In this document: one piece after another, positions 1-64,000 of the stretch | Layout of the letters: each line of letters begins with the position of its first letter | How positions within the stretch are numbered: the stretch's first letter is position 1 | Source: Acidobacteriota bacterium | GTDB taxonomy: Bacteria; Acidobacteriota; Holophagae; Holophagales; Holophagaceae | DNA length: 64,000 bases | Direction of reading: 5' to 3' | NCBI GenBank assembly: GCA_016213735.1 | Contig: JACQZU010000002.1 | Span: 1-64,000, forward strand | The notes under the pieces: generated by a model | Database searches by the model: none | Told to the model about the DNA's origin: nothing | What the model saw: only the letters and a program-made list of their open reading frames with translations | Position numbers and translations under genes: made by a program

Positions 1-102
1 GCCTACCGGGCCGCCAATGTTTCTCGTCGGCCCGATCCCGACCGGCTCCATAAAAAACGCCGCCAATGGCGGCGTTTGGTGGAGCCAATCGGGATCGAAC
101 CG
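1..102. repeat. Direct repeat, copy 1 (tRNA-Ala 3' end plus terminator)
   Basis: Bases 1-102 are identical to 164-265. The repeated block holds, on the minus strand, the T-loop, acceptor 3' strand and CCA of tRNA-Ala followed by its terminator. This copy has no 5' half of the tRNA: homology breaks at base 103, inside the T-stem. It is a truncated tRNA remnant. The repeat may run off the left edge of the window. Confidence 0.9.
52..76 (-). terminator. Duplicate copy of the tRNA-Ala terminator
   Basis: The same 9-bp GC-rich hairpin plus T-run as at 215-239, within direct-repeat copy 1 and next to a truncated tRNA 3' end. Confidence 0.75.
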
Positions 103-163
103 GCCATTGGCTGGCCCCGGCCTCGGACGCTGCGCAGGCCCCACTGGGGCCTTGCTCGCTGCG

Positions 164-239
164 GCCTACCGGGCCGCCAATGTTTCTCGTCGGCCCGATC
201 CCGACCGGCTCCATAAAAAACGCCGCCAATGGCGGCGTT

Positions 240-265
<26 letters not shown>
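164..265. repeat. Direct repeat, copy 2 (overlaps the intact tRNA-Ala 3' end)
   Basis: This copy is identical to 1-102 at an offset of 163 bp. It contains the 3' end of the intact tRNA-Ala gene and its terminator. Duplicated tRNA 3' ends are typical footprints of site-specific integration or of local tandem duplication. Confidence 0.9.
215..239 (-). terminator. Intrinsic terminator of tRNA-Ala
   Basis: On the minus strand a 9-bp perfect stem AACGCCGCC/GGCGGCGTT with a three-base loop is followed by a run of T. It starts immediately after the encoded CCA of the tRNA. An identical copy lies 163 bp away at 52-76. Confidence 0.85.
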
Positions 266-315
<50 letters not shown>

Positions 316-326
316 GGGAAGCATCC

Positions 327-355
327 ATTCTCCCAGGGAGGGGGGTGGCGATCAA
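327..355 (-). promoter_or_regulatory. tRNA-Ala promoter (sigma-70 type)
   Basis: On the minus strand TTGATC (355-350) is followed after 17 bases by GAGAAT (332-327). The first base of the tRNA lies 11 bases beyond the -10 element. Spacing and position fit a housekeeping promoter for the single tRNA gene. Confidence 0.6.
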
Positions 356-361
356 GCGTGA

Positions 362-2302
362 TTATCGGGGCGGGGAGAGGCGCAGGCGCTGTCCAGGCCT
401 GAGTTTGGCGTCCCCCAGGCCGTTCCACGCGCGGAGCTGGGCGGCGTCGAGGCCGTGGCGCCGGGCGATGGCCGACAAGGTCTCGCCCCGCCGCACGACG
501 TGAACGGGACTCCGGCCTTCCGGGGCTGCGGCGGGAGCGTCCCAAGGCAGTTGGACGCGATCCCCGGGATGGAGGATCTCCCGGTGCTGGGGATTCAGGG
601 CCTTCAACCGGGCCAGGGAGAAACCCCACACCCGGGCCAGCCGGGAGAGGGTGTCGCCGGGCTGGGCGATCACGAGGTGCGGCACGGGCTCACGCGCCGG
701 AGGTCCGGCCTCGACCTGGCCCTCCACCGGCCGGGGCGCAGGCTGGGGGGCGGCCTGAGGGGCGGCGATGGAATCATTCCGCACGGGCGGAAGCTTCTCC
801 ACCTTGGCGGGGGCCTCCGCTCCGGCCGCTGCCTCGGCCGGGAAGGGAGGCAGGGGTTCCAGGGGACGGTCCGCCAGGGGGGCCGGGCTCCCGGCAGCGC
901 GCAAGTCTTCCGCGGCGATGGGCATCGGCGATCGGGGAGGCACCTTGATCCGCCGGCCCGGACGGAACTGGGAAGCAGGAAAATCATTGGCCGCCAGCAG
1001 GTCCTCGGGGGTCACCTTGAAGCGGGCGGCGACCCGGGACGGAGTGTCCCCCTTGCGGAGGGTGTAGGCCTGGAAATCCAGGCGCTGGGCCGGGGTCAGC
1101 CGTGCCAGGGCCCGGGCGGTGGGGACCCCGAATCCGGGGGGCACCCGGAGGGGATAGGTCCCTGGCGGGGTGCTGCCCCTCAGCAGCTCCGGATTCAATT
1201 CCTTCAGGTCCTCCACCGGAACGCCGGCGGTGCGGGCCAGCACCCCCAGGCTGGTCATCTTCTCCACCTGCACGATTTCGTAGACGAAGGGAGGGAGCGA
1301 CTGCAGGCTCAACCCGTAACGCTCCGGATTTTTGCCGACGAGGATGGCGGCGCACAACTCCGGGACGTAGTTCTTGGTCTGGTTCCGCAGCCAGCGGCTT
1401 CGCGCGAGGTCCCAGAAGTTCCTGGATCCCACGTTGGCGACGGCCCGGTCCGTGGTGAGGGGGCCGGCGTTGTAGCCCACCAGGGCCAGGTACCAATCGC
1501 CGCTCAATTCGTAGAGACGGCGCAGGTACCGCGCGGCCGCCCGCGTGCTCTTGGCGGGATCCCGCCGCTCCTCCACCCAGGCGCTCCCCTTGAGGCCGTA
1601 GATCCGGCCCGTGGAGCGGATGAACTGCCACATGCCCACGGCGGCCGCGTAGCTGCGGGCGTGGTTCTGGAAACCCGATTCGATCACCGCGAGGTAGGCG
1701 AGGTCCTGGGGGATTCCCTCCTCCGCGAAGACCTGGCGCACCATCGGGAGGTAGCGTCCAGCCCGGCCCAGGGACTTCTCAATGAAGGGGCGCCGCGTGG
1801 TGGTGAACTCCCGGACCCAGGTGAGCACCTTGTCGTTCAAATCGATGGGGAAATCGAAGACGGTCCCCGCCTCGGCGGCGCGCACCTTCTGGAGCTGGGA
1901 CTGGAGCTCCTCCCCCGTGAGGGCCACGACCTCTTCCTCCACCTTGAGTCCCGGTTCGGGCCCGGGGCCGTTCTTCGCCTCGCCCTGGAGCGCCAGCTCC
2001 ACGGATCGGAGTCGCTCGAGAAGGGCCTGGACTTTCGGGTCCCGCTGGGTTTCCTGGGGCCATCCCCCCAGGAGGTTCGAGGCCTCCTCCACCCGCGCGG
2101 TGGCGATGTCGTGCTTCCGATCCGTCAGGGCCTTCTCCGCCGCAGCGACCAGTTCGGAGAGGCGTTCGGGACCCGCAGGTAGGGGCGCGGGTGACGGCGC
2201 GGCGGGGGCCGGCGGCGCAGGGGCCTGCGCCCGGAGCGGTCCCGCCGCCAGGAGCAGGCTGATCCCCAGCCGCGCGGGGAGGGCCGCGCGGGACAGCGTC
2301 AA
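362..2302 (-). CDS. LysM-containing lytic transglycosylase (MltD type)
   Basis: This is a 646-residue exported peptidoglycan lytic transglycosylase. A signal peptide of about 25 residues (hydrophobic ISLLLAAG segment) is followed by a Pro/Ala-rich stretch, then an SLT catalytic domain with the ESGFQ...AVGMWQF signature (catalytic Glu near residue 208). Three LysM carbohydrate-binding repeats follow, starting near residues 412, 539 and 599. The order matches MltD. The start is a TTG whose last two bases overlap the TGA of gcvH, with GGAGG five bases upstream, so translation is probably coupled to gcvH. It should cleave murein glycan strands in the periplasm, with LysM anchoring it to the wall. 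Confidence 0.9.
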   Translation of the reverse strand: MTLSRAALPARLGISLLLAAGPLRAQAPAPPAPAAPSPAPLPAGPERLSELVAAAEKALTDRKHDIATARVEEASNLLGGWPQETQRDPKVQALLERLRSVELALQGEAKNGPGPEPGLKVEEEVVALTGEELQSQLQKVRAAEAGTVFDFPIDLNDKVLTWVREFTTTRRPFIEKSLGRAGRYLPMVRQVFAEEGIPQDLAYLAVIESGFQNHARSYAAAVGMWQFIRSTGRIYGLKGSAWVEERRDPAKSTRAAARYLRRLYELSGDWYLALVGYNAGPLTTDRAVANVGSRNFWDLARSRWLRNQTKNYVPELCAAILVGKNPERYGLSLQSLPPFVYEIVQVEKMTSLGVLARTAGVPVEDLKELNPELLRGSTPPGTYPLRVPPGFGVPTARALARLTPAQRLDFQAYTLRKGDTPSRVAARFKVTPEDLLAANDFPASQFRPGRRIKVPPRSPMPIAAEDLRAAGSPAPLADRPLEPLPPFPAEAAAGAEAPAKVEKLPPVRNDSIAAPQAAPQPAPRPVEGQVEAGPPAREPVPHLVIAQPGDTLSRLARVWGFSLARLKALNPQHREILHPGDRVQLPWDAPAAAPEGRSPVHVVRRGETLSAIARRHGLDAAQLRAWNGLGDAKLRPGQRLRLSPPR

Positions 2303-2685
2303 TGGGCCTCCGCGCTCACCAGGGCTGCGTAGGCCCCGGCATCCAGGAGGTCGGAGGGAAGCGCCCCGCCCAGGCGGACCTTCAGCATCCATCCCTTGCC
2401 GAAGGCGTCCTCGTTCACGAACTCGGGGTGGGCCTCCAGCTCGCCGTTCTTCTCCAGCACCTCGCCGTCCGCAGGAAGGAACAGCTCCGAGACGGTCTTC
2501 ACGCTCTCCACGCTGCCGAATTCCTCGCCCGCCTTGTAGGCCGCGCCCGGCTCCGGAAGGTCCACGAAGACCACGTCACCGAGGGCCTCCGCCGCGTAGC
2601 TCGTGATGCCCACCAGGGCGGTGCCGTCCCCCAGGGGTTTGAGCCACTCGTGGTCCTTGGTGTATTTGCAGTCGGCGGGGTACAT
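2299..2685 (-). CDS. gcvH: Glycine cleavage system H protein
   Basis: This 128-residue lipoyl carrier protein has the usual family length. The lipoyl-lysine motif SVESVKTVSEL places the modified lysine at residue 63. The N-terminus (YTKDHEWL) and the middle (GITSYAAEALGDVVFVDLP) are typical GcvH. It shuttles the aminomethyl group from the P protein to the T protein. It follows gcvT by 23 bp and overlaps the transglycosylase start. No gcvP lies in this window, so the decarboxylase must be encoded elsewhere. Confidence 0.97.
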   Translation of the reverse strand: MYPADCKYTKDHEWLKPLGDGTALVGITSYAAEALGDVVFVDLPEPGAAYKAGEEFGSVESVKTVSELFLPADGEVLEKNGELEAHPEFVNEDAFGKGWMLKVRLGGALPSDLLDAGAYAALVSAEAH

Positions 2686-2708
2686 GGAACCTCCTGGCGA
2701 AGGGAATT

Positions 2709-3812
2709 CTATCGCGCGCGCTTGTAGAAGGGCGTGGGGATCACCTCGGCGTCGCAGGCCCGCCCGCGGATGTCCACCTGGAACCGGGATCCCACGGCGG
2801 TCAGGTCGAGGGGGAGGTAGCACAGCCCCAGGTTGAAGCCCAGGGTGGCGCTGGGGGCGCCGCTGGTGACGTGGCCCACGGGCCGGCCCTCCCGGAGGAC
2901 GGGCATCCCGTCCCGGGCGATGTCCCGCTTCTCGAGGGTGCGGAAGCCCGCGAGCCTCCGGGTGAGGCCCGCGTCCCTCGCCTTGAGCAGGGCCTCCCGG
3001 CCGATGAAGTCGCCCTTGTCGAATTTCACCATCCAGCCGAGGTCGGCTTCGAGGGCGTGGGTCTGGTCGTCGATCTCGTGGCCGTACAGGGCCATCTTGG
3101 CCTCGAGGCGGAGGGTGTTGCGGCAGCCCAGCCCCGCCGGGGCCAGGCCGAAGGGCTGGCCTCCCTCGGCAAGGGTGTCCCAGACGAAGGGCGTACGCTC
3201 CGCGGCGCAGTAGACCTCGAAACCGTCCTCCCCGGTGTAGCCCGTGCGGGCCAGGAGGACGGGAATCCCGAGGAATTTGCCCGCGGTGAACCCGTAGTAC
3301 TTCACCGAAGCCAGGTCCACGTCCACCAGGGGTTGCAGCACCTCCAGGGAGTTGGGGCCCTGAAGGGCCACCTGCCCCGTGGCGTCGCTCTCGTTTTCCA
3401 CCGAACAGTCGAAGCCCCCGGCCTGCGCCTTCGCCCAAGCGAAGTCCTTGTCGGTGTTGGAGGCGTTCACCACCAGGAGGAATTCGTCCTCCGCCACCCG
3501 GTGGACCAGCAGGTCGTCCACGAAGGTGCCGTTCTCGTAGAGGAAGGCCGAGTACTGGATCTGCCCCAACTTCAGCTTGCCGGCATCGTTGGGGGTCAGG
3601 CGCTGCACCAGGTCCAGGGCCTGACGGCCCCTGATGCGGATCTCCCCCATGTGGCTCACGTCGAAGAGGCCCACCCTGCTCCGCACCGCCAGGTGTTCGG
3701 CGATGATCCCGGAGGGGTAGTGCACGGGCATGTCCCAGCCCCCGAAATCCACCATCCTGGCCCCGAGGGCCCGGTGGATGGCGTTGAGGGGGGTCTTCTT
3801 CAGCTCGGCCAC
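2709..3812 (-). CDS. gcvT: Glycine cleavage system T protein (aminomethyltransferase)
   Basis: The 367-residue tetrahydrofolate-dependent aminomethyltransferase releases ammonia and methylene-THF from the lipoyl arm of GcvH. The N-terminal KKTPLNAIHRALGARMVDFGGWDMP block and the VSHMGEIRIRG and GYTGEDGFEVY segments are family hallmarks. I chose the GTG at 3812 because GGGAG lies six bases upstream and the protein then begins two residues before the conserved LKKTPL. A longer reading to 3887 adds an unconserved leader. It is the first gene of a gcvT-gcvH-transglycosylase run. Confidence 0.96.
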   Translation of the reverse strand: MAELKKTPLNAIHRALGARMVDFGGWDMPVHYPSGIIAEHLAVRSRVGLFDVSHMGEIRIRGRQALDLVQRLTPNDAGKLKLGQIQYSAFLYENGTFVDDLLVHRVAEDEFLLVVNASNTDKDFAWAKAQAGGFDCSVENESDATGQVALQGPNSLEVLQPLVDVDLASVKYYGFTAGKFLGIPVLLARTGYTGEDGFEVYCAAERTPFVWDTLAEGGQPFGLAPAGLGCRNTLRLEAKMALYGHEIDDQTHALEADLGWMVKFDKGDFIGREALLKARDAGLTRRLAGFRTLEKRDIARDGMPVLREGRPVGHVTSGAPSATLGFNLGLCYLPLDLTAVGSRFQVDIRGRACDAEVIPTPFYKRAR

Positions 3813-3899
3813 GGCAGGCTCCCGTTCGAGCCCAGCATAGCAACGGCCCCCGTCGGGACGGAGGTCCGGGGCGATGCCCTTGCTCACAAATGGAACCGC

Positions 3900-4643
3900 T
3901 CAGGTTCGGGGGGTCCAGGGGTGGAGCCCGTCCAGGCTCCAGGCCAGGCTCCAAGCTCCCGAGGGGTCCCGGCGGGCCCGGAGGCGGACCTTCAGGGGCA
4001 GGACGAGGACCCCGGCCGCGGCGGCCCGGTGGAGTTCCTCCGCGTAGCCTGGGTCCACCTCCCGCGCCGCGTCGAAGGTGGACACGTCCCCCCGGTTCAC
4101 GAAAAAGGCGATGGCGGCGAGCCCCCCGGCCTCCACCACGCCCCGGAGTTCCCGGAGGTGCTTGGTCCCCCGTTCGGTGGCGGCGTCCGGGAAGAGGACC
4201 ATGGACCCTTGTCGGAGGGTGGTGTTCTTGACCTCCACCAGGACTTCCCTCCCCCGGGAGTCCAGGGCCGCGACGTCGACCCGGCTGCGTTCCCGGCCGT
4301 AGGGAACTTCGGTGCGAACGTCCCGGAGGCCCGGGAGCCCGGGGAGTTGGTCCCGCCGGGCCGCTTCGGCCACCACCTTGTTGGGGACCCCGGTGTCCAC
4401 CCCCACCCAGGTGCGCCCCCGGCGGCAGGCCACCCAGGTGAATTTCAGCCGCCGGTGGGGCGCGTCCACGGGGAGCAGCAGGACGGTGTCCCCCGGCGCC
4501 CAGCAGCCGGCCATGGTGCCCGTGTTGGTGCAGTGGGCGGTCACCACCTGGGCGTCCTCGAGTTCCACGTCCGCCAGGAAGCGCTGGTAGCGACGCCGGA
4601 CCCGGCCGGCCACCAGGCCCCGAAGGACCAGGAGGGGGCTCAC
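3900..4643 (-). CDS. sfsA: DNA/RNA nuclease SfsA family protein
   Basis: This 247-residue protein has the whole set of SfsA signatures: HCTNTGTM, GVDTGVPN, the nuclease-like VEVKNTTL and FPDAATERGTKHL. It was first described in E. coli as a sugar-fermentation stimulation factor and belongs to a PD-(D/E)XK-like nuclease fold family; its cellular role is uncertain. The GTG start overlaps the TGA of gmhB by four bases (GTGA), so the two are probably co-translated. Confidence 0.93.
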   Translation of the reverse strand: MSPLLVLRGLVAGRVRRRYQRFLADVELEDAQVVTAHCTNTGTMAGCWAPGDTVLLLPVDAPHRRLKFTWVACRRGRTWVGVDTGVPNKVVAEAARRDQLPGLPGLRDVRTEVPYGRERSRVDVAALDSRGREVLVEVKNTTLRQGSMVLFPDAATERGTKHLRELRGVVEAGGLAAIAFFVNRGDVSTFDAAREVDPGYAEELHRAAAAGVLVLPLKVRLRARRDPSGAWSLAWSLDGLHPWTPRT

Positions 4644-5203
4644 GCCCCCGCCAGGATGCGGTCCACGGCCTCGGCCAGGTCCTCGGCCACGAAATCAGCC
4701 AGGGAGGCGTCCTGGGTGGCCCCGTAGCCCGTGCGAACCAGGGCCACCCGGCACCCGGCGTTGCGGCCCGCCTCCAGGTCCAGGACCTTGTCCCCGATCA
4801 TCCAGGAGGCCGAGAGGTCCAGGCCGTGCTCCTCCGCCGCCCGGCGCAGCATCCCGGGGTTGGGCTTCCGGTCGGGGTGGTCGGGGTGCCGGTATTCGCC
4901 CTGGCCCTCCGGGTGGTGGGGCGCGGCGTAGGCCGCGTCGAGGTGGGCCCCGGCGCGGGCCAGCTCCTCCCCCAGGCGCGCCATGACGGCCCCGTAAGCC
5001 TTCCAGGAGAAGCGGCCCCGGCCGATGCCGCTCTGGTTGGTCACCACCACCACCGGGATGTCCCGTGCGTTGAGGCGGGCCACCGCCTGGGCGGATCCCG
5101 GAATCAGCACGAGGTCTTCGACCCGGTGGAGGTGGTCCACCTCGACGTTGAGGGTGCCGTCGCGGTCCAGGAACACCGCGGGGCGCCCTGGACCCGAGCT
5201 CAC
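4640..5203 (-). CDS. gmhB: D-glycero-D-manno-heptose 1,7-bisphosphate 7-phosphatase
   Basis: The 187-residue HAD-superfamily phosphatase acts in ADP-heptose synthesis for the LPS inner core. It has motif I FLDRDGTLN, motif II VVVTNQSGIGRG, the RKPNPGM segment and motif III/IV IGDKVLDLEAG. The zinc-binding loop is partly visible as AAPHHPEGQGEYRH, with histidines but no cysteines. Related histidinol-phosphate phosphatases look similar, but no his genes are nearby and kdsB and lptD in the window support an LPS role. The GTG start overlaps the preceding stop by four bases. Confidence 0.85.
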   Translation of the reverse strand: MSSGPGRPAVFLDRDGTLNVEVDHLHRVEDLVLIPGSAQAVARLNARDIPVVVVTNQSGIGRGRFSWKAYGAVMARLGEELARAGAHLDAAYAAPHHPEGQGEYRHPDHPDRKPNPGMLRRAAEEHGLDLSASWMIGDKVLDLEAGRNAGCRVALVRTGYGATQDASLADFVAEDLAEAVDRILAGA

Positions 5204-6366
5204 CGGGGGCCCCCGAGGCCCTTGGGCGTGCAGCGTTCCAACTCGCCCGGGGCCAGGGAGGCCCGGCCCGGCGTCACCCAGTCCGCCACGAAGACGTCGA
5301 ACTGGCGGGGGCCCCGGGGGGACCGGCCGCTGACGAAGAGGAGGCGCCTCCCGTCCGGGCTGAAGTGGGGGAAGGAGTTGAAGGTCCCGGTCCAGGTGAT
5401 GCGCTCCAGGCCCGTGCCGTCCAGGTTCACCTTGAACAGGTCGAAGGCCCGCCCCTTCCCCTCACGGTCGTGGTGGTTGGTGGAGAACAGGAGGGCCTTC
5501 CCGTCCGGGGTGAAGATGGGCGCGAAGGCCGCCCCCGGCAGCTTGGTGACCTGCCGCTTGTTCTTCCCGTCCGCGTCCATCACCCAGAGGTCCATCTCCA
5601 TCGGCTCCACCAGGTGTTCCTTCAGCAGGGCCTGGTATTTGGCGGCGGCTTCGGCCCCCTTGGGGTAGTTGGTCCGCCAGGCGATGAGCTTGGAATCCGG
5701 GCTGAACACGGCACCGCCGTCGTAGCCCACCCCCTCGGTGAGCCGCACCAGGTTCCGGCCGTCCAGGTCCACCCGCCAGAGGTCCACGTCCCCGCTGCGT
5801 TCGCTGGTGAAGACGATCCACTTTCCGTTGGGGGAGACCGTGGCCTCGGCGTCGTAGCCCGGGGCCGGGAGGAAGGGAACCGCCCCGCTTCCATCCGGGT
5901 TCGACAGGTAGAGGTCGTAGCCCTGGAAGACGGGCCACTGGTATTTCCCGGGGGTGAAGGGAGGGCTCGGGGGGCACTCGGGACCCGCGCCGTGGGTGCT
6001 GGCGAAGAGGATTTTCTTGTCCCCGGGAAGGAACCACCCGCAGGTGACCCGCCCCTTCCCGCTGCTGACCCGGCGCTGCTCCGAGCCGTCGGTGTTCATG
6101 GTGTAGAGCTGGTCGCAGGGGTGGCCATCCCGCGTGCTCTGGAAGATGATCCGCTTCCCGTCGGTGGACCAGTAGGCTTCGGCGTTGGAACCCGTGTTCG
6201 TGAGGCGGAGGACTCGGCCCAGGCGGGTTTCCCTGAGGTCCCGGAAGGGATCACCCGGGGCCGGCTGCATGGGATCGGGCGCCGGGGCCGGGGGAGGCGG
6301 GGCCGGGGCCTTGGCGTCGGCGGCCTGGCCGAGGAGGAGGGCGGTGAACAGGACGAAGTCGATCAT
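5200..6366 (-). CDS. TolB-like PD40 beta-propeller protein, exported
   Basis: This 388-residue protein has a short signal peptide (MIDFVLFTALLLGQAADA), a proline-rich linker, then WD40-like PD40 repeats. The recurring pattern is SxDGKRIxFxSxRDG, SPNGKWIVFTSERSGD, SPDSKLIAW, TPDGKALLFSTN and SPDGRRLLFVSGR. The family includes TolB and other periplasmic propellers with unassigned ligands. It is not TolB itself: the N-terminal TolB domain is missing and no tol-pal genes are nearby. I chose the ATG at 6366, with GGAG upstream, over an in-frame GTG at 6381. It is coupled to gmhB by a 4-bp overlap. Confidence 0.8.
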   Translation of the reverse strand: MIDFVLFTALLLGQAADAKAPAPPPPAPAPDPMQPAPGDPFRDLRETRLGRVLRLTNTGSNAEAYWSTDGKRIIFQSTRDGHPCDQLYTMNTDGSEQRRVSSGKGRVTCGWFLPGDKKILFASTHGAGPECPPSPPFTPGKYQWPVFQGYDLYLSNPDGSGAVPFLPAPGYDAEATVSPNGKWIVFTSERSGDVDLWRVDLDGRNLVRLTEGVGYDGGAVFSPDSKLIAWRTNYPKGAEAAAKYQALLKEHLVEPMEMDLWVMDADGKNKRQVTKLPGAAFAPIFTPDGKALLFSTNHHDREGKGRAFDLFKVNLDGTGLERITWTGTFNSFPHFSPDGRRLLFVSGRSPRGPRQFDVFVADWVTPGRASLAPGELERCTPKGLGGPR

Positions 6367-6414
6367 GGGAGCTTTCTCCACCGCCAGGATGCCAGAAGGC
6401 CGCCTCCGGGACCC

Positions 6415-8244
6415 TCAGCGAAGGGAGAGCTGCAGTTCCACGAGGGTCCCGTCCCCCTCGTTCCGGATGGACGCCCGCCCCTGGTAGGCGCTGAGGATCT
6501 GGGCGCAGGCGGGGAGGCCCTCCCCGGGCCGGCGGAGGCCCAGGACCGCTTCGGGGGAGCGAAGGCCCGTGAAGGGTTCGAAGGCCCCTCCAAGGGATTC
6601 GGGGAGGATGGGGCCGCCCTCGTCCTGGATCTCCAGGCGGAAGAGGCCGCCGTCGGAGCTGGAGCGGATCCAGATCACCGGGGACGGCTGGGGCCCGCCG
6701 GTGGCGTGGGCCACCAGCCGGGAGAGGAGGCCCGCGAAGTCTCCGTACACGCCGTGGAGGAGGCGGTCCCCCGCCTCCAGGGCCCATTTCACCTCCACGC
6801 CCTCGGGCAGGACGCCCTCGGCCTCCAGGAACTCCATCTCCTGGAGCAGGAGGTCGTGCAAGTCCAGCCATTCGGGGGTGGCGGGCGATTCCCGTCCGGA
6901 GCGCCGGATCAGCGCCTTCAGGAGGGAGTCGATCTGCCCGCAGGCGGAACGGAGCTCCTGGATCGCCCGGGGCGCCTCCTCGCGGCACACGCGCGGCCCC
7001 GGATCCTGGGGGCTTGAGAAAAGTCCTGCCAGCACGGCGCTCTCCCGCTGCAGCGTGAAGACCGGCCGCTCGAGGCGCTTGGCCATCCCGAGGAACAGTT
7101 CGCCCAGGACCGCCTGCCGCTCCTTCTGCCCCAGCGCGGTTCGGGTCGTCTGGAGGTCCAGGTAGGCCGATTCCAGGCGCTCGTAGCTGGACCCCAGGGC
7201 CCGGCTGCTCTCGTTCAGGCTCACGATGAGGGTGGCGTTCTCGAGGCCGGCCTGGCACATGCCGGAGTGCAGGGCCACGAGTTCCTCCTCCCGGGGCAGG
7301 AAGGGGCGGTCGTGGGCCCTGGCCAGGGCCAGGAAGCCCCAGAAGGTTCCAGGGTCCGAGCGGTCCCGGAAGGGCACGAGGCAGGCCTGGCAGGGAGCCG
7401 CCCAGATCCCGATCTCGAGGCCCGGGTCCCAGAACCGGGAGTGGTGGAGCTGCTCCCCCAGCAGCGGGCCGCTCCCCTCCTGGCCGAGCAGGAGCCGTGG
7501 AAGCGGAGCGTCCACCGGGAGGAGGGGCAAGGCCGCCACCGCGCCCCGGGACAGGCGCAGCCCCTCCAGGAAGCCGCCGCTGGAATCCATGTGGTAGGCG
7601 GAGGCCTGGGTGAGTCCCAGGGCGGGCACCAGGGCCTTGAGGATGCGTTCCAGGAGGGCCCGGGGCTCCCGCTCGCCCAGCAGCGAGCGGCTCAGTTCCA
7701 GGAGGTCGGAGAGGGTGCGGTTCCGGGACTCCAGGGCCTCCTGGGCCTCCACCAGTTTCCGGTTGGCGTCCTGGGCGTCCCGGAGCTGGGACTCCAGGTG
7801 CTCCACCACCTGCTGGTTGAACTGCCGGAGCACCTGGCCCTCCCGGGCCTGGTCCACCCGGTCCTGACGCCCCTCCAGGTAGGCCGAGACCTGCTCCACG
7901 AAGCGGAAGGGGTCGATGGGCTTGGGAATGAAGCCCGAGCACCCCGCCACCAGGGCCGTCTCCCGGTCGCTGCGCTGAGTCTTGGCGGTGAGGGCCACCA
8001 GGGGGACGGTGGCCAGCTCGGGCTGCTGGCGGATCTTCGTGGCGATCTCGAAGCCGGAGAGGCCCGGCAGGTTGATGTCCAGGAGGATCAGGTCCGGCAG
8101 GAGTTCCCGGGCCATCTGGAAGCCCTGGAGCCCCTCCGGCGCCCAGTGGGTCTCGAAGCCTGCCTGGGCGAGGAGCCGCTCCACCAGGCGCCAGTTCACG
8201 TGGTTGTCCTCGATGCAGAGGATCCGTCCTCGGGAGGGAGTCAC
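6415..8244 (-). CDS. Receiver domain protein with GAF-like and degenerate histidine-kinase modules
   Basis: This 609-residue cytoplasmic protein starts with an intact receiver domain (acidic pocket IED, phospho-acceptor Asp56 in LLDINLPG, conserved Lys in IPKPID). A coiled coil (about residues 125-185), a GAF-like region and a kinase-like C-terminus follow. The place expected to carry the H-box reads LGELFLGMAKRLERP, with Lys389 where an autophosphorylated His would be. The ATPase part keeps DEGGPI and FEPF, but its N-box lacks the Asn and its G2 box is RRPGEGLP. It is therefore probably a pseudo-kinase output or scaffold. The GTG start overlaps the TGA of the upstream kinase (GTGA), which strongly suggests partnership. 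Confidence 0.82.
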   Translation of the reverse strand: MTPSRGRILCIEDNHVNWRLVERLLAQAGFETHWAPEGLQGFQMARELLPDLILLDINLPGLSGFEIATKIRQQPELATVPLVALTAKTQRSDRETALVAGCSGFIPKPIDPFRFVEQVSAYLEGRQDRVDQAREGQVLRQFNQQVVEHLESQLRDAQDANRKLVEAQEALESRNRTLSDLLELSRSLLGEREPRALLERILKALVPALGLTQASAYHMDSSGGFLEGLRLSRGAVAALPLLPVDAPLPRLLLGQEGSGPLLGEQLHHSRFWDPGLEIGIWAAPCQACLVPFRDRSDPGTFWGFLALARAHDRPFLPREEELVALHSGMCQAGLENATLIVSLNESSRALGSSYERLESAYLDLQTTRTALGQKERQAVLGELFLGMAKRLERPVFTLQRESAVLAGLFSSPQDPGPRVCREEAPRAIQELRSACGQIDSLLKALIRRSGRESPATPEWLDLHDLLLQEMEFLEAEGVLPEGVEVKWALEAGDRLLHGVYGDFAGLLSRLVAHATGGPQPSPVIWIRSSSDGGLFRLEIQDEGGPILPESLGGAFEPFTGLRSPEAVLGLRRPGEGLPACAQILSAYQGRASIRNEGDGTLVELQLSLR

Positions 8245-9911
8245 GCCGGCACCTCCGCGAGCAGGGGCAGGTGCACCACGAAGGTGCTTCCAAGCCCCTT
8301 CCTGCTGGTGACCGTGATCCGGCCGTTCATCAAACCCATGAAACGCTGGGAGAGGGCGAGACCCAATCCGGTCCCCCCGAAACGCCGCGTGATGCTTCCG
8401 TCCACCTGCTGGAAGGGGACGAAGAGCCGGTCCACCTCCTCCGGGGTCATGCCGATCCCGGTGTCCTCGACGGCCACCTGGAGGTCCATGGCCACGACCC
8501 GAACGTGGATGCGCACCTTCCCGGAGGTGGTGAACTTCACCGCGTTGCCCACGAGGTTCACGAAGACCTGCCGGAGCCGGGTGGGGTCCGCCAGGACCCG
8601 CAGGGGCGTCGAAGGGGCTTCGAAGGCCAGCTGAAGGGGACGATTGCCGATGAGGCCCTGGGCCATGACCCGGACCTCCTCGAGGATGGCCACCGGGTCC
8701 ACGGGCTCCAGGTCGAGCTCCAGGCGCCCGGCCTGGATCTTGGAGAGGTCCAGGATCGAGTCGATGAGCCCCAGCAGAAGCTTGCCGTTCTGGAACACCA
8801 CCTGCAGGTCCTCCCGCACTTCGCCGATCCGGCGTTCGCCCCCCTCCTGGAGGAGCATGCCGGAGAATCCGATGATGGCGTTCAGGGGCGTCTTGAGCTC
8901 GTGGCTCATGTTGGCCAGGAACTCGTCCTTCATGCGGTCCGCCTGCTGCAGCTTCAGGTAGCTGTCCATCAGGTCCTGGTTCAGGGCGCGGAGTTCCTGG
9001 GTCTTCTCCAGGACCTTCTCCTCCAGGGTCTCCGCCCAGGCCTGGAGCTCCTCCCGGCTCTGCTCCAGACCGCGGGTCCGCTCCTGGACGAGCTGCTCCA
9101 GGTTGGCCCGGATCTCCTCCAGTTCCCAGATGGTCTCCATGAGCTGCCGGGTGCGTTCCTGGACCCGGTATTCCAGCAGGCGGTTCTGGCGCTCGATCTC
9201 GTCCCGGTTCACCCGGAGGCGCTGGGTCATCATTTCGAAGGAGCGGGAGAGGTCTCCCAGCTCGTCCCGGCTCCGGACCGAGACGGGGCTGAGGTCCAGG
9301 TTCCCGTGGGCCACCTGCTGGGCGTGGCCCGTGAGCTGCATGATGGGCTGGATGTAGCGGTTCCCGAGGAAGATGGCGGCCCCGATCCCCAGGAGGAGCG
9401 CGCAGAGCCCCACCCATAGGCTCAGGTGGATGTTCCCCGAGACCGCGGCCTGGATGTCCTCGGTGGTGAACCCGATGAGAAGGGTCCCGTAGCGGTCGGA
9501 AAGGGCCTCGCGGTAGAAGATGGGCGCCGAGGCGAGGAGGGTCCCCCGGTCCGGGAGGGTCTGGGCGATGGACACGTTGGATCCCCCCGCGTACTGGGAG
9601 GCCCAGTCGGGGGTGCTGGGGGTGGAGTCGAGCTGGCGGCGGTTCTCGTCGTAGACGGCGCAGAAGCTGAAGGAGGGAATGTTCTTCACCCCCTGCAGCA
9701 CGTCGGCCACCCCCTCCTGGCTCCCGGCCTTCAGCGTGGGCTGGAGCGCCTGGGCCGCCGTCTCGGCCACCTGCCGGGCGCTGATTTCCGCCTGCCGCCG
9801 GATCTGGTATTCCATGCGCCGGGGGTAGAAGCCGACGCTGAGCAGCAGGAAGCTCATCACCAGGAGGGCGATGGCGATTCCGAGCTTGGTTTTGATGGAG
9901 AGGCGGTACAA
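8241..9911 (-). CDS. Membrane sensor histidine kinase
   Basis: The 556-residue kinase has a transmembrane segment near residues 9-27, a periplasmic sensor of about 140 residues, a second membrane segment, a HAMP domain, a long coiled coil (residues about 235-325), a HisKA domain with HELKTPL (His337) and a complete HATPase. N-box NLVGNAVKFT, G1 DTGIGM, F-box FVPFQQ and G2 GGTGLGL are all present. The start appears to be TTG at 9911; the next Met is inside the membrane segment. The pair with the receiver/pseudo-kinase downstream forms a two-component module of unknown signal. Confidence 0.88.
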   Translation of the reverse strand: MYRLSIKTKLGIAIALLVMSFLLLSVGFYPRRMEYQIRRQAEISARQVAETAAQALQPTLKAGSQEGVADVLQGVKNIPSFSFCAVYDENRRQLDSTPSTPDWASQYAGGSNVSIAQTLPDRGTLLASAPIFYREALSDRYGTLLIGFTTEDIQAAVSGNIHLSLWVGLCALLLGIGAAIFLGNRYIQPIMQLTGHAQQVAHGNLDLSPVSVRSRDELGDLSRSFEMMTQRLRVNRDEIERQNRLLEYRVQERTRQLMETIWELEEIRANLEQLVQERTRGLEQSREELQAWAETLEEKVLEKTQELRALNQDLMDSYLKLQQADRMKDEFLANMSHELKTPLNAIIGFSGMLLQEGGERRIGEVREDLQVVFQNGKLLLGLIDSILDLSKIQAGRLELDLEPVDPVAILEEVRVMAQGLIGNRPLQLAFEAPSTPLRVLADPTRLRQVFVNLVGNAVKFTTSGKVRIHVRVVAMDLQVAVEDTGIGMTPEEVDRLFVPFQQVDGSITRRFGGTGLGLALSQRFMGLMNGRITVTSRKGLGSTFVVHLPLLAEVPA

Positions 9912-9956
9912 GGGATCCAGTCCGGGGCGACGGCCTCTGGGAGGATTGCCTCCATG

Positions 9957-10490
9957 CTACGGGCTGGGGCGCAGGAAGTGGAAGGCCGCGGCCCCGTAGA
10001 CCCGGCGTCCATCCTCGTGGAACCCCGCAGGTGCAGCCAGCACCGACCGGGCCTCCCCCTCCCAGACCAGCAGCCCGCCGGGGGCGAGCCAGGACCGAAG
10101 ACGGGGAGCAAGCGCTTCCAGGAGGGCCGCAGCCTCCGAATAGGGCGGATCGCCAAAGATCAGGTCCAGGCCCTGGAACGCGTCGAACCCCAGATCCTCG
10201 GCGCCGCAGGCGAGGATCCGGACCCCCGTGCCCCGGGCATTCTTCCTGAGACGGGCCAGGGCGTGCGGGGCCCGCTCCACGCAGGTCACGGGGTCGTGCC
10301 CCCTGGACCAGGCCTCCAGCCCCACGGCCCCGGTCCCCGCGAAGAGGTCGAGGAAGGCGCCGGGCGGCCGCGTCTGGAGGATCGAGAAGAGCGCCTCCCG
10401 GGCCCGGTCGCTGGTGGGGCGGATCCGGAGGTCCCCGGGCGCCGGTCCTTCCAGGCGCCGACCCTTCAGGGTTCCCGCGATGATGCGCAT
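9957..10490 (-). CDS. rsmD: 16S rRNA (guanine(966)-N(2))-methyltransferase RsmD
   Basis: The 177-residue class I SAM methyltransferase modifies G966 of 16S rRNA. It starts with the typical MRIIAGTLKGRRL, followed by RPTSDRAREALFSIL, the SAM-binding DLFAGTGAVGLEAWSRG (about 48-64) and the catalytic DPPY motif (114-117). Length matches the family. It lies between fabH and the sensor kinase on the same strand. E. coli and many other bacteria pair rsmD with coaD, which is not seen here. Confidence 0.95.
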   Translation of the reverse strand: MRIIAGTLKGRRLEGPAPGDLRIRPTSDRAREALFSILQTRPPGAFLDLFAGTGAVGLEAWSRGHDPVTCVERAPHALARLRKNARGTGVRILACGAEDLGFDAFQGLDLIFGDPPYSEAAALLEALAPRLRSWLAPGGLLVWEGEARSVLAAPAGFHEDGRRVYGAAAFHFLRPSP

Positions 10491-10521
10491 GGCTCGCCCC
10501 GGGGCCCCCCTGGGGGTGCCC

Positions 10522-11523
10522 TCAGAAATTCCACCGGATCAGCATGGCCCCCCAGGTGAAGCCCGCGCCGAAGGCGGCCAGCACCACCAGGTCTCCCTTG
10601 GCCACCTTGCCGGCCTCCAGGGACTGGAAGAGGGCGGTGGGGATGGTCGCGGCCGTGGTGTTGGCGAAACGGTCGATGTTCACCGCCATGCGTTCGGGGG
10701 GGATCTCGAGGCGGCGCAGCGCGGCGTCCATGATCCGGAGGTTGGCCTGGTGCGGCACGAAGAGCTTGAGGTCCGCGGGGGTGAAGCCGTTCCGGTCCAG
10801 CATCAGGCGGCTGCTGTCCGCCATTTCGCGCACGGCGGCCTTGAACACGTCCTGCCCCGACTGGTGGATCACGTGGTCCTTGTTGTCCACGGTCTCGTGG
10901 GTGGCGGGCAGCCGGGAGCCCCCGCCCGGCATGTGCAGGAAATCGACCCCGGTGCCGTCCACGTGGTGCTCGAAGTCCAGGATCCCGAACCCCTCCTCGA
11001 CCTGTTCCAGGATCACCGCCCCGGCTCCGTCCCCGAAGAGCACGCAGGTCGCGCGGTCGTCCATGTCGATGATGGAGCTCATGATGTCGGTCCCCACCAC
11101 CGCCACCCGGGTCGCTGCCCCCGAGGCGATGAGGCCCGCCCCCGCGGAGAGCGCGAAGAGGAACCCCGAGCAGGCGGCCCCCAGGTCGAAGCCCCAGGCC
11201 TTGGTGGCTCCGACCTTCTGCTGGATCCGGCAGGCGGTGGCGGGGAAGATCGTGTCGGGCGTGGTGGTGGCGACGATGATGACGTCCAGGTCCTCCGCGC
11301 GGATCCCCCTCCGTTCGAGGGCCATCCGGAGCGCGGGAGCGCCCAGGTCCGAGGCCCCCTGCCCCTTTTCCACCCACCGCCGCTCCGTGATCCCCGTCCG
11401 GGTGCGGATCCACTCGTCCGTGGTGTCCACCATGGTGGAGAGCTCCGCGTTGGTCACCAGGCGCTCCGGGTAGGCCTGGCCCACGGCGGTGATGCCCACG
11501 GGGATCTTGAGGGTGCGGGTCAA
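10522..11523 (-). CDS. fabH: 3-oxoacyl-[acyl-carrier-protein] synthase III (FabH)
   Basis: The 333-residue thiolase-fold condensing enzyme joins acetyl-CoA and malonyl-ACP to start fatty acid synthesis. The catalytic triad is visible: Cys118 in GAACSGF, His in VPHQANLR and Asn in the DRFANTTAAT segment. GDGAGAVIL and the C-terminal AFGAGFTWGAMLI are family signatures. I chose TTG at 11523 because GGAGG sits five bases upstream; no in-frame ATG is suitably placed. The 231-bp gap to the divergent kdsB holds hexanucleotide repeat A. Confidence 0.95.
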   Translation of the reverse strand: MTRTLKIPVGITAVGQAYPERLVTNAELSTMVDTTDEWIRTRTGITERRWVEKGQGASDLGAPALRMALERRGIRAEDLDVIIVATTTPDTIFPATACRIQQKVGATKAWGFDLGAACSGFLFALSAGAGLIASGAATRVAVVGTDIMSSIIDMDDRATCVLFGDGAGAVILEQVEEGFGILDFEHHVDGTGVDFLHMPGGGSRLPATHETVDNKDHVIHQSGQDVFKAAVREMADSSRLMLDRNGFTPADLKLFVPHQANLRIMDAALRRLEIPPERMAVNIDRFANTTAATIPTALFQSLEAGKVAKGDLVVLAAFGAGFTWGAMLIRWNF

Positions 11524-11623
11524 AGGAACCTCCGGTGGGGAGACGTGCAAGCCCCTGATTCTGCCGGATCCCCCGCGCGGGGTCCAGGCATGGAGGGACG
11601 CCGGCGCGGCCTTCCGGGGACCC

Positions 11624-11710
11624 CGTGGCCGTGGCCGTGGCCGTGATCGTGTCCGTGTCCGTGGCCGTGGCCGTGTCCGTGGCGGTGTCCGTGGCCGTGG
11701 CCGTGTCCAC
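11624..11710 (+). repeat. Hexanucleotide repeat tract A (GTGGCC-type)
   Basis: There are about 14 units of six bases, mostly GTGGCC and GTGTCC with single GTGATC and GTGGCG variants. The tract lies in the divergent gap between fabH and kdsB. Related tracts occur at 16218-16340, 16800-17090 and 20848-20962. It could be read as a Val-Ala/Val-Ser dipeptide repeat, but no start context or conserved protein supports translation. Confidence 0.9.
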
Positions 11711-11754
11711 GTCGGGGCCCGGGCCCCCCTTGCGCCCTCCACTAGACTGTTCCC

Positions 11755-12540
11755 ATGCGAACCCTGGCCGTGCTCCCCTCCCGATTCGCCTCCACGCGGT
11801 TTCCGGGCAAGCCCCTGGCCAAGATCGCGGGCCGCCCCATGGTCCAGTGGGTGTGGGAGGCCGCCCGGGCGGCGGAAGGCGTGGACCGGGTGGTGGTGGC
11901 CACCGACGACGAGGGCATCTGGAAGGCCGTCCACGAATTCGGCGGCGAGGTGGTGATCACGGACCCTTCCCTCCCCTCGGGCACGGACCGGGTGGCGGCG
12001 GTGGTGGACATGCTGGAGGAACCCTTCGACGTGGTGCTCAACATCCAGGGGGACGAACCCGCCATGCACCCCGAGACCATCGCGGCCGTGGTGAAGCTCA
12101 TGCGCGATCAACCCGACCTGCCCATGGGCACCGCCGCCTGCCCCTTCTCCACCGCCGACGAGGTCTTCAATCCCAACGCCGTGAAGGTGGTGACCGGGGA
12201 GGGGGCACGGGCCCTGTACTTCAGCCGCAGCCCCATCCCCTACCTCCGCAGCAGCACCCAGTTCCAGCTGGATTTCCGGCCCTGGATGAAGCCGGCCCAG
12301 CTGGCGGCCTTCCGGCGGCACCTGGGCCTGTACGCCTACCGCCCAGAAGTCCTGCGGGCCTTCACCCGGCTCCCGCCCCATCCGCTGGAGCAGTTGGAGA
12401 GCCTGGAGCAGCTCCGGGCCTTGGCGGCGGGCATCGCCATCGGCGTCGCCGACACGCCGCACCTCAGCCTGGGGGTGGACCTCCCGGGGGACGTGAAGGC
12501 CGTGGAGGCCCTGCTGCGGGAACGGGGCAAGGCGGTCTGA
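11755..12540 (+). CDS. kdsB: 3-deoxy-manno-octulosonate cytidylyltransferase
   Basis: The 261-residue enzyme activates KDO as CMP-KDO for lipid A-core assembly. The N-terminal nucleotide-binding PSRFASTRFPGKPLAKI, the VVVATDDEGI block and NIQGDEPAMHPETI are diagnostic, as is YFSRSPIPY. Length is close to the usual 245-260. It lies divergent from fabH and downstream of hexamer repeat A. Together with gmhB and lptD it indicates a complete LPS outer membrane. Confidence 0.96.
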   Translation: MRTLAVLPSRFASTRFPGKPLAKIAGRPMVQWVWEAARAAEGVDRVVVATDDEGIWKAVHEFGGEVVITDPSLPSGTDRVAAVVDMLEEPFDVVLNIQGDEPAMHPETIAAVVKLMRDQPDLPMGTAACPFSTADEVFNPNAVKVVTGEGARALYFSRSPIPYLRSSTQFQLDFRPWMKPAQLAAFRRHLGLYAYRPEVLRAFTRLPPHPLEQLESLEQLRALAAGIAIGVADTPHLSLGVDLPGDVKAVEALLRERGKAV

Positions 12541-12706
12541 GCCCGCGGGGGCCGGTCACCGGATCCGGGGCGCCCCGCCGACCCGGCCCCGGGCGGCCCC
12601 CCGGGGGGGGTGCCATAATCCTCCTTGCCGCCGCTCCGGCACCGGTGCCGGGCGGCCCCCCGCCCCCTCGCGGGGGATCCAGGATCGAAGCTCTGAAAGG
12701 CCCCTC

Positions 12707-13681
12707 ATGAACGCCACCCACCGCAAGGTCGTCATCATCGGCACGGGACCGGCCGGATACACCGCGGCCCTCTACGCCGCCCGGGCCAACCTGGCCCCCC
12801 TGGTCTTCGAGGGCGCCCAGCCCGGCGGCCAGCTGACGATCACCACCGAGGTGGAGAATTTCCCGGGGTTCCGCCACGGCGTCCAGGGGCCCGAGCTGAT
12901 GGAGGAGATGCGCCACCAGGTGCAGCGCTTCGGGGCCGAGATCCGGGCCGAGACGGTCGTCCAGGCCGACCTGGGGGCCCGGCCCTTCCGCATCGCGACG
13001 GACCAGGGCGCCTACACGGCGGACGCCCTGATCATCGCCACCGGCGCCAGCGCCAAGTGGATGGGCATCGGCAAGGACGAGGAGCTGAGCCGCCAGGGGG
13101 GGGGCGTGAGCGCCTGCGCCACCTGCGACGGCTTCTTCTTCCGCGGCAAGGAGATCGCCGTGGTGGGCGGGGGTGACACCGCCCTGGAGGAAGCCACCTA
13201 CCTCACCAAGTTCGCTTCCCGGGTCAACCTCATCCACCGGAGGGACCGCCTGCGGGCCTCCAAGGCCATGCAGGAGCGGGCCCTCAAGAACGAGAAGATG
13301 GTCTTCCACTGGAACAAGGCCGTGGAGGAGATCCTCACCGAGCAGGTCCAGACCCCCTCCGGGGAGAAGGTCGAGAAGATCCGCGCCCTGCGCCTGAGGG
13401 ACACGGCCGGGGGTCCCGAGACCGAACTCCCCGTGCAGGGCCTCTTCGTGGCCATCGGGCACAAGCCGAACACGGAACTCTTCGCCGGCCAGCTCGCCAT
13501 GGACGAGACGGGCTACCTCCAGGTCCAGCCCGGCAGCAGCCGGACCGCGATTCCGGGCGTGTTCGCCGCCGGGGACGTGCAGGACCACGTGTACCGGCAG
13601 GCCATCACCGCGGCGGGCAGCGGCTGCATGGCCGCCATCGACTGCGAGCGCTGGCTGGCGGAACAGGGCCTTGCCGAGTGA
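12707..13681 (+). CDS. trxB: Thioredoxin-disulfide reductase
   Basis: The 324-residue FAD/NADPH flavoprotein reduces thioredoxin. It has the FAD motif IIGTGPAGYTAALYAARANL, a redox-active CATC pair (Cys137/Cys140), the NADPH-binding VVGGGDTALEEATYL and the C-terminal GVFAAGDVQDHVYRQAITAAGSGCMAA. A CATAAT sequence at 12614-12619 could be a -10 element, but I see no convincing -35. Its stop lies 8 bp inside the start of alr. Confidence 0.97.
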   Translation: MNATHRKVVIIGTGPAGYTAALYAARANLAPLVFEGAQPGGQLTITTEVENFPGFRHGVQGPELMEEMRHQVQRFGAEIRAETVVQADLGARPFRIATDQGAYTADALIIATGASAKWMGIGKDEELSRQGGGVSACATCDGFFFRGKEIAVVGGGDTALEEATYLTKFASRVNLIHRRDRLRASKAMQERALKNEKMVFHWNKAVEEILTEQVQTPSGEKVEKIRALRLRDTAGGPETELPVQGLFVAIGHKPNTELFAGQLAMDETGYLQVQPGSSRTAIPGVFAAGDVQDHVYRQAITAAGSGCMAAIDCERWLAEQGLAE

Positions 13682-14816
13682 GCCCCAGCCCCTGGGGGCG
13701 CTGAAACCCCGGGCGGAGGGCCGCAGCCTCCGGGCGGAGATCCACCTGGGGCGCCTCGCCCGCAACGTCCGGCGCGTGGAAGGCCTCGTCCAGGGAAGGG
13801 GCATCCTCGCGGTGGTGAAGGCCAACGCCTACGGCCACGGCGCCGTGCGGGTGGCCCGGGCCCTGGAGGAGGCCGGGGTGGCCGGGCTCTGCGTCTCCAC
13901 CCTGGAGGAAGCCCTGGAACTGCGGGAGGGCGGCCTCGAGGGCCCCGTCCTGGTCCTGGGGGGCCTCCGTCCCGACGCCCTGCCCCTGGCCCACCAGCAC
14001 GGCCTGAGCGTGGCCCTGGTGGGTCCCGAGCACCTGGCGGAGCTGGCGGAGGCCGTGCCCCGGTGGCCCGTGCCCTTGCACCTCAAGCTCGACACCGGCA
14101 TGGGCCGGCTGGGCATCCTCCCCGGGGAGCTGGGGGAGTGCATGGACGGGCTCCGGGCCCTGGCCCCCTGGCTCCAGGGCGTCATGGGGCACTTCGCCAC
14201 CGCCGACGACCAGGACCAGGGATTCGCCCACCGCCAGCGGGCCGCCTTCCACCTGGCCCTCGCCAGCCTGTCCGCCGCGGGCCTGACCTTCCGCCAGGTC
14301 CACCACGCCAACAGCGACGCCTGCCTTCGCGGATTCCTGGACGGGGACACCCACGTGCGTCCCGGCCTGGCCCTCTTCGGGCTGACGAACCTTCCCGAGG
14401 GACGCAGCCTGGGCCTGGAGCCCGTCCTGGAACTCCTGGCGGAGGTGTACCGGGTGAAGGGGGTGCCCGCCGGGACGGCGGTGGGCTACGGCCGCACCTT
14501 CGTGGCGCCCCACCCCCTCCAGATCGCGACCCTGGGGTGCGGATACGCCGACGGCTACCGCCGGGAGCTCGGGAACCGGGCCTCCGTGGGATTCCGGGGG
14601 GCCGCCTATCCGGTGGTGGGGCGGGTCTCCATGGATTACCTCACCGTGGCCCTCCCCCTGGAGGTCCCCATCCGTCCCGGGGATCCCGTGACCCTCCTGA
14701 GCCCGGAGCCGGAGGCTCCCAATTCCGTGGAGCGGATCGCCCAGATGCTGGGTACCCTGCCCTATGAGGTGACCTGCGGGCTCCATCGCCGGATGGTCCG
14801 GGTTTTTTCACGGTGA
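13671..14816 (+). CDS. alr: Alanine racemase
   Basis: The 381-residue PLP enzyme makes D-alanine for peptidoglycan. The PLP-lysine motif is AVVKANAYGHGA (Lys50). HHANSDA, RPGLALFG, VGYGRTF and GCGYADGYRR (catalytic Tyr region) are all present. The start is a TTG that lies inside the end of trxB (11-bp overlap). No ATG or GTG in this frame fits before the conserved first domain, so translational coupling to trxB is likely. Confidence 0.94.
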   Translation: MPSEPQPLGALKPRAEGRSLRAEIHLGRLARNVRRVEGLVQGRGILAVVKANAYGHGAVRVARALEEAGVAGLCVSTLEEALELREGGLEGPVLVLGGLRPDALPLAHQHGLSVALVGPEHLAELAEAVPRWPVPLHLKLDTGMGRLGILPGELGECMDGLRALAPWLQGVMGHFATADDQDQGFAHRQRAAFHLALASLSAAGLTFRQVHHANSDACLRGFLDGDTHVRPGLALFGLTNLPEGRSLGLEPVLELLAEVYRVKGVPAGTAVGYGRTFVAPHPLQIATLGCGYADGYRRELGNRASVGFRGAAYPVVGRVSMDYLTVALPLEVPIRPGDPVTLLSPEPEAPNSVERIAQMLGTLPYEVTCGLHRRMVRVFSR

Positions 14817-14845
14817 CCCGAGGTATCCTCTAGATTCCCCCGCCC

Positions 14846-16198
14846 ATGAACCTCCTCGCCATCACCCGCCATGCCGCCCTCGTCGAGCGATTGCGGATGG
14901 CGTTCGAGGGGGCCGGGCACCAGGTCTTCCAGGTGCAGGACCCCCTGCAGGCCCTCGCCACAGAGGCCTGGAACCAGGCCCAGATCCTCCTCGTGGACGC
15001 CGCCGGCGATCCCGTGGACGGCTACCGGCTCTGCAAGCTCCTCCGGGGCGAGATCCGCCCGCAGTTCCACAACCTGGGCATCTTCATGATCCTCGAGTCC
15101 CCGCCCACCGAGGACGACCTGGACCGCCTCAAGGCCGTGGACGCCGACGGCTTCGTGTCCCACGAGCAGAGCCTCCAGCAGATCCTGGGGCTCCTGGGCC
15201 CCGCCATGGGGGGGGAGCTCCAGAAGAGCCAGGGGCCGCCGGTGCTCGTCCACGCCACGGGGCTCCCCTCCGCCCTGTTCCGCCGCATCCAGGAACTCCT
15301 GGGGCACTTCCGCTTCGACCTCAAGCGCGTGCCGGCCCGGAACCTGCCGGAGGTGCTGGAGGAGGACGGGGCCTCCATCCTGCTCATGGGGACCGACCCC
15401 GACGGCTCCCGCACCCTGGCCCGCCTCCAGACCCTTCGCTCCAGGACCGAGCTGCCCTACCTGATCCTCATCGGGGCCCTGCCCGACGAGGCCTCCCAGC
15501 GGAAGCTCTTCCTGGGAGGGGTGGCCGACTGGCTGCCCCTTCCCCTCTCCGCCCCCCGCATGCTCCACGCCTGCCGGCGGGCCGTGGAATGGCACCAGGC
15601 CCAGCGGATCAAGCGGGAGTTCGAACGGCAGATCGGCGAGCTCCGGGAGCGGAGGGCCCTGCTGGAGATGGAGGCCGCGGCCCTGCGCAACGAAGTCCTC
15701 ACCGACCCCATGACCGGCATCCTGAACCGCCGCTCCTTCGACCAGAACCTGGACCACGCCTTCCGCCAGTGGGAGCGCCACCGCCGGAGCTTCGTCCTCA
15801 TCCTGGGGGACGTGGACCACTTCAAGCTGGTCAACGACCGCTTCGGCCACCTCGTGGGCGACCAGGTCCTGCGGGGCCTGGCCCAGCGCCTGCGCACCTC
15901 CCTGCGCCGGTCCGACCTGGCCTTCCGGATCGGCGGCGAAGAGTTCGCCGTGATCCTGCCCGAGACCAGCCTCCGGGCGGGACACGATGTGGCCGAGAAG
16001 CTCCGGCGCAAGATCGACCAGGAGCCCATCACCCTCGACAGCGGACGGAAGATCTTCCCCACCATGAGCTTCGGCGTCGGCTCCGTCCGCGGCGCCAGCC
16101 CCATGGAGTTCTTCGCCCAGGTGGACCAGTCCCTGTACCGCGCCAAGAAGGGAGGCCGGAACACGGTGGAAGTGCTGGAGGAGGCCGAGGCGAAGTAG
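14846..16198 (+). CDS. Diguanylate cyclase with tandem receiver domains (PleD-like)
   Basis: This 450-residue cytoplasmic protein has a receiver-like domain (about 1-125, LLVDAAGDPVDG as the acceptor region), a second receiver-like domain (about 130-250) without a clear phospho-acceptor Asp, a short coiled coil, and a GGDEF domain. The active site reads GGEEF (363-367), and RRSD five residues before it is an intact inhibitory I-site, so product feedback is expected. It should make cyclic di-GMP. The two-receiver-plus-GGDEF order is that of PleD. It lies 29 bp after alr and ends at the accessory region. Confidence 0.92.
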   Translation: MNLLAITRHAALVERLRMAFEGAGHQVFQVQDPLQALATEAWNQAQILLVDAAGDPVDGYRLCKLLRGEIRPQFHNLGIFMILESPPTEDDLDRLKAVDADGFVSHEQSLQQILGLLGPAMGGELQKSQGPPVLVHATGLPSALFRRIQELLGHFRFDLKRVPARNLPEVLEEDGASILLMGTDPDGSRTLARLQTLRSRTELPYLILIGALPDEASQRKLFLGGVADWLPLPLSAPRMLHACRRAVEWHQAQRIKREFERQIGELRERRALLEMEAAALRNEVLTDPMTGILNRRSFDQNLDHAFRQWERHRRSFVLILGDVDHFKLVNDRFGHLVGDQVLRGLAQRLRTSLRRSDLAFRIGGEEFAVILPETSLRAGHDVAEKLRRKIDQEPITLDSGRKIFPTMSFGVGSVRGASPMEFFAQVDQSLYRAKKGGRNTVEVLEEAEAK

Positions 16199-16217
16199 GC
16201 GGGTCCGTTTCCGTCGC

Positions 16218-16340
16218 GGCCACGGACCCGGCCACGGACCCGGCCACCGTCACGGCCACGGCCACGGCCACGGACTCGGCCCCGGCCCCGGTCACGGCCC
16301 CGGTCACGGTCACGGCCCCGGCCCCGGTCACGGCCCCGGA
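16218..16340 (-). repeat. Hexanucleotide repeat tract B (GGCCAC-type)
   Basis: There are about 20 six-base units on the plus strand (GGCCAC, GGACCC, GGCCCC, GGTCAC, one CGTCAC). This is the reverse complement of the GTGGCC units of tracts A and D. The tract begins just after a GGCGGGTCCGT sequence that also precedes tract D. It runs into the 3' end of the four-helix-bundle gene, whose stop codon (16328-16330) lies in a repeat unit. Confidence 0.9.
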
Positions 16341-16660
16341 TGCGTCAGCCTCCACAACATCGCCAACAGCCGGTCCAGCAGCCCCTCGACCTCCGGCGCG
16401 GGCGGGATCTCCCCCCACGCCCGGGCCACATCCAGCGCCGCCCGCAGCTCCCGCGCGCTCCCCTGGGCGATCCGGTAGAACTGCATCCGGTCCCGCCCCC
16501 GGCGCCCCGCGCCCTCGCCGAGGTTCAGCACCACCGACGATCCCGCCCGCCGCAACTGGTCCGCCAGATCCCGATCGTGCAAGCGCAGCGCGTCGTGGAG
16601 CGGCCGCAGCCCCACCATCAGCCCCAGCGCGACCTCGTAGGCGTGGAATCCCTTTTCCAT
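16328..16660 (-). CDS. Four helix bundle protein (S23/IVP-Avd-like)
   Basis: This 110-residue all-helical protein resembles the family named for proteins encoded in 23S rRNA intervening sequences, which also includes the Avd accessory protein of diversity-generating retroelements. The order is YEVALGLMVGLRPLHDAL, the helix DRDLADQLRRAGSSVVLNLGEGAGR (the SS..NxxEG core is typical), RDRMQFYRIAQGSARELRAAL and a C-terminal helix. I chose the ATG at 16660, with GGGGAGAT upstream, over an upstream in-frame start. The function of stand-alone members is unknown. It sits between hexamer tracts B and C with a 20-bp perfect inverted repeat just upstream. I see no reverse transcriptase or variable repeat here. 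Confidence 0.75.
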   Translation of the reverse strand: MEKGFHAYEVALGLMVGLRPLHDALRLHDRDLADQLRRAGSSVVLNLGEGAGRRGRDRMQFYRIAQGSARELRAALDVARAWGEIPPAPEVEGLLDRLLAMLWRLTHPGP

Positions 16661-16668
16661 GTCATCTC

Positions 16669-16741
16669 CCCTTTCCGGCCGCCCCACCGAGGACCGCCCT
16701 CACCCACGGCGGGTGGCCGCAGGTGGGGCGGCCGGAAAGGG
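16669..16741. repeat. 20-bp perfect inverted repeat upstream of the four-helix-bundle gene
   Basis: Bases 16669-16688 (CCCTTTCCGGCCGCCCCACC) pair perfectly with 16722-16741 around a 33-base spacer. The left arm ends eight bases before the start codon of the minus-strand gene, overlapping its ribosome-binding region. It could form a cruciform or a 5'-UTR hairpin that masks the ribosome site, or be the end of a small mobile unit. There is no T-run, so it is not an ordinary terminator. Confidence 0.85.
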
Positions 16742-16799
16742 AACGGGAAATCCGAATCTCCACGCCTGCGAGGCCGCGCGGCAGCGGGGAAGGGGCTTC

Positions 16800-17090
16800 G
16801 GACACCGCCACCGACACGAACCCGGACACGGTCACCGCCACCGTCACGGCCACAGACACGGTCACCGCCACCGTCACGGCCACCGACACGGCCACGGTTT
16901 CGGCATCGGCATCGGCATCGGCATCGGTGTCGGAATCCGAATCCGAACCCGATCCCGAGTCCGACTCCGACTCCGAATCCGAACCCGAATCCGAGGGCCG
17001 ATCCTCCGTGGCCGGGGCGGTAGCCGTGGCCGTATCCGTGGCGGTGGCGGTGGCCGTGGCCGTGGCCGTGACCGGGTCCGTGGGCGGACT
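16800..17090. repeat. Hexanucleotide repeat tract C (composite, inverted halves)
   Basis: About 290 bp with period six. The left half uses CACGGC/CACCGC-type units (16800-16902). The middle has GGCATC units and TCCGAA/TCCGAC units (16903-17000). The right half uses GTGGCC/GTGGCG units (17015-17085). The left and right halves are therefore roughly complementary and could fold back. It fills most of the gap between the four-helix-bundle gene and the cassette array. Confidence 0.88.
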
Positions 17091-17133
17091 GAAAGCCCTG
17101 CCTGGCACTCCACCCCTCGCCGCCGATCGGCAC

Positions 17134-17162
17134 TTGCTGCCGACAAACGAAACCCCTACACT
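17134..17162 (+). promoter_or_regulatory. Candidate promoter upstream of the cassette array
   Basis: TTGCTG (17134-17139) and TACACT (17157-17162) are separated by 17 bases, in a locally AT-richer stretch directly after repeat tract C. It points toward the cassettes, about 240 bp before the first cassette gene. An integron Pc-type promoter would occupy this position. A short open frame of 63 codons (17184-17375) follows, but has no recognisable protein and is not annotated as a gene. Confidence 0.4.
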
Positions 17163-17331
17163 TTCCGCATTCAGGACCCGCAGATGACGATCCCCTTACC
17201 TCGCCCCACCCTGGCCGGCGCCCGAAAACCGCCTGCGGGCAAGGCCTGGAGATCTTGGACCGGGACCCGCGAGTTCGTGTTTGCTTTTCGTAGCCCGATG
17301 GGATTTTCAACAGTTACGTTTTCAAACACCG

Positions 17332-17373
17332 AATTAGGCGAACGGGTGCCTCCCGTGCCAGTACGCCTAAATT
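17332..17373. repeat. Nested palindrome with TTAGGC/GCCTAA ends before cassette 1
   Basis: AATTAGGCG (17332-17340) pairs with CGCCTAAATT (17364-17373, one bulged base). Inside it ACGGG (17342-17346) pairs with CCCGT (17352-17356). ATTAGGC (17333-17339) matches an attC/attI crossover core (GTTRRRY) with one change. The first cassette gene starts 31 bp after the palindrome. It may be the left recombination point of the array, or a relic of it. No attI consensus can be assigned with certainty. Confidence 0.5.
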
Positions 17374-17404
17374 GAAATTTGGGCGCGCTCCCACTGGAGA
17401 TCTA

Positions 17405-18301
17405 ATGCAAAACCCTTTCCCAATTTGCCTATATTTGAACCAAAAATACGTGTTTGATCTACTTGCAATGATGGAGGATGGATTTTCTTTTCTTCAAAAT
17501 ATAAAATCAACAAGCTCTGAAAAAGAAGATCGAGAAAAACATATCGAATCTGAAATTGGCGTAAAAAATGTGTTCGCTTTTCTGGGTGTATCACTAAAGG
17601 GTGGTGGAAGTAAAAAAGATCAAACCGGTCAGACTAACGAAACCAGTAGTGAGCGTGTTCATACTCCAAATTCTTTGTTTGGGAAAATGAGAACAGCATT
17701 ATATGATAAAGGATTAATAACCGTTAATCCAAGAATTGATATTGAAAGTGGTACATTTGTAGAATTAAAAGTTACATTAAAAAAGAATCCTATGATTTCA
17801 ACATTAGAAAGCATGGCTCAATTATTCGAAACAGCCATTGTTTTTATCGATGCTGGGGTAGAGTCTCAAAAACACGCAGGTAAATCTGTGTCAAACAAGA
17901 AATCACCAACCGAAAATCAAAAAATTCTTGATCAGATGAAAATAATTTTGGCTCAATTAAATCAAGGCAGCACAATCGATCTATTAGCCTATCCCGTACA
18001 AGGTAATCCTTTTAACCTTGTTCTAACAATTGATCCTTCGTTTCTTAGCGACCCTCGAATGTCTGATTTAATTGATGGCGATTACACCATCCTTGGTAAG
18101 GTTTCAAAAGTTATACAAAATAAAACTGAAACCATCAACCTTCTTCGAAAAACATCTTTCGGTAAAATGAACACTCAAATGCTCGAAAGTTTTAAATTTC
18201 CTCTTGAGAAAATGAGCGAAAGTGGGTTGCAAGTAGAAGAACTTACTACTGAAGTTCTTGGCCCTGCTATGCAGATTATTCCCATCGCTATCTTCGCCTA
18301 A
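17405..18301 (+). CDS. Cassette 1: DUF6414-like protein
   Basis: This 298-residue soluble protein has no membrane segments. It is strikingly AT-rich and lysine/asparagine-rich compared with the flanking genes, which marks it as acquired. From memory its layout resembles the DUF6414 family: an N-terminal YLNQKYVFDLL strand-helix, a polar Ser/Lys-rich stretch, FGKMRTALYDKGLI, GTFVELKVTLKKNP, and a C-terminal NLVLTIDPSFL...DGDYTILGKVSKVI followed by INLLRKTSFGKM. The family's function is not established. I chose the ATG at 17405 because GGAG lies five bases upstream. The stop TAA is the middle of the GCCTAAT core of attC1, as is common in integron cassettes. Confidence 0.7.
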   Translation: MQNPFPICLYLNQKYVFDLLAMMEDGFSFLQNIKSTSSEKEDREKHIESEIGVKNVFAFLGVSLKGGGSKKDQTGQTNETSSERVHTPNSLFGKMRTALYDKGLITVNPRIDIESGTFVELKVTLKKNPMISTLESMAQLFETAIVFIDAGVESQKHAGKSVSNKKSPTENQKILDQMKIILAQLNQGSTIDLLAYPVQGNPFNLVLTIDPSFLSDPRMSDLIDGDYTILGKVSKVIQNKTETINLLRKTSFGKMNTQMLESFKFPLEKMSESGLQVEELTTEVLGPAMQIIPIAIFA

Positions 18302-18419
18302 TCAGGCGTTCAACTCGGGCCCAGCCGCAAGTGTCTTCCGCTCTCCCTTCAACTTCTCAATTTCCCGTCCCCTCCGGTCCGCCGGTTTCGGCTGGTCCGG
18401 TTAACTTGGTTCGTTAGGC
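18296..18419 (+). other. attC recombination site 1
   Basis: This 124-bp imperfect palindrome runs from GCCTAAT (18296-18302) to GTTAGGC (18413-18419), a perfect GTTRRRY core. The arms pair: TTCAACTCGGGCCCAGCCG near the left end matches the reverse complement of CGGCTGGTCCGGTTAAC near the right end, with one unpaired base in the left arm, as expected of attC L-boxes. The central part is unpaired. It is closely similar to sites 2 and 3. Confidence 0.82.
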
Positions 18420-18425
18420 GTCTCA

Positions 18426-19106
18426 ATGCACATGGACGAATTCGCGCAAATTTTCGCTCAATTTCAAGACCACTTGGCCCCACGGCTGGATGTCTATGAA
18501 CAGGCGATTTATCTGTATGTTTTGCGACACACTGTAATCGAGGGGAAGCGTGAAGAAATCATCGGCTTTAAGTCTGCGCGTAAGAAATTGGCCTTCGGGA
18601 TTGGCAAAGCCGGTACCCCTCCCTCTGAACACATAATTTACGAAAAGCTAAGGACCCTAGAAACCAAGGGCTGTATAAAGATCGTTGGCAGCGAACGATC
18701 AGGTACTCGTTTACAGATTGTGTTACCGAGCGAAATTCCGGACCTTCTGCCGGTTGCTTCTGCAACTATAAAGTTCAACTTGGAGGAACTAGATTTCTTC
18801 GCTCTCCCAGAGAATCGCAAGCTCATCCTTGAGCGCGAAAATTGGCATTGCTTCTATTGTCTTGCCAAACTCGATGAGAACAACCATGTCATCGAGCATG
18901 TGGTGTCGCGCCCCGAAGGCGACAATTCGTATCGCAATATCGTGGGCGCTTGTCGACGTTGCAACAACCGTAAGGGGAGCTCGAGTGCCGAAGATTTTCT
19001 TCGCTCGCTTTACCGCGTAGGCATCTTATCCGGTGACGAATTTCCTCTTCGCCTATCGCTTCTCAACAGGCTATTAGCTGGTGAACTAAGACCAATTTTA
19101 CCATGA
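18426..19106 (+). CDS. Cassette 2: winged-helix/HNH endonuclease
   Basis: This 226-residue protein starts seven bases after the attC1 crossover. The N-terminal half (about 1-110) looks like a winged helix of the replication-initiator/DNA-binding kind (YEQAIYLYVLRHT...SEHIIYEKLRTLETKGCI). The C-terminal half is an HNH nuclease: zinc pair CFYC (about 142-145), EHVVSR with the catalytic His, Asn in NIVGACRRCNN, and a second Cys pair CRRC. It may be a restriction-like or transcription-linked nuclease carried for defence; that is inference. ATG at 18432 is an equally possible start. No strong ribosome site is seen. Confidence 0.78.
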   Translation: MHMDEFAQIFAQFQDHLAPRLDVYEQAIYLYVLRHTVIEGKREEIIGFKSARKKLAFGIGKAGTPPSEHIIYEKLRTLETKGCIKIVGSERSGTRLQIVLPSEIPDLLPVASATIKFNLEELDFFALPENRKLILERENWHCFYCLAKLDENNHVIEHVVSRPEGDNSYRNIVGACRRCNNRKGSSSAEDFLRSLYRVGILSGDEFPLRLSLLNRLLAGELRPILP

Positions 19107-19109
19107 GAT

Positions 19110-19232
19110 GCCTAACACCTCGTTCAACTCGGACCCAGCCGCGAGTATTTTCCGCTCTCTCTCATGGCGGTGTTTCCCCGTCTCTGTTCATGGTCCGGCT
19201 TGCGGCTGGGCCGGTTAACTTTTTCCTTAGGC
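19110..19232 (+). other. attC recombination site 2
   Basis: This 123-bp imperfect palindrome runs from GCCTAAC (19110-19116, a perfect RYYYAAC core) to CTTAGGC (19226-19232). The arms TTCAACTCGGACCCAGCCGC and the complement of GCGGCTGGGCCGGTTAAC pair with a single extra base. It follows the cassette 2 stop by three bases. Confidence 0.85.
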
Positions 19233-19249
19233 AGCGTCTGGAGGACGCA

Positions 19250-19608
19250 ATGAACTGAATGCATCATCCTGATCAGCCCGCGATCGCCTCCTGTATGGGA
19301 TGTGGGGCTGGCCTTTGTTCTGCTTGTGGTTCACTGATGGCGGCTGGAAAACACTGCTGCGGCCAAGATTGTGCATCCACAATCAATACTCATCATCAAG
19401 CGTTTTCGGAACTCATCGCGAAAAGTAAATTTAGTTACAAATTATTGCCTGCAGTGATGCTATCACTTGGAAAATTTTCCCGGTTCTGGGTTTATCTTCA
19501 CTATTGCTAGGTCGTTTTGGTAGGGCCGATTTTATGACCATCGTCATTGGTATCATATTCATTGCCCTTGGAATCTACGCAAAAAAGAATCTCACGTCCG
19601 CTGCCTAA
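19250..19608 (+). pseudogene. Cassette 3: zinc-ribbon membrane protein, nonsense and frameshift
   Basis: The intact reading from 19259 gives 83 residues with a CMGC...CSAC zinc-ribbon of the kind that usually begins MxCxxHPxxxAxxxCxxC. Upstream in the same frame ATG AAC TGA (19250-19258) puts a stop exactly where the first zinc Cys should be, just before MHHPDQPA. Near 19472 the run GGAAAATTTTCCC breaks the frame. Reading on in the -1 frame gives FPVLGLSSLLLGRF, then a membrane helix TIVIGIIFIALGIYA and ends in GCC TAA, the attC3 core, just as cassette 1 does. One missing A would restore it. It is decayed, or expressed by frameshifting. Confidence 0.65.
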
Positions 19609-19728
19609 GCCAGGGCTCAACTCGGGCCAAGCCGGTCCTGTCTTCCAATCTCCTATGAACTCTTCAGATTTCTCGCCCCCAACCACCGCCCGGCCTGCGG
19701 CTGGACCGGTTGACTTTTTCCTTTAGCC
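19603..19728 (+). other. attC recombination site 3
   Basis: This palindrome of about 126 bp runs from GCCTAAG (19603-19609) to TTTAGCC (19722-19728). The arms CTCAACTCGGGCCAAGCCG and the complement of CGGCTGGACCGGTTGAC pair with few mismatches. The right core is degenerate relative to GTTRRRY, so it may recombine poorly. Confidence 0.75.
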
Positions 19729-19750
19729 TTTCCACCCGAGGGGATCCACG

Positions 19751-20236
19751 ATGACCCCAGAATTAAAAATCTCGATCACTTCTCTTGTTGTGAGCTTTTG
19801 CGCGATGGCTACGGGTGTCATACAGTCCGTTATCCAACGGCGGCATCACAATTTAATGGTCCGTCCATATTTAGATCAATTGCGAATCAAAAATGGTCAT
19901 ACCCCATATTATTGGGAAATTGTTAATTGCGGATTAGGTCCAGCCATTATCACGAACTTTGTGGTTGTAATTGGCACCAAGGTCCTCAAATTTCCTGAAA
20001 TTGATCAAATTGAATCCGAATTGAGAACCATCGGGATCCCCCTGAAAAATGGAATAGGGAATTTATCAAAAAATTCAATCATAAGGACTGGTGAAAACAT
20101 TAGATTACTAGAATTTGATCAAGAAGAAATATTACCGTATTCCGGGATCCTGAACCATATCAGGTGGGAAATTGGATATTCATGTGCATATGGTACGAAA
20201 TTTACCCTGGTTTTCCCTGCTTCCTCCCCCCCTTGA
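19751..20236 (+). CDS. Cassette 4: small membrane-anchored protein of unknown function
   Basis: This 161-residue protein has one N-terminal membrane helix (about residues 7-25, ITSLVVSFCAMATGVIQSVI) and a soluble domain with NCGLGPAIITNFVVVIGTKV, which looks like a beta-rich fold. I do not recognise a family. The start has GAGGGGAT upstream. Base composition is AT-rich like cassette 1 and unlike the chromosome. A decayed attC begins at its stop codon. Confidence 0.7.
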   Translation: MTPELKISITSLVVSFCAMATGVIQSVIQRRHHNLMVRPYLDQLRIKNGHTPYYWEIVNCGLGPAIITNFVVVIGTKVLKFPEIDQIESELRTIGIPLKNGIGNLSKNSIIRTGENIRLLEFDQEEILPYSGILNHIRWEIGYSCAYGTKFTLVFPASSPP

Positions 20237-20350
20237 CCCATCGTTCAACCCACTCCCGGCCCCCACGATCCTCCGTGCCCCTTCCCCCTTCTGCGTCCCC
20301 CACGCGGGTCCGCGCCCAGGCTGCGGCAGGTCCGATACACTCCCCTCGCC
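20230..20350 (+). other. Decayed attC site 4 (right end of the array)
   Basis: The left part CCTTGACCCATCGTTCAACCC lines up with CCTAACACCTCGTTCAACTC of attC2. GGCTGCGGCAGGTCCG (20319-20334) lines up with GGCCTGCGGCTGGACCG of attC3, at nearly the expected distance. The right GTTRRRY core is gone. It looks like a worn site that fixes the right edge of the array. Confidence 0.5.
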
Positions 20351-20393
20351 CGGGGGGCGTGCCCAACGCGCCTGGCCGGCCCCGGAGGTCGCC

Positions 20394-20840
20394 ATGAAGA
20401 CCACCCTTCAATTCTCCGAATTCATCCAGTCCCCCAGGGCACGGGTCTGGGAGACCATGCTGGACCCTGATTCCTACCGGCTCTGGACTTCCGAATTCTG
20501 CGAGGGTTCCTGCTACGAGGGATCCTGGGCCCAAGGTTCCCGGATCAGGTTCCTGGCCCCGAACGGCGATGGCATGACCTCGGAAATCGCAGAAAACCGC
20601 CTGCACGAACGCATCTCCATCCGCCACCTGGGGGAAGTCAAGGCCGGGGTGGACGACCTGGAGAGCGCCTCGGTCAAGGACTGGGCCCCGGCCTACGAGA
20701 ACTACACCTTCACGGAGGCGCCCGGCGGCACCGAGATCCAGGTCAGCGTGGAAGTCACTCCGGATTTCGTGCCCTACATGAAGGACACCTTCCCCAAGGC
20801 CCTCCGGCGACTCAAGTCCCTGTGCGAGTCCGGCTCCTGA
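20394..20840 (+). CDS. SRPBCC (START-like) domain protein
   Basis: This 148-residue protein has the helix-grip layout of the AHSA1/SRPBCC superfamily: TLQFSEFIQSPRARVWETMLDPDSYRLW at the start, a central GSRIRFLAPNGDGMTSEI strand pair, YENYTFTEAPGGTEIQVSVEV and a long C-terminal helix. Ligand and role are unknown. The ATG at 20394 has GGAGG five bases upstream. Composition is high-GC, so it belongs to the chromosome rather than to the cassettes. A GATACACT sequence at 20334-20341, within the decayed attC, could be its -10 element. Confidence 0.8.
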   Translation: MKTTLQFSEFIQSPRARVWETMLDPDSYRLWTSEFCEGSCYEGSWAQGSRIRFLAPNGDGMTSEIAENRLHERISIRHLGEVKAGVDDLESASVKDWAPAYENYTFTEAPGGTEIQVSVEVTPDFVPYMKDTFPKALRRLKSLCESGS

Positions 20841-20847
20841 AGGCGGG

Positions 20848-20962
20848 TCCGTGGCCGTGGCCGTGGCCGATTCCGTGGCCGTGACCGTGGCCGTGGCCGT
20901 GGCCGTGACCGTGACCGTGTCCGTGGCCGTGGCCGTGTCCGTGGCCGAGCCCGTGCCCGCGT
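20848..20962 (+). repeat. Hexanucleotide repeat tract D (GTGGCC-type)
   Basis: There are about 18 six-base units (GTGGCC, GTGACC, GTGTCC, one GATTCC) filling the 128-bp gap between the convergent SRPBCC and lptD genes. It starts with GGCGGGTCCGT, as tract B does. It has no terminator shape of its own. Confidence 0.9.
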
Positions 20963-20968
20963 CCCCCT

Positions 20969-23266
20969 TCAGCGCCGGTAGGTGAACAGGTCCCCCAGCC
21001 CCCTCAGGGTCAGGGTCAGGTCCACGCGGTTCTCGGTTCCTCCCACGCCCACCTGGGTGAGGGTGGCGCGGGAGTAGCGGAGGATCCACCCCACGCAGGG
21101 GGTGACGTAGGCCAGGGCCACCTGGGCGTTGGAGAAGGTCTTCTGGTCGTAGTCGTAGGCCCCCTGGAACTCCAGCCGCAGGCGGTCGTCCCAGAAGCGG
21201 CGCAGGCCCGCGAGCTGGACGCCGCGCTGGCGAACGAGGAAGCGGTTCAGGGCGGAGGAGAAGGCGGAGAGGCTGAGGAGGCTGCCGTCCCGGCCGCGGT
21301 ACTCGGTGGAGAGGGAAGTGTCCGCGCCGCCTTCGCCCAGGTCGGAGGAGCGGCGGAAGCTGAGGCGGAGGATGTCGTTGGGCTCGGCGTCCACGTCGCT
21401 GTCCAGGCTGGCCCAGCCCTTCTTGGTGCGGCCGTCGGGCAGCAGGATGGGCGTGGCGTGGAAGCGCGTGGAGAGGCGCCAGCGCAGGAGGTCGGCGAAG
21501 GGGAAGCCCTCCCCGGGGCGGCCCATGACGTGCTGCTTGAGGCCGATCTCGAAACTCTCCTCGCCCACGGCGCTGGCCCCCACCCCGGGGCGGGAGTCCA
21601 GGTCGTCGAAGCGGGGGATGCGTGCGTCCAGCCCGAAGCGGTTGACCTTGGTGAGGGCCCAGAAGGGCTCCAGGACGTGCTTGAGGTCCCCCGTCCAGCC
21701 GAAGGCGCTGACCTCCTCGAAGCTCCGTCCCAGCTGGGGTCCGGAGAACTGGAAGCGCAGGCTCCCCAGGTGGCGGGTGGCCGCGGGCCCCTCCACCCGG
21801 AAGGGGCTCAGGAGGGATTCCAGGGGCGCCTGGCTGGACCCGTCCGTGCCCGTCTGGAACACCGCGTCCTTGAGGATCCCGCTGTAGCGGGTGATGCGCC
21901 CTCCGGCCTGGAAATCCGCCCGGAAGGGGCCCCACTGCCCCAGGCGGCCGTAGAGGCGGGCCGCGAGGTCGAGGCGGTTCCAGGCGAAGCCCTGATCCGG
22001 GGCGTCCTCCCCCACCTGCACCCGGTACCCGAAGCGGTTGGCCCGCAGGTCCGCGTCCAGGTAGAGGGGCCCCAGGGGGACGGGGAAGATGCGGAAGTCC
22101 ACCTGGGGGGTGGTGCGGCGCTTCAGGGAGGCGGGCACGGTGGTGCCGTAGAAGGGGTCGTTGGGATAGGAGAAGCTGCGCTGCTCGGCGCTGGAGAGGG
22201 AGAAGCCCATCCAGCGGAAATTGCGGCCCAGGTAGACCGCGCTGTCGAAGGGGTTGGGGCCGGGACTGCCCACGCCGCGGCCGTAGTCGTTCTCCAGGAG
22301 GTTGTCCGAAGCCTGGTTCAGGTCCGCGGCGAGCTGCCAGCCGTCCTCGCGCTGCCAGATCTCGCGGAAGCCCACGCGGTAGCGCCGGAGGTCGGGGCTG
22401 CGCTGATCGATGTGCTGGGCCTGGAGCGAGCCCTGGTGGGTGGGCTCGGGGTTCCAGCGCAGCTCCCCCCCCAGCATCAGGCCCTGGCGGCTGAACCACT
22501 GGGGCATGAAGGTGGCGTCGGCGCTGGGACCCAGCACCTGGTAGTAGGGCGCCCCCACGGTGGCGCCCAGGGTGCCGGAGTAGCCCAGGGTGGGCGGGAG
22601 GAGGCCCGTGGAGCGCTCCGCCTTGGCGGGGTAGATGGCCCAGGGGAGGAACAGCACGGGCACGGGCCCCACGATCACCCGGGCCCGGGTGAAGGTGGCG
22701 AAGCCGTCCAGGTCCAGGTTCAGGCTGGAGAGCCGGGCCACCCATCCGGGGCGTTCCTGGGGGCAGGGGCTGATCTCCACGGTGTCGAAGCGCCAATGCC
22801 GGAAGGTGGTGAACTCCACCCGGTCGCTGCGGAGCACCCAGGTGGGGGCGATCTCGATCTCCAGGGCCTGGGCCTCGCCGATCTGCTTCCGCCAGTCCAT
22901 CCGGAGGCGGGAGCAGCGCAGGCTGAGATCCGGAGCCTCCAGGCGGATGCGCCCCTCCGCGAGGACCTCTCCGGTGGCCGGGCGGAATTCGATGCGGTCC
23001 GCGACGATCATCACCGCCTCGGACTGGATGACCCCGGACTCCAGGGTCCAGAGTTCGGCGCTCTCGCGGACCCTTTCCCCCCGCCAGCGGAAGGGGACCG
23101 CGCCCTCCCGGCCCTCTTCCAGGCCGAAGGGGCGCAGGGGGAGCAGGTCGGCGGGTTCCTGGAGGACCCGCGGGGCCTGGGGCGGGAAGGGGGGAAGCTC
23201 CCCGGCGGGGGCCCGCAACCCCGCGGCGATCAGCAGGAGCGGGAGGACCCGGGACCCCTCGGCCAT
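20969..23266 (-). CDS. lptD: LPS-assembly protein LptD
   Basis: This 765-residue outer-membrane protein inserts lipopolysaccharide into the outer leaflet together with LptE. A signal peptide is followed by an OstA-type beta-jellyroll (about residues 65-190, with VMIVADRIEFRPATGEVLAEGRIRL) and a large beta-barrel with the LptD core block LFLPWAIYPAKAERSTGLLPP. The C-terminus ends in alternating barrel strands. The cysteines that crosslink E. coli LptD are not evident. It is the last gene of a run with the ZIP transporter and RNase E/G. Confidence 0.93.
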   Translation of the reverse strand: MAEGSRVLPLLLIAAGLRAPAGELPPFPPQAPRVLQEPADLLPLRPFGLEEGREGAVPFRWRGERVRESAELWTLESGVIQSEAVMIVADRIEFRPATGEVLAEGRIRLEAPDLSLRCSRLRMDWRKQIGEAQALEIEIAPTWVLRSDRVEFTTFRHWRFDTVEISPCPQERPGWVARLSSLNLDLDGFATFTRARVIVGPVPVLFLPWAIYPAKAERSTGLLPPTLGYSGTLGATVGAPYYQVLGPSADATFMPQWFSRQGLMLGGELRWNPEPTHQGSLQAQHIDQRSPDLRRYRVGFREIWQREDGWQLAADLNQASDNLLENDYGRGVGSPGPNPFDSAVYLGRNFRWMGFSLSSAEQRSFSYPNDPFYGTTVPASLKRRTTPQVDFRIFPVPLGPLYLDADLRANRFGYRVQVGEDAPDQGFAWNRLDLAARLYGRLGQWGPFRADFQAGGRITRYSGILKDAVFQTGTDGSSQAPLESLLSPFRVEGPAATRHLGSLRFQFSGPQLGRSFEEVSAFGWTGDLKHVLEPFWALTKVNRFGLDARIPRFDDLDSRPGVGASAVGEESFEIGLKQHVMGRPGEGFPFADLLRWRLSTRFHATPILLPDGRTKKGWASLDSDVDAEPNDILRLSFRRSSDLGEGGADTSLSTEYRGRDGSLLSLSAFSSALNRFLVRQRGVQLAGLRRFWDDRLRLEFQGAYDYDQKTFSNAQVALAYVTPCVGWILRYSRATLTQVGVGGTENRVDLTLTLRGLGDLFTYRR

Positions 23267-23270
23267 TCCC

Positions 23271-23996
23271 TCAGCCCCCGTGGCGGTGGGGCAGGAGCCA
23301 GAGGGTCAGGAGCAGGAGACCCGCGCCGGCCATGAGGCTCAGGCTGCTCTTCCACCCGGCTTCCTTCTGGACCTCGGGCAGGAGGTCGGAGCTGGCCACG
23401 TAGAGGCCCAGGCCCGCCGCCAGCCCCAGGGTGGGGGCCGCCGGGACCGCGAGCCAGCCCTGGCCCAGGGCGCCGAGCATGGCCGCGCCGGCCAGCACCC
23501 CCGCGGCCCCGAGGGCCCCGCGGCGGCCGTGGCCCCGGACCAGGAAGATCGAGGTGATGGTGGCCCCCTCGGGGATGCGGTGGAGGAGGATGCCCAGGAA
23601 CATGGGCACCCCCAGGTTGCTGTGGGTGGACATGGCGGCGGAGAGGGACATGCCGTCCATCAGGCTGTGGAGGGACAGGCCGAGCAGGGCCAGGCCCCCG
23701 GTCCAGCGCCCCTCCACCTGGTGGGTCTCCTCGCCGTAGTGGAAGTGGGGGGTGATCCCGTGCTCCACCAGGTGCACCAGAAGGTAGCCCGCCAGGATCC
23801 AGAGGGCCGCGCCCTCCCCCCCCTGTTCGAAGCATTCGGGGATGACCCGGGCCAGGGTGACCGCCAGGAGGTAGCCCGCCGCCAGGCCGCTGACGAGCCG
23901 CATCACGCTGCGACGCCCCTGGAGGACGCGCAGCACCAGCCAGCCTCCCAGGAGGGTGGCCAGGGAGGCGGCGGCGGCGAGCCAGGTGACGGACAA
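23271..23996 (-). CDS. ZIP family metal transporter
   Basis: The 241-residue integral membrane protein has about seven to eight helices. The ZIP metal-site motifs are present: HSLMDG in helix IV and HRIPEG in helix V. A histidine-containing loop (HFHYGEETHQ) lies between helices III and IV and the C-terminus ends HRHGG. It probably moves zinc or another divalent metal across the inner membrane. The start is TTG, with GGAG eight bases upstream, 12 bp after the RNase gene. Confidence 0.9.
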   Translation of the reverse strand: MSVTWLAAAASLATLLGGWLVLRVLQGRRSVMRLVSGLAAGYLLAVTLARVIPECFEQGGEGAALWILAGYLLVHLVEHGITPHFHYGEETHQVEGRWTGGLALLGLSLHSLMDGMSLSAAMSTHSNLGVPMFLGILLHRIPEGATITSIFLVRGHGRRGALGAAGVLAGAAMLGALGQGWLAVPAAPTLGLAAGLGLYVASSDLLPEVQKEAGWKSSLSLMAGAGLLLLTLWLLPHRHGG

Positions 23997-24008
23997 GGGA
24001 GGGGCTCC

Positions 24009-26249
24009 TCAGTCCGCGGCGGCCTTCTTCTTCGCGGGGGCCTTCTTGGGAGGCTTGGGGGCGGCGGCCTCCGCCGCGGGGCCCTTGGCCTTGGCGCCCC
24101 GGGCCTTCGGGGCCGGGCGTGGGGCAGCCGTTTCCGGCTGGGCTTCGGGCTTGGGCGCCTTGGCCTTGGGGGCCGTCTTCCGGCCCTTGGCCCCCTTGGG
24201 GGCCTCCGGGACCGGCGGGGCCTCGGGGGCCGGGGCCACGGCTCCGGGCTTCTTGGGCCGGTGCACCGGGACCACCAGGCTGGCCAGGATGTCGCCGGTC
24301 AGCTTCGGGGGTTCGGGCGGCGCCTCGGGGGCCGGCTCGGGCGGCGCCAGGGGCTTGGCGTCCGGGGCGGCGGAGGGAGCGGCGGCCGCGCCCTTCCCCC
24401 GCCCGCGCCGCCTCCCGCGGCCGGCCTTGGCCGGGGCCTGGGGCTCGGACTCCGCGGCCGGGGCCTCGACGCCGGGGGGAAGGTCCAGGGGCTTGGCGCT
24501 CTCGAAGAGGGCCCGGAGGCGCTCCCGCTCCTCGAGGGCCGCGCGCTGGGCGTCCCTCCGGTCGTACTTGATCTCCGGCGCCTTGGCGGCCTTGGGCTTC
24601 TCCTCGGGGGGAGCGGCAGCGCTCCCGGCCCGGCCCCGGCCCCGTCCCGCGGGGCGCGGGCCCGCGTCGGGCCCCAGGGCGGCGTCGAAGGAGATGGGGC
24701 TGTCCCCGCCCAGGACCACCGTCTCCTCCTCCTCCTTCCCGCGCTCCCGGGCCTTGGGGGCCTGGGCCTTCTCGGGGGCCTCCTCCTCGGAGCGCTGGAT
24801 CTCGGCCTGCATCTCACCGTAGGGGACGGCCGGGTCGGAGTGGATGACCACCCGAAGCTCCCCCTGCTCCTCCAGGTCGGCGATCTCCCGGCGTTTGCCG
24901 TTGAGCACGGCCAGGGCGATCTCGGGGCTGAGCCGGATGCGGATCTCCTCCACGTCCTCCCGGGCCAGCATGGACTTGATGCGCCGCAGGACGGACAGGA
25001 CCATCGAATCCAGGTTCTTCACCTTCCCCACGCCCTGGCAGGTGGGGCAGGCCTCGTGGGTCACGTGGTGGATGCTGGGGCGGATGCGCTGGCGGGTCAT
25101 CATGAGCACGCCGAAGCGGTTGATCTTCCCCACCTCCATGCGGGCCTTGTCCTGGCGCAGGCACTCCACCAGGCGGTCCTGGACGGCCCGCATGTTGCCC
25201 TCGCGCTTCATGTCGATGAAGTCGATGGCCACCAGGCCGGCCAGGTCCCGCAGACGCAGCTGCCGGGCGGCCTCCTCGGCGGCCTCCATGTTGGTGCGGA
25301 AGGCCATGTCCTCCACGCCCTCGCCCCCGGTGCGGCCCGAGTTGACGTCGATGGCCACCAGGGCCTCGGTCTGGTCAAGGACCAGGGCGCCGCCGCTGGG
25401 CAGGTTCACCTTGCGGGCGTAGATGCGGTCGATCTGCTCCTCGGTCTGGTGCTTGGAGAAGAGGGGCTTCTTCCCGGTGTAGTGCTTGAGCACCCCCAGG
25501 TGCTGGGGCATGGTGCGCCTGAAGAAGTGCTGGGCGGTCTGGAAGGTGTCCAGGTCGTCGATGTAGACCTCTTCCATGTCGGCGCTGAAGCCGTCCCGCA
25601 GGGTGCGGGTGACCACGTCGTCCTCCTGCCAGACCAGGCCGGGGCCGTGGCGGTGCTTGAAGCGGGTCTGGACCTCCTTCCAGGTGTCCATGAGGTACTC
25701 CAGGTCGCGCTGGAAGTCCTCCTTGGTCACGCCCATGGAGGCGGTGCGGACGATTACCCCGAAATTCTTGGGGATGTCCATGGCGTCCACCAGCTTCTTG
25801 AAGTGCTCCCGCTCCTCGCGGCTCTCGATCTTGCGGCTGATGCCGTTCATCGGATTGCCCGGGGTCAGCACCAGGTAGCGTCCGGGGAGGCTGACCTGTC
25901 CGGTCATCATGGCCCCCTTGGTGCCGAGCTCCTCCCGCACGGCCTGGACCATGATCTCCTGGTCCTTGTGGAGCAGGTCCTGGATGCGGCCCCGGCGCCC
26001 CTCGGCGCTGGCCAGGTCCCGGGGCAGCTCCCCGATGGGGAGGAAACCGTTCTTGGCGCCCCCGAAGTGGATGAAGGCGGCCTGGAGGGCCTGGTCCACA
26101 CGGACGATCCGGGCCTTGTAGATGTTGCCCTTGATCTTCTCGTTGTGGATGAACTCGATGTCGAAGTCGGCGAGCACGCCGTCGACCACCGTGGCCACGC
26201 GGATCTCTTCGGGATCGGTGGCGTTGATGAGCATGGATTTCTTGCTCAA
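24009..26249 (-). CDS. rng: Ribonuclease E/G family endoribonuclease
   Basis: The 746-residue enzyme has an S1-containing N-terminal half (FIHNEKIKGNIYKARIVRVDQALQAAFIHFG) and the catalytic core: VAIDVNSG (Asp near 298), AIDFIDM (Asp near 343) and the zinc-link CPTCQG (about 400). From about residue 480 the tail is a long low-complexity Lys/Ala/Pro/Glu-rich region with GRGRR basic runs. This recalls the RNA-binding and scaffold tail of RNase E rather than short RNase G. It should act in mRNA decay and rRNA processing. The start is TTG at 26249, with GGAG six bases upstream. Confidence 0.92.
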   Translation of the reverse strand: MSKKSMLINATDPEEIRVATVVDGVLADFDIEFIHNEKIKGNIYKARIVRVDQALQAAFIHFGGAKNGFLPIGELPRDLASAEGRRGRIQDLLHKDQEIMVQAVREELGTKGAMMTGQVSLPGRYLVLTPGNPMNGISRKIESREEREHFKKLVDAMDIPKNFGVIVRTASMGVTKEDFQRDLEYLMDTWKEVQTRFKHRHGPGLVWQEDDVVTRTLRDGFSADMEEVYIDDLDTFQTAQHFFRRTMPQHLGVLKHYTGKKPLFSKHQTEEQIDRIYARKVNLPSGGALVLDQTEALVAIDVNSGRTGGEGVEDMAFRTNMEAAEEAARQLRLRDLAGLVAIDFIDMKREGNMRAVQDRLVECLRQDKARMEVGKINRFGVLMMTRQRIRPSIHHVTHEACPTCQGVGKVKNLDSMVLSVLRRIKSMLAREDVEEIRIRLSPEIALAVLNGKRREIADLEEQGELRVVIHSDPAVPYGEMQAEIQRSEEEAPEKAQAPKARERGKEEEETVVLGGDSPISFDAALGPDAGPRPAGRGRGRAGSAAAPPEEKPKAAKAPEIKYDRRDAQRAALEERERLRALFESAKPLDLPPGVEAPAAESEPQAPAKAGRGRRRGRGKGAAAAPSAAPDAKPLAPPEPAPEAPPEPPKLTGDILASLVVPVHRPKKPGAVAPAPEAPPVPEAPKGAKGRKTAPKAKAPKPEAQPETAAPRPAPKARGAKAKGPAAEAAAPKPPKKAPAKKKAAAD

Positions 26250-26455
26250 GGAATCTCCTCGTCGGGAGCCCCCGCGCACCCGCGGACGGCATTCCCAGGA
26301 TGATGGGTTGGGGGTCGGGCCCGTCGCCCCGAGGGCGGAGGCCCGGATGTTCAGGCCACCCCTTTGGACGCGAAGCAGTCGGCACCGGCCGGCCAGGGGC
26401 TGGGGGCATTCTCCCAGGAGCCCCCTGGAGTTGCAAGGGCTGGACTTGGGCCCCG

Positions 26456-26471
26456 TTACACGGAATTCACC
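26456..26471 (+). promoter_or_regulatory. Candidate Pho box upstream of pstS
   Basis: TTAC (26456-26459) and TCAC (26467-26470) are 11 bp apart, within TTACACGGAATTCACC. The same pattern occurs upstream of the porin gene at 35520-35535, and 12 of 16 bases are identical. PhoB boxes are 11-bp direct repeats, so this could be the site for the PhoB-like regulator at 32930. It lies 60 bp before the pstS start. Confidence 0.45.
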
Positions 26472-26531
26472 TCGCGGCCCCGGCGGCTTCACTCCGGCCG
26501 GTGAGGCTGGGCGGGTCGAAGAGGAGTCCTG

Positions 26532-27497
26532 ATGCGCGCCGCTCGCCTGATCCTGTCCCTGTCCCTCGCCGCGGGGCTGTCCGCCCAGTCGGTGAAGGTC
26601 GACCCCAAGCTGAGCACCTACAAGACGGTCCCGGGCGTCAGCGGGACGCTCAACTCCATCGGGTCCGACACGCTGAACAACCTCATGGCCTTCTGGGTGG
26701 AGTCCTTCAACCGGAAGTACCCCGGGGTGAAGATCCAGGTGGAGGGCAAGGGTTCCGCCACCGCACCCCCGGCCCTCATCGAGGGCACCGGCCAGCTCGG
26801 GCCCATGAGCCGGGAGATGAAGGCCGAGGAGGTGGACAAGTTCGAGAGGAAGTTCGGGTACAAGCCCACCAAGGTGGCGGTGGCCATCGACACCCTGGCG
26901 GTGTACGTGCACAAGGACAACCCCCTCAAGAGCCTCGGCATGCGCGAGATCGACGCCATCTTCTCGAAGACCCGCAAGGGCGGCCGACCCCAGGACATCA
27001 AGTCCTGGGGCGACCTCGGTCTGAAGGGCGACTGGACCAGCCGGCCCATCAGCCTCTACGGCCGCAACAGCGCCAGCGGCACCTACGCCTACTTCAAGGA
27101 GCACGCCCTCTTCAAGGGCGACTACAAGGACACGGTGAAGGAGCAGCCCGGCTCCAGCTCCGTGGTGCAGGGCGTGGGGAGCGACAAGTACGCCATCGGC
27201 TACAGCGGCATCGGATACATGACCTCCGGCGTGCGGGCCGTGCCCGTGGCCGACGAAAAGAAGTGGAACGGCGAGGCCTTCGCGCCCACCTACGAGAACG
27301 CCCTCAGCGGGAAGTACCCCATTTCCCGCTTCCTCTACGTCTACGTGAACCGGAACCCGAAGAAGGCCATGGATCCCCTCACCAGGGAATTCCTGAAGTT
27401 CGTCCTCAGCAAGGAGGGACAGGAGATTGTGGTCAAGGACGGCTTCCTCCCCCTGACCGCCCGGATGGAGTCCGACGAACTGAAGAAAGTCCAGTGA
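26532..27497 (+). CDS. pstS: Phosphate ABC transporter substrate-binding protein PstS
   Basis: The 321-residue periplasmic phosphate-binding protein has a signal peptide ending near residue 19 (AAGLSAQ). Phosphate-site segments are visible: GTLNSIGSDTLNNL, GKGSATAPPALIEGTGQLGPMSR and the RNSASGTYAYF loop. It heads a pstSCAB-phoU run. A well-placed GAGGAG precedes the ATG. No lipobox is seen, so it should be soluble. Confidence 0.95.
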   Translation: MRAARLILSLSLAAGLSAQSVKVDPKLSTYKTVPGVSGTLNSIGSDTLNNLMAFWVESFNRKYPGVKIQVEGKGSATAPPALIEGTGQLGPMSREMKAEEVDKFERKFGYKPTKVAVAIDTLAVYVHKDNPLKSLGMREIDAIFSKTRKGGRPQDIKSWGDLGLKGDWTSRPISLYGRNSASGTYAYFKEHALFKGDYKDTVKEQPGSSSVVQGVGSDKYAIGYSGIGYMTSGVRAVPVADEKKWNGEAFAPTYENALSGKYPISRFLYVYVNRNPKKAMDPLTREFLKFVLSKEGQEIVVKDGFLPLTARMESDELKKVQ

Positions 27498-27549
27498 GCG
27501 TAATTCCCCGAGGAGCGATGGAACGGGAGCCCCAGGGCGCCCGCCGGCC

Positions 27550-29709
27550 ATGAGCGACCCGAACCGGATCCTTCGCCGCGCCAAGCGGGTGGACCGCCTG
27601 ATGGGGGCGGTGATCCGGGTGGGTGGCCTGACCATCATCGCCGCCGTGATCGGCATCCTCCTGTTCATCGGGAAGGAGGCCCTGCCCCTCTTCCTCCCTC
27701 CGCGGGTCGCTCCGGTGGCCCCGGGCGTCCTGCCTCCTCCGCAGGCCATTCACCTGGACGAGAGCGGCAAGGCCCTCTTCGCCTGGGACCTCCGGCGGGG
27801 GCTGGGGGCCTACACCTTGCCCGGGCCCGCGGCCCGGGAGCTGCCCCCCGGACCGCCCCTTCCCTGGACCAGGGTCCTGCCTCCCGACGCCCGGGGCACG
27901 GCCCTGGTGCTGGCCGCCGACGGGAAGTTCTACAGCGTCCGGCCCAGCTGGGACAAGCCCGCGGGGGAGAACGACCCGGGGCAGTGGAAGGCCGAGGCGG
28001 CCTGGTCCCCGGCCCTGGATCCGGGACCTCAGCCCTGTGAGCCCCTGGCCTTCCGGAAAGTGCCCGGAAGCGGCCTGGGGGGCGGGGACACCCTCCGCCT
28101 GGCCGGCCGCCGGAACGGCGTCCTCGCCTGGACCGAGGCCCCTGCGGAGGCCTCGGGGCCCCTGGCCTGGACGCCCCTCCCCCTCCCGGGGGCGGAGGCC
28201 CAGGCGGCGTCCTGGTCGGCGGACGCCTCCCAGCTCTTCGTGGGCACCTCCACCGGCCGGCTCCTGGTGTTCGATCCGCCCTCGGGGCAGCTGCTGCGGG
28301 AAGCCGCCTTCTCCCAGCCCGTGAGCGCCCTGGGCTGGGTGCTGGGCGGGACCAGCCTGCTGGTGGGAGGCCGCGGGGGAGCCCTCGAGGCCTTCCAGCA
28401 GGTCCGCGTCGGGGACGCGGTGGTGCTCCAGAGCCTCCGGGCCTTCCCGCCCCTGCAGGGCGAGGTCCTGGGCCTGGCCGCCTCCCAGCGGGACAAGCGC
28501 TTCCTCAGCTGGAGCGCCGAGTCCCTGGCCGTGGACCACCTCACCACCGGCCGGCGGCTCCTCTCGGCCCCGGCCCAGGGTCTCCAGGGCGCCGCCCTCT
28601 CCCCCAGGGGAGACCTGATCCTGGGGGCCACGGCCCAGGGCCAGCTTCGGGGCTGGACCCTGGAGGCCCCCCACCCCGAGGTGAGCTGGGGCACCCTGTG
28701 GCGTCCCACCCGTTACGAAGGCTACGCCGAGCCCCAGCGCACCTGGCAGTCCACCGGGGGGACCGACGACTTCGAACCCAAGCTGAGCCTCCTGCCCCTG
28801 CTCTTCGGGACCCTGAAGGGGACCTTCTACGCCCTGCTCTTCGCCCTTCCCGTGGCGATCTTCGGGGCCCTCTACACCAGCCAGTTCGCCCACCCCGCCC
28901 TCCGAAACCTCATCAAGCCCACCGTGGAAGTGATGGCGGCCCTTCCCTCCGTGGTGCTGGGGTTCCTCGCCGGGCTGGTGCTCGCCCCGATGTTCGAGCG
29001 GTCCATGGTGCAGTTCGTGATCGTCCCCCCCGTGGCCCTCAGCCTGGCCCTCCTGGCCATGCCCCTGTGGGCCCGCCTGCCCCGGGCCTTCCGGAAGCTC
29101 TTCGGGGAGGGCCGGGAGGCCCTGTGGATGGTCCCCCTCCTCCTGGGGGCTTTCGGGGCGGCCATGGCCCTGGCCCCCTGGATCGAGCGGGCCCTCCTGG
29201 GGGGCGAGTACCGCCTGTGGCTCCAGTCCCACGGCATTCCCTACGACCAGCGCAACAGCATCGTGGTGGGCTTCGCCATGGGCTTCGCGGTGATCCCCAT
29301 CATCTTCACCATCAGCGAGGACGCCCTCTCCAGCGTGCCCAGGTCCCTCAGCTCGGCCAGCCTGGCCTGCGGCGCCTCCCCCTGGCAGACGGCCTGGCGG
29401 GTGGTGCTTCCCACCGCGAGCCCGGGAATCTTCAGCGCGGCCATGGTGGGCCTGGGCCGGGCGGTCGGGGAGACGATGATCGTGCTCATGGCCACGGGGA
29501 ACACGCCGGTCATGGAGTGGAACCCCTTCAACGGCATGCGCACCCTGGCGGCCAACATCGCCGTGGAGGTCCCCGAAGCCCCCCAGCACGGATCCCTCTA
29601 CCGCGTGCTCTTCCTCACCGCCCTGCTCCTCTTCCTCCTGACCTTCGTCCTCAACTCCGCGGCGGAGCTCATCCGCCAGCGCCTTCGCAAACGGTACGAG
29701 GCTTTGTGA
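27550..29709 (+). CDS. pstC: Phosphate ABC transporter permease PstC, long-loop form
   Basis: The 719-residue permease is about twice the size of E. coli PstC. Helix 1 (about residues 22-42) is followed by a large periplasmic insert up to about residue 410 that looks like a beta-propeller (repeated ALVLAADGKFYSV, QAASWSADASQLFVGTSTGRLLVF, AALSPRGDLILGATAQGQL). The permease core follows, starting at KGTFYALLFALPVAIFGALYTSQF, with the cytoplasmic EAA loop (CGASPWQTAWRVVLPTASPGI). It pairs with PstA to move phosphate. Long PstC forms are known, for example in pseudomonads. Its TGA overlaps the GTG of pstA. Confidence 0.92.
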   Translation: MSDPNRILRRAKRVDRLMGAVIRVGGLTIIAAVIGILLFIGKEALPLFLPPRVAPVAPGVLPPPQAIHLDESGKALFAWDLRRGLGAYTLPGPAARELPPGPPLPWTRVLPPDARGTALVLAADGKFYSVRPSWDKPAGENDPGQWKAEAAWSPALDPGPQPCEPLAFRKVPGSGLGGGDTLRLAGRRNGVLAWTEAPAEASGPLAWTPLPLPGAEAQAASWSADASQLFVGTSTGRLLVFDPPSGQLLREAAFSQPVSALGWVLGGTSLLVGGRGGALEAFQQVRVGDAVVLQSLRAFPPLQGEVLGLAASQRDKRFLSWSAESLAVDHLTTGRRLLSAPAQGLQGAALSPRGDLILGATAQGQLRGWTLEAPHPEVSWGTLWRPTRYEGYAEPQRTWQSTGGTDDFEPKLSLLPLLFGTLKGTFYALLFALPVAIFGALYTSQFAHPALRNLIKPTVEVMAALPSVVLGFLAGLVLAPMFERSMVQFVIVPPVALSLALLAMPLWARLPRAFRKLFGEGREALWMVPLLLGAFGAAMALAPWIERALLGGEYRLWLQSHGIPYDQRNSIVVGFAMGFAVIPIIFTISEDALSSVPRSLSSASLACGASPWQTAWRVVLPTASPGIFSAAMVGLGRAVGETMIVLMATGNTPVMEWNPFNGMRTLAANIAVEVPEAPQHGSLYRVLFLTALLLFLLTFVLNSAAELIRQRLRKRYEAL

Positions 29710-31307
29710 GCACGGGACTGCGGGACTGGATGCGGCGCGGGAACGGCCTGGTCTGGCTGTCGGCGGGGGTCCTCGCCTTCGCGGTCCTCATGATCGGCGG
29801 CCTGGTGGGGCTCATCGCCGCCAGGGGCCTGGGGTTTTTCTGGCCCGCCCCCCTGGTGCTCTTCGAGACGCCCGCCGGTCCGGTCCTGGGGGAAGTGGCC
29901 GACCGCGAGCCGGCCCGGGGCGGGGAGCCGGGCCGGATCCAGCTCCGCGTGGGAAACAGGGATCTCTTCGGGCAGGACTTCCGCTGGTACCCGGAATCCG
30001 AGCTGAGGAACCCGACCCTCCCCGAGGACGCGCTCATGGTGGAGCGGAGCGAGTACGGCGTGTTCCTCGGCCGGGTGAAGGAACTCCGGAAGGACGGCCT
30101 GACCGTCTCCACGGGGCCCGCCGCCCTGGATGAAGCCCTGGAGCGGCTGCCGGGGGCCCGGAAGGCCCAGGCGGGGATCCGGGCCGTCGAAAAGGGGGAG
30201 GTGGGCCGCCTGAACACCGCCCTGGAGGCCATCCGCCTGGAGCGGAAGGCCCTGGAGCGCCGCCCCGACCCGGCCCGCCAGCCCCAACTGGACGCCCGGG
30301 AGGCCGAGCTGAGGTCCCGCTACGCGGACCTGGAAGGCCGGCTCGACCACCTCCGCGCCGAGGCGAAACGCCTGACGGTCCTGCTCGAGGCCTGGGACGG
30401 ACAGGTCAAGGAGATGCCCCTGCCCCAGGTGGTGCGCCTCGTCCCGTCGAACCGCCTGGGCCTTCCCGGAAAGCTCAAGGTCTACGCCTCGCGGCTGTGG
30501 GAGTTCGTGAGCGACGACCCGCGGGAGTCCAACACGGAGGGGGGCATCTTCCCGGCCATCTTCGGCACGGTGATGATGGTGCTCCTCATGTCCGCCCTGG
30601 GGGTGCCCCTGGGCGTCCTGGCCGCCCTCTACCTTCGGGAGTACGCCCGGGACGGCTGGCTGGTGAGGGCCATCCGCGTCGCGGTGAACAACCTCGCGGG
30701 CGTGCCCTCCATCGTCTTCGGGGTCTTCGGCCTCGGCTTCTTCGTCTACACCCTCGGGGGCAGCCTCGACCGCCTCTTCTTCCCCGAGCGCCTCCCCACG
30801 CCCACCTTCGGCACCGGAGGCATCCTCTGGGCCTCCCTGACCCTGGCCCTCCTCACCGTGCCCGTCGTCATCGTGGCCACCGAGGAGGCCCTGGCCGCCG
30901 TCCCGCGTTTCCAGCGGGAGGCGAGCATGGCCCTGGGCGCCACCAAGTGGCAGACCCTTTGGAACATCGTGCTGCCCGGGGCCATGCCCGGGATCCTGAC
31001 GGGCCTCATCCTGGCCATGGCCCGGGGGGCCGGCGAGGTGGCGCCCCTCATGCTCACCGGGGTGGTCAAGCTCGCCCCCTCCATGCCCCTGGACGGAACC
31101 TTCCCCTTCCTCCACCTGGACCGGAAGTTCATGCACCTGGGCTTCCACATCTACGACGTGGGCTTCCAGAGCCCCAACAGCGAGGCCGCCAAGCCCATGG
31201 TCTTCATGACCACGCTGCTGCTCCTGGCGGTCGTCGTCGCCCTCAACCTCGCCGCCATAAGAATCCGCCGCCGCCTCCGGGCCCGGCTGGGTGGGAGCAC
31301 CTTCTGA
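29706..31307 (+). CDS. pstA: Phosphate ABC transporter permease PstA, long-loop form
   Basis: The 533-residue permease has a first helix at about 16-38, a periplasmic insert of about 220 residues that contains a charged coiled coil (roughly residues 150-230), and then the normal five-helix core. The core begins at the [32 protein letters not shown] segment. The EAA loop is [22 protein letters not shown]. The GTG start overlaps the pstC stop (GTGA), and its own stop overlaps the pstB ATG. The insert is a counterpart to the propeller insert of PstC. Confidence 0.92.
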
Positions 31308-32224
31308 TGTCCGCGCCGCTCCAGGAGTCCCCGACCATGGAAATCGACGATCCGCGCCCCGTCGCCGAACCCCTCGGCCGCCTTTCCGCGGCGGTGGGAA
31401 CCCCCCCGACCCCGCAGCTCAGGCTCCGGGAGTCCCCCCTGGCCATCACCGACGCGGCGGTCCTCGGGGCCCCGCCGGTGCTCGAGGTCCGGAACCTGGA
31501 CCTCTGGTACGGGCCACAGCAGGCCCTCTTCGGCATCGACCTGGACGTCCGCAGGAATTCGGTGCTGGCCCTCATCGGGCCCAGCGGCTGCGGCAAGAGC
31601 ACCCTGCTCCGCTGCCTCAACCGCATGAACGACCTGATCGACGGGGTCCGGATCCGGGGGCAGGTCCTGCTCGGCGGGGAGGACCTCTACGATCCCGCGG
31701 TGGATGTCATCTCCCTCCGGAAGCGGATGGGCATGGTCTTCCAGAAGAGCAATCCCTTCCCCAAGACGATCTACGAGAACGTGGCCTACGGACTCAGGAT
31801 CCAGGGGGAGCGGGACCGTCGCGTCCTGGACGAGGCCGTGGAGCGCAGCCTCCAGGGCGCGGGCCTCTGGGAGGAGGTGCGGGACCGCCTGGACCAGTCC
31901 GCCCTGGGCCTGAGCGGCGGCCAGCAGCAGAGGCTCTGCATCGCCAGGGCCCTGGCGGTGCGCCCCGAGGTGATCCTCATGGACGAGCCCTGCTCGGCCC
32001 TGGATCCCATCGCCACGGGCCGGATCGAGGAATTGATCTTCGAGCTGAAGAAGGAGTTCACCATCGTCATCGTGACCCACAACATGCAACAGGCAGCCCG
32101 GGTGAGCGACTTCACGGCCTTCTTCTGGCTCGGCAAACTGGTGGAGACCGACGTCACCGAACGGATGTTCACCAACCCGCGTCAGCGGATCACCGAGGAC
32201 TACATCACGGGGAGGTTCGGCTGA
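31307..32224 (+). CDS. pstB: Phosphate ABC transporter ATP-binding protein PstB
   Basis: The 305-residue ABC ATPase has Walker [10 protein letters not shown] (about 90-98), the signature LSGGQQQR (about 203-210), Walker [14 protein letters not shown] and the switch His in VTHN. It energises PstCA. About 50 residues of N-terminal extension precede the conserved [12 protein letters not shown], longer than in E. coli. The ATG shares its A with the pstA TGA. Confidence 0.96.
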
Positions 32225-32898
32225 TGACCCGCCACTTCGACGCGGAACTCAAGGACCTCAAGTCCGGCCTGGTGGCCATGGCCGGCCAGGTGGAGGAGAT
32301 GATCGACCTGGCCATGGCGGCCATGGTCCGCCGGTCGGACGCCCTCGCCGAGCACGTGATGGAACTGGACCGCCGGGTGGACGAGATGGAGATCGCCCTG
32401 GACCGGGCCTGCATCGACCTCCTGGGCCTCCGGGCCCCCTTCGCCACGGATCTGCGCCTCCTGGCCAGCAGCCTCAAGATCGTCCCCCAGCTGGAGCGGA
32501 TCGGGGACCATTGCAAGAACATCGGCCGGAGGGCCCTGATCCTGAACCGCCAGACCCAGGTCCTGAATCCGGACTACTTCCAGCGCATGGGCGGAGCCGT
32601 CCGGGGCATGGTGAGGGATGCCGTGGACGCCTTCCTCAACGGGGACGCGGCCCTGGCGCGATCCGTGATCGCCGCCGACGACACCGTGGACGAGCTGCAC
32701 CTGAAAATCTTCGGGGAACTGCTGCGCCTCATGATCCAGGACCCCCTCTGCATCGAGCGGGCTAGCCACCTCATCATCGTGAACAAGAACTTCGAGCGCA
32801 TCGCGGACCATGCCACGAACATCGCGGAGGAGGTCCTGTTCATCCTCGAGGGGGTCAACGTGAAGCACCCCTACCTTCGCCAGGAACACCTCGACTGA
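32224..32898 (+). CDS. phoU: Phosphate signalling protein PhoU
   Basis: The 224-residue all-helical metal-binding protein has two PhoU repeats: the first around RIGDHCKNIGRRAL and the second around RIADHATNIAEEVLF, both with the E/D-H-N iron-cluster pattern. It couples Pst transport to the PhoB/PhoR system as a negative regulator. Its ATG overlaps the pstB TGA. The PhoB-like regulator follows after 31 bp. Confidence 0.96.
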   Translation: MTRHFDAELKDLKSGLVAMAGQVEEMIDLAMAAMVRRSDALAEHVMELDRRVDEMEIALDRACIDLLGLRAPFATDLRLLASSLKIVPQLERIGDHCKNIGRRALILNRQTQVLNPDYFQRMGGAVRGMVRDAVDAFLNGDAALARSVIAADDTVDELHLKIFGELLRLMIQDPLCIERASHLIIVNKNFERIADHATNIAEEVLFILEGVNVKHPYLRQEHLD

Positions 32899-32929
32899 GT
32901 ACCCTGGAGCCCGGGAGCCCGCGCCACCG

Positions 32930-33649
32930 ATGCCAAGCCTGCTGATGGTCGAGGACGACGCCGAGATCCGCCTCGGCCTGGAGCAGCACCTCAAGCGGGA
33001 GGGATTCTCCCTCCATGCCTTCAGCCAGGGGCGTGACGCGGTGCGATTCCTCCTCCAGTCCAGTGCGGGCCTGGCTCCCCGGGTGGATGCGGCCCTCCTG
33101 GACCTCTCCCTTCCCGACATGGACGGCCTGGACGTGCTCCGGGCGATCCGGGGCGATGCCACCTACCGGGCCCTGCCCGTCATGCTGGTCACCGCCCGCA
33201 CGGAGGAGATCGACCGGGTGCTCGGCCTGGAACTGGGGGCCGACGACTACATCCCCAAGCCCTTCGGGCTCCGGGAACTGGTGGCCCGGGTGCGGGCCCT
33301 GCTTCGCCGGGCCGCCTTCATGGAGGACCAGGCCAAGGGGCAGCTCCTGGCCTTCGGGCCCCTCAGCGTGGATCTGGACCGCCACGCGGCCCGGGTGGAG
33401 GGGGAACTCCTGGACCTGACCCGCCGGGAGTTCGAGCTGCTGGCCTATTTCCTCCGCAACCCCCGCCGGGTCCTCACCCGGGAGAAGATCCTCCAGCAGG
33501 TGTGGGGCATGGAGTTCCTGGGAGAGAGCCGCACCATCGACGCCCACGTTCGCCGCCTGCGCGCCAAGCTCGGGAACGCCTCCCGGCACATCGAGACCAT
33601 CGTCGGGGTGGGCTACCGCCTCGGAAGCGTGGACGGCCCGGGGGGGTAA
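32930..33649 (+). CDS. phoB: OmpR/PhoB family response regulator
   Basis: The 239-residue regulator has a receiver domain (acid pair in MVEDD, Asp58 in LLDLSLPDMDG, Lys in IPKPFG) and a C-terminal winged helix (LTRREFELLAYFLRNP, RTIDAHVRRLRAKL, VGVGYRLG). Position behind phoU makes it the likely PhoB. No PhoR-type kinase follows, so the partner must be elsewhere. The 117-bp gap after it separates it from the Pit pair. Confidence 0.85.
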   Translation: MPSLLMVEDDAEIRLGLEQHLKREGFSLHAFSQGRDAVRFLLQSSAGLAPRVDAALLDLSLPDMDGLDVLRAIRGDATYRALPVMLVTARTEEIDRVLGLELGADDYIPKPFGLRELVARVRALLRRAAFMEDQAKGQLLAFGPLSVDLDRHAARVEGELLDLTRREFELLAYFLRNPRRVLTREKILQQVWGMEFLGESRTIDAHVRRLRAKLGNASRHIETIVGVGYRLGSVDGPGG

Positions 33650-33766
33650 TCAGACAGTTTACGGCCGTCGGGGGCTTTCCCCCCGAATGAAGGCTGAAAA
33701 AGCCCCTGCCCGCCCCCCCCTGGCCCGACCGGGGGCAAACTGGGGGTTGCCGCGCCGGGAGTCCCC

Positions 33767-34414
33767 ATGTCCTTCAACTCGATGCTCCGTTGGATGAAAC
33801 CCAGGGAGACGGTCTTCTTCGACCTTCTGGAGGGCGCCACCGACAACGCCTTCCAGGCGGCCATCCTCTTCGACCGGGAGCTCCGGGCCGGGGACCCCGA
33901 ACGCTTCCCCGAGTTGCGCCGCCAGATGAAGGAGCATGAGCGCCGGGGGGACGAGATCACCCACGAAATCGTGGAGAAGCTCAATCAGTATTTCGTGACC
34001 CCCATCGACCGGGAGGACATCCTCTCCCTGGCCCACGCCCTGGACGACGTCGTGGACCGGCTCGACGCCGTCACCGAGCGGCTGATGCTGTACCGGATCA
34101 CCGGGGTGCTGCCGGCCATGACCGAGATCGCCTCCATCGCCGTGGAGGGCTGTTCGGAGCTGCAGCATCTCATCCGCGGCCTGCGGGACATGCGGGAGGT
34201 GGAGTCCATGCGGCTCCGCATCAAGCGCGTCCACACCCTGGAGAACAAGGGGGACTCCCTCTTCCATTCCGCCCTGGCGGAGATCTTCCGTGACCCCCAG
34301 GACCCCATCCTCCTGATCAAGTGGAAGGAGATCCTCGAAATCGTGGAGGACGCGACCGACCGCATCGAGCTGGTGGCCAAGGTGGTGGGCTCCACCGTGA
34401 TGAAGAACGCCTGA
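33767..34414 (+). CDS. DUF47 (PhoU-related) Pit accessory protein
   Basis: This 215-residue helical protein belongs to the DUF47/TIGR00153 group (YkaA-like), distant relatives of PhoU, and is usually encoded next to Pit transporters. Typical parts are LRRQMKEHERRGDEITHEIVEKLNQYFVTPIDREDI and the ALDDVVDRLDAV segment. It is thought to modulate Pit-mediated transport. It ends nine bases before the GTG of pit. Confidence 0.92.
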   Translation: MSFNSMLRWMKPRETVFFDLLEGATDNAFQAAILFDRELRAGDPERFPELRRQMKEHERRGDEITHEIVEKLNQYFVTPIDREDILSLAHALDDVVDRLDAVTERLMLYRITGVLPAMTEIASIAVEGCSELQHLIRGLRDMREVESMRLRIKRVHTLENKGDSLFHSALAEIFRDPQDPILLIKWKEILEIVEDATDRIELVAKVVGSTVMKNA

Positions 34415-34423
34415 GGGATTCCC

Positions 34424-35434
34424 GTGCTCGAAGCCATTCCCCTGGCCCTGGTGGCCATCGTGCTCCTGTCCTGGTGCATCGACTTCATCAATGGTTTCCA
34501 CGACACGGCCAACGCCATCGCCACCGTGGTCTCCACCGGGGTGCTCTCCGCCCGGACCGCCATCCTGATGGCCGCGGCCCTCAATTTCGGGGGGGCCCTG
34601 GTGGGGACCAAGGTGGCCACCACCATCGCCAAGGGCCTGGCGGACCCCATCCACGTGGTGCCCGCGGTGATCATCGCCGCGCTCCTTGCCGCGATCACCT
34701 GGGACCTCCTCACCTGGTGGTTCGGCATCCCCTCCAGCACCAGCCATACCCTCATGGGCGGCCTGACCGGCGCCGTGGTGGCCCACGCCGGGTTCCAGGC
34801 CCTCCACCCGGCCAAGCTCAAGGAGGTGGGGGCCTTCATCGTCATCTCCCCCGCCCTGGGTTTCCTGATCGCCGCGATCCTCATTCTGGTCATCCTCTGG
34901 ATCGTGCAGCGCCTCCCGAGCCACAAGGTGAATTTCGCCTTCCGCAAACTCCAGCTCTTCTCGGCCGCGGCCATGGCCTTCACCCACGGCCAGAACGACG
35001 CCCAGAAGGCCATGGGGATCATCTGCCTCGGCCTCATCACCTACGGTCAGCTCGCCGCCCACGGGGGCGCGGTGGAGGTGCCCCTCTGGGTGAAGATCGG
35101 CTGCGCCACCATGATGGGACTGGGCACCGCGGGAGGCGGCTGGAAGATCATCAAGACCCTGGGGCACCGCATCGGGAAGCTCCGTCCCATCCATGGTTTC
35201 GCCGCCGAGAGCGCTGCGGCCCTCATGCTCTTCACCACCGCCCACATGGGCATCCCGGTGTCCACCACCCACGCCATTTCGGGCGCCATCATGGGGGTGG
35301 GGGCGAGCATGAACCCCGGCGCCGTCCGGTGGGGCCTGGCCGGGAACATCTTCGTGGCCTGGGTCCTGACCATCCCCATCAGCGCCCTGCTCGCGGCGGG
35401 ATTCTATCGGATCATCCACGCCCTCATCGCCTAG
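34424..35434 (+). CDS. pit: Inorganic phosphate transporter, Pit family
   Basis: The 336-residue membrane protein has about ten helices. It has both PiT signature halves: FINGFHDTANAIATVVSTGVL near the N-terminus and TSHTLMGG, then AFTHGQNDAQKAMGI and STTHAISGAIMGVGASMNP in the second half. It is a low-affinity, ion-driven transporter of metal phosphate. The start is GTG, with GAGGG upstream. Together with the DUF47 protein it forms a two-gene unit. Confidence 0.95.
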   Translation: MLEAIPLALVAIVLLSWCIDFINGFHDTANAIATVVSTGVLSARTAILMAAALNFGGALVGTKVATTIAKGLADPIHVVPAVIIAALLAAITWDLLTWWFGIPSSTSHTLMGGLTGAVVAHAGFQALHPAKLKEVGAFIVISPALGFLIAAILILVILWIVQRLPSHKVNFAFRKLQLFSAAAMAFTHGQNDAQKAMGIICLGLITYGQLAAHGGAVEVPLWVKIGCATMMGLGTAGGGWKIIKTLGHRIGKLRPIHGFAAESAAALMLFTTAHMGIPVSTTHAISGAIMGVGASMNPGAVRWGLAGNIFVAWVLTIPISALLAAGFYRIIHALIA

Positions 35435-35519
35435 CGGGGGGGGTGGCCGGCCTCCCGACCGGTGCCTGAGGTCCGTCGTCAGGAATTTACGCAGCCCACT
35501 CCCTGGCGCCGGAGGCCCA

Positions 35520-35535
35520 TCACAAGAAATTCACG
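35520..35535 (+). promoter_or_regulatory. Candidate Pho box upstream of the porin gene
   Basis: TCAC (35520-35523) and TCAC (35531-35534) are 11 bp apart in TCACAAGAAATTCACG, matching the candidate site before pstS at 12 of 16 bases. A related but imperfect AATTTACGCAG lies about 45 bp further upstream (near 35483-35493). It ends 48 bp before the porin ATG. Confidence 0.45.
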
Positions 35536-35583
35536 CAGGGACCGGAAGCTCTCCAGGAACCGAACCTTTCCCTGGAGAACCCC

Positions 35584-36837
35584 ATGCCCCTCCCCAAGAC
35601 CCTCGGCACCGCGGTCATGCTGGCTGCAGGCCTCGCCCCCCTGACGGCCCAGAGCGTCAAGCTCGGGGGCGACGTCCAGCTCTGGTACACCCAGATGCTG
35701 GACAGCAACCTCCGCCTGGATGGCAAGGGCGGACGCGGCTACTACAACCTCCGCGGGGAGTTCACCGAGAACACCTTCGCCATCCGGCGGGTGGAAGTGA
35801 AGGCCAGCGGCACCCTCACGGAGGACGTGGATTACGAGGTGATGCTGGACCCCTCCATCAGCACCTCCGCCACCAACCCCGCCATCCTCCAGGACGCCTT
35901 CATCAGCTGGAGGCTCGGAAGCGGTGTGAACCTCAAGATGGGCCAGTTCAAGAACCTCCAGACCTACGAGGGGCTCACCAGCTCCACCGAGATCCTCTTC
36001 GCGGAGCGCAGCCAGCTGGGGCGCATCTTCGGGGACAAGCGAGACCGCGGGGCCGCCCTCAGTTTCGCCTTCGGGGACCCGAGGGTGTTCGGGGGCAGGC
36101 TCACGGTGGCCGCCTTCAACGGCATGGGAGACGCAGCCTCGGGCAAGGCCAGCGACAGCAACGCCCAAAAGGACGCCGTGGCCCGCCTGGAGTTCAACAT
36201 CGACAGCCGCCACAAGTTCGGGATCTACACGCTCCAGGGCGTTACCGACGTCACCGACAAGGGCAGCCTGGGCATCGCCCCCGCCGCCCCGGGTTCCGCC
36301 TGGCCCGCCCAGCAGGACATCTATGCGAACAAGGACGCCACTTCCAATCTGGGAGCCTTCTACGCCTACCAGGACAGCACCTGGACCTTCACCACCGAAG
36401 TGATGACGGGGCTCCTGGGCCGCCGCAACCCCACCCTGGCTGCCAGCGCCCCGGCGGTGAAGCGGGAGCACCTGGACCAGAAGTTCCTGGGCTACTACCT
36501 CACGGGCGGCTACACCACGGGCCACCACAGCTTCCTGCTGCGCTACGACTTCCTGAACCACAACGCCGGGGACCGCTGGTACACCGCCTACAACCCCTAC
36601 AAGGAGAGCGCGCCCGGCGTCCCTCTCACCGCGCAGGGGGCCCCGGTGGACTACACGCCCAGGTTCACGGAGACCACCCTGGGCTACACCTACGCCTTCC
36701 TCCCCGAAAAGGTGAAGGCGGCCAACCTCAAGGTGAACTACATCCTGCGCAGCAAGAACTTCCTGGCCCCCCGCCCCGGACAGACCGGCGAGCAGGGCGG
36801 CGACACGCTGGTGCTCGCCTTCCTGGTGGCCTTCTGA
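35584..36837 (+). CDS. Phosphate-selective porin (OprO/OprP family)
   Basis: The 417-residue outer-membrane beta-barrel has a signal peptide ending near residue 23 (AAGLAPLTAQ). Family marks are FAIRRVEVKASGTLTEDVDYEVMLD, DAFISWRLG, LKMGQFKNLQTYEGLTSS and RDRGAALSF. It ends in alternating strands with a terminal Phe (AFLVAF), as porins do. The position beside pst and pit genes and the shared upstream box suggest uptake of phosphate across the outer membrane; specificity is inferred. Confidence 0.9.
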   Translation: MPLPKTLGTAVMLAAGLAPLTAQSVKLGGDVQLWYTQMLDSNLRLDGKGGRGYYNLRGEFTENTFAIRRVEVKASGTLTEDVDYEVMLDPSISTSATNPAILQDAFISWRLGSGVNLKMGQFKNLQTYEGLTSSTEILFAERSQLGRIFGDKRDRGAALSFAFGDPRVFGGRLTVAAFNGMGDAASGKASDSNAQKDAVARLEFNIDSRHKFGIYTLQGVTDVTDKGSLGIAPAAPGSAWPAQQDIYANKDATSNLGAFYAYQDSTWTFTTEVMTGLLGRRNPTLAASAPAVKREHLDQKFLGYYLTGGYTTGHHSFLLRYDFLNHNAGDRWYTAYNPYKESAPGVPLTAQGAPVDYTPRFTETTLGYTYAFLPEKVKAANLKVNYILRSKNFLAPRPGQTGEQGGDTLVLAFLVAF

Positions 36838-36971
36838 GATCCCGGCGGCGCGCCCCCGAGGGTGGATGGAAGCCTGAGGGGCGCAGCGGGGACGGGAGCC
36901 TCTGGACCGTCAGGAGACTCCCGGGTGCATCACGAGAAACCTGCGGGTGAACCCCCGTGGGGGTTGGGGGG

Positions 36972-36997
36972 GGCCCCGGTTCATTCCGGGGCCTTTT
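36972..36997 (+). terminator. Intrinsic terminator after the porin gene
   Basis: A perfect 8-bp stem GGCCCCGG/CCGGGGCC with a six-base loop TTCATT is followed by TTTT. It lies 134 bp after the porin stop and before the GNAT gene, separating the phosphate block from the next operon. Confidence 0.8.
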
Positions 36998-37116
36998 CAC
37001 GCCTGCCCCGGGGCCCAGGGTCACAGGCCTGTCGCAGGAATGCTCCGAACATTCAACCCAGCCCGCATTCGCCCTTCATGCGCGCGATGGATCTTTGTCT
37101 GGAACAGGAGCCTGCC

Positions 37117-37659
37117 ATGAGCCCGATCCAGCTGCAGACCCAGATCCCGCCGCGGTACCTCATCCGGACCCTGGACAGCGAGGACTACCGCCACCTTCGG
37201 CGCCTGGAGCGGGAACTCTGGCAGGACGATGCCGCCGGCCAGCTCTGCCCCTACTACCTGCGCCTGTGCACCGAAATGTACGCCGACTGGTGCTTCATCG
37301 CCCTGGACACCCACGAGGAAAACCGTCCGGTGGGATATGTGCTCAACTTCCCCCGCGAGAAGACCGCCTACTGCGCCACCCTGGCGGTGCATCCCGACCA
37401 CCAGAAGACCCGGGTGAACTACCTCCTGATCCGGGCCATGGTGAAGAAACTGCTCGAGGAAGATGTCGAGGAGTGCCGTTTCCTCGTGGAGCCCGGAAAC
37501 CAGGACGCCCGCAGCGTTCACCAGGCCCTGGGGGCCCGGGTGGTCGCCGAGGTGAAGGATTTCTACCACGAGGGGGACACCCGGCTCTGGTCCTCCATCA
37601 CCAAGGCGGACCTGGAGAAGGTGCGGGACCGGTATTCCCGCCTGAAGCTGGTCTCCTGA
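37117..37659 (+). CDS. GNAT family N-acetyltransferase
   Basis: The 180-residue protein has a GNAT core: YLIRTLDSEDYRHLRRLEREL at the start, PVGYVLNFPREKTAYCATLAVHPDHQKTRVNYLLIRAM as the acetyl-CoA-binding beta4/alpha3 region (Q/R-x-x-x-x-x-x-L pattern), and EPGNQDARSVHQALGARVV near the end. The substrate is unknown. I chose the ATG at 37117 because GGAG lies six bases upstream; two earlier in-frame ATGs are weaker. Its stop overlaps the ATG of the acyltransferase, so the two are coupled. Confidence 0.82.
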   Translation: MSPIQLQTQIPPRYLIRTLDSEDYRHLRRLERELWQDDAAGQLCPYYLRLCTEMYADWCFIALDTHEENRPVGYVLNFPREKTAYCATLAVHPDHQKTRVNYLLIRAMVKKLLEEDVEECRFLVEPGNQDARSVHQALGARVVAEVKDFYHEGDTRLWSSITKADLEKVRDRYSRLKLVS

Positions 37660-38420
37660 TGCAGGAGGCCCTGCCCCTGAAGGCCCTGCGCCCCCTGCGC
37701 ACGCGCCTGGGATGGCCCGGGGCGATGCGCCTGGCCTGGGCCCTGCTGGGCACCGCCGGCCCCCTGCTCCGGGCCTCGGCGGGGCTGGGGGGCCGAACCC
37801 TCCTGCAGCCCTGGTCCCGGCGTCTGCTCAAGGCCCTCAGGGTCCAGGTGGCGCTCGAGTCGCCGCTCCCGGCGGGAGCCCCCCTCTGGGTCGCCAACCA
37901 CCTCAGCTGGCTGGACCCCATGGTGCTCCTGAGCCTGCGGAGCGCCCGGGTGCTGGCCAAGGTGGAGGTCGCGGCCTACCCCCTGGTGGGGCCCGCCTCC
38001 GCCCGCGCGGGACTGCGGTTCGTCGACCGGCGGGACCCTCTGAGCCGGGCGGCCGCCCTGGCCTGGCTGGGGGCCGCCCTGAAAAGAGGGGAACCCCTGC
38101 TCCTTTTCCCGGAGGGCACCACCACCCGTGGAAACAGCCTGGGACGCCTCCACGACGGGGGCCTCCTGGCAGCCCATCGCCTCGGGGTGCCCACCCTTCC
38201 CCTCCGCCTCGACTGCGAGGCTCCCCACTACCCCTGGACGGGGGATGCGGAACTGCTTCCCCATCTCCGGACCCTGGCGGCAGGGGAGCCCGTGCGGGTG
38301 CGGGTCCGTCCCGGCCCCTGCCTCCACCCGGGCGACTTCCAGGACCCCCACGAATGGATCATCGCGCACCGGAGTCACCTGACGCCTCTCCAGCGGCATG
38401 AACTGGAGCCCTCCATATGA
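37659..38420 (+). CDS. 1-acyl-sn-glycerol-3-phosphate acyltransferase family protein (PlsC-like)
   Basis: The 253-residue acyltransferase has the NHxxxxD active site (NHLSWLD, 80-86) and the FPEGTTT phosphate-binding block (150-156). A hydrophobic N-terminal segment probably tethers it to the inner membrane. It may acylate lysophosphatidic acid, or, given the ureohydrolase and GNAT neighbours, a lyso-ornithine lipid; the sequence does not decide. Its TGA overlaps the ATG of the next gene (ATGA). Confidence 0.85.
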   Translation: MQEALPLKALRPLRTRLGWPGAMRLAWALLGTAGPLLRASAGLGGRTLLQPWSRRLLKALRVQVALESPLPAGAPLWVANHLSWLDPMVLLSLRSARVLAKVEVAAYPLVGPASARAGLRFVDRRDPLSRAAALAWLGAALKRGEPLLLFPEGTTTRGNSLGRLHDGGLLAAHRLGVPTLPLRLDCEAPHYPWTGDAELLPHLRTLAAGEPVRVRVRPGPCLHPGDFQDPHEWIIAHRSHLTPLQRHELEPSI

Positions 38421-39358
38421 ACGCGGCCCTCTTCGAATCCCAGTTGACCCCGCTCCGCACCGGGATCCACACCTTCCTTGGCCTGCCCCTGGAGGTGAAG
38501 CCCAGGCCGGCCTCGGGGGTGGTGCTGGGCGCGCCCTTCGATGGCGGCGTGATCCACCGGCCCGGGGCCCGCCTTGGGCCCTGGTCCCTTCGGGCCGCCA
38601 CCCTGGGGATGGGCCGGCTGCCCATGCCCCTCCGGCTTCAACGACCTGAGGAGGAACTCCGTGAGGCGGTGGGCGGGGGCTGGGTGGACGGTGGCAACCT
38701 GCCCACCCTTCCCTTCGGCATTCCTGAGGCTCTCCAGGCGGTGGAGGAGGGGGTGGCCGCCTGGGGGCCGGCCCGGACCCTGCTCCTGGGAGGCGACCAC
38801 CTCATGACCCTCGGCGCCCTGCGGGCCCAGGCCAGGCGCCACGGCCCCCTGGGCCTCCTCATGCTGGATGCCCACCAGGATGCCGCGGGGGAAGGGCCCT
38901 GGGGCACGCCCCTGCACCACGGAAGCTGGCTCCGCCGCGCCCTGGAGGAGGGCCTTCTGGAGGGGCGCAGGGTGCTGCTGGTGGGCCTCCGGGCGCCGCG
39001 TTTCGACCGCACCGAGCTGGACTTCCTGGCCCGCCGCGGGGCCCGGCTCTGGACGCCCGGGGACCTGCGGGACCCGCACCTCCAGGGCCAGCTCCTGGGG
39101 GACATCGGCCGGGTCGGCCAGGGGCCGGCCTACGTGAGCCTCGACCTTGACGCGCTGGACCCCAGCGTGTGTCCGGCGGTGGCGGAGCCGGTTCCGGGGG
39201 GGCTCGCCCTGAGGGAAATCCATCCACTCCTCCACGCGCTCGGCGCCTGGAGGGATCCCTGGGTGGGTGCCGACATCATGGAGCTCTCGCCCACGCTTCC
39301 CGGGGCCGAGGACACCGCGCGGGTCGCAGCCCACCTCGCCCTGCACCTGATGGCTTGA
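38417..39358 (+). CDS. Ureohydrolase (arginase/agmatinase/formiminoglutamase family)
   Basis: The 313-residue manganese hydrolase keeps every metal ligand: GGDH (His128), DAHQD (Asp151, His153, Asp155) and SLDLDALDP (Asp243, Asp245). It releases urea or a related product from a guanidino compound. The substrate cannot be fixed from the sequence; arginine, agmatine and formiminoglutamate are all possible. It is coupled to the acyltransferase by a 4-bp overlap. If it is an arginase, it would supply ornithine. Confidence 0.88.
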   Translation: MNAALFESQLTPLRTGIHTFLGLPLEVKPRPASGVVLGAPFDGGVIHRPGARLGPWSLRAATLGMGRLPMPLRLQRPEEELREAVGGGWVDGGNLPTLPFGIPEALQAVEEGVAAWGPARTLLLGGDHLMTLGALRAQARRHGPLGLLMLDAHQDAAGEGPWGTPLHHGSWLRRALEEGLLEGRRVLLVGLRAPRFDRTELDFLARRGARLWTPGDLRDPHLQGQLLGDIGRVGQGPAYVSLDLDALDPSVCPAVAEPVPGGLALREIHPLLHALGAWRDPWVGADIMELSPTLPGAEDTARVAAHLALHLMA

Positions 39359-39385
39359 ATGCAGCTCCCTGCACCGGAGGTGAGC

Positions 39386-39874
39386 ATGCTGGACGGGAAC
39401 TGGATGGAGGACCTGACGAGGCCCGGGACCGGTGGTGCGGTGGGGTGGGCGGAGATCATCGTGGGCCACGACCTCGGCTTCCTGGGGCCGGAGGCGGTCC
39501 TGGCCTGGATCGGGGGGCAGCACCTCGCGGGCGAGGCCTGCCAGGCCCTCCTGGCCTGCGGGGAGGAGGGTGGAAACTTCGACCGGCTGCTGCGCCTGGC
39601 CTGCATCGAGGCCATCGGCCACCCCATCCGCATCGGGCACAGGGCCTGGATGGGAGCCCAGGACCGCTGGCGCAAGGCCCTCATCCTGAGGGCCCTCGGA
39701 ACCGAGCGCACGGTGCGGGGCCTTGCCCGGACCCTGGAGGACATCTACGAGGGGGCCGGCTGCCCGGAGGACATGCTGCCCCTCTGGTGCCTGCGGGACG
39801 GACGGCGGAGCGTGGACTTCCACGCCCTGGGGCGCTTCCTCGGGGCCCCGGGGGCAGGACTCAGCGCCGCCTGA
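39386..39874 (+). CDS. Hypothetical protein
   Basis: This 162-residue, mostly helical and soluble protein is one I do not recognise. It has no signal peptide or membrane segment. Features are a WAEIIVGHDLGFLGPEAVLAWIGG segment, Gly/Glu-rich turns and a helical ALGTERTVRGLARTLEDIYEG stretch. The ATG at 39386 is supported by GGAGG five bases upstream. It follows the ureohydrolase by 27 bp and probably belongs to that operon. Confidence 0.6.
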   Translation: MLDGNWMEDLTRPGTGGAVGWAEIIVGHDLGFLGPEAVLAWIGGQHLAGEACQALLACGEEGGNFDRLLRLACIEAIGHPIRIGHRAWMGAQDRWRKALILRALGTERTVRGLARTLEDIYEGAGCPEDMLPLWCLRDGRRSVDFHALGRFLGAPGAGLSAA

Positions 39875-40087
39875 GGGGGGACCCGGCCCCCGTCCAGGCA
39901 TTCACGATGGTGGGTGGCCGCCAGGCTCGGTTGGGGCCCCGCACCCGCGCTGGAGCCTGGACGAGCATGGCCCGCGACCAGGCAGAAGGCATCCTCCTCC
40001 GGGTGCCGGGGAGGACGAAGCTCCGCAGGCTGCGGCCCTTCGAGGGGGAGGCCCCGTCAGCCTTCCCCGGGCGACCCTTCGCGAGGC

Positions 40088-40390
40088 CTACCGGCTGTAT
40101 TTCCGCAGCCAGCGCATGTTCCGGCGGTAGGCCGGCCCGCGGGTGAAGTTGATGGCCACCTGCTTGGGGAAGCGGGTGATGCTGGAGGCCAGGGCGATGA
40201 AGGTGCGGACGGAGTGGGCCGCCTGGCGACCCTGGCGGCTGGCGTTGTCGAAGTACACCATCAGGGCGGAGCGCATGAGCGATTTGGGGAGGTTGAAGAG
40301 CCCGTAGGCCTCCAGGACGTCGTGGTTGATGCGCCGGGTCCCGTCCTGCTCGGTGACGATCAGGTCCTCGGGCCGGATTTCCTGGGGCAT
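40088..40390 (-). CDS. Hypothetical protein
   Basis: This 100-residue basic protein has the pattern PEDLIVTEQDGTRRINHDVLEAYGLFNLP, then helices and an Arg/Tyr-rich C-terminus (RGPAYRRNMRWLRKYSR). It belongs to no family I recognise. I chose ATG at 40390, with GAGG seven bases upstream. It stands alone between a convergent neighbour and the kinase gene upstream on the same strand. The 213 bp between it and the preceding plus-strand gene holds nothing I can name. Confidence 0.6.
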   Translation of the reverse strand: MPQEIRPEDLIVTEQDGTRRINHDVLEAYGLFNLPKSLMRSALMVYFDNASRQGRQAAHSVRTFIALASSITRFPKQVAINFTRGPAYRRNMRWLRKYSR

Positions 40391-40462
40391 GGGGGTACCT
40401 CTTGGACAGCCTATCGGCAGGCGGCCGACAGGAGTCAAGTTCATTAGCAAATTGCCTGCCGC

Positions 40463-43400
40463 CTACCCCGAAAGGCCTTCCAATTTCTTGCGGAGGTCCT
40501 GGGCCTCCCGCTGGCCGGGGCAGAGGGCCAGGACCTGGCGCAGGGCCCGAAGCCCCGCGGCGACCGCGGGCGCCGGGGAACGCCCGGCCGCCAGGAGGGA
40601 GGTCCCGCGGAGCACAGAGCAGCGGGCGAGGAGGAGGTGGAAGCGAGGTTCATCGGCCTTGAGGGACACGCCCTTCCGGCAGTCCGTTTCCATGCGTTGG
40701 AGGGCCCGCTCAGGGTCCTGGCCCCGCTCCGCTGCGAACTGGGCCAGAACGCAGTCGGCCTGGGCCCGGAGGAGCAACAGGCGGAAATCCCGTGGGTTGG
40801 CGCGTTCCCCGGCGTCCAGATGTCTGCGCACCTCTTCCAGGGCGGGCCCGAAATCCTGCCGGGAGGTTCGGCGGGCGAGGGCATCGGCAAGGTGAGCCTG
40901 GGCCGCGGCCAGCCTGATCATGGCGTTGGCCGGGTTGGCGGCGATGCCCATCCGGGCGCTCTCCAGGGCCTTGCGGACGTGGGGGGAGGGGTCCCTTCCT
41001 TCCCGCAGGGCCACCCTCGCCCGAAGGGCATGAAGGGCCGGAAGGTGGTACCAGGTGTAGGCGAAGGTGGGTTCGGCCCGCCGGGCGGGTTCCAGGATGG
41101 CGATCCCCTCCGCGGCCTTCGCGTCCGCAGCCCCTCCGGTGCCTTCCAGCCAGGTCGCCCAGTCGAGCAGAAGCTCGCCATGGATCGTGCGTCGAAACAC
41201 CTCCGCGGAGCCCGGCAAGGCCTGCAGGATTCCCAGGCTTTCCTTGAACAGCGCCTCCGGGTTCCCTCCCCGTTCGATGCAAACCCGGGCCTCCACGAGG
41301 TTGGGAAACACCCAGTGAGCCTCCGGACCGGGGTAGCTCGGGCGGGTGGACCGGGCCCGCCCCAGGGCCGCGGCGGGATCCCGTCCGAAGCGCCAGGCGG
41401 CCTCTGCTTCAATCCAGTAGACGTGGTGGAGGGCCCGGAGGCAAAGGTCCCGGGAAGCCCTGTCCCCCCATTCCGGGCGCTGGAGGAATTCCTCCGTCAT
41501 GGCCGCGGTCTGGACCATGAGGGGCCCGGGGTCCCCGCCGGAGGACAATTGGAAGAAGCCCCGCTGGATTGCAAGGTTCATGCTGCGGTGCACCAGGGTG
41601 ACCCCGTCCGGACGGATCTTCCGGGCATCCTCCAGGTAGGCGGTGGCCTGGCGGAGAGGGATCTCGCTCCGGTCCTGACGGGCCGAGAGCTGGATGTAGC
41701 GGCCCTCCGCGTGGAGGATGCTCGCGTCCAGCGCCTCCTCGCTGCTGGGGGAGAGGCTGCGGGCCTGCTGGAGCATGCCTTCCAGGTCCGCGCAGAGTTT
41801 CAGGATGGCCTTGGGGTCCCGGGTCTCCAGCCATTTCCACTGGAAGAGGTTCCGGTATCGCCCGACCCAGGCCTCCGACAGCCAGGGTGCCTGGGCCAGG
41901 GCCAGGCGGAACCGGTCCTCGGCCTCGGCGTGCCGCCCGTCCGCCCAGGCGGCGAGGGCGAATCCGTATTCCGGGTTGTCCACCCGGGCCCCCCGGGCCA
42001 GGGCCAGCTGCTCGAGGGCCGGAGCCACGAATTCCTTGCGCAGGGCCTCCGACTTCTGGGGACCCAGGGCCGAGGAATACTCCGGGGTCAGGCGTTCCTC
42101 GTAGGCCCGGAGCCGAGCCAGCGCGCGCCCGTAGGCCACCTCGGGGGCCTGGAATCCGGCCGCCCAGGCCGCATCCAGGGAATCGATGGCCCGGCCGAAC
42201 TCCCGCAGGGCGAGGTGCCCCCGTCCCAGCGCGTAGTAGCCGGGCCCCTTGGCGATCCCGCCTTGCTGTTCAATTTCTTTCCGGATCACGGCCATCCGTT
42301 CCCGGAGGCGGCCCTCGGCAGGCCGGATGTCGTGCACGGGCATCATCCGCTCGATGCGGAGGAGGTGCTCTGCGTCCCGGATCTCCAGGGCGAAACGCTG
42401 GGCCGTGACTTCGCGGACCCGTCCCTCCCGGGCGGTCCTCATGTTCCAGCCACCGAGGATCAGGGCGGTGAGGATTCCTGCCGCCGCCGTGCCGGCGAGG
42501 GTGGGCTTGCGAAGGGCCCACCGCCACAGCCGGCCCCCCGGACCCACCGGGCGGGCTGCGATGGGCTCCCCAGCGAGGAAGCGGCGGAGGTCCTCCTCCA
42601 GGTGCCGGGCACTGGCATAGCGCTTGGCCGGCTCGTGCTCCAGGCACTTCATGGTGATGGTTTCCAGGTCCCTGGGAACCTCCTTGGCCAGTTTCCGGAT
42701 GCGCCGGACCCCGCATTCCGCCTGCTGTGTCAGAAGGCCAGCCAGGGTCGCGCCTTCATAGGGAGGGCGACCCGAGAGCATGGCGTACAGCGTGGCGCCC
42801 AGGCTGTAGATGTCGGTGGCCGGACCCAGCGCCTCCCCCTTCGCCTGTTCGGGGCTCATGAACGCCGGGGTGCCCATCACGGCCCAGGAGAGCGTTTCTT
42901 CCATAGACCGGAGGTCCCGGGCCAGCCCGAAGTCCACCAGGTGGGGCTGGAGTTTCCCAAGGCGGGCCTTGGCGCCGGATTCCCTGAGGCTGTCGGCGGC
43001 GAAGTCCATCTGGCGCCCGATGCCCCGGCCGGTCACGAGGATGTTCGCTGGCTTGAGATCCCGGTGGATCAGGCCCACCCGGTGGGCGGCCTGCACGGCG
43101 CCGGCCATGTCGGCGAAGAGCTCGGCCATGGTCCGGAATCCGATCTGGGGCCTCAGGTCCGAGAGGGTGATCCCCAGGATCAGCTCCATGGCGATGTAGG
43201 GCCTCTGGCCGTCCATTCCGAGGTCGTGGATGTGACAGATGTTGGGATGTTCGAGCTTGGCCTGCATGCGCGCCTCCCGAAGGAAGCGCAGGTGGTGCTC
43301 GGGGTCGTCCCCGGCGAGGAGCTTGATGGCCACCAGCCGGCGCAGCACCGGATCCCAGCCGAGGTGGACGCGGCCCATTCCTCCCCGGCCCAGCTCCGGA

Positions 43401-43522
43401 CCCAGGTTGTAGCGGTCCACCTTGGGACAATCGTCCTCCCGGGCCCAGGCAGGGGTTCCCCCAGCCTCTGGGCTGTCGAGGGCGTCCTTGGGGGCCGACC
43501 GACCGGCGTTCGACGAAGACAT
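40463..43522 (-). CDS. Serine/threonine protein kinase with TPR-type C-terminal region
   Basis: This is about 1019 residues. The N-terminal Hanks-type kinase has a Gly-rich loop GRGGMGRVHLG, VAIKLL (ATP Lys), HRDLKPANI (catalytic Asp near 155), DFGLARD and GTPAFMSPEQA. One membrane helix follows (LAGTAAAGILTALILGGW, near nt 42470-42520). A long extracytoplasmic helical region then recalls tetratricopeptide repeats (alternating Ala-rich helices up to the C-terminus). Such kinases are common in Acidobacteria and Planctomycetes. The start is uncertain: ATG at 43522 was chosen, but an in-frame GTG at 43609 adds 29 residues. Confidence 0.85.
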   Translation of the reverse strand: MSSSNAGRSAPKDALDSPEAGGTPAWAREDDCPKVDRYNLGPELGRGGMGRVHLGWDPVLRRLVAIKLLAGDDPEHHLRFLREARMQAKLEHPNICHIHDLGMDGQRPYIAMELILGITLSDLRPQIGFRTMAELFADMAGAVQAAHRVGLIHRDLKPANILVTGRGIGRQMDFAADSLRESGAKARLGKLQPHLVDFGLARDLRSMEETLSWAVMGTPAFMSPEQAKGEALGPATDIYSLGATLYAMLSGRPPYEGATLAGLLTQQAECGVRRIRKLAKEVPRDLETITMKCLEHEPAKRYASARHLEEDLRRFLAGEPIAARPVGPGGRLWRWALRKPTLAGTAAAGILTALILGGWNMRTAREGRVREVTAQRFALEIRDAEHLLRIERMMPVHDIRPAEGRLRERMAVIRKEIEQQGGIAKGPGYYALGRGHLALREFGRAIDSLDAAWAAGFQAPEVAYGRALARLRAYEERLTPEYSSALGPQKSEALRKEFVAPALEQLALARGARVDNPEYGFALAAWADGRHAEAEDRFRLALAQAPWLSEAWVGRYRNLFQWKWLETRDPKAILKLCADLEGMLQQARSLSPSSEEALDASILHAEGRYIQLSARQDRSEIPLRQATAYLEDARKIRPDGVTLVHRSMNLAIQRGFFQLSSGGDPGPLMVQTAAMTEEFLQRPEWGDRASRDLCLRALHHVYWIEAEAAWRFGRDPAAALGRARSTRPSYPGPEAHWVFPNLVEARVCIERGGNPEALFKESLGILQALPGSAEVFRRTIHGELLLDWATWLEGTGGAADAKAAEGIAILEPARRAEPTFAYTWYHLPALHALRARVALREGRDPSPHVRKALESARMGIAANPANAMIRLAAAQAHLADALARRTSRQDFGPALEEVRRHLDAGERANPRDFRLLLLRAQADCVLAQFAAERGQDPERALQRMETDCRKGVSLKADEPRFHLLLARCSVLRGTSLLAAGRSPAPAVAAGLRALRQVLALCPGQREAQDLRKKLEGLSG

Positions 43523-43836
43523 GGGCGAGAGAGACCCAAGTTTCGTCAAATTCAAACTGGAGAGCAAGGTCTCAACGTCCGGGACGGAACCCACGGAAAC
43601 CCCCGTCACCTCACGATCCGAGGGCCACGCTACCCTTGATCGACCGCCTTCCCCTCGATCCCAAGGCTCCGCCTCGGCTGGGGTTGGAAAATCGAATCAT
43701 CCACCCTCGGAAAGACCCTCGATCGAGGAACAGCCGACCCCCCTCCACGGGCCAGGATCCTGCCGCCCCTGGGTCGATGGATTCTGAGTCCCGGGAGCCG
43801 GAGCGCCCCGAAGCTTCCTCGCGCCCCATGGCTGCC
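43523..43836. other. Intergenic stretch between the kinase gene and prfC
   Basis: Nothing codes convincingly here. Several short frames exist but none has a ribosome site or a recognisable product. The stretch must hold the promoter of the kinase gene and the 3' end signals of prfC, but I see no clear -35/-10 pair or terminator hairpin. Confidence 0.5.
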
Positions 43837-45405
43837 CTAGCGTGGCGGGTGGAGGGAAAACACGATCCCGGGATTCTTCTCGGCGGTGGTCCGCCGCTGC
43901 CAGTCGTTCTCGAAGAGCACGGCGGGATTTCCCTCGCCGTCCTCCACCAGTTCCCCCCAGTAGGTGCTGGCGGCCGGCCATCCCCCCTCGATCCACCGCG
44001 CCATGACGAAGTTCCTGGGCTCGAGCAGCACGGCGCAGGCGTATTCCTCCTTGAGCCGGTGGGCCAGCACCTCGAACTGCAGGCGGCCCACGGCCCCCAG
44101 GATGGGCAGGGGAGCGCCCCCCTTGGGCCAGAAGACCTGGACCACCCCCTCCTCCGCGATCTGCTGGAGGCCCTTGAGGAAGCCCTTCCGGGCGCCGGGG
44201 TCCGCCAGGCGCACCGAGGCGAACTGCTCAGGGCTGAAGCGGGGGACGGCGTGGAATTCCAGGGGGCCGGCGGCGCTGAGCACGTCGCCGATGCGGAAGA
44301 GGCCCGGATTGATGAGGCCCAGCACGTCCCCGGGGTAGGCCTCGTCCACGATGGCCCGCTCCCGGCCGAAGAACATGTGGGGGTAGTTGAGCTTGATGGA
44401 CTTCTTCTCGCGCACGTGCAGGGCGTCCATGCCCCGCTCGAAGCGACCGCTCACCACCCTCGCGAAGGCCACCCGGTCGCGGTGCGCCTTGTTCATGTTG
44501 GCCTGCACCTTGAAGACGAAGGCCGTGAAGGGCCGCTCGGGGTCCACCTCGCCCCCAGCGGCGAGGGGGCGGGCCCCCGGTGGCGGTGCCAGATCCAGGA
44601 ACTCGTCCAGGAACTCGGCGACCCCGAAATTGTTCACCGCCGAACCGAAGAACATCGGGCTCTGCTCCCCTCGGAGGAAGGCCTCCCGATCGAAGGCGGG
44701 CAGCACGTGCTCCATCAAGTCCAGATCATCCCTGAGCTGTTTCAGCTCCTGGGCCCCGAGGAGGGCGGCCACCTCGGGGTCGTCCAGCCCGCCCTGCCCC
44801 GCCACCCGGGCCTTGCGCCCCGCCCGAGCCTTCTCGAAAACCTGGATCTGTCCCGTGGCGCGGACGAACACGCCTTTGAAGTCGGGTCCCGAACCGATGG
44901 GCCATGTCATGGGCACGGCGTGGAGGCCGAAGAGCTCCTCCACCTCGTCGATGAGTTCGACGGGGTCTCGCCCAGGACGGTCCAGTTTGTTGACGAAAGT
45001 GAAGATCGGGAGCTTCCGTTCGCTGGCCACGCGGAAGAGCTTCTTGGTCTGCTCCTCCACGCCCTTGGCGCAGTCCAGGAGCATCACCACGCTGTCCGCC
45101 GCGGTGAGGGCCCGGTAGGTGTCCTCGCTGAAATCCTGGTGCCCCGGCGTGTCCAGGAGGTTGATGGCGAAGCCACGGTAGTCGAACTGCATGGCCGCCG
45201 AGGTGACGCTGATGCCCCGCTCCTGCTCGATGCTCATCCAGTCCGAGTGGGCAGCCCCTCCCCCCTCCCGGCCCTTCACGGAACCCGCCCGGTCGATCGC
45301 CCCGCCGTAGAGGAGGAGCTTCTCCGTGAGGGTGGTCTTCCCTGCGTCGGGGTGGCTGATGATGGCGAACGTCCGCCGCCGTTGGATTTCCTGCAGAAGG
45401 GACAT
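43837..45405 (-). CDS. prfC: Peptide chain release factor 3
   Basis: The 522-residue translational GTPase recycles RF1/RF2 after termination. G1 is SHPDAGKTTLTE, G3 is DTPGHQDFSEDT and G4 is NKLDR. The QERGISVTSAAMQFDY switch region and the C-terminal GRLQFEVLAHRLKEEY are RF3 marks. The ATG at 45405 starts the conserved MSLLQEIQRRRTFAIISHP block. The gene is divergent from the RCC1 gene, with 196 bp between them. Confidence 0.97.
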   Translation of the reverse strand: MSLLQEIQRRRTFAIISHPDAGKTTLTEKLLLYGGAIDRAGSVKGREGGGAAHSDWMSIEQERGISVTSAAMQFDYRGFAINLLDTPGHQDFSEDTYRALTAADSVVMLLDCAKGVEEQTKKLFRVASERKLPIFTFVNKLDRPGRDPVELIDEVEELFGLHAVPMTWPIGSGPDFKGVFVRATGQIQVFEKARAGRKARVAGQGGLDDPEVAALLGAQELKQLRDDLDLMEHVLPAFDREAFLRGEQSPMFFGSAVNNFGVAEFLDEFLDLAPPPGARPLAAGGEVDPERPFTAFVFKVQANMNKAHRDRVAFARVVSGRFERGMDALHVREKKSIKLNYPHMFFGRERAIVDEAYPGDVLGLINPGLFRIGDVLSAAGPLEFHAVPRFSPEQFASVRLADPGARKGFLKGLQQIAEEGVVQVFWPKGGAPLPILGAVGRLQFEVLAHRLKEEYACAVLLEPRNFVMARWIEGGWPAASTYWGELVEDGEGNPAVLFENDWQRRTTAEKNPGIVFSLHPPR

Positions 45406-45601
45406 GGCGGTTCCCGAATCATCCAGTCTATCGGCTTCGGAAGGTGCCACCCAGCGGGGACTTCATGGGCCCGACCTTCAGGGGCGGTGGGGATTCAGGA
45501 TTCCTGGATCGTTTTTTCGTATTCCCTTTTACCTGCTCCCCTTCTACGCTCGGCGGAACCACCCTCTGCCGGTGCATCCGGCTTGTCCCTCAGGAGCCGC
45601 C

Positions 45602-48529
45602 GTGCGAGCCCTCCAGGCCATCCTCCGGACCCTCCCCGCCAGCCTCCTGCTCCTGGCCAACCTCGTGTGCGGGGGAGGAGGGGGCGGGGCCGCCCCCGCA
45701 CCCGATCCCCAGATCGCCTCCTTCACCGCGGCCAAGAGCCCCATCACCTCCGGGACCTCGACCACCCTCACCGCCGTGTTCTCGAACGGGACGGGGTCGG
45801 TGGACCAGGGGATCGGCGCCGTGCAGAGCGGGGTCGCCGTCAGCACAGGCAACCTGGCCGCGGACCGGACTTTCACCCTCACGGTGACGAATGCCGGCAA
45901 GAGCGCCACCGCCACCGTGCAGGTTCGGACCCTGGCCTCTCCCCAGATCGCCGCCTTCACGGCCAACCCCGCGGCCATTGATCCCGGAGCCAGCACCACG
46001 CTCTCCTGGACCGTCACGGGGGCCGCCACCGTCACGCTGGACCAGGGGATCGGGGATGTGACGGGGACCCCCTCCCGAAGCGTCTCGCCGGCCACCACCA
46101 CCACCTACACCCTCACCGCCACCAACGCGGCCGGAGGCAGCGTGAGCGCCACCGCCACCGTCCAGGTGGTCCCCCCCCCGCTGATCTCGGCGTTCACGGC
46201 CAGCAGCCGGCGCTTCGGGTTCTTCCAGGGAACCACCCTGAACGCCACTTTCGCCAATGGCACCGGGGTGCTTCAGCCGGGCAACCTCCCCGTGACCAGC
46301 GGGGTGCCCCTCACCCTGACGCGCCTGGGCGCCCAACGCCTGGTGCTGACCGTCACCAATTCCCTGGGACGCTCGGTGCGGGCCGTCCTCGGGGTCAGTC
46401 CCGCGCCGCCCCTGTCGGCGGGGGCCATGAACAGCCTGATGGTGAAGGCCGACGGCACGGTGTGGGCCGCGGGCTACAACGGCAGCGGCCAGCTGGGGGA
46501 CGGGACGAGGGTGAACCGGGCCACCCCGGTCCAGGTTCCTGGCCTCACCCAGTGCGTCGCCGCCGCGGCCGGGGGGGCCCATGGACTGGCCTTGCGGCAG
46601 GACGGCACGGTCTGGGCCTGGGGGAGCAACTTCGCGGGCCAGCTCGGCGACGGCAGCACGACCGACCGCCTGGTGCCCGTTCCGGTGGCGGGGTTGACCA
46701 ACGCCGTGGCCATCGCCGCCGGCGGGAGCCACAGCCTCGCCGTGACCCAGGACGGTTCTCTCTGGGTGTGGGGGTACAACGTCTACGGACAGCTGGGAGA
46801 CGGCGGCACCGCGAACCGCACCCAGCCTTTCCGCCTGGTCAGCCTCGAAGACGTCCTGGCCGTGGCTGCGGGGTACGGCCACACCTTCGTCCTCAAGGGC
46901 GACGGCAGTGTCTGGGCCTTCGGATGGAACGGCCAGGGTTGCCTGGGAGACGGCAGCATCACCAGCCGGAGCACTCCCGTTCCCACCTCCGGGCTGTCGT
47001 CAGGCGTGGTGGCCGTGGGCGCGGGGCAATATTCAGGCTACGCCCTGAAGGCGGACGGCAGCGTGGCGGCCTGGGGCTACAACTTCGAGGGGGAGCTCGG
47101 GGACGGGAGCACCAGCCAGCGGAACACCCCGGTGGCGGTGTCATCCCTGACGGAAGTCTGCATGCTGGGAGGCTCGGGGCAAGGGAGCTACCACATGCTG
47201 GCCGCCACCATGAACGGAGGGGTCTACGCCTGGGGGCGGAACAACTACGCCCAGCTCGGAGATGGAACCACCACGGATCGGACCGTGCCCACCCTCCTTC
47301 CAGGGGGCCTCACCCACCCGGCGGTCCTTTCCCAAGGGGGCTACCACAGTCTGGCCCTGTCCCCGGACGGGACGGTGTCCGCCTGGGGCTGGAACGGGTT
47401 CGGCCAGCTGGGCATGGGCGTCAACCCCTGGCGCACCTTTCCCGCGGCTTCCATCGACCTCGGGGGCCAGACCTCCAGGCCCTTCGCGGGCAGCAGCGCA
47501 TCCCACGCCTTCGCGCTTCTCTTCGACCGCACCCTCCGTGCCTGGGGTTCCAACAGTGCGGGCCAGCTCGGGGACGGCACCCTTCTGGACCGAAGCTCCC
47601 CCCAGATCGTGCCGGGGTTGAACAACGTCGCCGCCGCCGGCGGCGGCGCGGCCCACAGCGTGGCCCTCAAATTGGACGGGACCGTCCACACCTGGGGGTG
47701 GAACGGCTCGGGGCAGCTGGGAGACAACGGCACCACCGACCGCCCCAGTCCCGCCCAGGTGCTTGGACTGACCGGAGTCACCGCGGTGTCGGCGGGCTAC
47801 TACTCCACCTACGCCCTGAGGAGCGACGGAACGGTCTGGGCTTGGGGAGGAAACCAGTTCGGGCAGCTGGGGGACGGTTCCACCACCCAGCGGAACACCC
47901 CGGTGCAGGTCCAGGGCCTCTCCGGGATCACCGCCATCTCCGCAGGCGGATTGCACGTCCTGGCGCGGAAAAACGACGGCACTTTGTGGGCCTGGGGAGC
48001 CAATGGCCAAGGGCAGCTGGGGGACGGGTCCACCACCGACCGGAGCCTGGCGGTCCGCTGCGGAACCCTCACGGGAGTCACGCTGCCCGTCGCCGGGTTG
48101 TACTCGAGCTACGCCCTGAACGCCAGCGGCCAGGTGTACGCCTGGGGCCACAACGCCTATGGACAGATCGGGGACGGCACCACCGCTCACCGAAGCTTTC
48201 CCTTCCTGGTCCCCACTCCGCCCGGCGTCATCGCCCTCAGCGCGGGTGGGTATTTCGCCCTGGCGGTGGACTCCGCCCGGGCGGTCTGGTCCTGGGGCCT
48301 GAATTCCAGCGGCCAGCTGGGGGACGGCTCCAATGCCCAGCGGGTGGCCCCCGTGCCCGGAGTGGTCACCAGCGGAACCCAATACCTGGAGGCCGGGGCC
48401 AACCACGCCCAGATCGTGCTCCTGGGGGGATCCATGTACACCTGGGGTTCCGACGGCTACGGCCAGCTGGCCACGGGCCGGGCCCTCTGGCAGGCCGTTC
48501 CCACCCCGCAAAGCGTCAAACTCTGGTAG
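45602..48529 (+). CDS. RCC1-repeat protein with Ig-like N-terminal region
   Basis: This 975-residue exported protein starts with a GTG, GGAG five bases upstream, and a hydrophobic leader followed by Cys23 and a Gly run, as in lipoproteins; the lipobox is not perfect. Two or three Ig/PKD-like modules follow (ASFTAAKSPITSGTSTTLTA and AAFTANPAAIDPGASTTLSW repeats, up to about residue 270). Then come 14 RCC1 repeats of about 50 residues, each with a WGxNxxGQLGDGT core, ending near the C-terminus. Fourteen blades would make two seven-bladed propellers. Its role is unknown; binding at the cell surface is inferred. Confidence 0.82.
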   Translation: MRALQAILRTLPASLLLLANLVCGGGGGGAAPAPDPQIASFTAAKSPITSGTSTTLTAVFSNGTGSVDQGIGAVQSGVAVSTGNLAADRTFTLTVTNAGKSATATVQVRTLASPQIAAFTANPAAIDPGASTTLSWTVTGAATVTLDQGIGDVTGTPSRSVSPATTTTYTLTATNAAGGSVSATATVQVVPPPLISAFTASSRRFGFFQGTTLNATFANGTGVLQPGNLPVTSGVPLTLTRLGAQRLVLTVTNSLGRSVRAVLGVSPAPPLSAGAMNSLMVKADGTVWAAGYNGSGQLGDGTRVNRATPVQVPGLTQCVAAAAGGAHGLALRQDGTVWAWGSNFAGQLGDGSTTDRLVPVPVAGLTNAVAIAAGGSHSLAVTQDGSLWVWGYNVYGQLGDGGTANRTQPFRLVSLEDVLAVAAGYGHTFVLKGDGSVWAFGWNGQGCLGDGSITSRSTPVPTSGLSSGVVAVGAGQYSGYALKADGSVAAWGYNFEGELGDGSTSQRNTPVAVSSLTEVCMLGGSGQGSYHMLAATMNGGVYAWGRNNYAQLGDGTTTDRTVPTLLPGGLTHPAVLSQGGYHSLALSPDGTVSAWGWNGFGQLGMGVNPWRTFPAASIDLGGQTSRPFAGSSASHAFALLFDRTLRAWGSNSAGQLGDGTLLDRSSPQIVPGLNNVAAAGGGAAHSVALKLDGTVHTWGWNGSGQLGDNGTTDRPSPAQVLGLTGVTAVSAGYYSTYALRSDGTVWAWGGNQFGQLGDGSTTQRNTPVQVQGLSGITAISAGGLHVLARKNDGTLWAWGANGQGQLGDGSTTDRSLAVRCGTLTGVTLPVAGLYSSYALNASGQVYAWGHNAYGQIGDGTTAHRSFPFLVPTPPGVIALSAGGYFALAVDSARAVWSWGLNSSGQLGDGSNAQRVAPVPGVVTSGTQYLEAGANHAQIVLLGGSMYTWGSDGYGQLATGRALWQAVPTPQSVKLW

Positions 48530-48646
48530 GACAGCTCCCCCGGCGGACCGGGACCCCGGGAACCTCTCGTGGGCTTCGCGGACGAGAGGCTATCATTGAA
48601 AAAAACCCGCACACCCCGATCCTGAGACCCCACCTCCGGCTTCCGC

Positions 48647-50458
48647 ATGCCCAAGATGCCCAGACCCCGAACCCTCCTTCTGGCAGGACTGGGGCTGGCG
48701 GCCATGGCCGGGGGCCTGGCCTTCCACTACGGGATCTCCCGGCAGGTGCGGTCCGTCCTGGGGGAGGACTCCGCACGGCGAAGCCAGCTTCAGTTCGTGG
48801 ATCTTGCGGACCCGCCCGGGGCGGTCGACTTCTGGGGGAGTGGTGAGGTTGAAGCCGTGTGCGCCACGCCGTCCTCCCTCCTCACGGCCGGCGGGTTCGG
48901 GGTGATGGACGACGGTGGGAGCATCTCGAAGGCCCTCCCGGGCTTGAAGGTCCCCGTGCTCTCCCAGTGGCGCGGCCACCCCGTGGCCGGGTTGGCCTCC
49001 GGGGGTCTCTTCCTGCGCCGCGGGGGGCGTTGGCAGGAGGCCCGGAGTTCCTTCTCCCCCCTGCAGGTTCGCGCCCTTCTGGAGGGCCCGGGGGGCGAGC
49101 TGTGGGTCGGGGCCAGGCAGGGATTGTTCCTCGCCCCCTGGGCTTCGGACCTTCTGGAACAAATGGATGCCGCCCCCGTGCGGACCCTGGCCCTGGCCGG
49201 GGACGGCTCCCTTCTGGCGGGGGGAGAACAGGGGTTGAAGCGCTTCCAGGGAAGGCGCCCCTCCCTCCTTGAAACACCCGATCCCTGGATCGACTGGGTC
49301 GGGGTCCAGGGCCTGGACCTGTGGGCCCTGACCCCCCTGGGCCTGCTCCACGGGTCCCTGGGGGGCACCCTTCAGCCCGTCCCTGGGGGGCAGGAGGTCC
49401 GTGCCGCCGTCCAGGCCGGGAACCAGGTGTTCGCCGTGGCCTCCGGACGCCTTCTGCGCTTCGAACCTTCCGGCCGCGCCGCCGAGGAAGCCCTGCCGGA
49501 CACGCCCCGCCGGGTGTTCGCGAGCGGCGGCGTGCTCTTCGCGGATGCCCGGGCAGGACTCTATCGGAAGGGCCCGGGGGGGTGGGCGCTGCTCCGGCCC
49601 AGGCCGCAGGGGTTTCCCCAGGGTTCCAGCCATGTGAACGCCCTCGCGGAGTGGCGGGGCCGGGTGGCGGTGGGACTCTTCGACGGAGGGGTCCTGCTGG
49701 GGGAGGCCTCGGGCGAAGGCATGGCCTGGAAGCCCCTCTCCGACAACTCCTTGTGGGGGATCAACGCGCTGATGCCGGTGGAGGGAGTCCTGTACCTCGC
49801 CGGCCTCCGCGGCGCCGCGCGCTACGACGGCCGCAGGCTGACCCCCCTGGCCCCCGGTTCGGCCTACGCCCTGGCCCGGGGCCCCGGGGGAGTCGCCGTG
49901 GGTTACGGGCACGGAGTCCAGCTTCCGGACGGGAGACTCCTGTCGGCCTTCCACGGCCTTCCCGGGAACCAGGCCCTGGCCCTGGCCGCAGGAGAAGAGC
50001 TGGTGGTGGGCACCCCCTCGGGCCTGGGCGCGATCGTGGATTCCAAGGTGTCGTGGCGGGTCACCGCCGGTGACGGGCGGCTTCCCAACCCCTGGGTGAC
50101 CTCCCTGGCGCAGGCCAAGGAGGGGCTCTATGTGGGCACCTACGGCGGCGGCGTGGCCCTCCGCCGGCCGGAACCCGATCACCGCCCCGGGCCCGGCAGC
50201 TTCCACCCTTTCCCCGAAACGGCGGGGTTGAAGGTGAACCCGGGCTGCCTGGCCCAAGTGGACGGCAGGCTCTACCTGGGCACAGACGGGCGGGGCTTGT
50301 TCCGGCTCAGCGAGGACCGAACGCACTTCGCCCCCCTCCTCGTGGCGCTGCCATCCAGGCGGGTGACGGCGCTGCTGCAGCTCGGTTCCTTCCTCCTCGT
50401 GGGGACCGATGAAGGCATCGCAAGGTTTCCGCTCTCCCTGCTGCGCGAAGGGTCCTGA
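48647..50458 (+). CDS. Secreted or membrane-anchored beta-propeller protein
   Basis: This 603-residue protein has an N-terminal membrane anchor (about residues 8-27). The rest has recurring strand patterns such as GGELWVGARQGLFLA, GRVAVGLFDGGVLLG, GVLYLAGLRGAARYDGRRL and GRLYLGTDGRGLFRL, typical of the propeller repeats seen in two-component regulator sensors (Reg_prop). No kinase is attached. It ends one base before the VIT/VWA gene and starts the tightly spaced cluster. ATG at 48656 is also possible as a start. Confidence 0.72.
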   Translation: MPKMPRPRTLLLAGLGLAAMAGGLAFHYGISRQVRSVLGEDSARRSQLQFVDLADPPGAVDFWGSGEVEAVCATPSSLLTAGGFGVMDDGGSISKALPGLKVPVLSQWRGHPVAGLASGGLFLRRGGRWQEARSSFSPLQVRALLEGPGGELWVGARQGLFLAPWASDLLEQMDAAPVRTLALAGDGSLLAGGEQGLKRFQGRRPSLLETPDPWIDWVGVQGLDLWALTPLGLLHGSLGGTLQPVPGGQEVRAAVQAGNQVFAVASGRLLRFEPSGRAAEEALPDTPRRVFASGGVLFADARAGLYRKGPGGWALLRPRPQGFPQGSSHVNALAEWRGRVAVGLFDGGVLLGEASGEGMAWKPLSDNSLWGINALMPVEGVLYLAGLRGAARYDGRRLTPLAPGSAYALARGPGGVAVGYGHGVQLPDGRLLSAFHGLPGNQALALAAGEELVVGTPSGLGAIVDSKVSWRVTAGDGRLPNPWVTSLAQAKEGLYVGTYGGGVALRRPEPDHRPGPGSFHPFPETAGLKVNPGCLAQVDGRLYLGTDGRGLFRLSEDRTHFAPLLVALPSRRVTALLQLGSFLLVGTDEGIARFPLSLLREGS

Positions 50459-50459
50459 C

Positions 50460-52826
50460 ATGCGCCTATTCCAGAGATCGACACTCCCCTGGGCCGCCCT
50501 GTCCGCGATCCTGGTGCTGCCCCTGGGCGCCCAATCCGGGCTGCTGGTCCCCACCAGCACGGGCCGGCCCGACCCCGCGGTGCTGTCGCTCCGGGAAATG
50601 GCGGTGGAGCTCGGGATCGCCCGGGGCTACGCCAGGGTCCAGGTTCGGCAGGTGTTCGAGAATCACACCTCCTCGGTCCAGGAAGGCACCTACCGATTCG
50701 CCCTCCCCCCCTCCGCCGCCGTGGGCGACTTTGCGGTCTGGGACGGCCTGATGCGGATACCCGGCGTCATCCTGGAGAAACAGCGGGCCAGGGCCATCTA
50801 CCAGGAACTGACCCGCCAGCGCATCGATCCGGGCCTGCTCCAGCAAGGCGAGGAGGAAGGCGGGGCCCCCGGGGAGGCTGCGCCCTCCTCCCGCCCCAGC
50901 GGAGCGGCCCTGTTCTCGGTGACGGTGGCTCCGATCCCGCCCATGGCCACCAAGCGGCTCGAGCTTCAGTTCCACCAGGAGGTCCCCCTGATCGGAGGGA
51001 CCGGCGAATTCCGACTGGTGCTGCGCCCACCGGACGGCGAAGCACCGGTCGCCGGGACCTTCCAGGTCCGGATCCAGCTCGACGACGCGCGTTTCGAGGC
51101 TGTCCCCACGGGGCTTCCTCTCACTCCTTCGGGCACAGGCGCGACCTTCACCGGCAGCAAGGTCCGCCTGGACCGGGACCTGGTCTTCCGGATCAAGCCG
51201 AAGGATGGCGCTCCGCTGCGGCTCTCCGCCTTCAGGAACCCGGAGGGCAGGCTCCCCGACGGCCTGGCCCTGGCGCCCTGGGAACGGCCCACCGAGATCC
51301 CGCCGGAAAAGGACGGGTACTTCCTGCTGGAGGCCATGCCCCCCCCGGCCCAGGCCCCCCGGAATGCCGGGAGCCCCTCGACGGCGGCGCGCCCCACCCC
51401 GGGCCAGGCCCTGGCCATCCTGTTCGACACCTCCCTCGGCCACCGGTGGGGGGGGTTGGAGGCCGCCTACGGTCAACTGGTGAGGATGCTCGGGAGCCTG
51501 CGTCCCGAGGACCGCTTCGTCCTGATTCCCTTCGACCGCCGTCCTGCAGGAGGGACCAAGCTCCAACCGGCCACCCCGATGGCCATCGAGTCGGAACTGG
51601 CCACCCTGCGCAACCGAAGCCTCGGCCCCGGGGCCGATGTCCCCAAGGCGCTGGCCGCCGCGCGCCAGTTGCTCGGAGGCCAGGGGCGGATCCTGCTGCT
51701 CACGTCCGGCCAGGGGCTCGCCTCCTCGAAGGCCCTGAAGGAGTCCGCCGGTCCCCTGGCGCTCTTCACCTTCATCACCACCGGCCAGGCCCACGAGGCC
51801 TTCCAGTCGGCTTCCGCCATGGTGCTCACCTCCACCTCCACCGAGATCGAGACGGACCTCTTCTTCCAGCGGCTCCTGGCGCCTGGAAGCCCGGAGTCGA
51901 AGGCCGCCAGGAAATCCGCCGGGGACGCCCCTTTCACGGTGACCGGCGGCAACCCCAGGCTGCGACACATCTATCCTGTGATGCTGCACCCCATGGAGCC
52001 CGGCGCCCTGTCCGGGTGGGTGGGACGCTACGAAACGCCCCTCGCGGAGGCCCGATTCGAATGGCCCTCGCCCCTGTTCCCCGGCGGCCGCGCGACCCTC
52101 CAGGCCTCCCTGCCGGAGAAGGCTCTCGAGGCCCGGGATCTGCCGAGGCGATGGGCCCGGGCCCGGGTGGACGACCTTCTCGCGCGCATCGAGTCGGAAG
52201 GGGAGAGACGCGAGTGGGTGGACGAGATCATCCTTCTCTCCAAACGCTACAAGTTCGTGACGCCCTACACCGCCTTCCTGGCTGCGCCCCGATCGCTGCT
52301 CCGGCCCCGCCGGATCCAGCCCGGCGACCCCGTCCTGAGGGTGGAGTGCGATCCGGGGACCTCCTCGGCCACCGCGCTCTTCCCCTTCGGCCTGAAGCTC
52401 GACCTGGCCCGCCGGCATGGCACCAACGTCTGGGAGGGCCGCTTCCTGGTGCCCGAAGGATTCCCGGACGGCCGGTACCCGGTCCGGATCCTTCTCCGCG
52501 CCCGGGGCGGGGCCACGGTCACCGAGACCAAGCATTTCATCCTCGACGGGCAGGCCCCCGTGATCCATCCGGAGCTGCCGGGTTCCGCCCGTGCGGGCGA
52601 ACTGCTTCGGGTGCAGGTGCGGACCGACGCCGACGTGGTGCTGCTCACCGCGAGAATCGGCGATGCGCCCCCCGTGCCCCTGCGCTGGGACCCTGAGTCG
52701 AAGCGCTCGGTGGGCCTCCTGCGCATCCCCGAGCGCCTGACCGGCACCCAGGAGCTGCTGTTCGAGGCGGTGGACGGAGCCAAGAACCACGGCTTCGGCC
52801 GGGCCCTGCTGGAGGTGCGGCCATGA
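50460..52826 (+). CDS. VIT and von Willebrand A domain protein
   Basis: This 788-residue protein has a signal peptide (WAALSAILVLPLGAQ), then a VIT domain (about 25-200; VRQVFENHTSSVQEGTYRFALP, RARAIYQELTRQRIDPGLL). A VWA-like domain begins near 315 (ALAILFDTSLGHRWGG, a degenerate MIDAS where DxSxS reads DTSLG). The C-terminal Ig-like strands recall macroglobulin-type folds. The combination is that of inter-alpha-trypsin-inhibitor heavy chains and their bacterial relatives. It starts one base after the propeller gene and overlaps the giant gene (ATGA). Confidence 0.82.
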   Translation: MRLFQRSTLPWAALSAILVLPLGAQSGLLVPTSTGRPDPAVLSLREMAVELGIARGYARVQVRQVFENHTSSVQEGTYRFALPPSAAVGDFAVWDGLMRIPGVILEKQRARAIYQELTRQRIDPGLLQQGEEEGGAPGEAAPSSRPSGAALFSVTVAPIPPMATKRLELQFHQEVPLIGGTGEFRLVLRPPDGEAPVAGTFQVRIQLDDARFEAVPTGLPLTPSGTGATFTGSKVRLDRDLVFRIKPKDGAPLRLSAFRNPEGRLPDGLALAPWERPTEIPPEKDGYFLLEAMPPPAQAPRNAGSPSTAARPTPGQALAILFDTSLGHRWGGLEAAYGQLVRMLGSLRPEDRFVLIPFDRRPAGGTKLQPATPMAIESELATLRNRSLGPGADVPKALAAARQLLGGQGRILLLTSGQGLASSKALKESAGPLALFTFITTGQAHEAFQSASAMVLTSTSTEIETDLFFQRLLAPGSPESKAARKSAGDAPFTVTGGNPRLRHIYPVMLHPMEPGALSGWVGRYETPLAEARFEWPSPLFPGGRATLQASLPEKALEARDLPRRWARARVDDLLARIESEGERREWVDEIILLSKRYKFVTPYTAFLAAPRSLLRPRRIQPGDPVLRVECDPGTSSATALFPFGLKLDLARRHGTNVWEGRFLVPEGFPDGRYPVRILLRARGGATVTETKHFILDGQAPVIHPELPGSARAGELLRVQVRTDADVVLLTARIGDAPPVPLRWDPESKRSVGLLRIPERLTGTQELLFEAVDGAKNHGFGRALLEVRP

Positions 52827-55800
52827 TCCCGCTCAAGCTCCGGGTCTTCTCCCTCCTGCGGCGCCGGAGCCTGCTCTGGGCCTTCCCCCTGGCCCTGGCG
52901 GGCACCACCGCCACCAAGGTCCCCTGGACCGAATTCACCGAGGCCGACTGGATCCATGGTCTCGCCACCCGGTTCGCCACGGTGGATGGGCACCGCGTCC
53001 ACTATCCGACTCCCCCCGCGGAACTGGCGAAACTCCTCGAGACCCGAAGCGAAAGCGCGGCCCTCCGGCACCTCGCGGAGGCCCGCCTGGAGCTGGGCGA
53101 CCGCCCAGGGGCCCTGACCGCCATGGAACGGTGGGCCTCGGCCGAAGGCCCCGCCGCCTGGGCCGAGACGGCGCGGTGGGCCTTCGCCCACCACGAACCC
53201 GCCGCGGCCTTCCGGGCCGCCGAACGCGCCCTGCCCGGGCTGCCCGACGCCGAACGCCGCGCCCTCGCGGACGAACGGGTGCGTTGGGCCGACCGCTTTC
53301 CTGGCCAGGCGGACCCCATCGCCCTTCGCCAGGCCAGGGCCGCGCTGTTCCCCGGGGACCCCCTGCCGCTCGAGGACTGGATTCGCGCCCTGGAGAGGGC
53401 CCACCGCCTGGAGGAGGCGGATCGTGCCCTCGCCTCGGCCAGGGCGCTCACGCCTGAACGCAGGCTTCTGCTCCGTTCGGACCTCCTGGCGGACCATGGG
53501 AACCTCCGTGGCGCCCTGCAGGTCCTCGACGATGCGGTGGCCCAGCCGTGGTCCATCGATCTGCGCCGGGCCTTCGCGCGACGCGTGAATGCGGCCCTGC
53601 CCACCGCCCCGGACACCTGGCGCGCCCGACTCGAGAAGACCTACGATGGGGCCGCGCTGGTGCGGCTGGCCACCTGGTTCCAGGGCCAGGGTCGCGGCGA
53701 CGCGGCCGCGGATCTGCTCCGTCAGGTCGAGCGCCGCCACGAGGGAGGCTTCACCCGAGAGGCCCATCTGCTCCAGGCGCGGCTTTACCAGGAGATCGAC
53801 GCCATCCCCGAGGCCTTCCGCGCCACCCTGGCCGCGGCCCACCTGGGCAGCGCAGAGGAGCAGGCCTCCGACATCGGCGCCCTGGCCCGCCTGGCCCTGC
53901 GCGCGGGCGGACGGCCCCTGGCGCTCGGCCGCTACAACGAGGAGGCCTACCGCTGGGCCGCCCGGGTGGACCGCACCCCGGGATTCTGGACAGGGGGAAT
54001 CTCTTTCCTGCTCACGGGCCTCGATTGGAATGACGCCCTGGCTCGGCTGGAAAGCGCCTCTCTGCCCGACCGGACCTTCGCCCTGGCCCGGTGGCTGGTG
54101 GGGGAGCTGGAGCGGCGGGTTCCCACCCATCCCGAGCTGCCCCCCCTGCGGGTCGCCTTGATGGAGCGCCACGTGGAACGCGGGGAGGGCAAGGCCGCCC
54201 TGGACCTCCTGCCGGCCCTCGAATCGGGGCCGCCCGCCACCGCCGACGCTGCCCGCCGGGTCGCCCTCCTGGCCGTCCGACAGGCCCCGGTTCCGATCCA
54301 GGAGGAGCTCCGGCTGATGAAGGCCCGGCTGCGCTTCCTGGCGCCGGACGGCAGCCGTCCCTCCGGCCGCGCCGAGGCCTCCGAAGGGGAAGGGGAATCC
54401 GGCGAGGAGGCGCCGGGCGAGGCCCGCCCCTGGGCCAGGCCTCCCAAGGGAACCGCTCCGCCGAGCCACGGGGAGCTGTTGAACGAAAGCCTGGCCAGGC
54501 TGGAGCACCGGGACCCCTCCCACCTGAGTTCCCTGAACCTGGTCCTCGGCGAGCTGGATCGTCTCCCGGAGGCGGAGCAGCTATGGATGGACCTGGCCTC
54601 CCGCCTCGAAGGCTGGAACCTGGACGACGAACTCGGCCCCCGCTACGAGCGGGCGATCCAGCGCTTCCACGGCCCGGGAATCTGGCAGCGCAGCGCCCGC
54701 TGGTACGCCCGGCGGGCCCGGCACGCCGAACTCAGGGGACTGGCCACGGCCCTCGCGGGAGCCTTCCGGGGCTCCGACATCTTCTCGCGGTGCGACGGTG
54801 CAGGTGAACTCCGCGTCGAGATCCCCGAGCAGCCCCCGGTGGGGACCCGCATCCGCCTGGTGGCCTGGGGCGACTGGGTGCGCCTCAAGGCCCTCGAACG
54901 GTTCCCGCAGAGCCCCAGGGTCTTCCACGAATCCCGCCGCCTCCTGAGCGAGTCCCAGTGGCGAAAGGTCGTCCGCCCTGAACAGGCCTACCCTTCGGTG
55001 GCCCCGGTGGTGGCGCCGGACGGACTGCTGGAACTGCGAAGGTGGGCCATCCTGTTCGTCGATCCCGAGGAACGGGAACGGTTCTTCGCCACGGCCATGC
55101 GCCAGGGTTCCCTGGCCACAAGGCTCGCCGCCCTGGAGACTCAGAAGGATCGGACTCCGGTGGAGGACCTGCTGCTTTTCGAGGGCTGGTCCCGCCTGTC
55201 CGGGTTCGAGCGCGCCGTCCCCGCCGCAGACCGGCTGGCCGCGAACTATCCCGGGGACGGCGAACTGGCGAGGCGGGTGCTCACCCTGCACCGCTCCCTG
55301 AACGGGCTGGACGCGGCCCACGCCGCACCGGCCCGGACCCTGGTGGCGCGTGTGGCCCCGGCCCTGGAGGATCCTGCCCCCCTGTGGACAGAATTGGGGG
55401 AACTGGAAGAGGAGCGGGGCAACCCCCAGGCGGCGAAGGAGATCTGGAAGCAGATCCTCGACCACGACCCCAGGAACCCCGGCCGGATTGCGGAGTTGGC
55501 CACCCTCCTCTGGGACTACAACCATGACGCGGAGGCCCTGAAGGTGATCGAGGAGGGCCGGCTCCGCCTGGACCGGCCGCGCTTCTTCGCCTTCGAGACG
55601 GGGGTCCTGAGGGAGAACCTCAAGGATGCGGAGGGGGCCGTCCGGGAGTACCTGGATGCCCTGCGCCCCGAACAGGCCGCAGGCTACGGCTCGGCCTACG
55701 AACGGGACCAGCGCTCGCTCCGGCGGCTGGCCCAGCTGCTGGGCCGCGAACGCATCCGCGGCATCGTCGAGCGGCGGATCCGCGCCCTGAAGGCGGGCGA

Positions 55801-58800
55801 CCCTGGCGAGGAGAGGACCCTGGCGGCCTTCTTCCCGATGGCCACCATCGAGGCCCCCACCCCGGGTCTGGCCTGGGACGCGGATGCGTGGATCGACGGG
55901 ATGGACCTGCCCAGCGACCCCGTCGGACGGGACGCCCGGGCCGCGCGCATGGCCGGGGAGCGGCCGGCCCAGTACGACGGCATCGCCCGGATCGGAGACG
56001 TGCTCCTGGAGAAGGCCCAGGAGATGGTGCCCCGTGCCACCTCTCGGGAGTTCCTGAGCGCGGTGCAGGTCTGGAGCGAATCCCTGATCGAGAAGCGGTG
56101 GTCCCGCGATCGGATCGTTTCATTCAGGAACGCCTCCATGGCCCGCCAGGCCGCCCTGGCGCCCGACGAGGGTGCGCGGATCCGGCTCGAGGTCCTTCGG
56201 GCGAAGTATCTGGCCGAGCAAGGACGCGGGCCGGAAGCGGATTCCGTGTGGGCCGCGCTGGATGCCCGCATCGGGGCCATCCCGGAAGGTTCGGCGCGCC
56301 TTCGGGCCGAGTCGGAACGGGCCGGCTACCTCGAAAGGACCAAGGGGGTCGGGGCCGCCGCCGCCGAATGGCGCCGCCTCACGGGCCTCTTCCCCTGGAG
56401 CCTCGGCCTGCTGGAGGATCGCCTGGCCTTCCTGCAGCGGACGGGCCTCGGAGAGGAGGGCCGCAGGGCCATCGAGGAGGTCCTTCCCCGGGCCGCCTCG
56501 GGGCACCGCGAGGCCCTGCTGGAGCGGCTGACCCGCGAATGCATCGCCGCCGCTGACCTTCCCCGGGCCCGGCGGGCCGTGGAGACCTGGCTCGCCGAAG
56601 CCAGCCTCGAGGGGTCACGCCGGATCCAGGCCGTGCACCTTCTGGCCCGGCTCTCCTACAAGGAGCAGGCCGCCTGGGATCCCTTCCCTCTGGCCCGGGC
56701 TGAATCCGCCCGTTTGAAGGAAGGCGAACAGGCTGACCTCTGGCAGCAGCTTGCGCGGGCCGCGGACCTCGAATCGGCCAAGGCCCTGCCCCTCTGGATC
56801 GAGGCCCTGAACCGGCGCACCGAGCGGGATTGGCTTGCGGCGGCTTCACGGTCCGCCCAGCGCACCGGCCAGGGCGACGAGCTGCTCGGCTTCTTCGAGA
56901 AGCAGCAGCTTCGCAGCCCTCGGGATGTCCGGTGGGCCGTGGCGGTGCGTGACATCCGGCGGGCGTTCCACCAGGTGGACGGCGCCATCGAGGCCGCCAA
57001 ATCGGCGGTGTCGGTGCGCCCCGAGCGGGAGATCCTGTGGCGCGAGGCGGCCGACCTGCTCGTCCGGGCCGACCGCATCCGCGAAGCCGCGGACTACCTC
57101 GAGGGCTGGAACCGGCCCCGGCCCGCGGACGAGGACGTGGCCCGATGGCGGAGCGAACTGTACGCCCGCGCGGGCAGCGGGGATCGGGCCCTGGCCGTGG
57201 AGCGGGCCGCCCTGGAGGCCTTCCGCAAGGAAGCGAAGGACAAGACCGAGCTCGCCCAGCGCCGGGCCCGCGCCGCGATCCGCCTCATGGACCTGGGGCT
57301 CCCCAACCTGGCCTTGAACCTGTTCAGCCCTCAGGGCGACATCCTGGCCCTCAGCGGCAGCAGAGTGCCCGCCGCCAAGCAGTGCGAGCTGGCCCTCCTG
57401 GTCGACCAGTTCCCGAAACTGGTGGCCCGCCACGAAGGGGACGCCGACTTCCTCGCCGCGGCCGCTTCCACCTTCCGGACCAGCGCCCGTCCCGAACAGG
57501 GTGACCAGCTTCGGGCCTTCCTCCTGGGGCGGCTCCTGCCCCAGGGGCAGGTCCAGGCCGACCCAGGGGCCCTGCAGGCCTGGTGGACCTTTGTGGGTCA
57601 GTCCGGTCTCGAGGCCCAGCTCCGCTTCGCCCTGGCCGGAAGCCTCGCCTCGGCGCGGCCCGGCCCCTGGCAAACGAGCCCCCCCCTGCCCTTCCTCGAA
57701 CGCGCGAGCGCCGGCCTGATCACCAGGGTCCAGGGCTTCGGAGGCCGCCAGGTCTGGGCCTGCAGGGAGCCCGACTGGTCGCGCCTATGGGCCCAGGACC
57801 TCGCCCGGCGAGACCGGCCCGGAGAGCTGTTCGCCTACGTGGAGCCGAGGTGGCAGGACCTTCTGCAGCAGGTCAAGAGCTTGCGCCCCGTCACGGCGGA
57901 GGGTCCGCGCCTCCCCTGGGCGCCCTGGTTCGACGACCCCAAGGTGCTGGAGACCTGGAGCCGCGAAGCCACCCGACGCCCCGAGAAGGGCCCTGAGCTG
58001 GCGGAGGTGCTCAGCCACCGGGGCAACTGGGACCGCTTCTGGGCCCTGGCGGCCCGGGGCTGGGACCCCGCGCCCCTGCTCCGGCTGGCCCCCCAACCCG
58101 CGCGTTCCGCCTGGTTCGGCTTCTGGGAGAAGCCGGTGCCGCCGGATCCGGTTTCCCAGGCGCGCCGGCGCAAGGTGGACGAGACCACCCAGGCCCTCGC
58201 TCGCCTGATCCAGGGCCTTCCGGGCGCCTCCGAGGATCCCCTGATCGTCAAGCTTCGGGGTCCGCAGAGCGTGGGAGAGGTCATGGGCCGCAACGCCCGG
58301 TGGGTCTGGGCGGAATTCCAGCCGCGCCGCAACGAGAGGGGAGAGAACATCGAACAGGGCGAGGACCGCGTGTCCGGCAGCGGCGTGGACGCGGGAAGGA
58401 TTCCCGGGGCCCTCTGGGGCGACCGCCCCGGGGAGGCTTGGTACGTGCTGGAAACCCTGGCCCGCTACCGCCAGCGGGACGAGACAGCCCTGGTCCTGCC
58501 GCTGGAAGTGCCTCGGCGCGGCCATGAAACCGAGCGCCTCCTCCTCGCCATGGGCCTGGCCCGGGGCCTGGGGCGTCCGGACCTCGCGATGCAGATGGAC
58601 CGGGAGCATCCTCCCGCACCGGGGGACCGTCGCCGGCTCGAAGCCAGCGTGGCCCAGTTCGCCGCCGCGGGGCGCAAGGATGAGGCCCAGGAGGCCCTGC
58701 GGACCTTCCTGCGTCATGGCCAGGGCAGCCTCACCGAGGCCAGTTTCCGCGGGCAAGCAGCGCTTGCCGAGGAGCACGGCCTGGGGACGCCCCTGGACCT

Positions 58801-60481
58801 GCTGGACCCCGGCAAGCCCGTGGGCCCCGCGTTCCTGGCCTTCCTCCACGATCAGCGCAGGGAGGCTTCGGGGACCTTCCACACGGAGGACACCACGGGC
58901 TTCCGCCTGGCCCTGCTCAACCGTTGGCGAGGCCGGGAGGACGAGCTCTCCGCGGGCCAGGTCCGATTCTGGCTGCAGGAGTTGTGGGCCACCGGCAGCG
59001 GACCGCTGCCCGTGGGTGGCCTGAGGAAACTGGGCGGAGCCTGGCCCCATGCCGCGGAATGGCTCGGCGGCCGCCCCGTGCCCGAACGCCGGGCCGCCCT
59101 GGAGGCCATGGAGGAAGCCATGAATCCGGCCGTGGCCCAGCCCCGCCGCTTCCCCTGGCCCGGTCCCGGGGCGGAGGAGGTCCTGCGCCTGCTGGCCCTT
59201 CGCCTCCGGCTGGCCCGCCATGAGCTGCCCCAGGCGTTGGCCATGGTCGACGAGATGTTGCAGGAGTACCGCCGGGAGGAGGGCCTGGGCCTGCCGGCCT
59301 CCGTCCAGGAGGCCGAGCGCCCTGCCGGGCGGGAGGAGGGAGAAGGCGACGAAGAGGGAGAAAGCTCCGCAGCCCCATCCCAACTGGAACCTCGATTCGA
59401 CGATCCCATGGTGAACCGGCTCCGGGCGTGGCTGAAACCGTTCACGGACCTGCGGAAGGCCGAAGCGGTCGAGGAGCGCCTGCGCCAACTCCTGCGTCTG
59501 CGCCGGGGCCGGGGGGCAGTCTCGGTGGCCGCCTGGACGCTGGCCTTCCAGGTCACCCCGCCCTCCGACCTGGACGCCCTGGCCGGCGAGTTGGAGGGGG
59601 CCTGGTTCCGGGGCGATCTGCATCCCGACCAGCTGGGAACCTTGGCGGAAACCCTTGCGCTCCTGCGACCGGGGGACCTTCCCCGCTGGCTCGCCCGCTG
59701 GCCGCGAAGCCACGGCTTCGCCCACGCTCGGCAACGGGCGGCCATCTTGGTCGTGGCCAAACTGCCGGCCCAGGCCTCCACGGTGCTTGGGGAAAGCCGG
59801 AAACGCACCCTCTGGCGCACGGAGGAGGAAATCCAGGCCTTCGATTTCTGGAGGCGGCGGATCGGTTCTTCCCCCGACGCCAGGGTCCCCTCTGCCTGGG
59901 CCCGGGCCCTGTCCTATTGGGTCCCACGGCCACCTGGATCCCCGGGCACCTCGCTGCTGGACCACCTGAGGGGAAACCCCAGCGACGCCCTGGCCGCCAG
60001 GTCCGCCCTGCGCACCCCCCAACCCGCGGACGAGGACACCATGGTCCGGGTGGGACTGGCCCTTGGGGACCGTCACCTGTCGGCTCAGGATCGCCTCCTG
60101 ACCCGCTTGAAGGTTGCCCGGGGGCTGCTCCCGGGCTCCTGGCGAGCCGCGGGCAGCGCCCTTGGCCAGGCGAGCCCGGCAGACCTTCGACGGATGATGG
60201 TGGAGCGACGGATGAAGACCGCCGACATCCATGCCGCCCTGGCCGACCTGGCGCGTCTGGCCGGCAGGGCAGGAGACGAGCCGCGGGCCAAGGAATTCCT
60301 CGCCATCCTGGGGGAGCGCAAGGCCCCGAACCTCCAGGCACTCTATGCCGAACTGGAAAAGGAGCGGCCGGCCACGCCCGAGGCCTACCGCGTGGTGGAC
60401 GGACGGCCCGCGCCCATCCGGCCGAGGGACCTCACCTGGACCCTGGTGGCCCAGGTGCTCAAGTCGGAGGGGATTCGATGA
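52823..60481 (+). CDS. Giant tetratricopeptide-like helical-repeat protein
   Basis: This 2552-residue protein is the largest in the window. A short hydrophobic N-terminal segment (about residues 18-30, WAFPLALAGTTATK) suggests export or membrane anchoring. The rest is an Ala/Leu/Arg-rich alpha-solenoid with TPR-like helix pairs (AEARLELGDRPGALTAMERWA, GDRALAVERAALEAFRKEA). Two acidic Gly/Glu-rich linkers interrupt it near residues 515-545 and 2165-2195. I find no enzyme motif. It overlaps both neighbours by four bases and may act as a scaffold for the secreted VIT/VWA and SpoIID-type partners. Confidence 0.75.
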   Translation: MIPLKLRVFSLLRRRSLLWAFPLALAGTTATKVPWTEFTEADWIHGLATRFATVDGHRVHYPTPPAELAKLLETRSESAALRHLAEARLELGDRPGALTAMERWASAEGPAAWAETARWAFAHHEPAAAFRAAERALPGLPDAERRALADERVRWADRFPGQADPIALRQARAALFPGDPLPLEDWIRALERAHRLEEADRALASARALTPERRLLLRSDLLADHGNLRGALQVLDDAVAQPWSIDLRRAFARRVNAALPTAPDTWRARLEKTYDGAALVRLATWFQGQGRGDAAADLLRQVERRHEGGFTREAHLLQARLYQEIDAIPEAFRATLAAAHLGSAEEQASDIGALARLALRAGGRPLALGRYNEEAYRWAARVDRTPGFWTGGISFLLTGLDWNDALARLESASLPDRTFALARWLVGELERRVPTHPELPPLRVALMERHVERGEGKAALDLLPALESGPPATADAARRVALLAVRQAPVPIQEELRLMKARLRFLAPDGSRPSGRAEASEGEGESGEEAPGEARPWARPPKGTAPPSHGELLNESLARLEHRDPSHLSSLNLVLGELDRLPEAEQLWMDLASRLEGWNLDDELGPRYERAIQRFHGPGIWQRSARWYARRARHAELRGLATALAGAFRGSDIFSRCDGAGELRVEIPEQPPVGTRIRLVAWGDWVRLKALERFPQSPRVFHESRRLLSESQWRKVVRPEQAYPSVAPVVAPDGLLELRRWAILFVDPEERERFFATAMRQGSLATRLAALETQKDRTPVEDLLLFEGWSRLSGFERAVPAADRLAANYPGDGELARRVLTLHRSLNGLDAAHAAPARTLVARVAPALEDPAPLWTELGELEEERGNPQAAKEIWKQILDHDPRNPGRIAELATLLWDYNHDAEALKVIEEGRLRLDRPRFFAFETGVLRENLKDAEGAVREYLDALRPEQAAGYGSAYERDQRSLRRLAQLLGRERIRGIVERRIRALKAGDPGEERTLAAFFPMATIEAPTPGLAWDADAWIDGMDLPSDPVGRDARAARMAGERPAQYDGIARIGDVLLEKAQEMVPRATSREFLSAVQVWSESLIEKRWSRDRIVSFRNASMARQAALAPDEGARIRLEVLRAKYLAEQGRGPEADSVWAALDARIGAIPEGSARLRAESERAGYLERTKGVGAAAAEWRRLTGLFPWSLGLLEDRLAFLQRTGLGEEGRRAIEEVLPRAASGHREALLERLTRECIAAADLPRARRAVETWLAEASLEGSRRIQAVHLLARLSYKEQAAWDPFPLARAESARLKEGEQADLWQQLARAADLESAKALPLWIEALNRRTERDWLAAASRSAQRTGQGDELLGFFEKQQLRSPRDVRWAVAVRDIRRAFHQVDGAIEAAKSAVSVRPEREILWREAADLLVRADRIREAADYLEGWNRPRPADEDVARWRSELYARAGSGDRALAVERAALEAFRKEAKDKTELAQRRARAAIRLMDLGLPNLALNLFSPQGDILALSGSRVPAAKQCELALLVDQFPKLVARHEGDADFLAAAASTFRTSARPEQGDQLRAFLLGRLLPQGQVQADPGALQAWWTFVGQSGLEAQLRFALAGSLASARPGPWQTSPPLPFLERASAGLITRVQGFGGRQVWACREPDWSRLWAQDLARRDRPGELFAYVEPRWQDLLQQVKSLRPVTAEGPRLPWAPWFDDPKVLETWSREATRRPEKGPELAEVLSHRGNWDRFWALAARGWDPAPLLRLAPQPARSAWFGFWEKPVPPDPVSQARRRKVDETTQALARLIQGLPGASEDPLIVKLRGPQSVGEVMGRNARWVWAEFQPRRNERGENIEQGEDRVSGSGVDAGRIPGALWGDRPGEAWYVLETLARYRQRDETALVLPLEVPRRGHETERLLLAMGLARGLGRPDLAMQMDREHPPAPGDRRRLEASVAQFAAAGRKDEAQEALRTFLRHGQGSLTEASFRGQAALAEEHGLGTPLDLLDPGKPVGPAFLAFLHDQRREASGTFHTEDTTGFRLALLNRWRGREDELSAGQVRFWLQELWATGSGPLPVGGLRKLGGAWPHAAEWLGGRPVPERRAALEAMEEAMNPAVAQPRRFPWPGPGAEEVLRLLALRLRLARHELPQALAMVDEMLQEYRREEGLGLPASVQEAERPAGREEGEGDEEGESSAAPSQLEPRFDDPMVNRLRAWLKPFTDLRKAEAVEERLRQLLRLRRGRGAVSVAAWTLAFQVTPPSDLDALAGELEGAWFRGDLHPDQLGTLAETLALLRPGDLPRWLARWPRSHGFAHARQRAAILVVAKLPAQASTVLGESRKRTLWRTEEEIQAFDFWRRRIGSSPDARVPSAWARALSYWVPRPPGSPGTSLLDHLRGNPSDALAARSALRTPQPADEDTMVRVGLALGDRHLSAQDRLLTRLKVARGLLPGSWRAAGSALGQASPADLRRMMVERRMKTADIHAALADLARLAGRAGDEPRAKEFLAILGERKAPNLQALYAELEKERPATPEAYRVVDGRPAPIRPRDLTWTLVAQVLKSEGIR

Positions 60482-62004
60482 ACCGCTGCGCCCTCCTGTT
60501 CCCCCTGGCCTGCGCCGCGTTCCCGGCGGAGGTCAGGCTCCCCCTGCCGGAGGCACCCGTGCGGGTGCTCATCCCCGACGTCGCCACCTTCGACGCGAAC
60601 CTGACGGGTGCCTACCGCCGCTTCGCCACCGGCCAGCCCAAACCCGGAGACCCCCTGCTCTCGGCCTGGCGCCGGACCCAGGTCGGATCGAAGCTCGAGG
60701 ACCAGTGGACCCGCTTCTCGGAGTTCCTTCCCCTCACCTGGGGAGACATCCGCAAGCTCCAGGCCACCTCCCTAGGATTGGCCCTGCTGGAGGTGGGCCA
60801 TCTCGAAGCCCTGGTCATCCTGGAGACCCCCCTTGCGGCGCTTCCAGTCCCTCTGCCCAAGGGGGAACGGAAGACCCATGGCGGCGTTTCCTACACCCTG
60901 GTGGCCCACGGAGCCGCGGACCCCTCCAGGGACCCGGACCGGCGCATGGGCCTGGCCTGGGCCCATTCCGGAACGCGCCTGTTCCTGGCCACCAGCGAGC
61001 GGGCCCTGAAGCTGGGGCTCGACGAGGCCCTGGCGGGCCGGGGCCTCAAGCCCCCCATGGAGGGCTTCGTCAGCATGGAGCTGAACCTGGACGCCCTGCG
61101 GAAGGACCGCTACTTCCGACGGGAATTCCCCTTCGAGGCCGGACCCGAGGGCGGGCGGATCCGGGCCGCGCTCCGGAAGGAAGGCGGGGGGCTCGTGGAG
61201 GTCCGGGAGGGACTCGGGGGGACCTCCACCGGCGTGGGATCCTTCGAGGCCCCCGCCGCGGCGGCCTGTGGCTGGGAGCCTGAGGGGAGCGGATTCTGGG
61301 TGGCCTTCCGGCGAGGCCTCCTGGAACCGGTTCCGGCGCCCGCAGAACGGCCGGTGGCCGGGCTTCGGCCCCTGCCCGATCCTGCCCAGGAGAACCGCGG
61401 CGACCGGTACGCCGTGGACCTTACCCGCGCGGTTGCGGGTCCGGGCGAGGCCTCCCATGAGGAGGGGGACCTGGGTGTCTGGAAGGACCTGCTGCGCCGG
61501 ACGCCGGTGGCCCATTGGGGCTGGTGGGTCGGACGGGACGGCGTCCGCCGCATGGTCTTCCCCTGGCCCGAGGCGCAGGACAAGGCCTTCCTGGATGCCT
61601 GCCAGGCCACCTTATCCCGCCGAGGGGGCCGGAGCACCGTGGTCACCCAGGGGGGGATCCGGGAAGTGCGGGTCGGGGCCCAATTCCCGGTCCTTGCGCT
61701 GCGTCGGACCGGAGCTTACCTGTGGGTGTCCGGAACGGCCAGGGACCTGCAAGCGGTGACCCTCCCCCAGGCCGACCCGGACCTGCTGCGCTGGGCCAAG
61801 GTGGACCTCGCCGCGGTCCGCGCCGAAACGCCCCGCTGGGCCAGGGCGGAAGGCCCCCCCCGGCCTGAAGAGGTTCGCCCCCTCTCCGACCGGGTGGTGG
61901 GCCTCCTGGGCTGGATGCCCGCCACCTCCTCGATCTCCGTGGAACGGCGAAAGACGGCGGGAGGATGGTCCGAAACGGTGCACTTCGGCGCTCCGGCCAA
62001 GTGA
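60478..62004 (+). CDS. Secreted protein of unknown function (possible DUF2138/YfaA counterpart)
   Basis: This 508-residue protein has a short signal peptide (CALLFPLACAAFPAEV). It is made of alternating strands and helices with no catalytic motif I recognise. Segments such as LEALVILETPLAALPVPL, GGVSYTLVAHG and GTRLFLATSERALKLGLDEALAG give it the look of large periplasmic proteins such as E. coli YfaA (DUF2138). The likeness is by layout and position, not by a clear motif. It lies immediately before the YfaQ-like gene, in the order of the yfa operon (yfaA then yfaQ). Confidence 0.55.
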   Translation: MNRCALLFPLACAAFPAEVRLPLPEAPVRVLIPDVATFDANLTGAYRRFATGQPKPGDPLLSAWRRTQVGSKLEDQWTRFSEFLPLTWGDIRKLQATSLGLALLEVGHLEALVILETPLAALPVPLPKGERKTHGGVSYTLVAHGAADPSRDPDRRMGLAWAHSGTRLFLATSERALKLGLDEALAGRGLKPPMEGFVSMELNLDALRKDRYFRREFPFEAGPEGGRIRAALRKEGGGLVEVREGLGGTSTGVGSFEAPAAAACGWEPEGSGFWVAFRRGLLEPVPAPAERPVAGLRPLPDPAQENRGDRYAVDLTRAVAGPGEASHEEGDLGVWKDLLRRTPVAHWGWWVGRDGVRRMVFPWPEAQDKAFLDACQATLSRRGGRSTVVTQGGIREVRVGAQFPVLALRRTGAYLWVSGTARDLQAVTLPQADPDLLRWAKVDLAAVRAETPRWARAEGPPRPEEVRPLSDRVVGLLGWMPATSSISVERRKTAGGWSETVHFGAPAK

Positions 62005-62005
62005 C

Positions 62006-63715
62006 ATGGGGGTCGGCCCGGGGATCCTGGTGGGGCTTCTGTGCACCGCGGGAGCGCAGGCGTCCCCCCCTTCGCCTGCCGCCCTCCAGACCTGGACCGC
62101 CGGGGCGGGTGTGGCCGAGGATTCGAGGGGCGCCGGGGAAGCCCCTCTCGCGGTCGGTTCCCTGCAGAAACCCTTTGTGGCCCAGGCGTGGGCCGCGGCG
62201 CACCCGGAGGAGGATCCCCCGCGTTTCGTCTGCGCGCCGGGACCGGGCTGCTGGAACCGGGCCGGCCACGGGGAGGTGGGGCTGGTCCGGGCCCTCTCCC
62301 TCTCCTGCAACGCGTACTTCCGGAACCTCGCCGCCGCCACGCCCCCTGCCCGGCTGCAGGCGGCCTTCTCCGAGGCGGGCTTCATCGGAACCCCACGCTC
62401 TCCCGACCAGGCCATCGGCCTGGAGCAGGGCGAGGGGTCTCCCGTCATTCGTCCGAAGGACCTGCTGGCGGCCTACCTCCGCCTGGTGCGGCGTCCCTGG
62501 CCCCTGGGCGAGAGGATCCGCGAGCAGGTGCTGGCGGGCCTGAGGGATGCGGTCTGGAAGGGCACCGCCAGCGGCCTGGGGAGGCAGGGTGGCTGGGCCA
62601 AGACCGGCACGGTTCCCTCCGGCCCCCTGCACACCTGCGGACTGGCCCTGTTCGTGGACGACGCGGGCTCCGCGGTGCTGGGCCGGCTGGATCCGGGTAC
62701 GGGCCGCGGTGCGGCCCTTCGCCTGGCCTCCCTTTCCCACACCTCCGCCCTGGAGGGGGAGCAACCCTCCGGAGATGCCTCGGTGACCCTCCGCCTCCTG
62801 GACCTGTTCCGGGGCCGGAGGATATTCCTGCGCAACCTTGGGGAGAGCCCGGTTCCCACGGGTGATGGATTCCTGGGCCCTGGGTCGAGGATCGAAATCA
62901 AGCCCGGCCAGTGGGCCGGCCCGGGAGACCTGGAACTCCTGGAACCCCGCAGCGGCCTGGCCCGCCAGGTCCGGGGCAGGGTCCTGGGACGGAACGGGCC
63001 GGATGGGAGGCTCTCCATCCTCCTGGTCTCCTCGCTCCAGGACTACGTGGCCGGGGTCCTGTCCGCGGAACTCACGGGGCCTGATCATCCGCTGAGGATC
63101 GAACTCGGAGCCGCCATCCTCCGTTTCCTCGCGGCGGGCCCCCGCCATCCGGACGCGGACGTGTGCGACGCCACCCACTGCGCGTGGTTCGTCGGCCGTG
63201 GAGCCCCCCCCCGCTGGCCCGCTCCGGGGGTGTTCCGCCGCGGATCCTCCCCGGGGGCTTCCCTCGACCTGGCGGGGCGGGACTGGCTGGACATGCAGGC
63301 CCTGGCGCGCCGCCCCGGGCCCTCCCAATGGACCAGCCATTGCGGGGGACGCTCCCTCAGCGGCCGTCAAGTGTGGGGGGCGGGAGATCCCGCGGTTCAT
63401 CTGTGCCCGCGCCACCAGGGGGGTCAGACCCGGCCCTGGGAGCGGACCTGGACCCTCCAGGAGGCCGAAAAGGCCTTCGGTTCCCCCATCGACTCCATCC
63501 TGGTGGGCATGGACCACGAGCGTTGGGTGCTCCTCGCGAGGGGCCCGAAGGGAACCCGGGCCTTCGACTACGATGACGCCCACCGGCGCCTGGCGGCGGC
63601 GGGTGGCTGGGGCGCCCTCCCCAGTCCCGCGGACACGGTGGAGCGCACCGAGCAGGGTTTCCGGGTGCGCGGCGTGGGCCTGGGCCACCGGGTCGGGCTG
63701 TGCCTCGGGGACTGA
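62006..63715 (+). CDS. Transpeptidase-like/SpoIID fusion protein (YfaQ, DUF2300-like)
   Basis: This 569-residue secreted protein starts one base after the previous stop. Its N-terminal half carries the serine transpeptidase triad in order: SLQK (52-55), SCN (100-102) and KTGT (199-202), so a penicillin-binding-protein or class D beta-lactamase fold is likely. The C-terminal half resembles SpoIID/LytB: LQDYVAGVLSAEL (about 340-355), CDATHC (about 387-392) and GVGLGHRVGLCLG at the end. From memory E. coli YfaQ has the same layout (SLWK, a central SCG, a SpoIID part). Both halves touch peptidoglycan. Whether the enzyme is active is unknown. Confidence 0.72.
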   Translation: MGVGPGILVGLLCTAGAQASPPSPAALQTWTAGAGVAEDSRGAGEAPLAVGSLQKPFVAQAWAAAHPEEDPPRFVCAPGPGCWNRAGHGEVGLVRALSLSCNAYFRNLAAATPPARLQAAFSEAGFIGTPRSPDQAIGLEQGEGSPVIRPKDLLAAYLRLVRRPWPLGERIREQVLAGLRDAVWKGTASGLGRQGGWAKTGTVPSGPLHTCGLALFVDDAGSAVLGRLDPGTGRGAALRLASLSHTSALEGEQPSGDASVTLRLLDLFRGRRIFLRNLGESPVPTGDGFLGPGSRIEIKPGQWAGPGDLELLEPRSGLARQVRGRVLGRNGPDGRLSILLVSSLQDYVAGVLSAELTGPDHPLRIELGAAILRFLAAGPRHPDADVCDATHCAWFVGRGAPPRWPAPGVFRRGSSPGASLDLAGRDWLDMQALARRPGPSQWTSHCGGRSLSGRQVWGAGDPAVHLCPRHQGGQTRPWERTWTLQEAEKAFGSPIDSILVGMDHERWVLLARGPKGTRAFDYDDAHRRLAAAGGWGALPSPADTVERTEQGFRVRGVGLGHRVGLCLGD

Positions 63716-63945
63716 TCCCGGGACAGAGGCGGATTTCCTGACGACGCCCATCGGATGGACACGACTTTGGGTTCAAGGACCCAGAATCACCCGCCAAGGC
63801 TCCGGATTCCCTTCTGCCTTGCGTATCGGCAAGGCTGATGCCGAGAGGAGGCCCGGAGAAGAAACCCCGGTGCCCATCCCATTCTCTGGGAGCTTGGTGT
63901 CTTGGCGGTGAGCCGTGCTTGTTGCAGGGTCAGGCGGCCCTAGGG

Positions 63946-64000
63946 ATGGATCCGCGGGCCCACCGGCGCTACCGGGTGATCCCCACCTGGGACAGCATCC
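63946..64000 (+). CDS. Possible start of a gene cut by the window edge
   Basis: An ATG at 63946 opens a frame that stays open to the window end (18 codons, MDPRAHRRYRVIPTWDSI). No strong ribosome site is seen and nothing can be said of the product. The 230 bp before it (63716-63945) shows no gene. Confidence 0.2.
   Translation, partial: MDPRAHRRYRVIPTWDSI

Follow-up and report, generated by a model that had tools for sequence, protein, structure and literature searches.

A decayed, integrase-less integron cassette array with a putative attI-like platform of its own in a Geothrix-like member of the Holophagaceae

Integrons have been described with a single attI beside intI, and clusters of cassettes that lack an integrase are usually taken as debris. 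Clusters of attC sites without intI are well known, and it is accepted that they can be mobilised in trans (PMC12444791). The authors of IntegronFinder have proposed that such clusters of attC sites lacking an integrase (CALINs) are degraded integrons (PMC9024848), and a prophage of Shewanella offers one precedent for an attI heading an integrase-less attC cluster (PMC9892861).

Here we describe an array located in the interior of a 71.8 kb contig (JACQZU010000002.1, hereafter C22) of a soil-type Acidobacteriota bacterium of the family Holophagaceae (GCA_016213735.1). The window, meaning the whole stretch of DNA analysed, covers positions 1-64,000 of this contig (G000:C22:1-64000) and the host genome, G000, comprises 3.59 Mb in 28 contigs. 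The host is a Geothrix-like member of the Holophagaceae, with an integron integrase 73-77% identical to its counterparts in Geothrix and other Holophagaceae (Acidobacteriota). Pattern and profile searches were extended to 41 genomes, 14 with a full intI and 27 without. The array is probably a decayed satellite of a chromosomal integron that has one IntI and many platforms, and would have been filled by that IntI acting in trans.

attC sites and cassettes of the window

A sequence-only reading of the window had proposed three imperfect palindromes with integron attC architecture, and their coordinates, their GCCTAA start and their two common arms all proved right. The covariance check that it called for was run with a model of our own (R1), built from 29 attC sites on other contigs of G000 with no window sequence, and describing a hairpin with 7 R''/R' pairs and, in an L stem with three one-base bulges, 18 more. 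In the training alignment 96.7% of cells are paired, six pairs show changes on both sides and the covariation score was reached by none of 500 shuffles. A search of 155 kb returned exactly the three window palindromes (E 4e-24 to 7e-21; 84-111 bits), each an imperfect hairpin with L boxes and extrahelical bases, all on the forward strand: attC1 (18296-18419, 96.0 bits), attC2 (19110-19232, 110.7 bits) and attC3 (19603-19728, 84.3 bits). As a model trained outside the window recovers all three sites the proposed architecture is borne out, and the palindromes are integron attC sites. When 5 kb were searched with filters off a further match (18.5 bits, E 5e-4) appeared at 20231-20354 on the same strand, abutting the stop codon of the cassette 4 gene. 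This faint match directly after cassette 4 indicates a probable remnant, attC4, of a site that once closed the cassette and is now nearly erased.

The R''/R' boxes (RYYYAAC ... GTTRRRY) remain recognisable in all three sites, each with at least one altered triplet: AAC of R'' has become AAT in attC1, R' of attC2 lacks the G of GTT (CTT) and both triplets are changed in attC3 (AAG ... TTT). The recombination triplets are thus broken in every window site and in the attC4 remnant as well; they are intact in 33 of the 46 other sites of G000, where those with broken triplets are mostly low-scoring. Folding of the single strand, which taken alone is weak and not decisive evidence for attC, gave z values of -1.35, -2.64 and +0.84 for attC1, attC2 and attC3, the first and last lying near shuffled sequence. 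A pattern search with the L'' arm was usable at zero mismatches only, since at two it returned hundreds of matches, about as many as a control pattern.

The palindromes might instead be terminators or an intergenic repeat unrelated to attC, and a scan does report stems resembling terminators in two arms. The attC-specific bulges, the R and L boxes and the compensatory changes argue against this, as does the occurrence of the same elements in one-orientation cassette arrays and their linkage to intI. We consider this alternative extremely improbable and, on the covariance search together with the intI-linked arrays, ruled out.

The four cassettes delimited by these attC sites lie in one orientation and are AT-rich as had been proposed, with a GC content of 34-52% inside a region of 70-75%. 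All four genes are on the forward strand. That of cassette 1 (17405-18301) encodes a DUF6414 protein (PF19952, 118 bits) and has its stop codon in the attC1 core; the claim that two frames end in the TAA of such a core holds for this gene, but the second frame is a mere tail of one broken inside cassette 3. The cassette 3 gene (19259-19608) encodes a small putative zinc-binding or membrane protein with a weak match to zf-B_box (E 0.04) and, judged by reading the sequence, retains an intact start (19259-19510) and a tail ending in the attC3 core. Cassette 4 (gene at 19751-20236) has no Pfam match, and relatives with 36% and 25% identity lie in two ectopic arrays of the related genome G003. Cassette 2 (gene at 18426-19106) encodes an HNH endonuclease (PF01844, 31 bits).

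A homologue of this HNH protein with 53% identity is found in a burkholderial cassette array adjoining intI (L179:2764-3417), flanked there by attC of another type, which suggests that this type of cassette has moved between phyla. A 28-residue stretch also has a 96% match adjacent to intI where a proteobacterial contig ends (L161:2-85). Defence models searched against the window cassettes matched the HNH domain of cassette 2 only, and a defence function for the cassettes was rejected. A promoter scan of the leader and cassettes gave nothing clearly above shuffled sequence, and Rfam at gathering scores found a tRNA as its sole match over the window.

The integrase and the other arrays of the genome

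A genome-wide search for intI, also called for by the sequence-only reading, was carried out with TIGR02249 and returned one protein above the cut-off of 265, encoded on contig C3 (454 bits). It aligns over its full length with the Vibrio cholerae IntI4 structure 2A3V, integron-specific region included, which identifies it as the integron integrase IntI, a tyrosine recombinase with the integron-specific region. The window is indeed free of an integrase as had been stated, and the single full IntI of G000 is accompanied on C3 by attC sites of the same type. With three attC sites and one remnant the window array falls within the CALIN class, defined by at least two attC sites and no nearby integrase, and outside the class of complete integrons, in which intI adjoins attI and cassettes. 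The earlier CALIN label is therefore supported, yet it is incomplete in two respects: a leader and a degenerate attI-like site (17085-17390) belong to the array, and it is itself one of several such platforms, with decayed sites, in a genome with one IntI.

R1 counts approximately 49 attC sites in G000, distributed over C3, C19, C6, C7, C27, C23, C12 and the window. The arrays of C3 and C27 are cut off by the ends of their contigs, those of C19, C6 and C7 by a contig start or end, and these five are probably pieces of long arrays broken at repeats. Such contig ends, together with 240 bp common to the ends of C19 and C7 at 99.6%, could be taken to mean that the separate arrays are a single one split by an assembly artefact. 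We give this hardly any credence, since the window array lies within its contig between ordinary flanks and the same multi-array layout is present in the relatives G003, G008 and G021, assembled in one or two contigs.

The arrays differ in their state and content. On C6 (L062 2205-13596) attC sites close to the head are intact, and those further along are ever more mutated towards the tail, forming an ageing gradient. The platform on C12 (L066 2800-5800) is followed by TIR-domain genes, one of them resembling a CBASS Cap12 effector, and past one attC (4572-4696) the array carries two TIR-domain genes resembling Thoeris ThsB; this integron-type platform appears to hold anti-phage genes. On C27 (L064 2770-3047) the platform matches the region of the intI attI at 87.5% identity across 280 bp, and approximately the first 18 codons of intI survive there. 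This is a duplicated integron minus its integrase and, as these codons are retained, a duplicated integron of G000 can also lose its intI.

The attI-like platform and its leader

The left edge of the array at 17332 is more than a bare boundary. We find there an attI-like site (17330-17384, forward strand; TTAGGCGAAC ... CGCCTAAATTGAAATTTGGGC) that the sequence-only reading leaves undescribed, and which was aligned with 12 other platforms, three of the 13 sites being attI adjoining intI. Its pattern is TTAGGCGnACT, a spacer of approximately 20 nt and then CGYCTAATTCAAA/GTTAGGC, apparently a decayed copy of the attI of the G000 intI. That attI reads CTTAGGCGTACTCG ... CGTCTAATTCAAAGTTAGGT immediately ahead of its first cassette and the window copy reads TTAGGCGAACGG ... 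CAGTACGCCTAAATTGAAATTTGGGC. This block also stands at the start of the C27 and C23 arrays, where the GTT exchange triplet is intact, and the version on C12 is CGCCTAACTCAAAGCTAGGC. In the window copy the core, the inverted partner and the upstream repeat are all present and aligned, with GTT mutated to TTT.

A profile of the platform (R2) scores the window site at 31.2 bits, the site itself being among its training sequences. An HMM of the 12 other sequences gave its sole matches of at least 8 bits in the 64 kb at the platform (13.8 and 11.2 bits), and with scores this low the identity of the platform rests mainly on the homology of its leader with that on C23. This leader, termed leader B (17085-17329, forward strand), shows 87-89% identity to the leader of the intI-less C23 array over approximately 260 nt and 82% to that of C12 over 72 nt. 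The alignment between C22 and C23 runs up to the GTTAGGC exchange point and ends there. Together the attI-like block, the leader identity and the HMM matches argue that the window array is headed by its own predicted attI-like site, the GTT of which is now mutated, and we describe it on these grounds as a decayed platform.

Leader B was not found in 40 relatives, and its interpretation as a family-wide element was rejected as G000 is its only carrier. A hairpin within the platform was likewise discarded as a common defining trait, since it is pronounced in C23 and at a single G008 site and absent at the intI attI of G003 and G021. A near-perfect inverted repeat (TTAGGCGTACCGG ... CCGGTACGCCTAA) joins the upstream element to the core in two ectopic platforms (L192:8501-8551 and L063:3614-3665), with none at the intI attI of G003 and G021. 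A palindrome, TTAGGTTTGYCTAA, recurs upstream of intI or of array heads (L191, L193, L195) and is possibly a binding site for a regulator or for IntI.

The platform and array form part of a larger island (16199-20968) of 4.77 kb, inserted between convergent genes for a GGDEF regulator (14846-16198) and an LptD-like protein (20969-23266), which in 9 of 12 relatives lie within approximately 100 bp of each other with the island absent. On its reverse strand the island carries a four-helix-bundle gene of the 23S rRNA IVP type (16328-16687; PF05635, 49.8 bits; TIGR02436). This gene accompanies leader B on C22, C12 and C23, the C12 and C23 copies showing 70% and 90% identity. Inverted GCCGTG-type hexamer repeats flank the island (16029-17090 and 20840-20970), recur beside leader B on C23 and may have helped to copy it.

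A platform without intI could also be the wreck of a second complete integron whose own integrase gene, once beside it, has been lost. C27 illustrates such a route, with its intI attI region and the 18 or so remaining codons, and the view of CALINs as degraded integrons held by the IntegronFinder authors (PMC9024848) points the same way. For the window array we nonetheless regard this origin as unlikely. No trace of intI (tblastn, E<0.01) was found in the 3 kb ahead of the C22 and C23 platforms or in 2.85 kb at C12, and none was found at the ectopic platforms of G003 and G021. In addition leader B does not resemble the leader that precedes the G000 intI attI, and what its three copies have in common is the four-helix-bundle gene.

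Platforms across the Holophagaceae and service in trans

The attI-like block occurs several times per genome in members of the Holophagaceae, and complete genomes of the family repeat the design of one intI and several such platforms, each at the head of an array. In G003, a single contig, the intI array occupies 561-581 kb, and ectopic arrays, every one with such a block at its head, lie at 1528-1547 kb (more than 30 attC), 2640-2642 kb, 3180 kb and 3245 kb; G021 and G008 are alike. G008 stood outside the training of R2, which matches it at the intI attI and 380 bp before the array at 2973882, and a platform variant can be seen at the third G008 array. R2 matches (E<=1e-3) occur in 8 of the 14 genomes with a full intI and in none of the 27 without, a co-occurrence with a chance probability of approximately 3e-5 by our own count, in which three of the eight genomes trained the profile and some matches are the intI attI itself. 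The attC-like clusters on contigs C16 and C24 of G013 (L194, L195) showed no attI-like platform at their heads.

Signs of use come from the boundaries of these platforms. Five pairs were compared (C22/C23, C3/C27, G003c/G021c, G003e/G021d and two intI attI sites), and the 300 nt preceding GTTAGG are 82-90% identical, with identity falling to or near the shuffle level beyond it. Orthologous platforms of different species keep the leader and carry different cassettes. Within one genome, stretches are common to different arrays: 96.7% over 459 bp between the intI array and an ectopic array of G003, 99.1% over 552 bp and 99.4% over 323 bp between G021 platforms, and 98.9% over 1591 bp between two G008 arrays. 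In G003 and G021 these near-identical stretches are bounded by attC or platform cores.

IntI could also have inserted cassettes at a random non-attI site (attG), with no dedicated platform involved. In E. coli such insertion of cassettes at attG by IntI has been documented (Loot et al. 2024, cited in PMC12444791), and it could found CALINs. Against this the shared platform sequence extends over approximately 54 nt, upstream repeat included, is kept between species and follows the same plan as the intI attI, and we judge an attG origin very unlikely.

The breakpoints, the shared cassettes and the single IntI of G000 make service in trans the simplest reading, and we infer that IntI acted in this way at the window platform. 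The IntI encoded on C3 would recombine circular attC cassettes into the attI beside its own gene and would also insert them into several attI-like platforms at scattered places. Behind leader B, the window platform would have gained at least four cassettes by this route. The array would then have decayed through mutation of the platform exchange triplet and of at least one triplet per attC, and through loss of the cassette 3 frame. Given a broken triplet in every attC and this lost frame we take the array to be a fossil satellite, presumably now immobile. More generally the Holophagaceae probably possess a multi-platform integron in which one IntI serves several dedicated, conserved attI in trans, the window array being a dead member and cassettes, as part of the same reading, being kept and swapped among three to five separate loci.

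If many clusters own attI-like platforms filled in trans then such clusters would be a working part of the integron, and a genome would have several first-cassette positions and possibly several promoters. The origin of CALINs becomes testable in the Holophagaceae, where platforms have repeatedly arisen and decayed, and an attI profile provides a sequence handle for locating platforms that IntegronFinder, the attI search of which is restricted to class 1, does not offer outside that class. Our partial coverage of the literature yielded no description of chromosomes with multiple attI platforms kept from one species to another and no relevant report on integrons of Geothrix, Holophagae or Holophagaceae.

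Among known systems the window array resembles the CALIN class of IntegronFinder (PMC9024848) in combining clustered attC sites and cassettes with the lack of a nearby integrase, its sites being fewer and more decayed than those of the intI array, but it adds an attI-like platform and leader of its own, homologous in layout to those beside intI. The Shewanella prophage (PMC9892861) is similar in having an attI-type site at the head of an intI-less array and a complete integron in the same genome; it is a single phage case, whereas a Holophagaceae genome has several platforms on its chromosome, at places conserved across species and with large arrays. The attG sites (Loot et al. 2024, via PMC12444791 and PMC12901181) share insertion by IntI outside its own attI, but are described there as neither attC nor attI, whereas the Holophagaceae platforms are attI-like. 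The chromosomal CALINs of Xanthomonas (PMC12444791) likewise combine one intI locus with several intI-less arrays at fixed places and, unlike the Holophagaceae arrays with their platforms, are presented in the available portion of that account with no attI-like site at their starts.

Follow-up and report, generated by a model that had tools for sequence, protein, structure and literature searches.

The window analysed here is a 64,000-nucleotide stretch of a Holophagaceae genome (Acidobacteriota bacterium, contig JACQZU010000002.1, positions 1 to 64,000 of the forward strand). It holds five adjacent open reading frames for export-type proteins, all on the + strand, which we call genes A to E:

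48647..50458, + strand: gene A, a beta-propeller protein of 603 aa whose N-terminus holds a hydrophobic anchor (Reg_prop match, hydropathy, conserved first gene of the operon)
50460..52826, + strand: gene B, a 788-aa exported VIT/VWA protein, ITIH-like (VIT match, ITIH4 structure match, VWA and Ig-like matches in orthologues, MIDAS scan)
52823..60481, + strand: gene C, a 2552-aa exported helical, TPR-like solenoid, the hallmark of the system (weak Pfam TPR match, helical model)
60478..62004, + strand: gene D, a 508-aa exported protein with no recognised fold (neighbour of C in nearly all operons seen)
62006..63715, + strand: gene E, a 569-aa fusion of PBP-transpeptidase-like and SpoIID-like domains (motifs, split orthologues, profile matches)

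Genes A and B, and likewise D and E, are separated by 1 bp, and the B/C and C/D junctions are 4-bp overlaps (ATGA at C/D). A preliminary description of this DNA as carrying a five-gene exported operon with such gaps and overlaps thus proved exact in its reading frames, order and spacing. By hydropathy, each of the five proteins has a hydrophobic signal or anchor segment at its start, beyond which no second strongly hydrophobic or transmembrane stretch is present. An identity as an anti-phage system was dropped, since the PADLOC models gave no match to the operon. Directly upstream of gene A, but outside the conserved operon, lies an exported protein with many RCC1-like repeats, recognised by eye (45326-48529, + strand; GDGSTTDR...WGxN). 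Between this gene and gene A is an inverted repeat (CCTCTCGT...ACGAGAGG, 48563-48590). The sequence that follows it is rich in A, not in T, and searches for a terminator or promoter there gave no match. ARAGORN also called a tRNA-Trp on the opposite strand within gene C (57890-57984, - strand), which is probably a false positive because it has no Rfam support.

Gene A matches the Pfam Reg_prop propeller repeat (5e-8), has its hydrophobic anchor at residues ~10-24 and is the conserved first gene across the operons surveyed. The likeness of gene B to the inter-alpha-trypsin-inhibitor heavy chains, pointed out in the preliminary description, was borne out by a Pfam VIT match (3.5e-18) and by ITIH4 as its best solved relative (3.5e-8). 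Distant orthologues of gene B carry VWA plus C-terminal Ig-like domains, with VWA_3 at 3e-13 in one of them; taken together with the VIT and ITIH4 matches, these give gene B the VIT-then-VWA domain order of ITIH-like proteins. A MIDAS scan placed a MIDAS-like DTSLG near residue 323 in the window's protein, versus DTSLS in many relatives. Gene B is also weakly similar to a sortase-target VIT/VWA family.

The giant solenoid encoded by gene C gives a weak Pfam TPR match, and the C-terminal half is predicted to consist almost entirely of helical hairpins (pLDDT 66). Fold matching of this model returned generic helical-repeat structures alone, with the TPR protein LbcA of P. aeruginosa among the weak matches, and therefore gave no sign of a hidden enzyme domain in this half. 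Gene D has no Pfam or NCBIfam match, although its family extends to ~590-aa proteins 3' of C across the phylum; its AlphaFold model is of low confidence (mean pLDDT 58) and has no credible PDB match. Gene D had been taken for YfaA (DUF2138), an identity that Pfam, HMM and profile-profile tests did not support. An early tblastn search had placed a match of gene D close to a DUF1175 gene (3.5e-6). Profile comparison did not confirm it: gene D showed no similarity to YfaA of E. coli or to the gene that precedes DUF1175 in relatives. The supposed correspondence of the last two genes to an adjacent yfaA-yfaQ pair fails as well, as the actual E. coli order is yfaA-yfaT-yfaS-yfaQ-yfaP.

The preliminary description, which called gene E YfaQ-like, overlooked both its SpoIID half and its transpeptidase motifs. 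Its Pfam transpeptidase match is weak and below the family cut-off; NCBIfam indicates PBP2-like similarity and, for the C-terminus, a SpoIID/LytB match below threshold, and among solved structures PBP2 comes nearest (4e-6). In distant operons the two parts occur as split orthologues, E1 (Pfam Transpeptidase, 1e-10) and E2 (SpoIID, 1.5e-17), which a gene E profile matches at 1e-30 and 6e-16, respectively. The assignment of motifs to catalysis is well established for both families. SxxK (SLQK), SxN (SCN) and KTG are invariant in the E proteins of four family members, as are the SpoIID-type Glu355 and DxCDxTHC (DVCDxTHC in the window). The class B PBP signature of SxxK, SxN and KTG within a putative transpeptidase fold is therefore found in gene E, for which transpeptidase-like and SpoIID-like activities are predicted from the motifs. 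Gene E gave no direct match to DUF2300. A profile of the fused transpeptidase and SpoIID proteins of A2M operons, on the other hand, matches gene E at 2e-37 over 467 columns and E. coli YfaQ at 3.6e-13 (a single-sequence search, mainly over the SpoIID part). Since one profile reaches both proteins, gene E is likely to be YfaQ-like through a chain of homology; this part of the earlier claim stands via the A2M-operon intermediates, and a direct assignment to DUF2300 does not.

A profile built from the N-terminal 1.5 kaa of C separates its family (>190 bits) from ordinary TPR proteins (<57 bits). By this measure 38 of 396 sampled genomes of the Acidobacteriota, which live in soil and water, have a member of the C family; the carriers belong to 18 families, and the reading frames are mostly of 2.3-2.7 kaa. 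At least 29 of these 38 carriers keep A-B-C-D in order (30 if one operon split over two contigs is counted), and about half of the operons also carry E or separate E1 (transpeptidase) and E2 (SpoIID) genes; in a few genomes there is just C-D or C. A-B-C-D is therefore the core of the operon, and E is an associated module. Four relatives within the family also keep the five-gene order, at 48-71% identity, so that the arrangement, conserved in the family and, as A-B-C-D(-E), across the phylum, is not due to chance. A contig scan with patterns able to find close relatives named Holophagaceae/Acidobacteria assemblies as C carriers, and a search of plasmids for the system found nothing. In three species that share a genus and have genomes of 3.7 Mb in two contigs (G201, G177 and G238; loci L130, L135 and L073), the gene for the giant solenoid has none of A, B, D and E in its vicinity, and three other genomes (G136, G147 and G396) have two copies of it. 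We found no earlier description of the operon in a literature search that covered few subscription papers; as far as we searched, an operon with this four-gene core and a 2.5-kaa solenoid appears to be unreported.

The preliminary description saw no macroglobulin gene in the window, and this holds for the whole genome (G000): neither the genome nor the five proteins contain an A2M domain. The genome also has no match to DUF1175 (YfaT/MagE; PF06672), and the five proteins have none to DUF2135 (YfaP/MagF). In relatives without the five-gene operon, DUF1175 (YfaT) comes before an A2M gene with a CxEQ thioester motif, and after this gene come a small protein and a transpeptidase / zincin-like / SpoIID protein. 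In more distant Acidobacteriota, DUF1175-A2M is followed by the transpeptidase and SpoIID genes, either fused into one or as a separate pair. Two of the YfaQ-like proteins of A2M operons (L025 12056-14416 and L027 4926-6656) have a zincin-like HExxH between or after their transpeptidase and SpoIID parts, a segment not seen in the window's gene E.

A comparison of two genomes of one genus shows what can become of the A2M locus. In G003 and G071 both flanks of the locus are conserved (mostly 82-84%, with one stretch at 75%). The space between the flanks is filled by the A2M operon in G003 and, in G071, by A-B-C-D-E together with a remnant of the A2M-operon transpeptidase gene. G057 has the same arrangement as G071, with flanks at 77-88% and the locus split over two contigs. 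The remnants in G071 and G057 still form open reading frames, with 68% and 72% identity to the gene of G003; both have lost the SxN serine and the KTG lysine, and that of G057 has also lost the SxxK lysine. Given these decayed remnants, replacement of the A2M operon by the five-gene operon is the simpler reading of the direction. In a tree of B, the replaced copies of G071 and G057 group with G009 of another genus, against the genus order, which hints that their operon may have been acquired horizontally. The window's own operon lies away from the A2M locus, as judged by the absence of flank similarity. The earlier idea that the giant protein takes the place of A2M is thus literally true of the operon at that locus in two related species and not of the window's operon, which lies elsewhere.

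The distribution of C and A2M within the family of the window points in the same direction. Among 77 genomes, 15 have C, 33 have an A2M domain and none has both, including C carriers from four genera where A2M also occurs; some genomes have neither. A complete lack of overlap would arise by chance with a probability of 6.5e-5 without stratification, 5e-4 if the count is limited to genomes of at least 90% completeness (9 versus 25, 0 shared) and 0.005 with stratification by genus. Exclusion as a phylum-wide rule is ruled out: DUF1175, a marker of the A2M operon, co-occurs with C in 4 genomes against about 5 expected, and G327 carries both operons. Since the systems are independent across the phylum, the exclusion is a family-level pattern, and it could partly reflect ancestry. 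Most of the surveyed genomes are metagenome-assembled and many are fragmented. In one C carrier of the family (G080), DUF1175 persists as an orphan gene, A2M being absent. Orphan DUF1175 genes lie away from A2M in two genomes of one genus (L113 1665-2684; L114 around 6157-7549), where both adjoin the same electron-transfer-flavoprotein-like genes; one of these two genomes has the five-gene operon.

Based on the replacement at the locus, the homology of E to the A2M-operon partner and the likeness of B to ITIH4, we tentatively propose, at a little under an even chance, that the operon encodes an exported, periplasm-facing assembly which substitutes for the A2M (mag/yfa-type) envelope-guard system. 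A could anchor this assembly to the inner membrane, and the solenoid C together with D could form its scaffold. The VIT/VWA protein B would capture attacking enzymes (proteases or peptidoglycan hydrolases), the task that falls to the macroglobulin elsewhere. When present, E may act on nearby peptidoglycan through its transpeptidase-like and SpoIID-like domains, coupling capture to wall repair. The swap of the two systems at one locus (G071, G057), the non-overlap in the family, the match of E to the A2M-operon partner and the ITIH4 likeness favour this functional substitution, a role predicted from genomic data. The co-occurrence of the systems across the phylum, the lack of E in about half of the operons, the position of the window's operon off the A2M locus and the lack of homology of the core A-D to A2M, DUF1175 or, by sequence, YfaA count against it. 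A broader version, which we consider somewhat doubtful, would have a phylum-wide envelope-immunity machine in which the work of A2M is done by an ITIH-like VIT/VWA trap carried on a giant TPR scaffold in the periplasm, the two systems being interchangeable at one locus.

The same observations can be read without any role in defence. The solenoid and the VIT/VWA protein may scaffold an E-type enzyme in a machine for cell-wall remodelling or morphogenesis, and A2M may have been displaced because both loci carry related wall enzymes, with no match in function. E, or E1 with E2, does retain the PBP motifs and the SpoIID Glu/Cys/His set, and there are examples of TPR scaffolds in the periplasm with control over wall enzymes, LbcA being among the weak fold matches of C. 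Nevertheless, such a machine is rather unlikely, as A-B-C-D persists in the roughly half of operons where E is absent and A2M is missing from 15 of 15 carriers in the family. The C-terminal Ig-like domains that accompany VWA in distant B proteins and the weak similarity of B to sortase-target proteins could instead suggest a surface or secretion assembly (e.g. the biogenesis of an extracellular adhesive structure), in which the VIT/VWA protein would be the tip that is exported, and the propeller and the TPR solenoid would act as assembly factors. We regard this as improbable: no outer-membrane pore, sortase, pilin or secretion motor is present in the conserved block, and the exchange in situ with the A2M operon would be left unexplained.

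Finally, the exclusion itself might be an artefact that stems from common ancestry and from the incompleteness of metagenome-assembled genomes, with the use of one locus being a coincidence of insertion. The absence of exclusion outside the family, the fragmentation of many genomes and the genomes with neither gene fit such an artefact. It is quite improbable, however, given that the non-overlap holds in the more complete genomes and within genera, and that two independent assemblies show a precise swap with a decaying remnant.

What survives of the preliminary description is a real, apparently undescribed operon with a connection to the A2M envelope system, its link to YfaQ and the replacement of A2M, for which the evidence comes from loci outside the window; the identification of YfaA does not survive. 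If the broader version of our proposal is correct, the VIT/VWA trap and A2M of Acidobacteriota would form a bacterial parallel to A2M and ITIH4 of plasma. The locus also offers a natural experiment, in which an unrelated assembly with a similar peptidoglycan-enzyme partner has displaced the A2M operon in place while the old partner decays; the function common to both swapped systems is likely to be the real one.

Comparison with known systems sets out what is shared and what is new. Like ITIH4 and other VIT/VWA proteins, gene B combines a VIT domain with a VWA-like domain bearing a MIDAS-like motif and matches the ITIH4 structure, but it is bacterial, has a C-terminal Ig-like region and shares its operon with four further envelope proteins. 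ITIH4 is a cleavage-dependent protease inhibitor that acts through a non-covalent complex after cleavage, and small substrates are still processed under its inhibition, as with A2M (PMC10855846). Gene C resembles periplasmic TPR scaffolds such as LbcA in being an exported helical-repeat solenoid; its family differs in its size of 2.3-2.7 kaa, the fold similarity is weak and there is no sequence match to LbcA. Gene E keeps the SxxK, SxN and KTG of class B PBPs and the Glu and DxCDxTHC of SpoIID/LytB, although both domains are fused, their scores are far below the family cut-offs and the context is not one of sporulation. The closest comparison is with the mag/yfa (type II alpha-2-macroglobulin) system, whose mag operon shields P. 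aeruginosa from peptidoglycan-targeting T6SS effectors (PMC12663445). Both are exported multi-protein operons, gene E is a likely counterpart of the YfaQ-like transpeptidase and SpoIID partner, and in two Holophagaceae species the five-gene operon occupies the chromosomal slot of the A2M operon. In contrast to that system, the window's genome has neither A2M nor DUF1175 and its operon neither DUF2135 nor detectable DUF2138, the building parts being instead a giant TPR solenoid, a VIT/VWA protein and a propeller.
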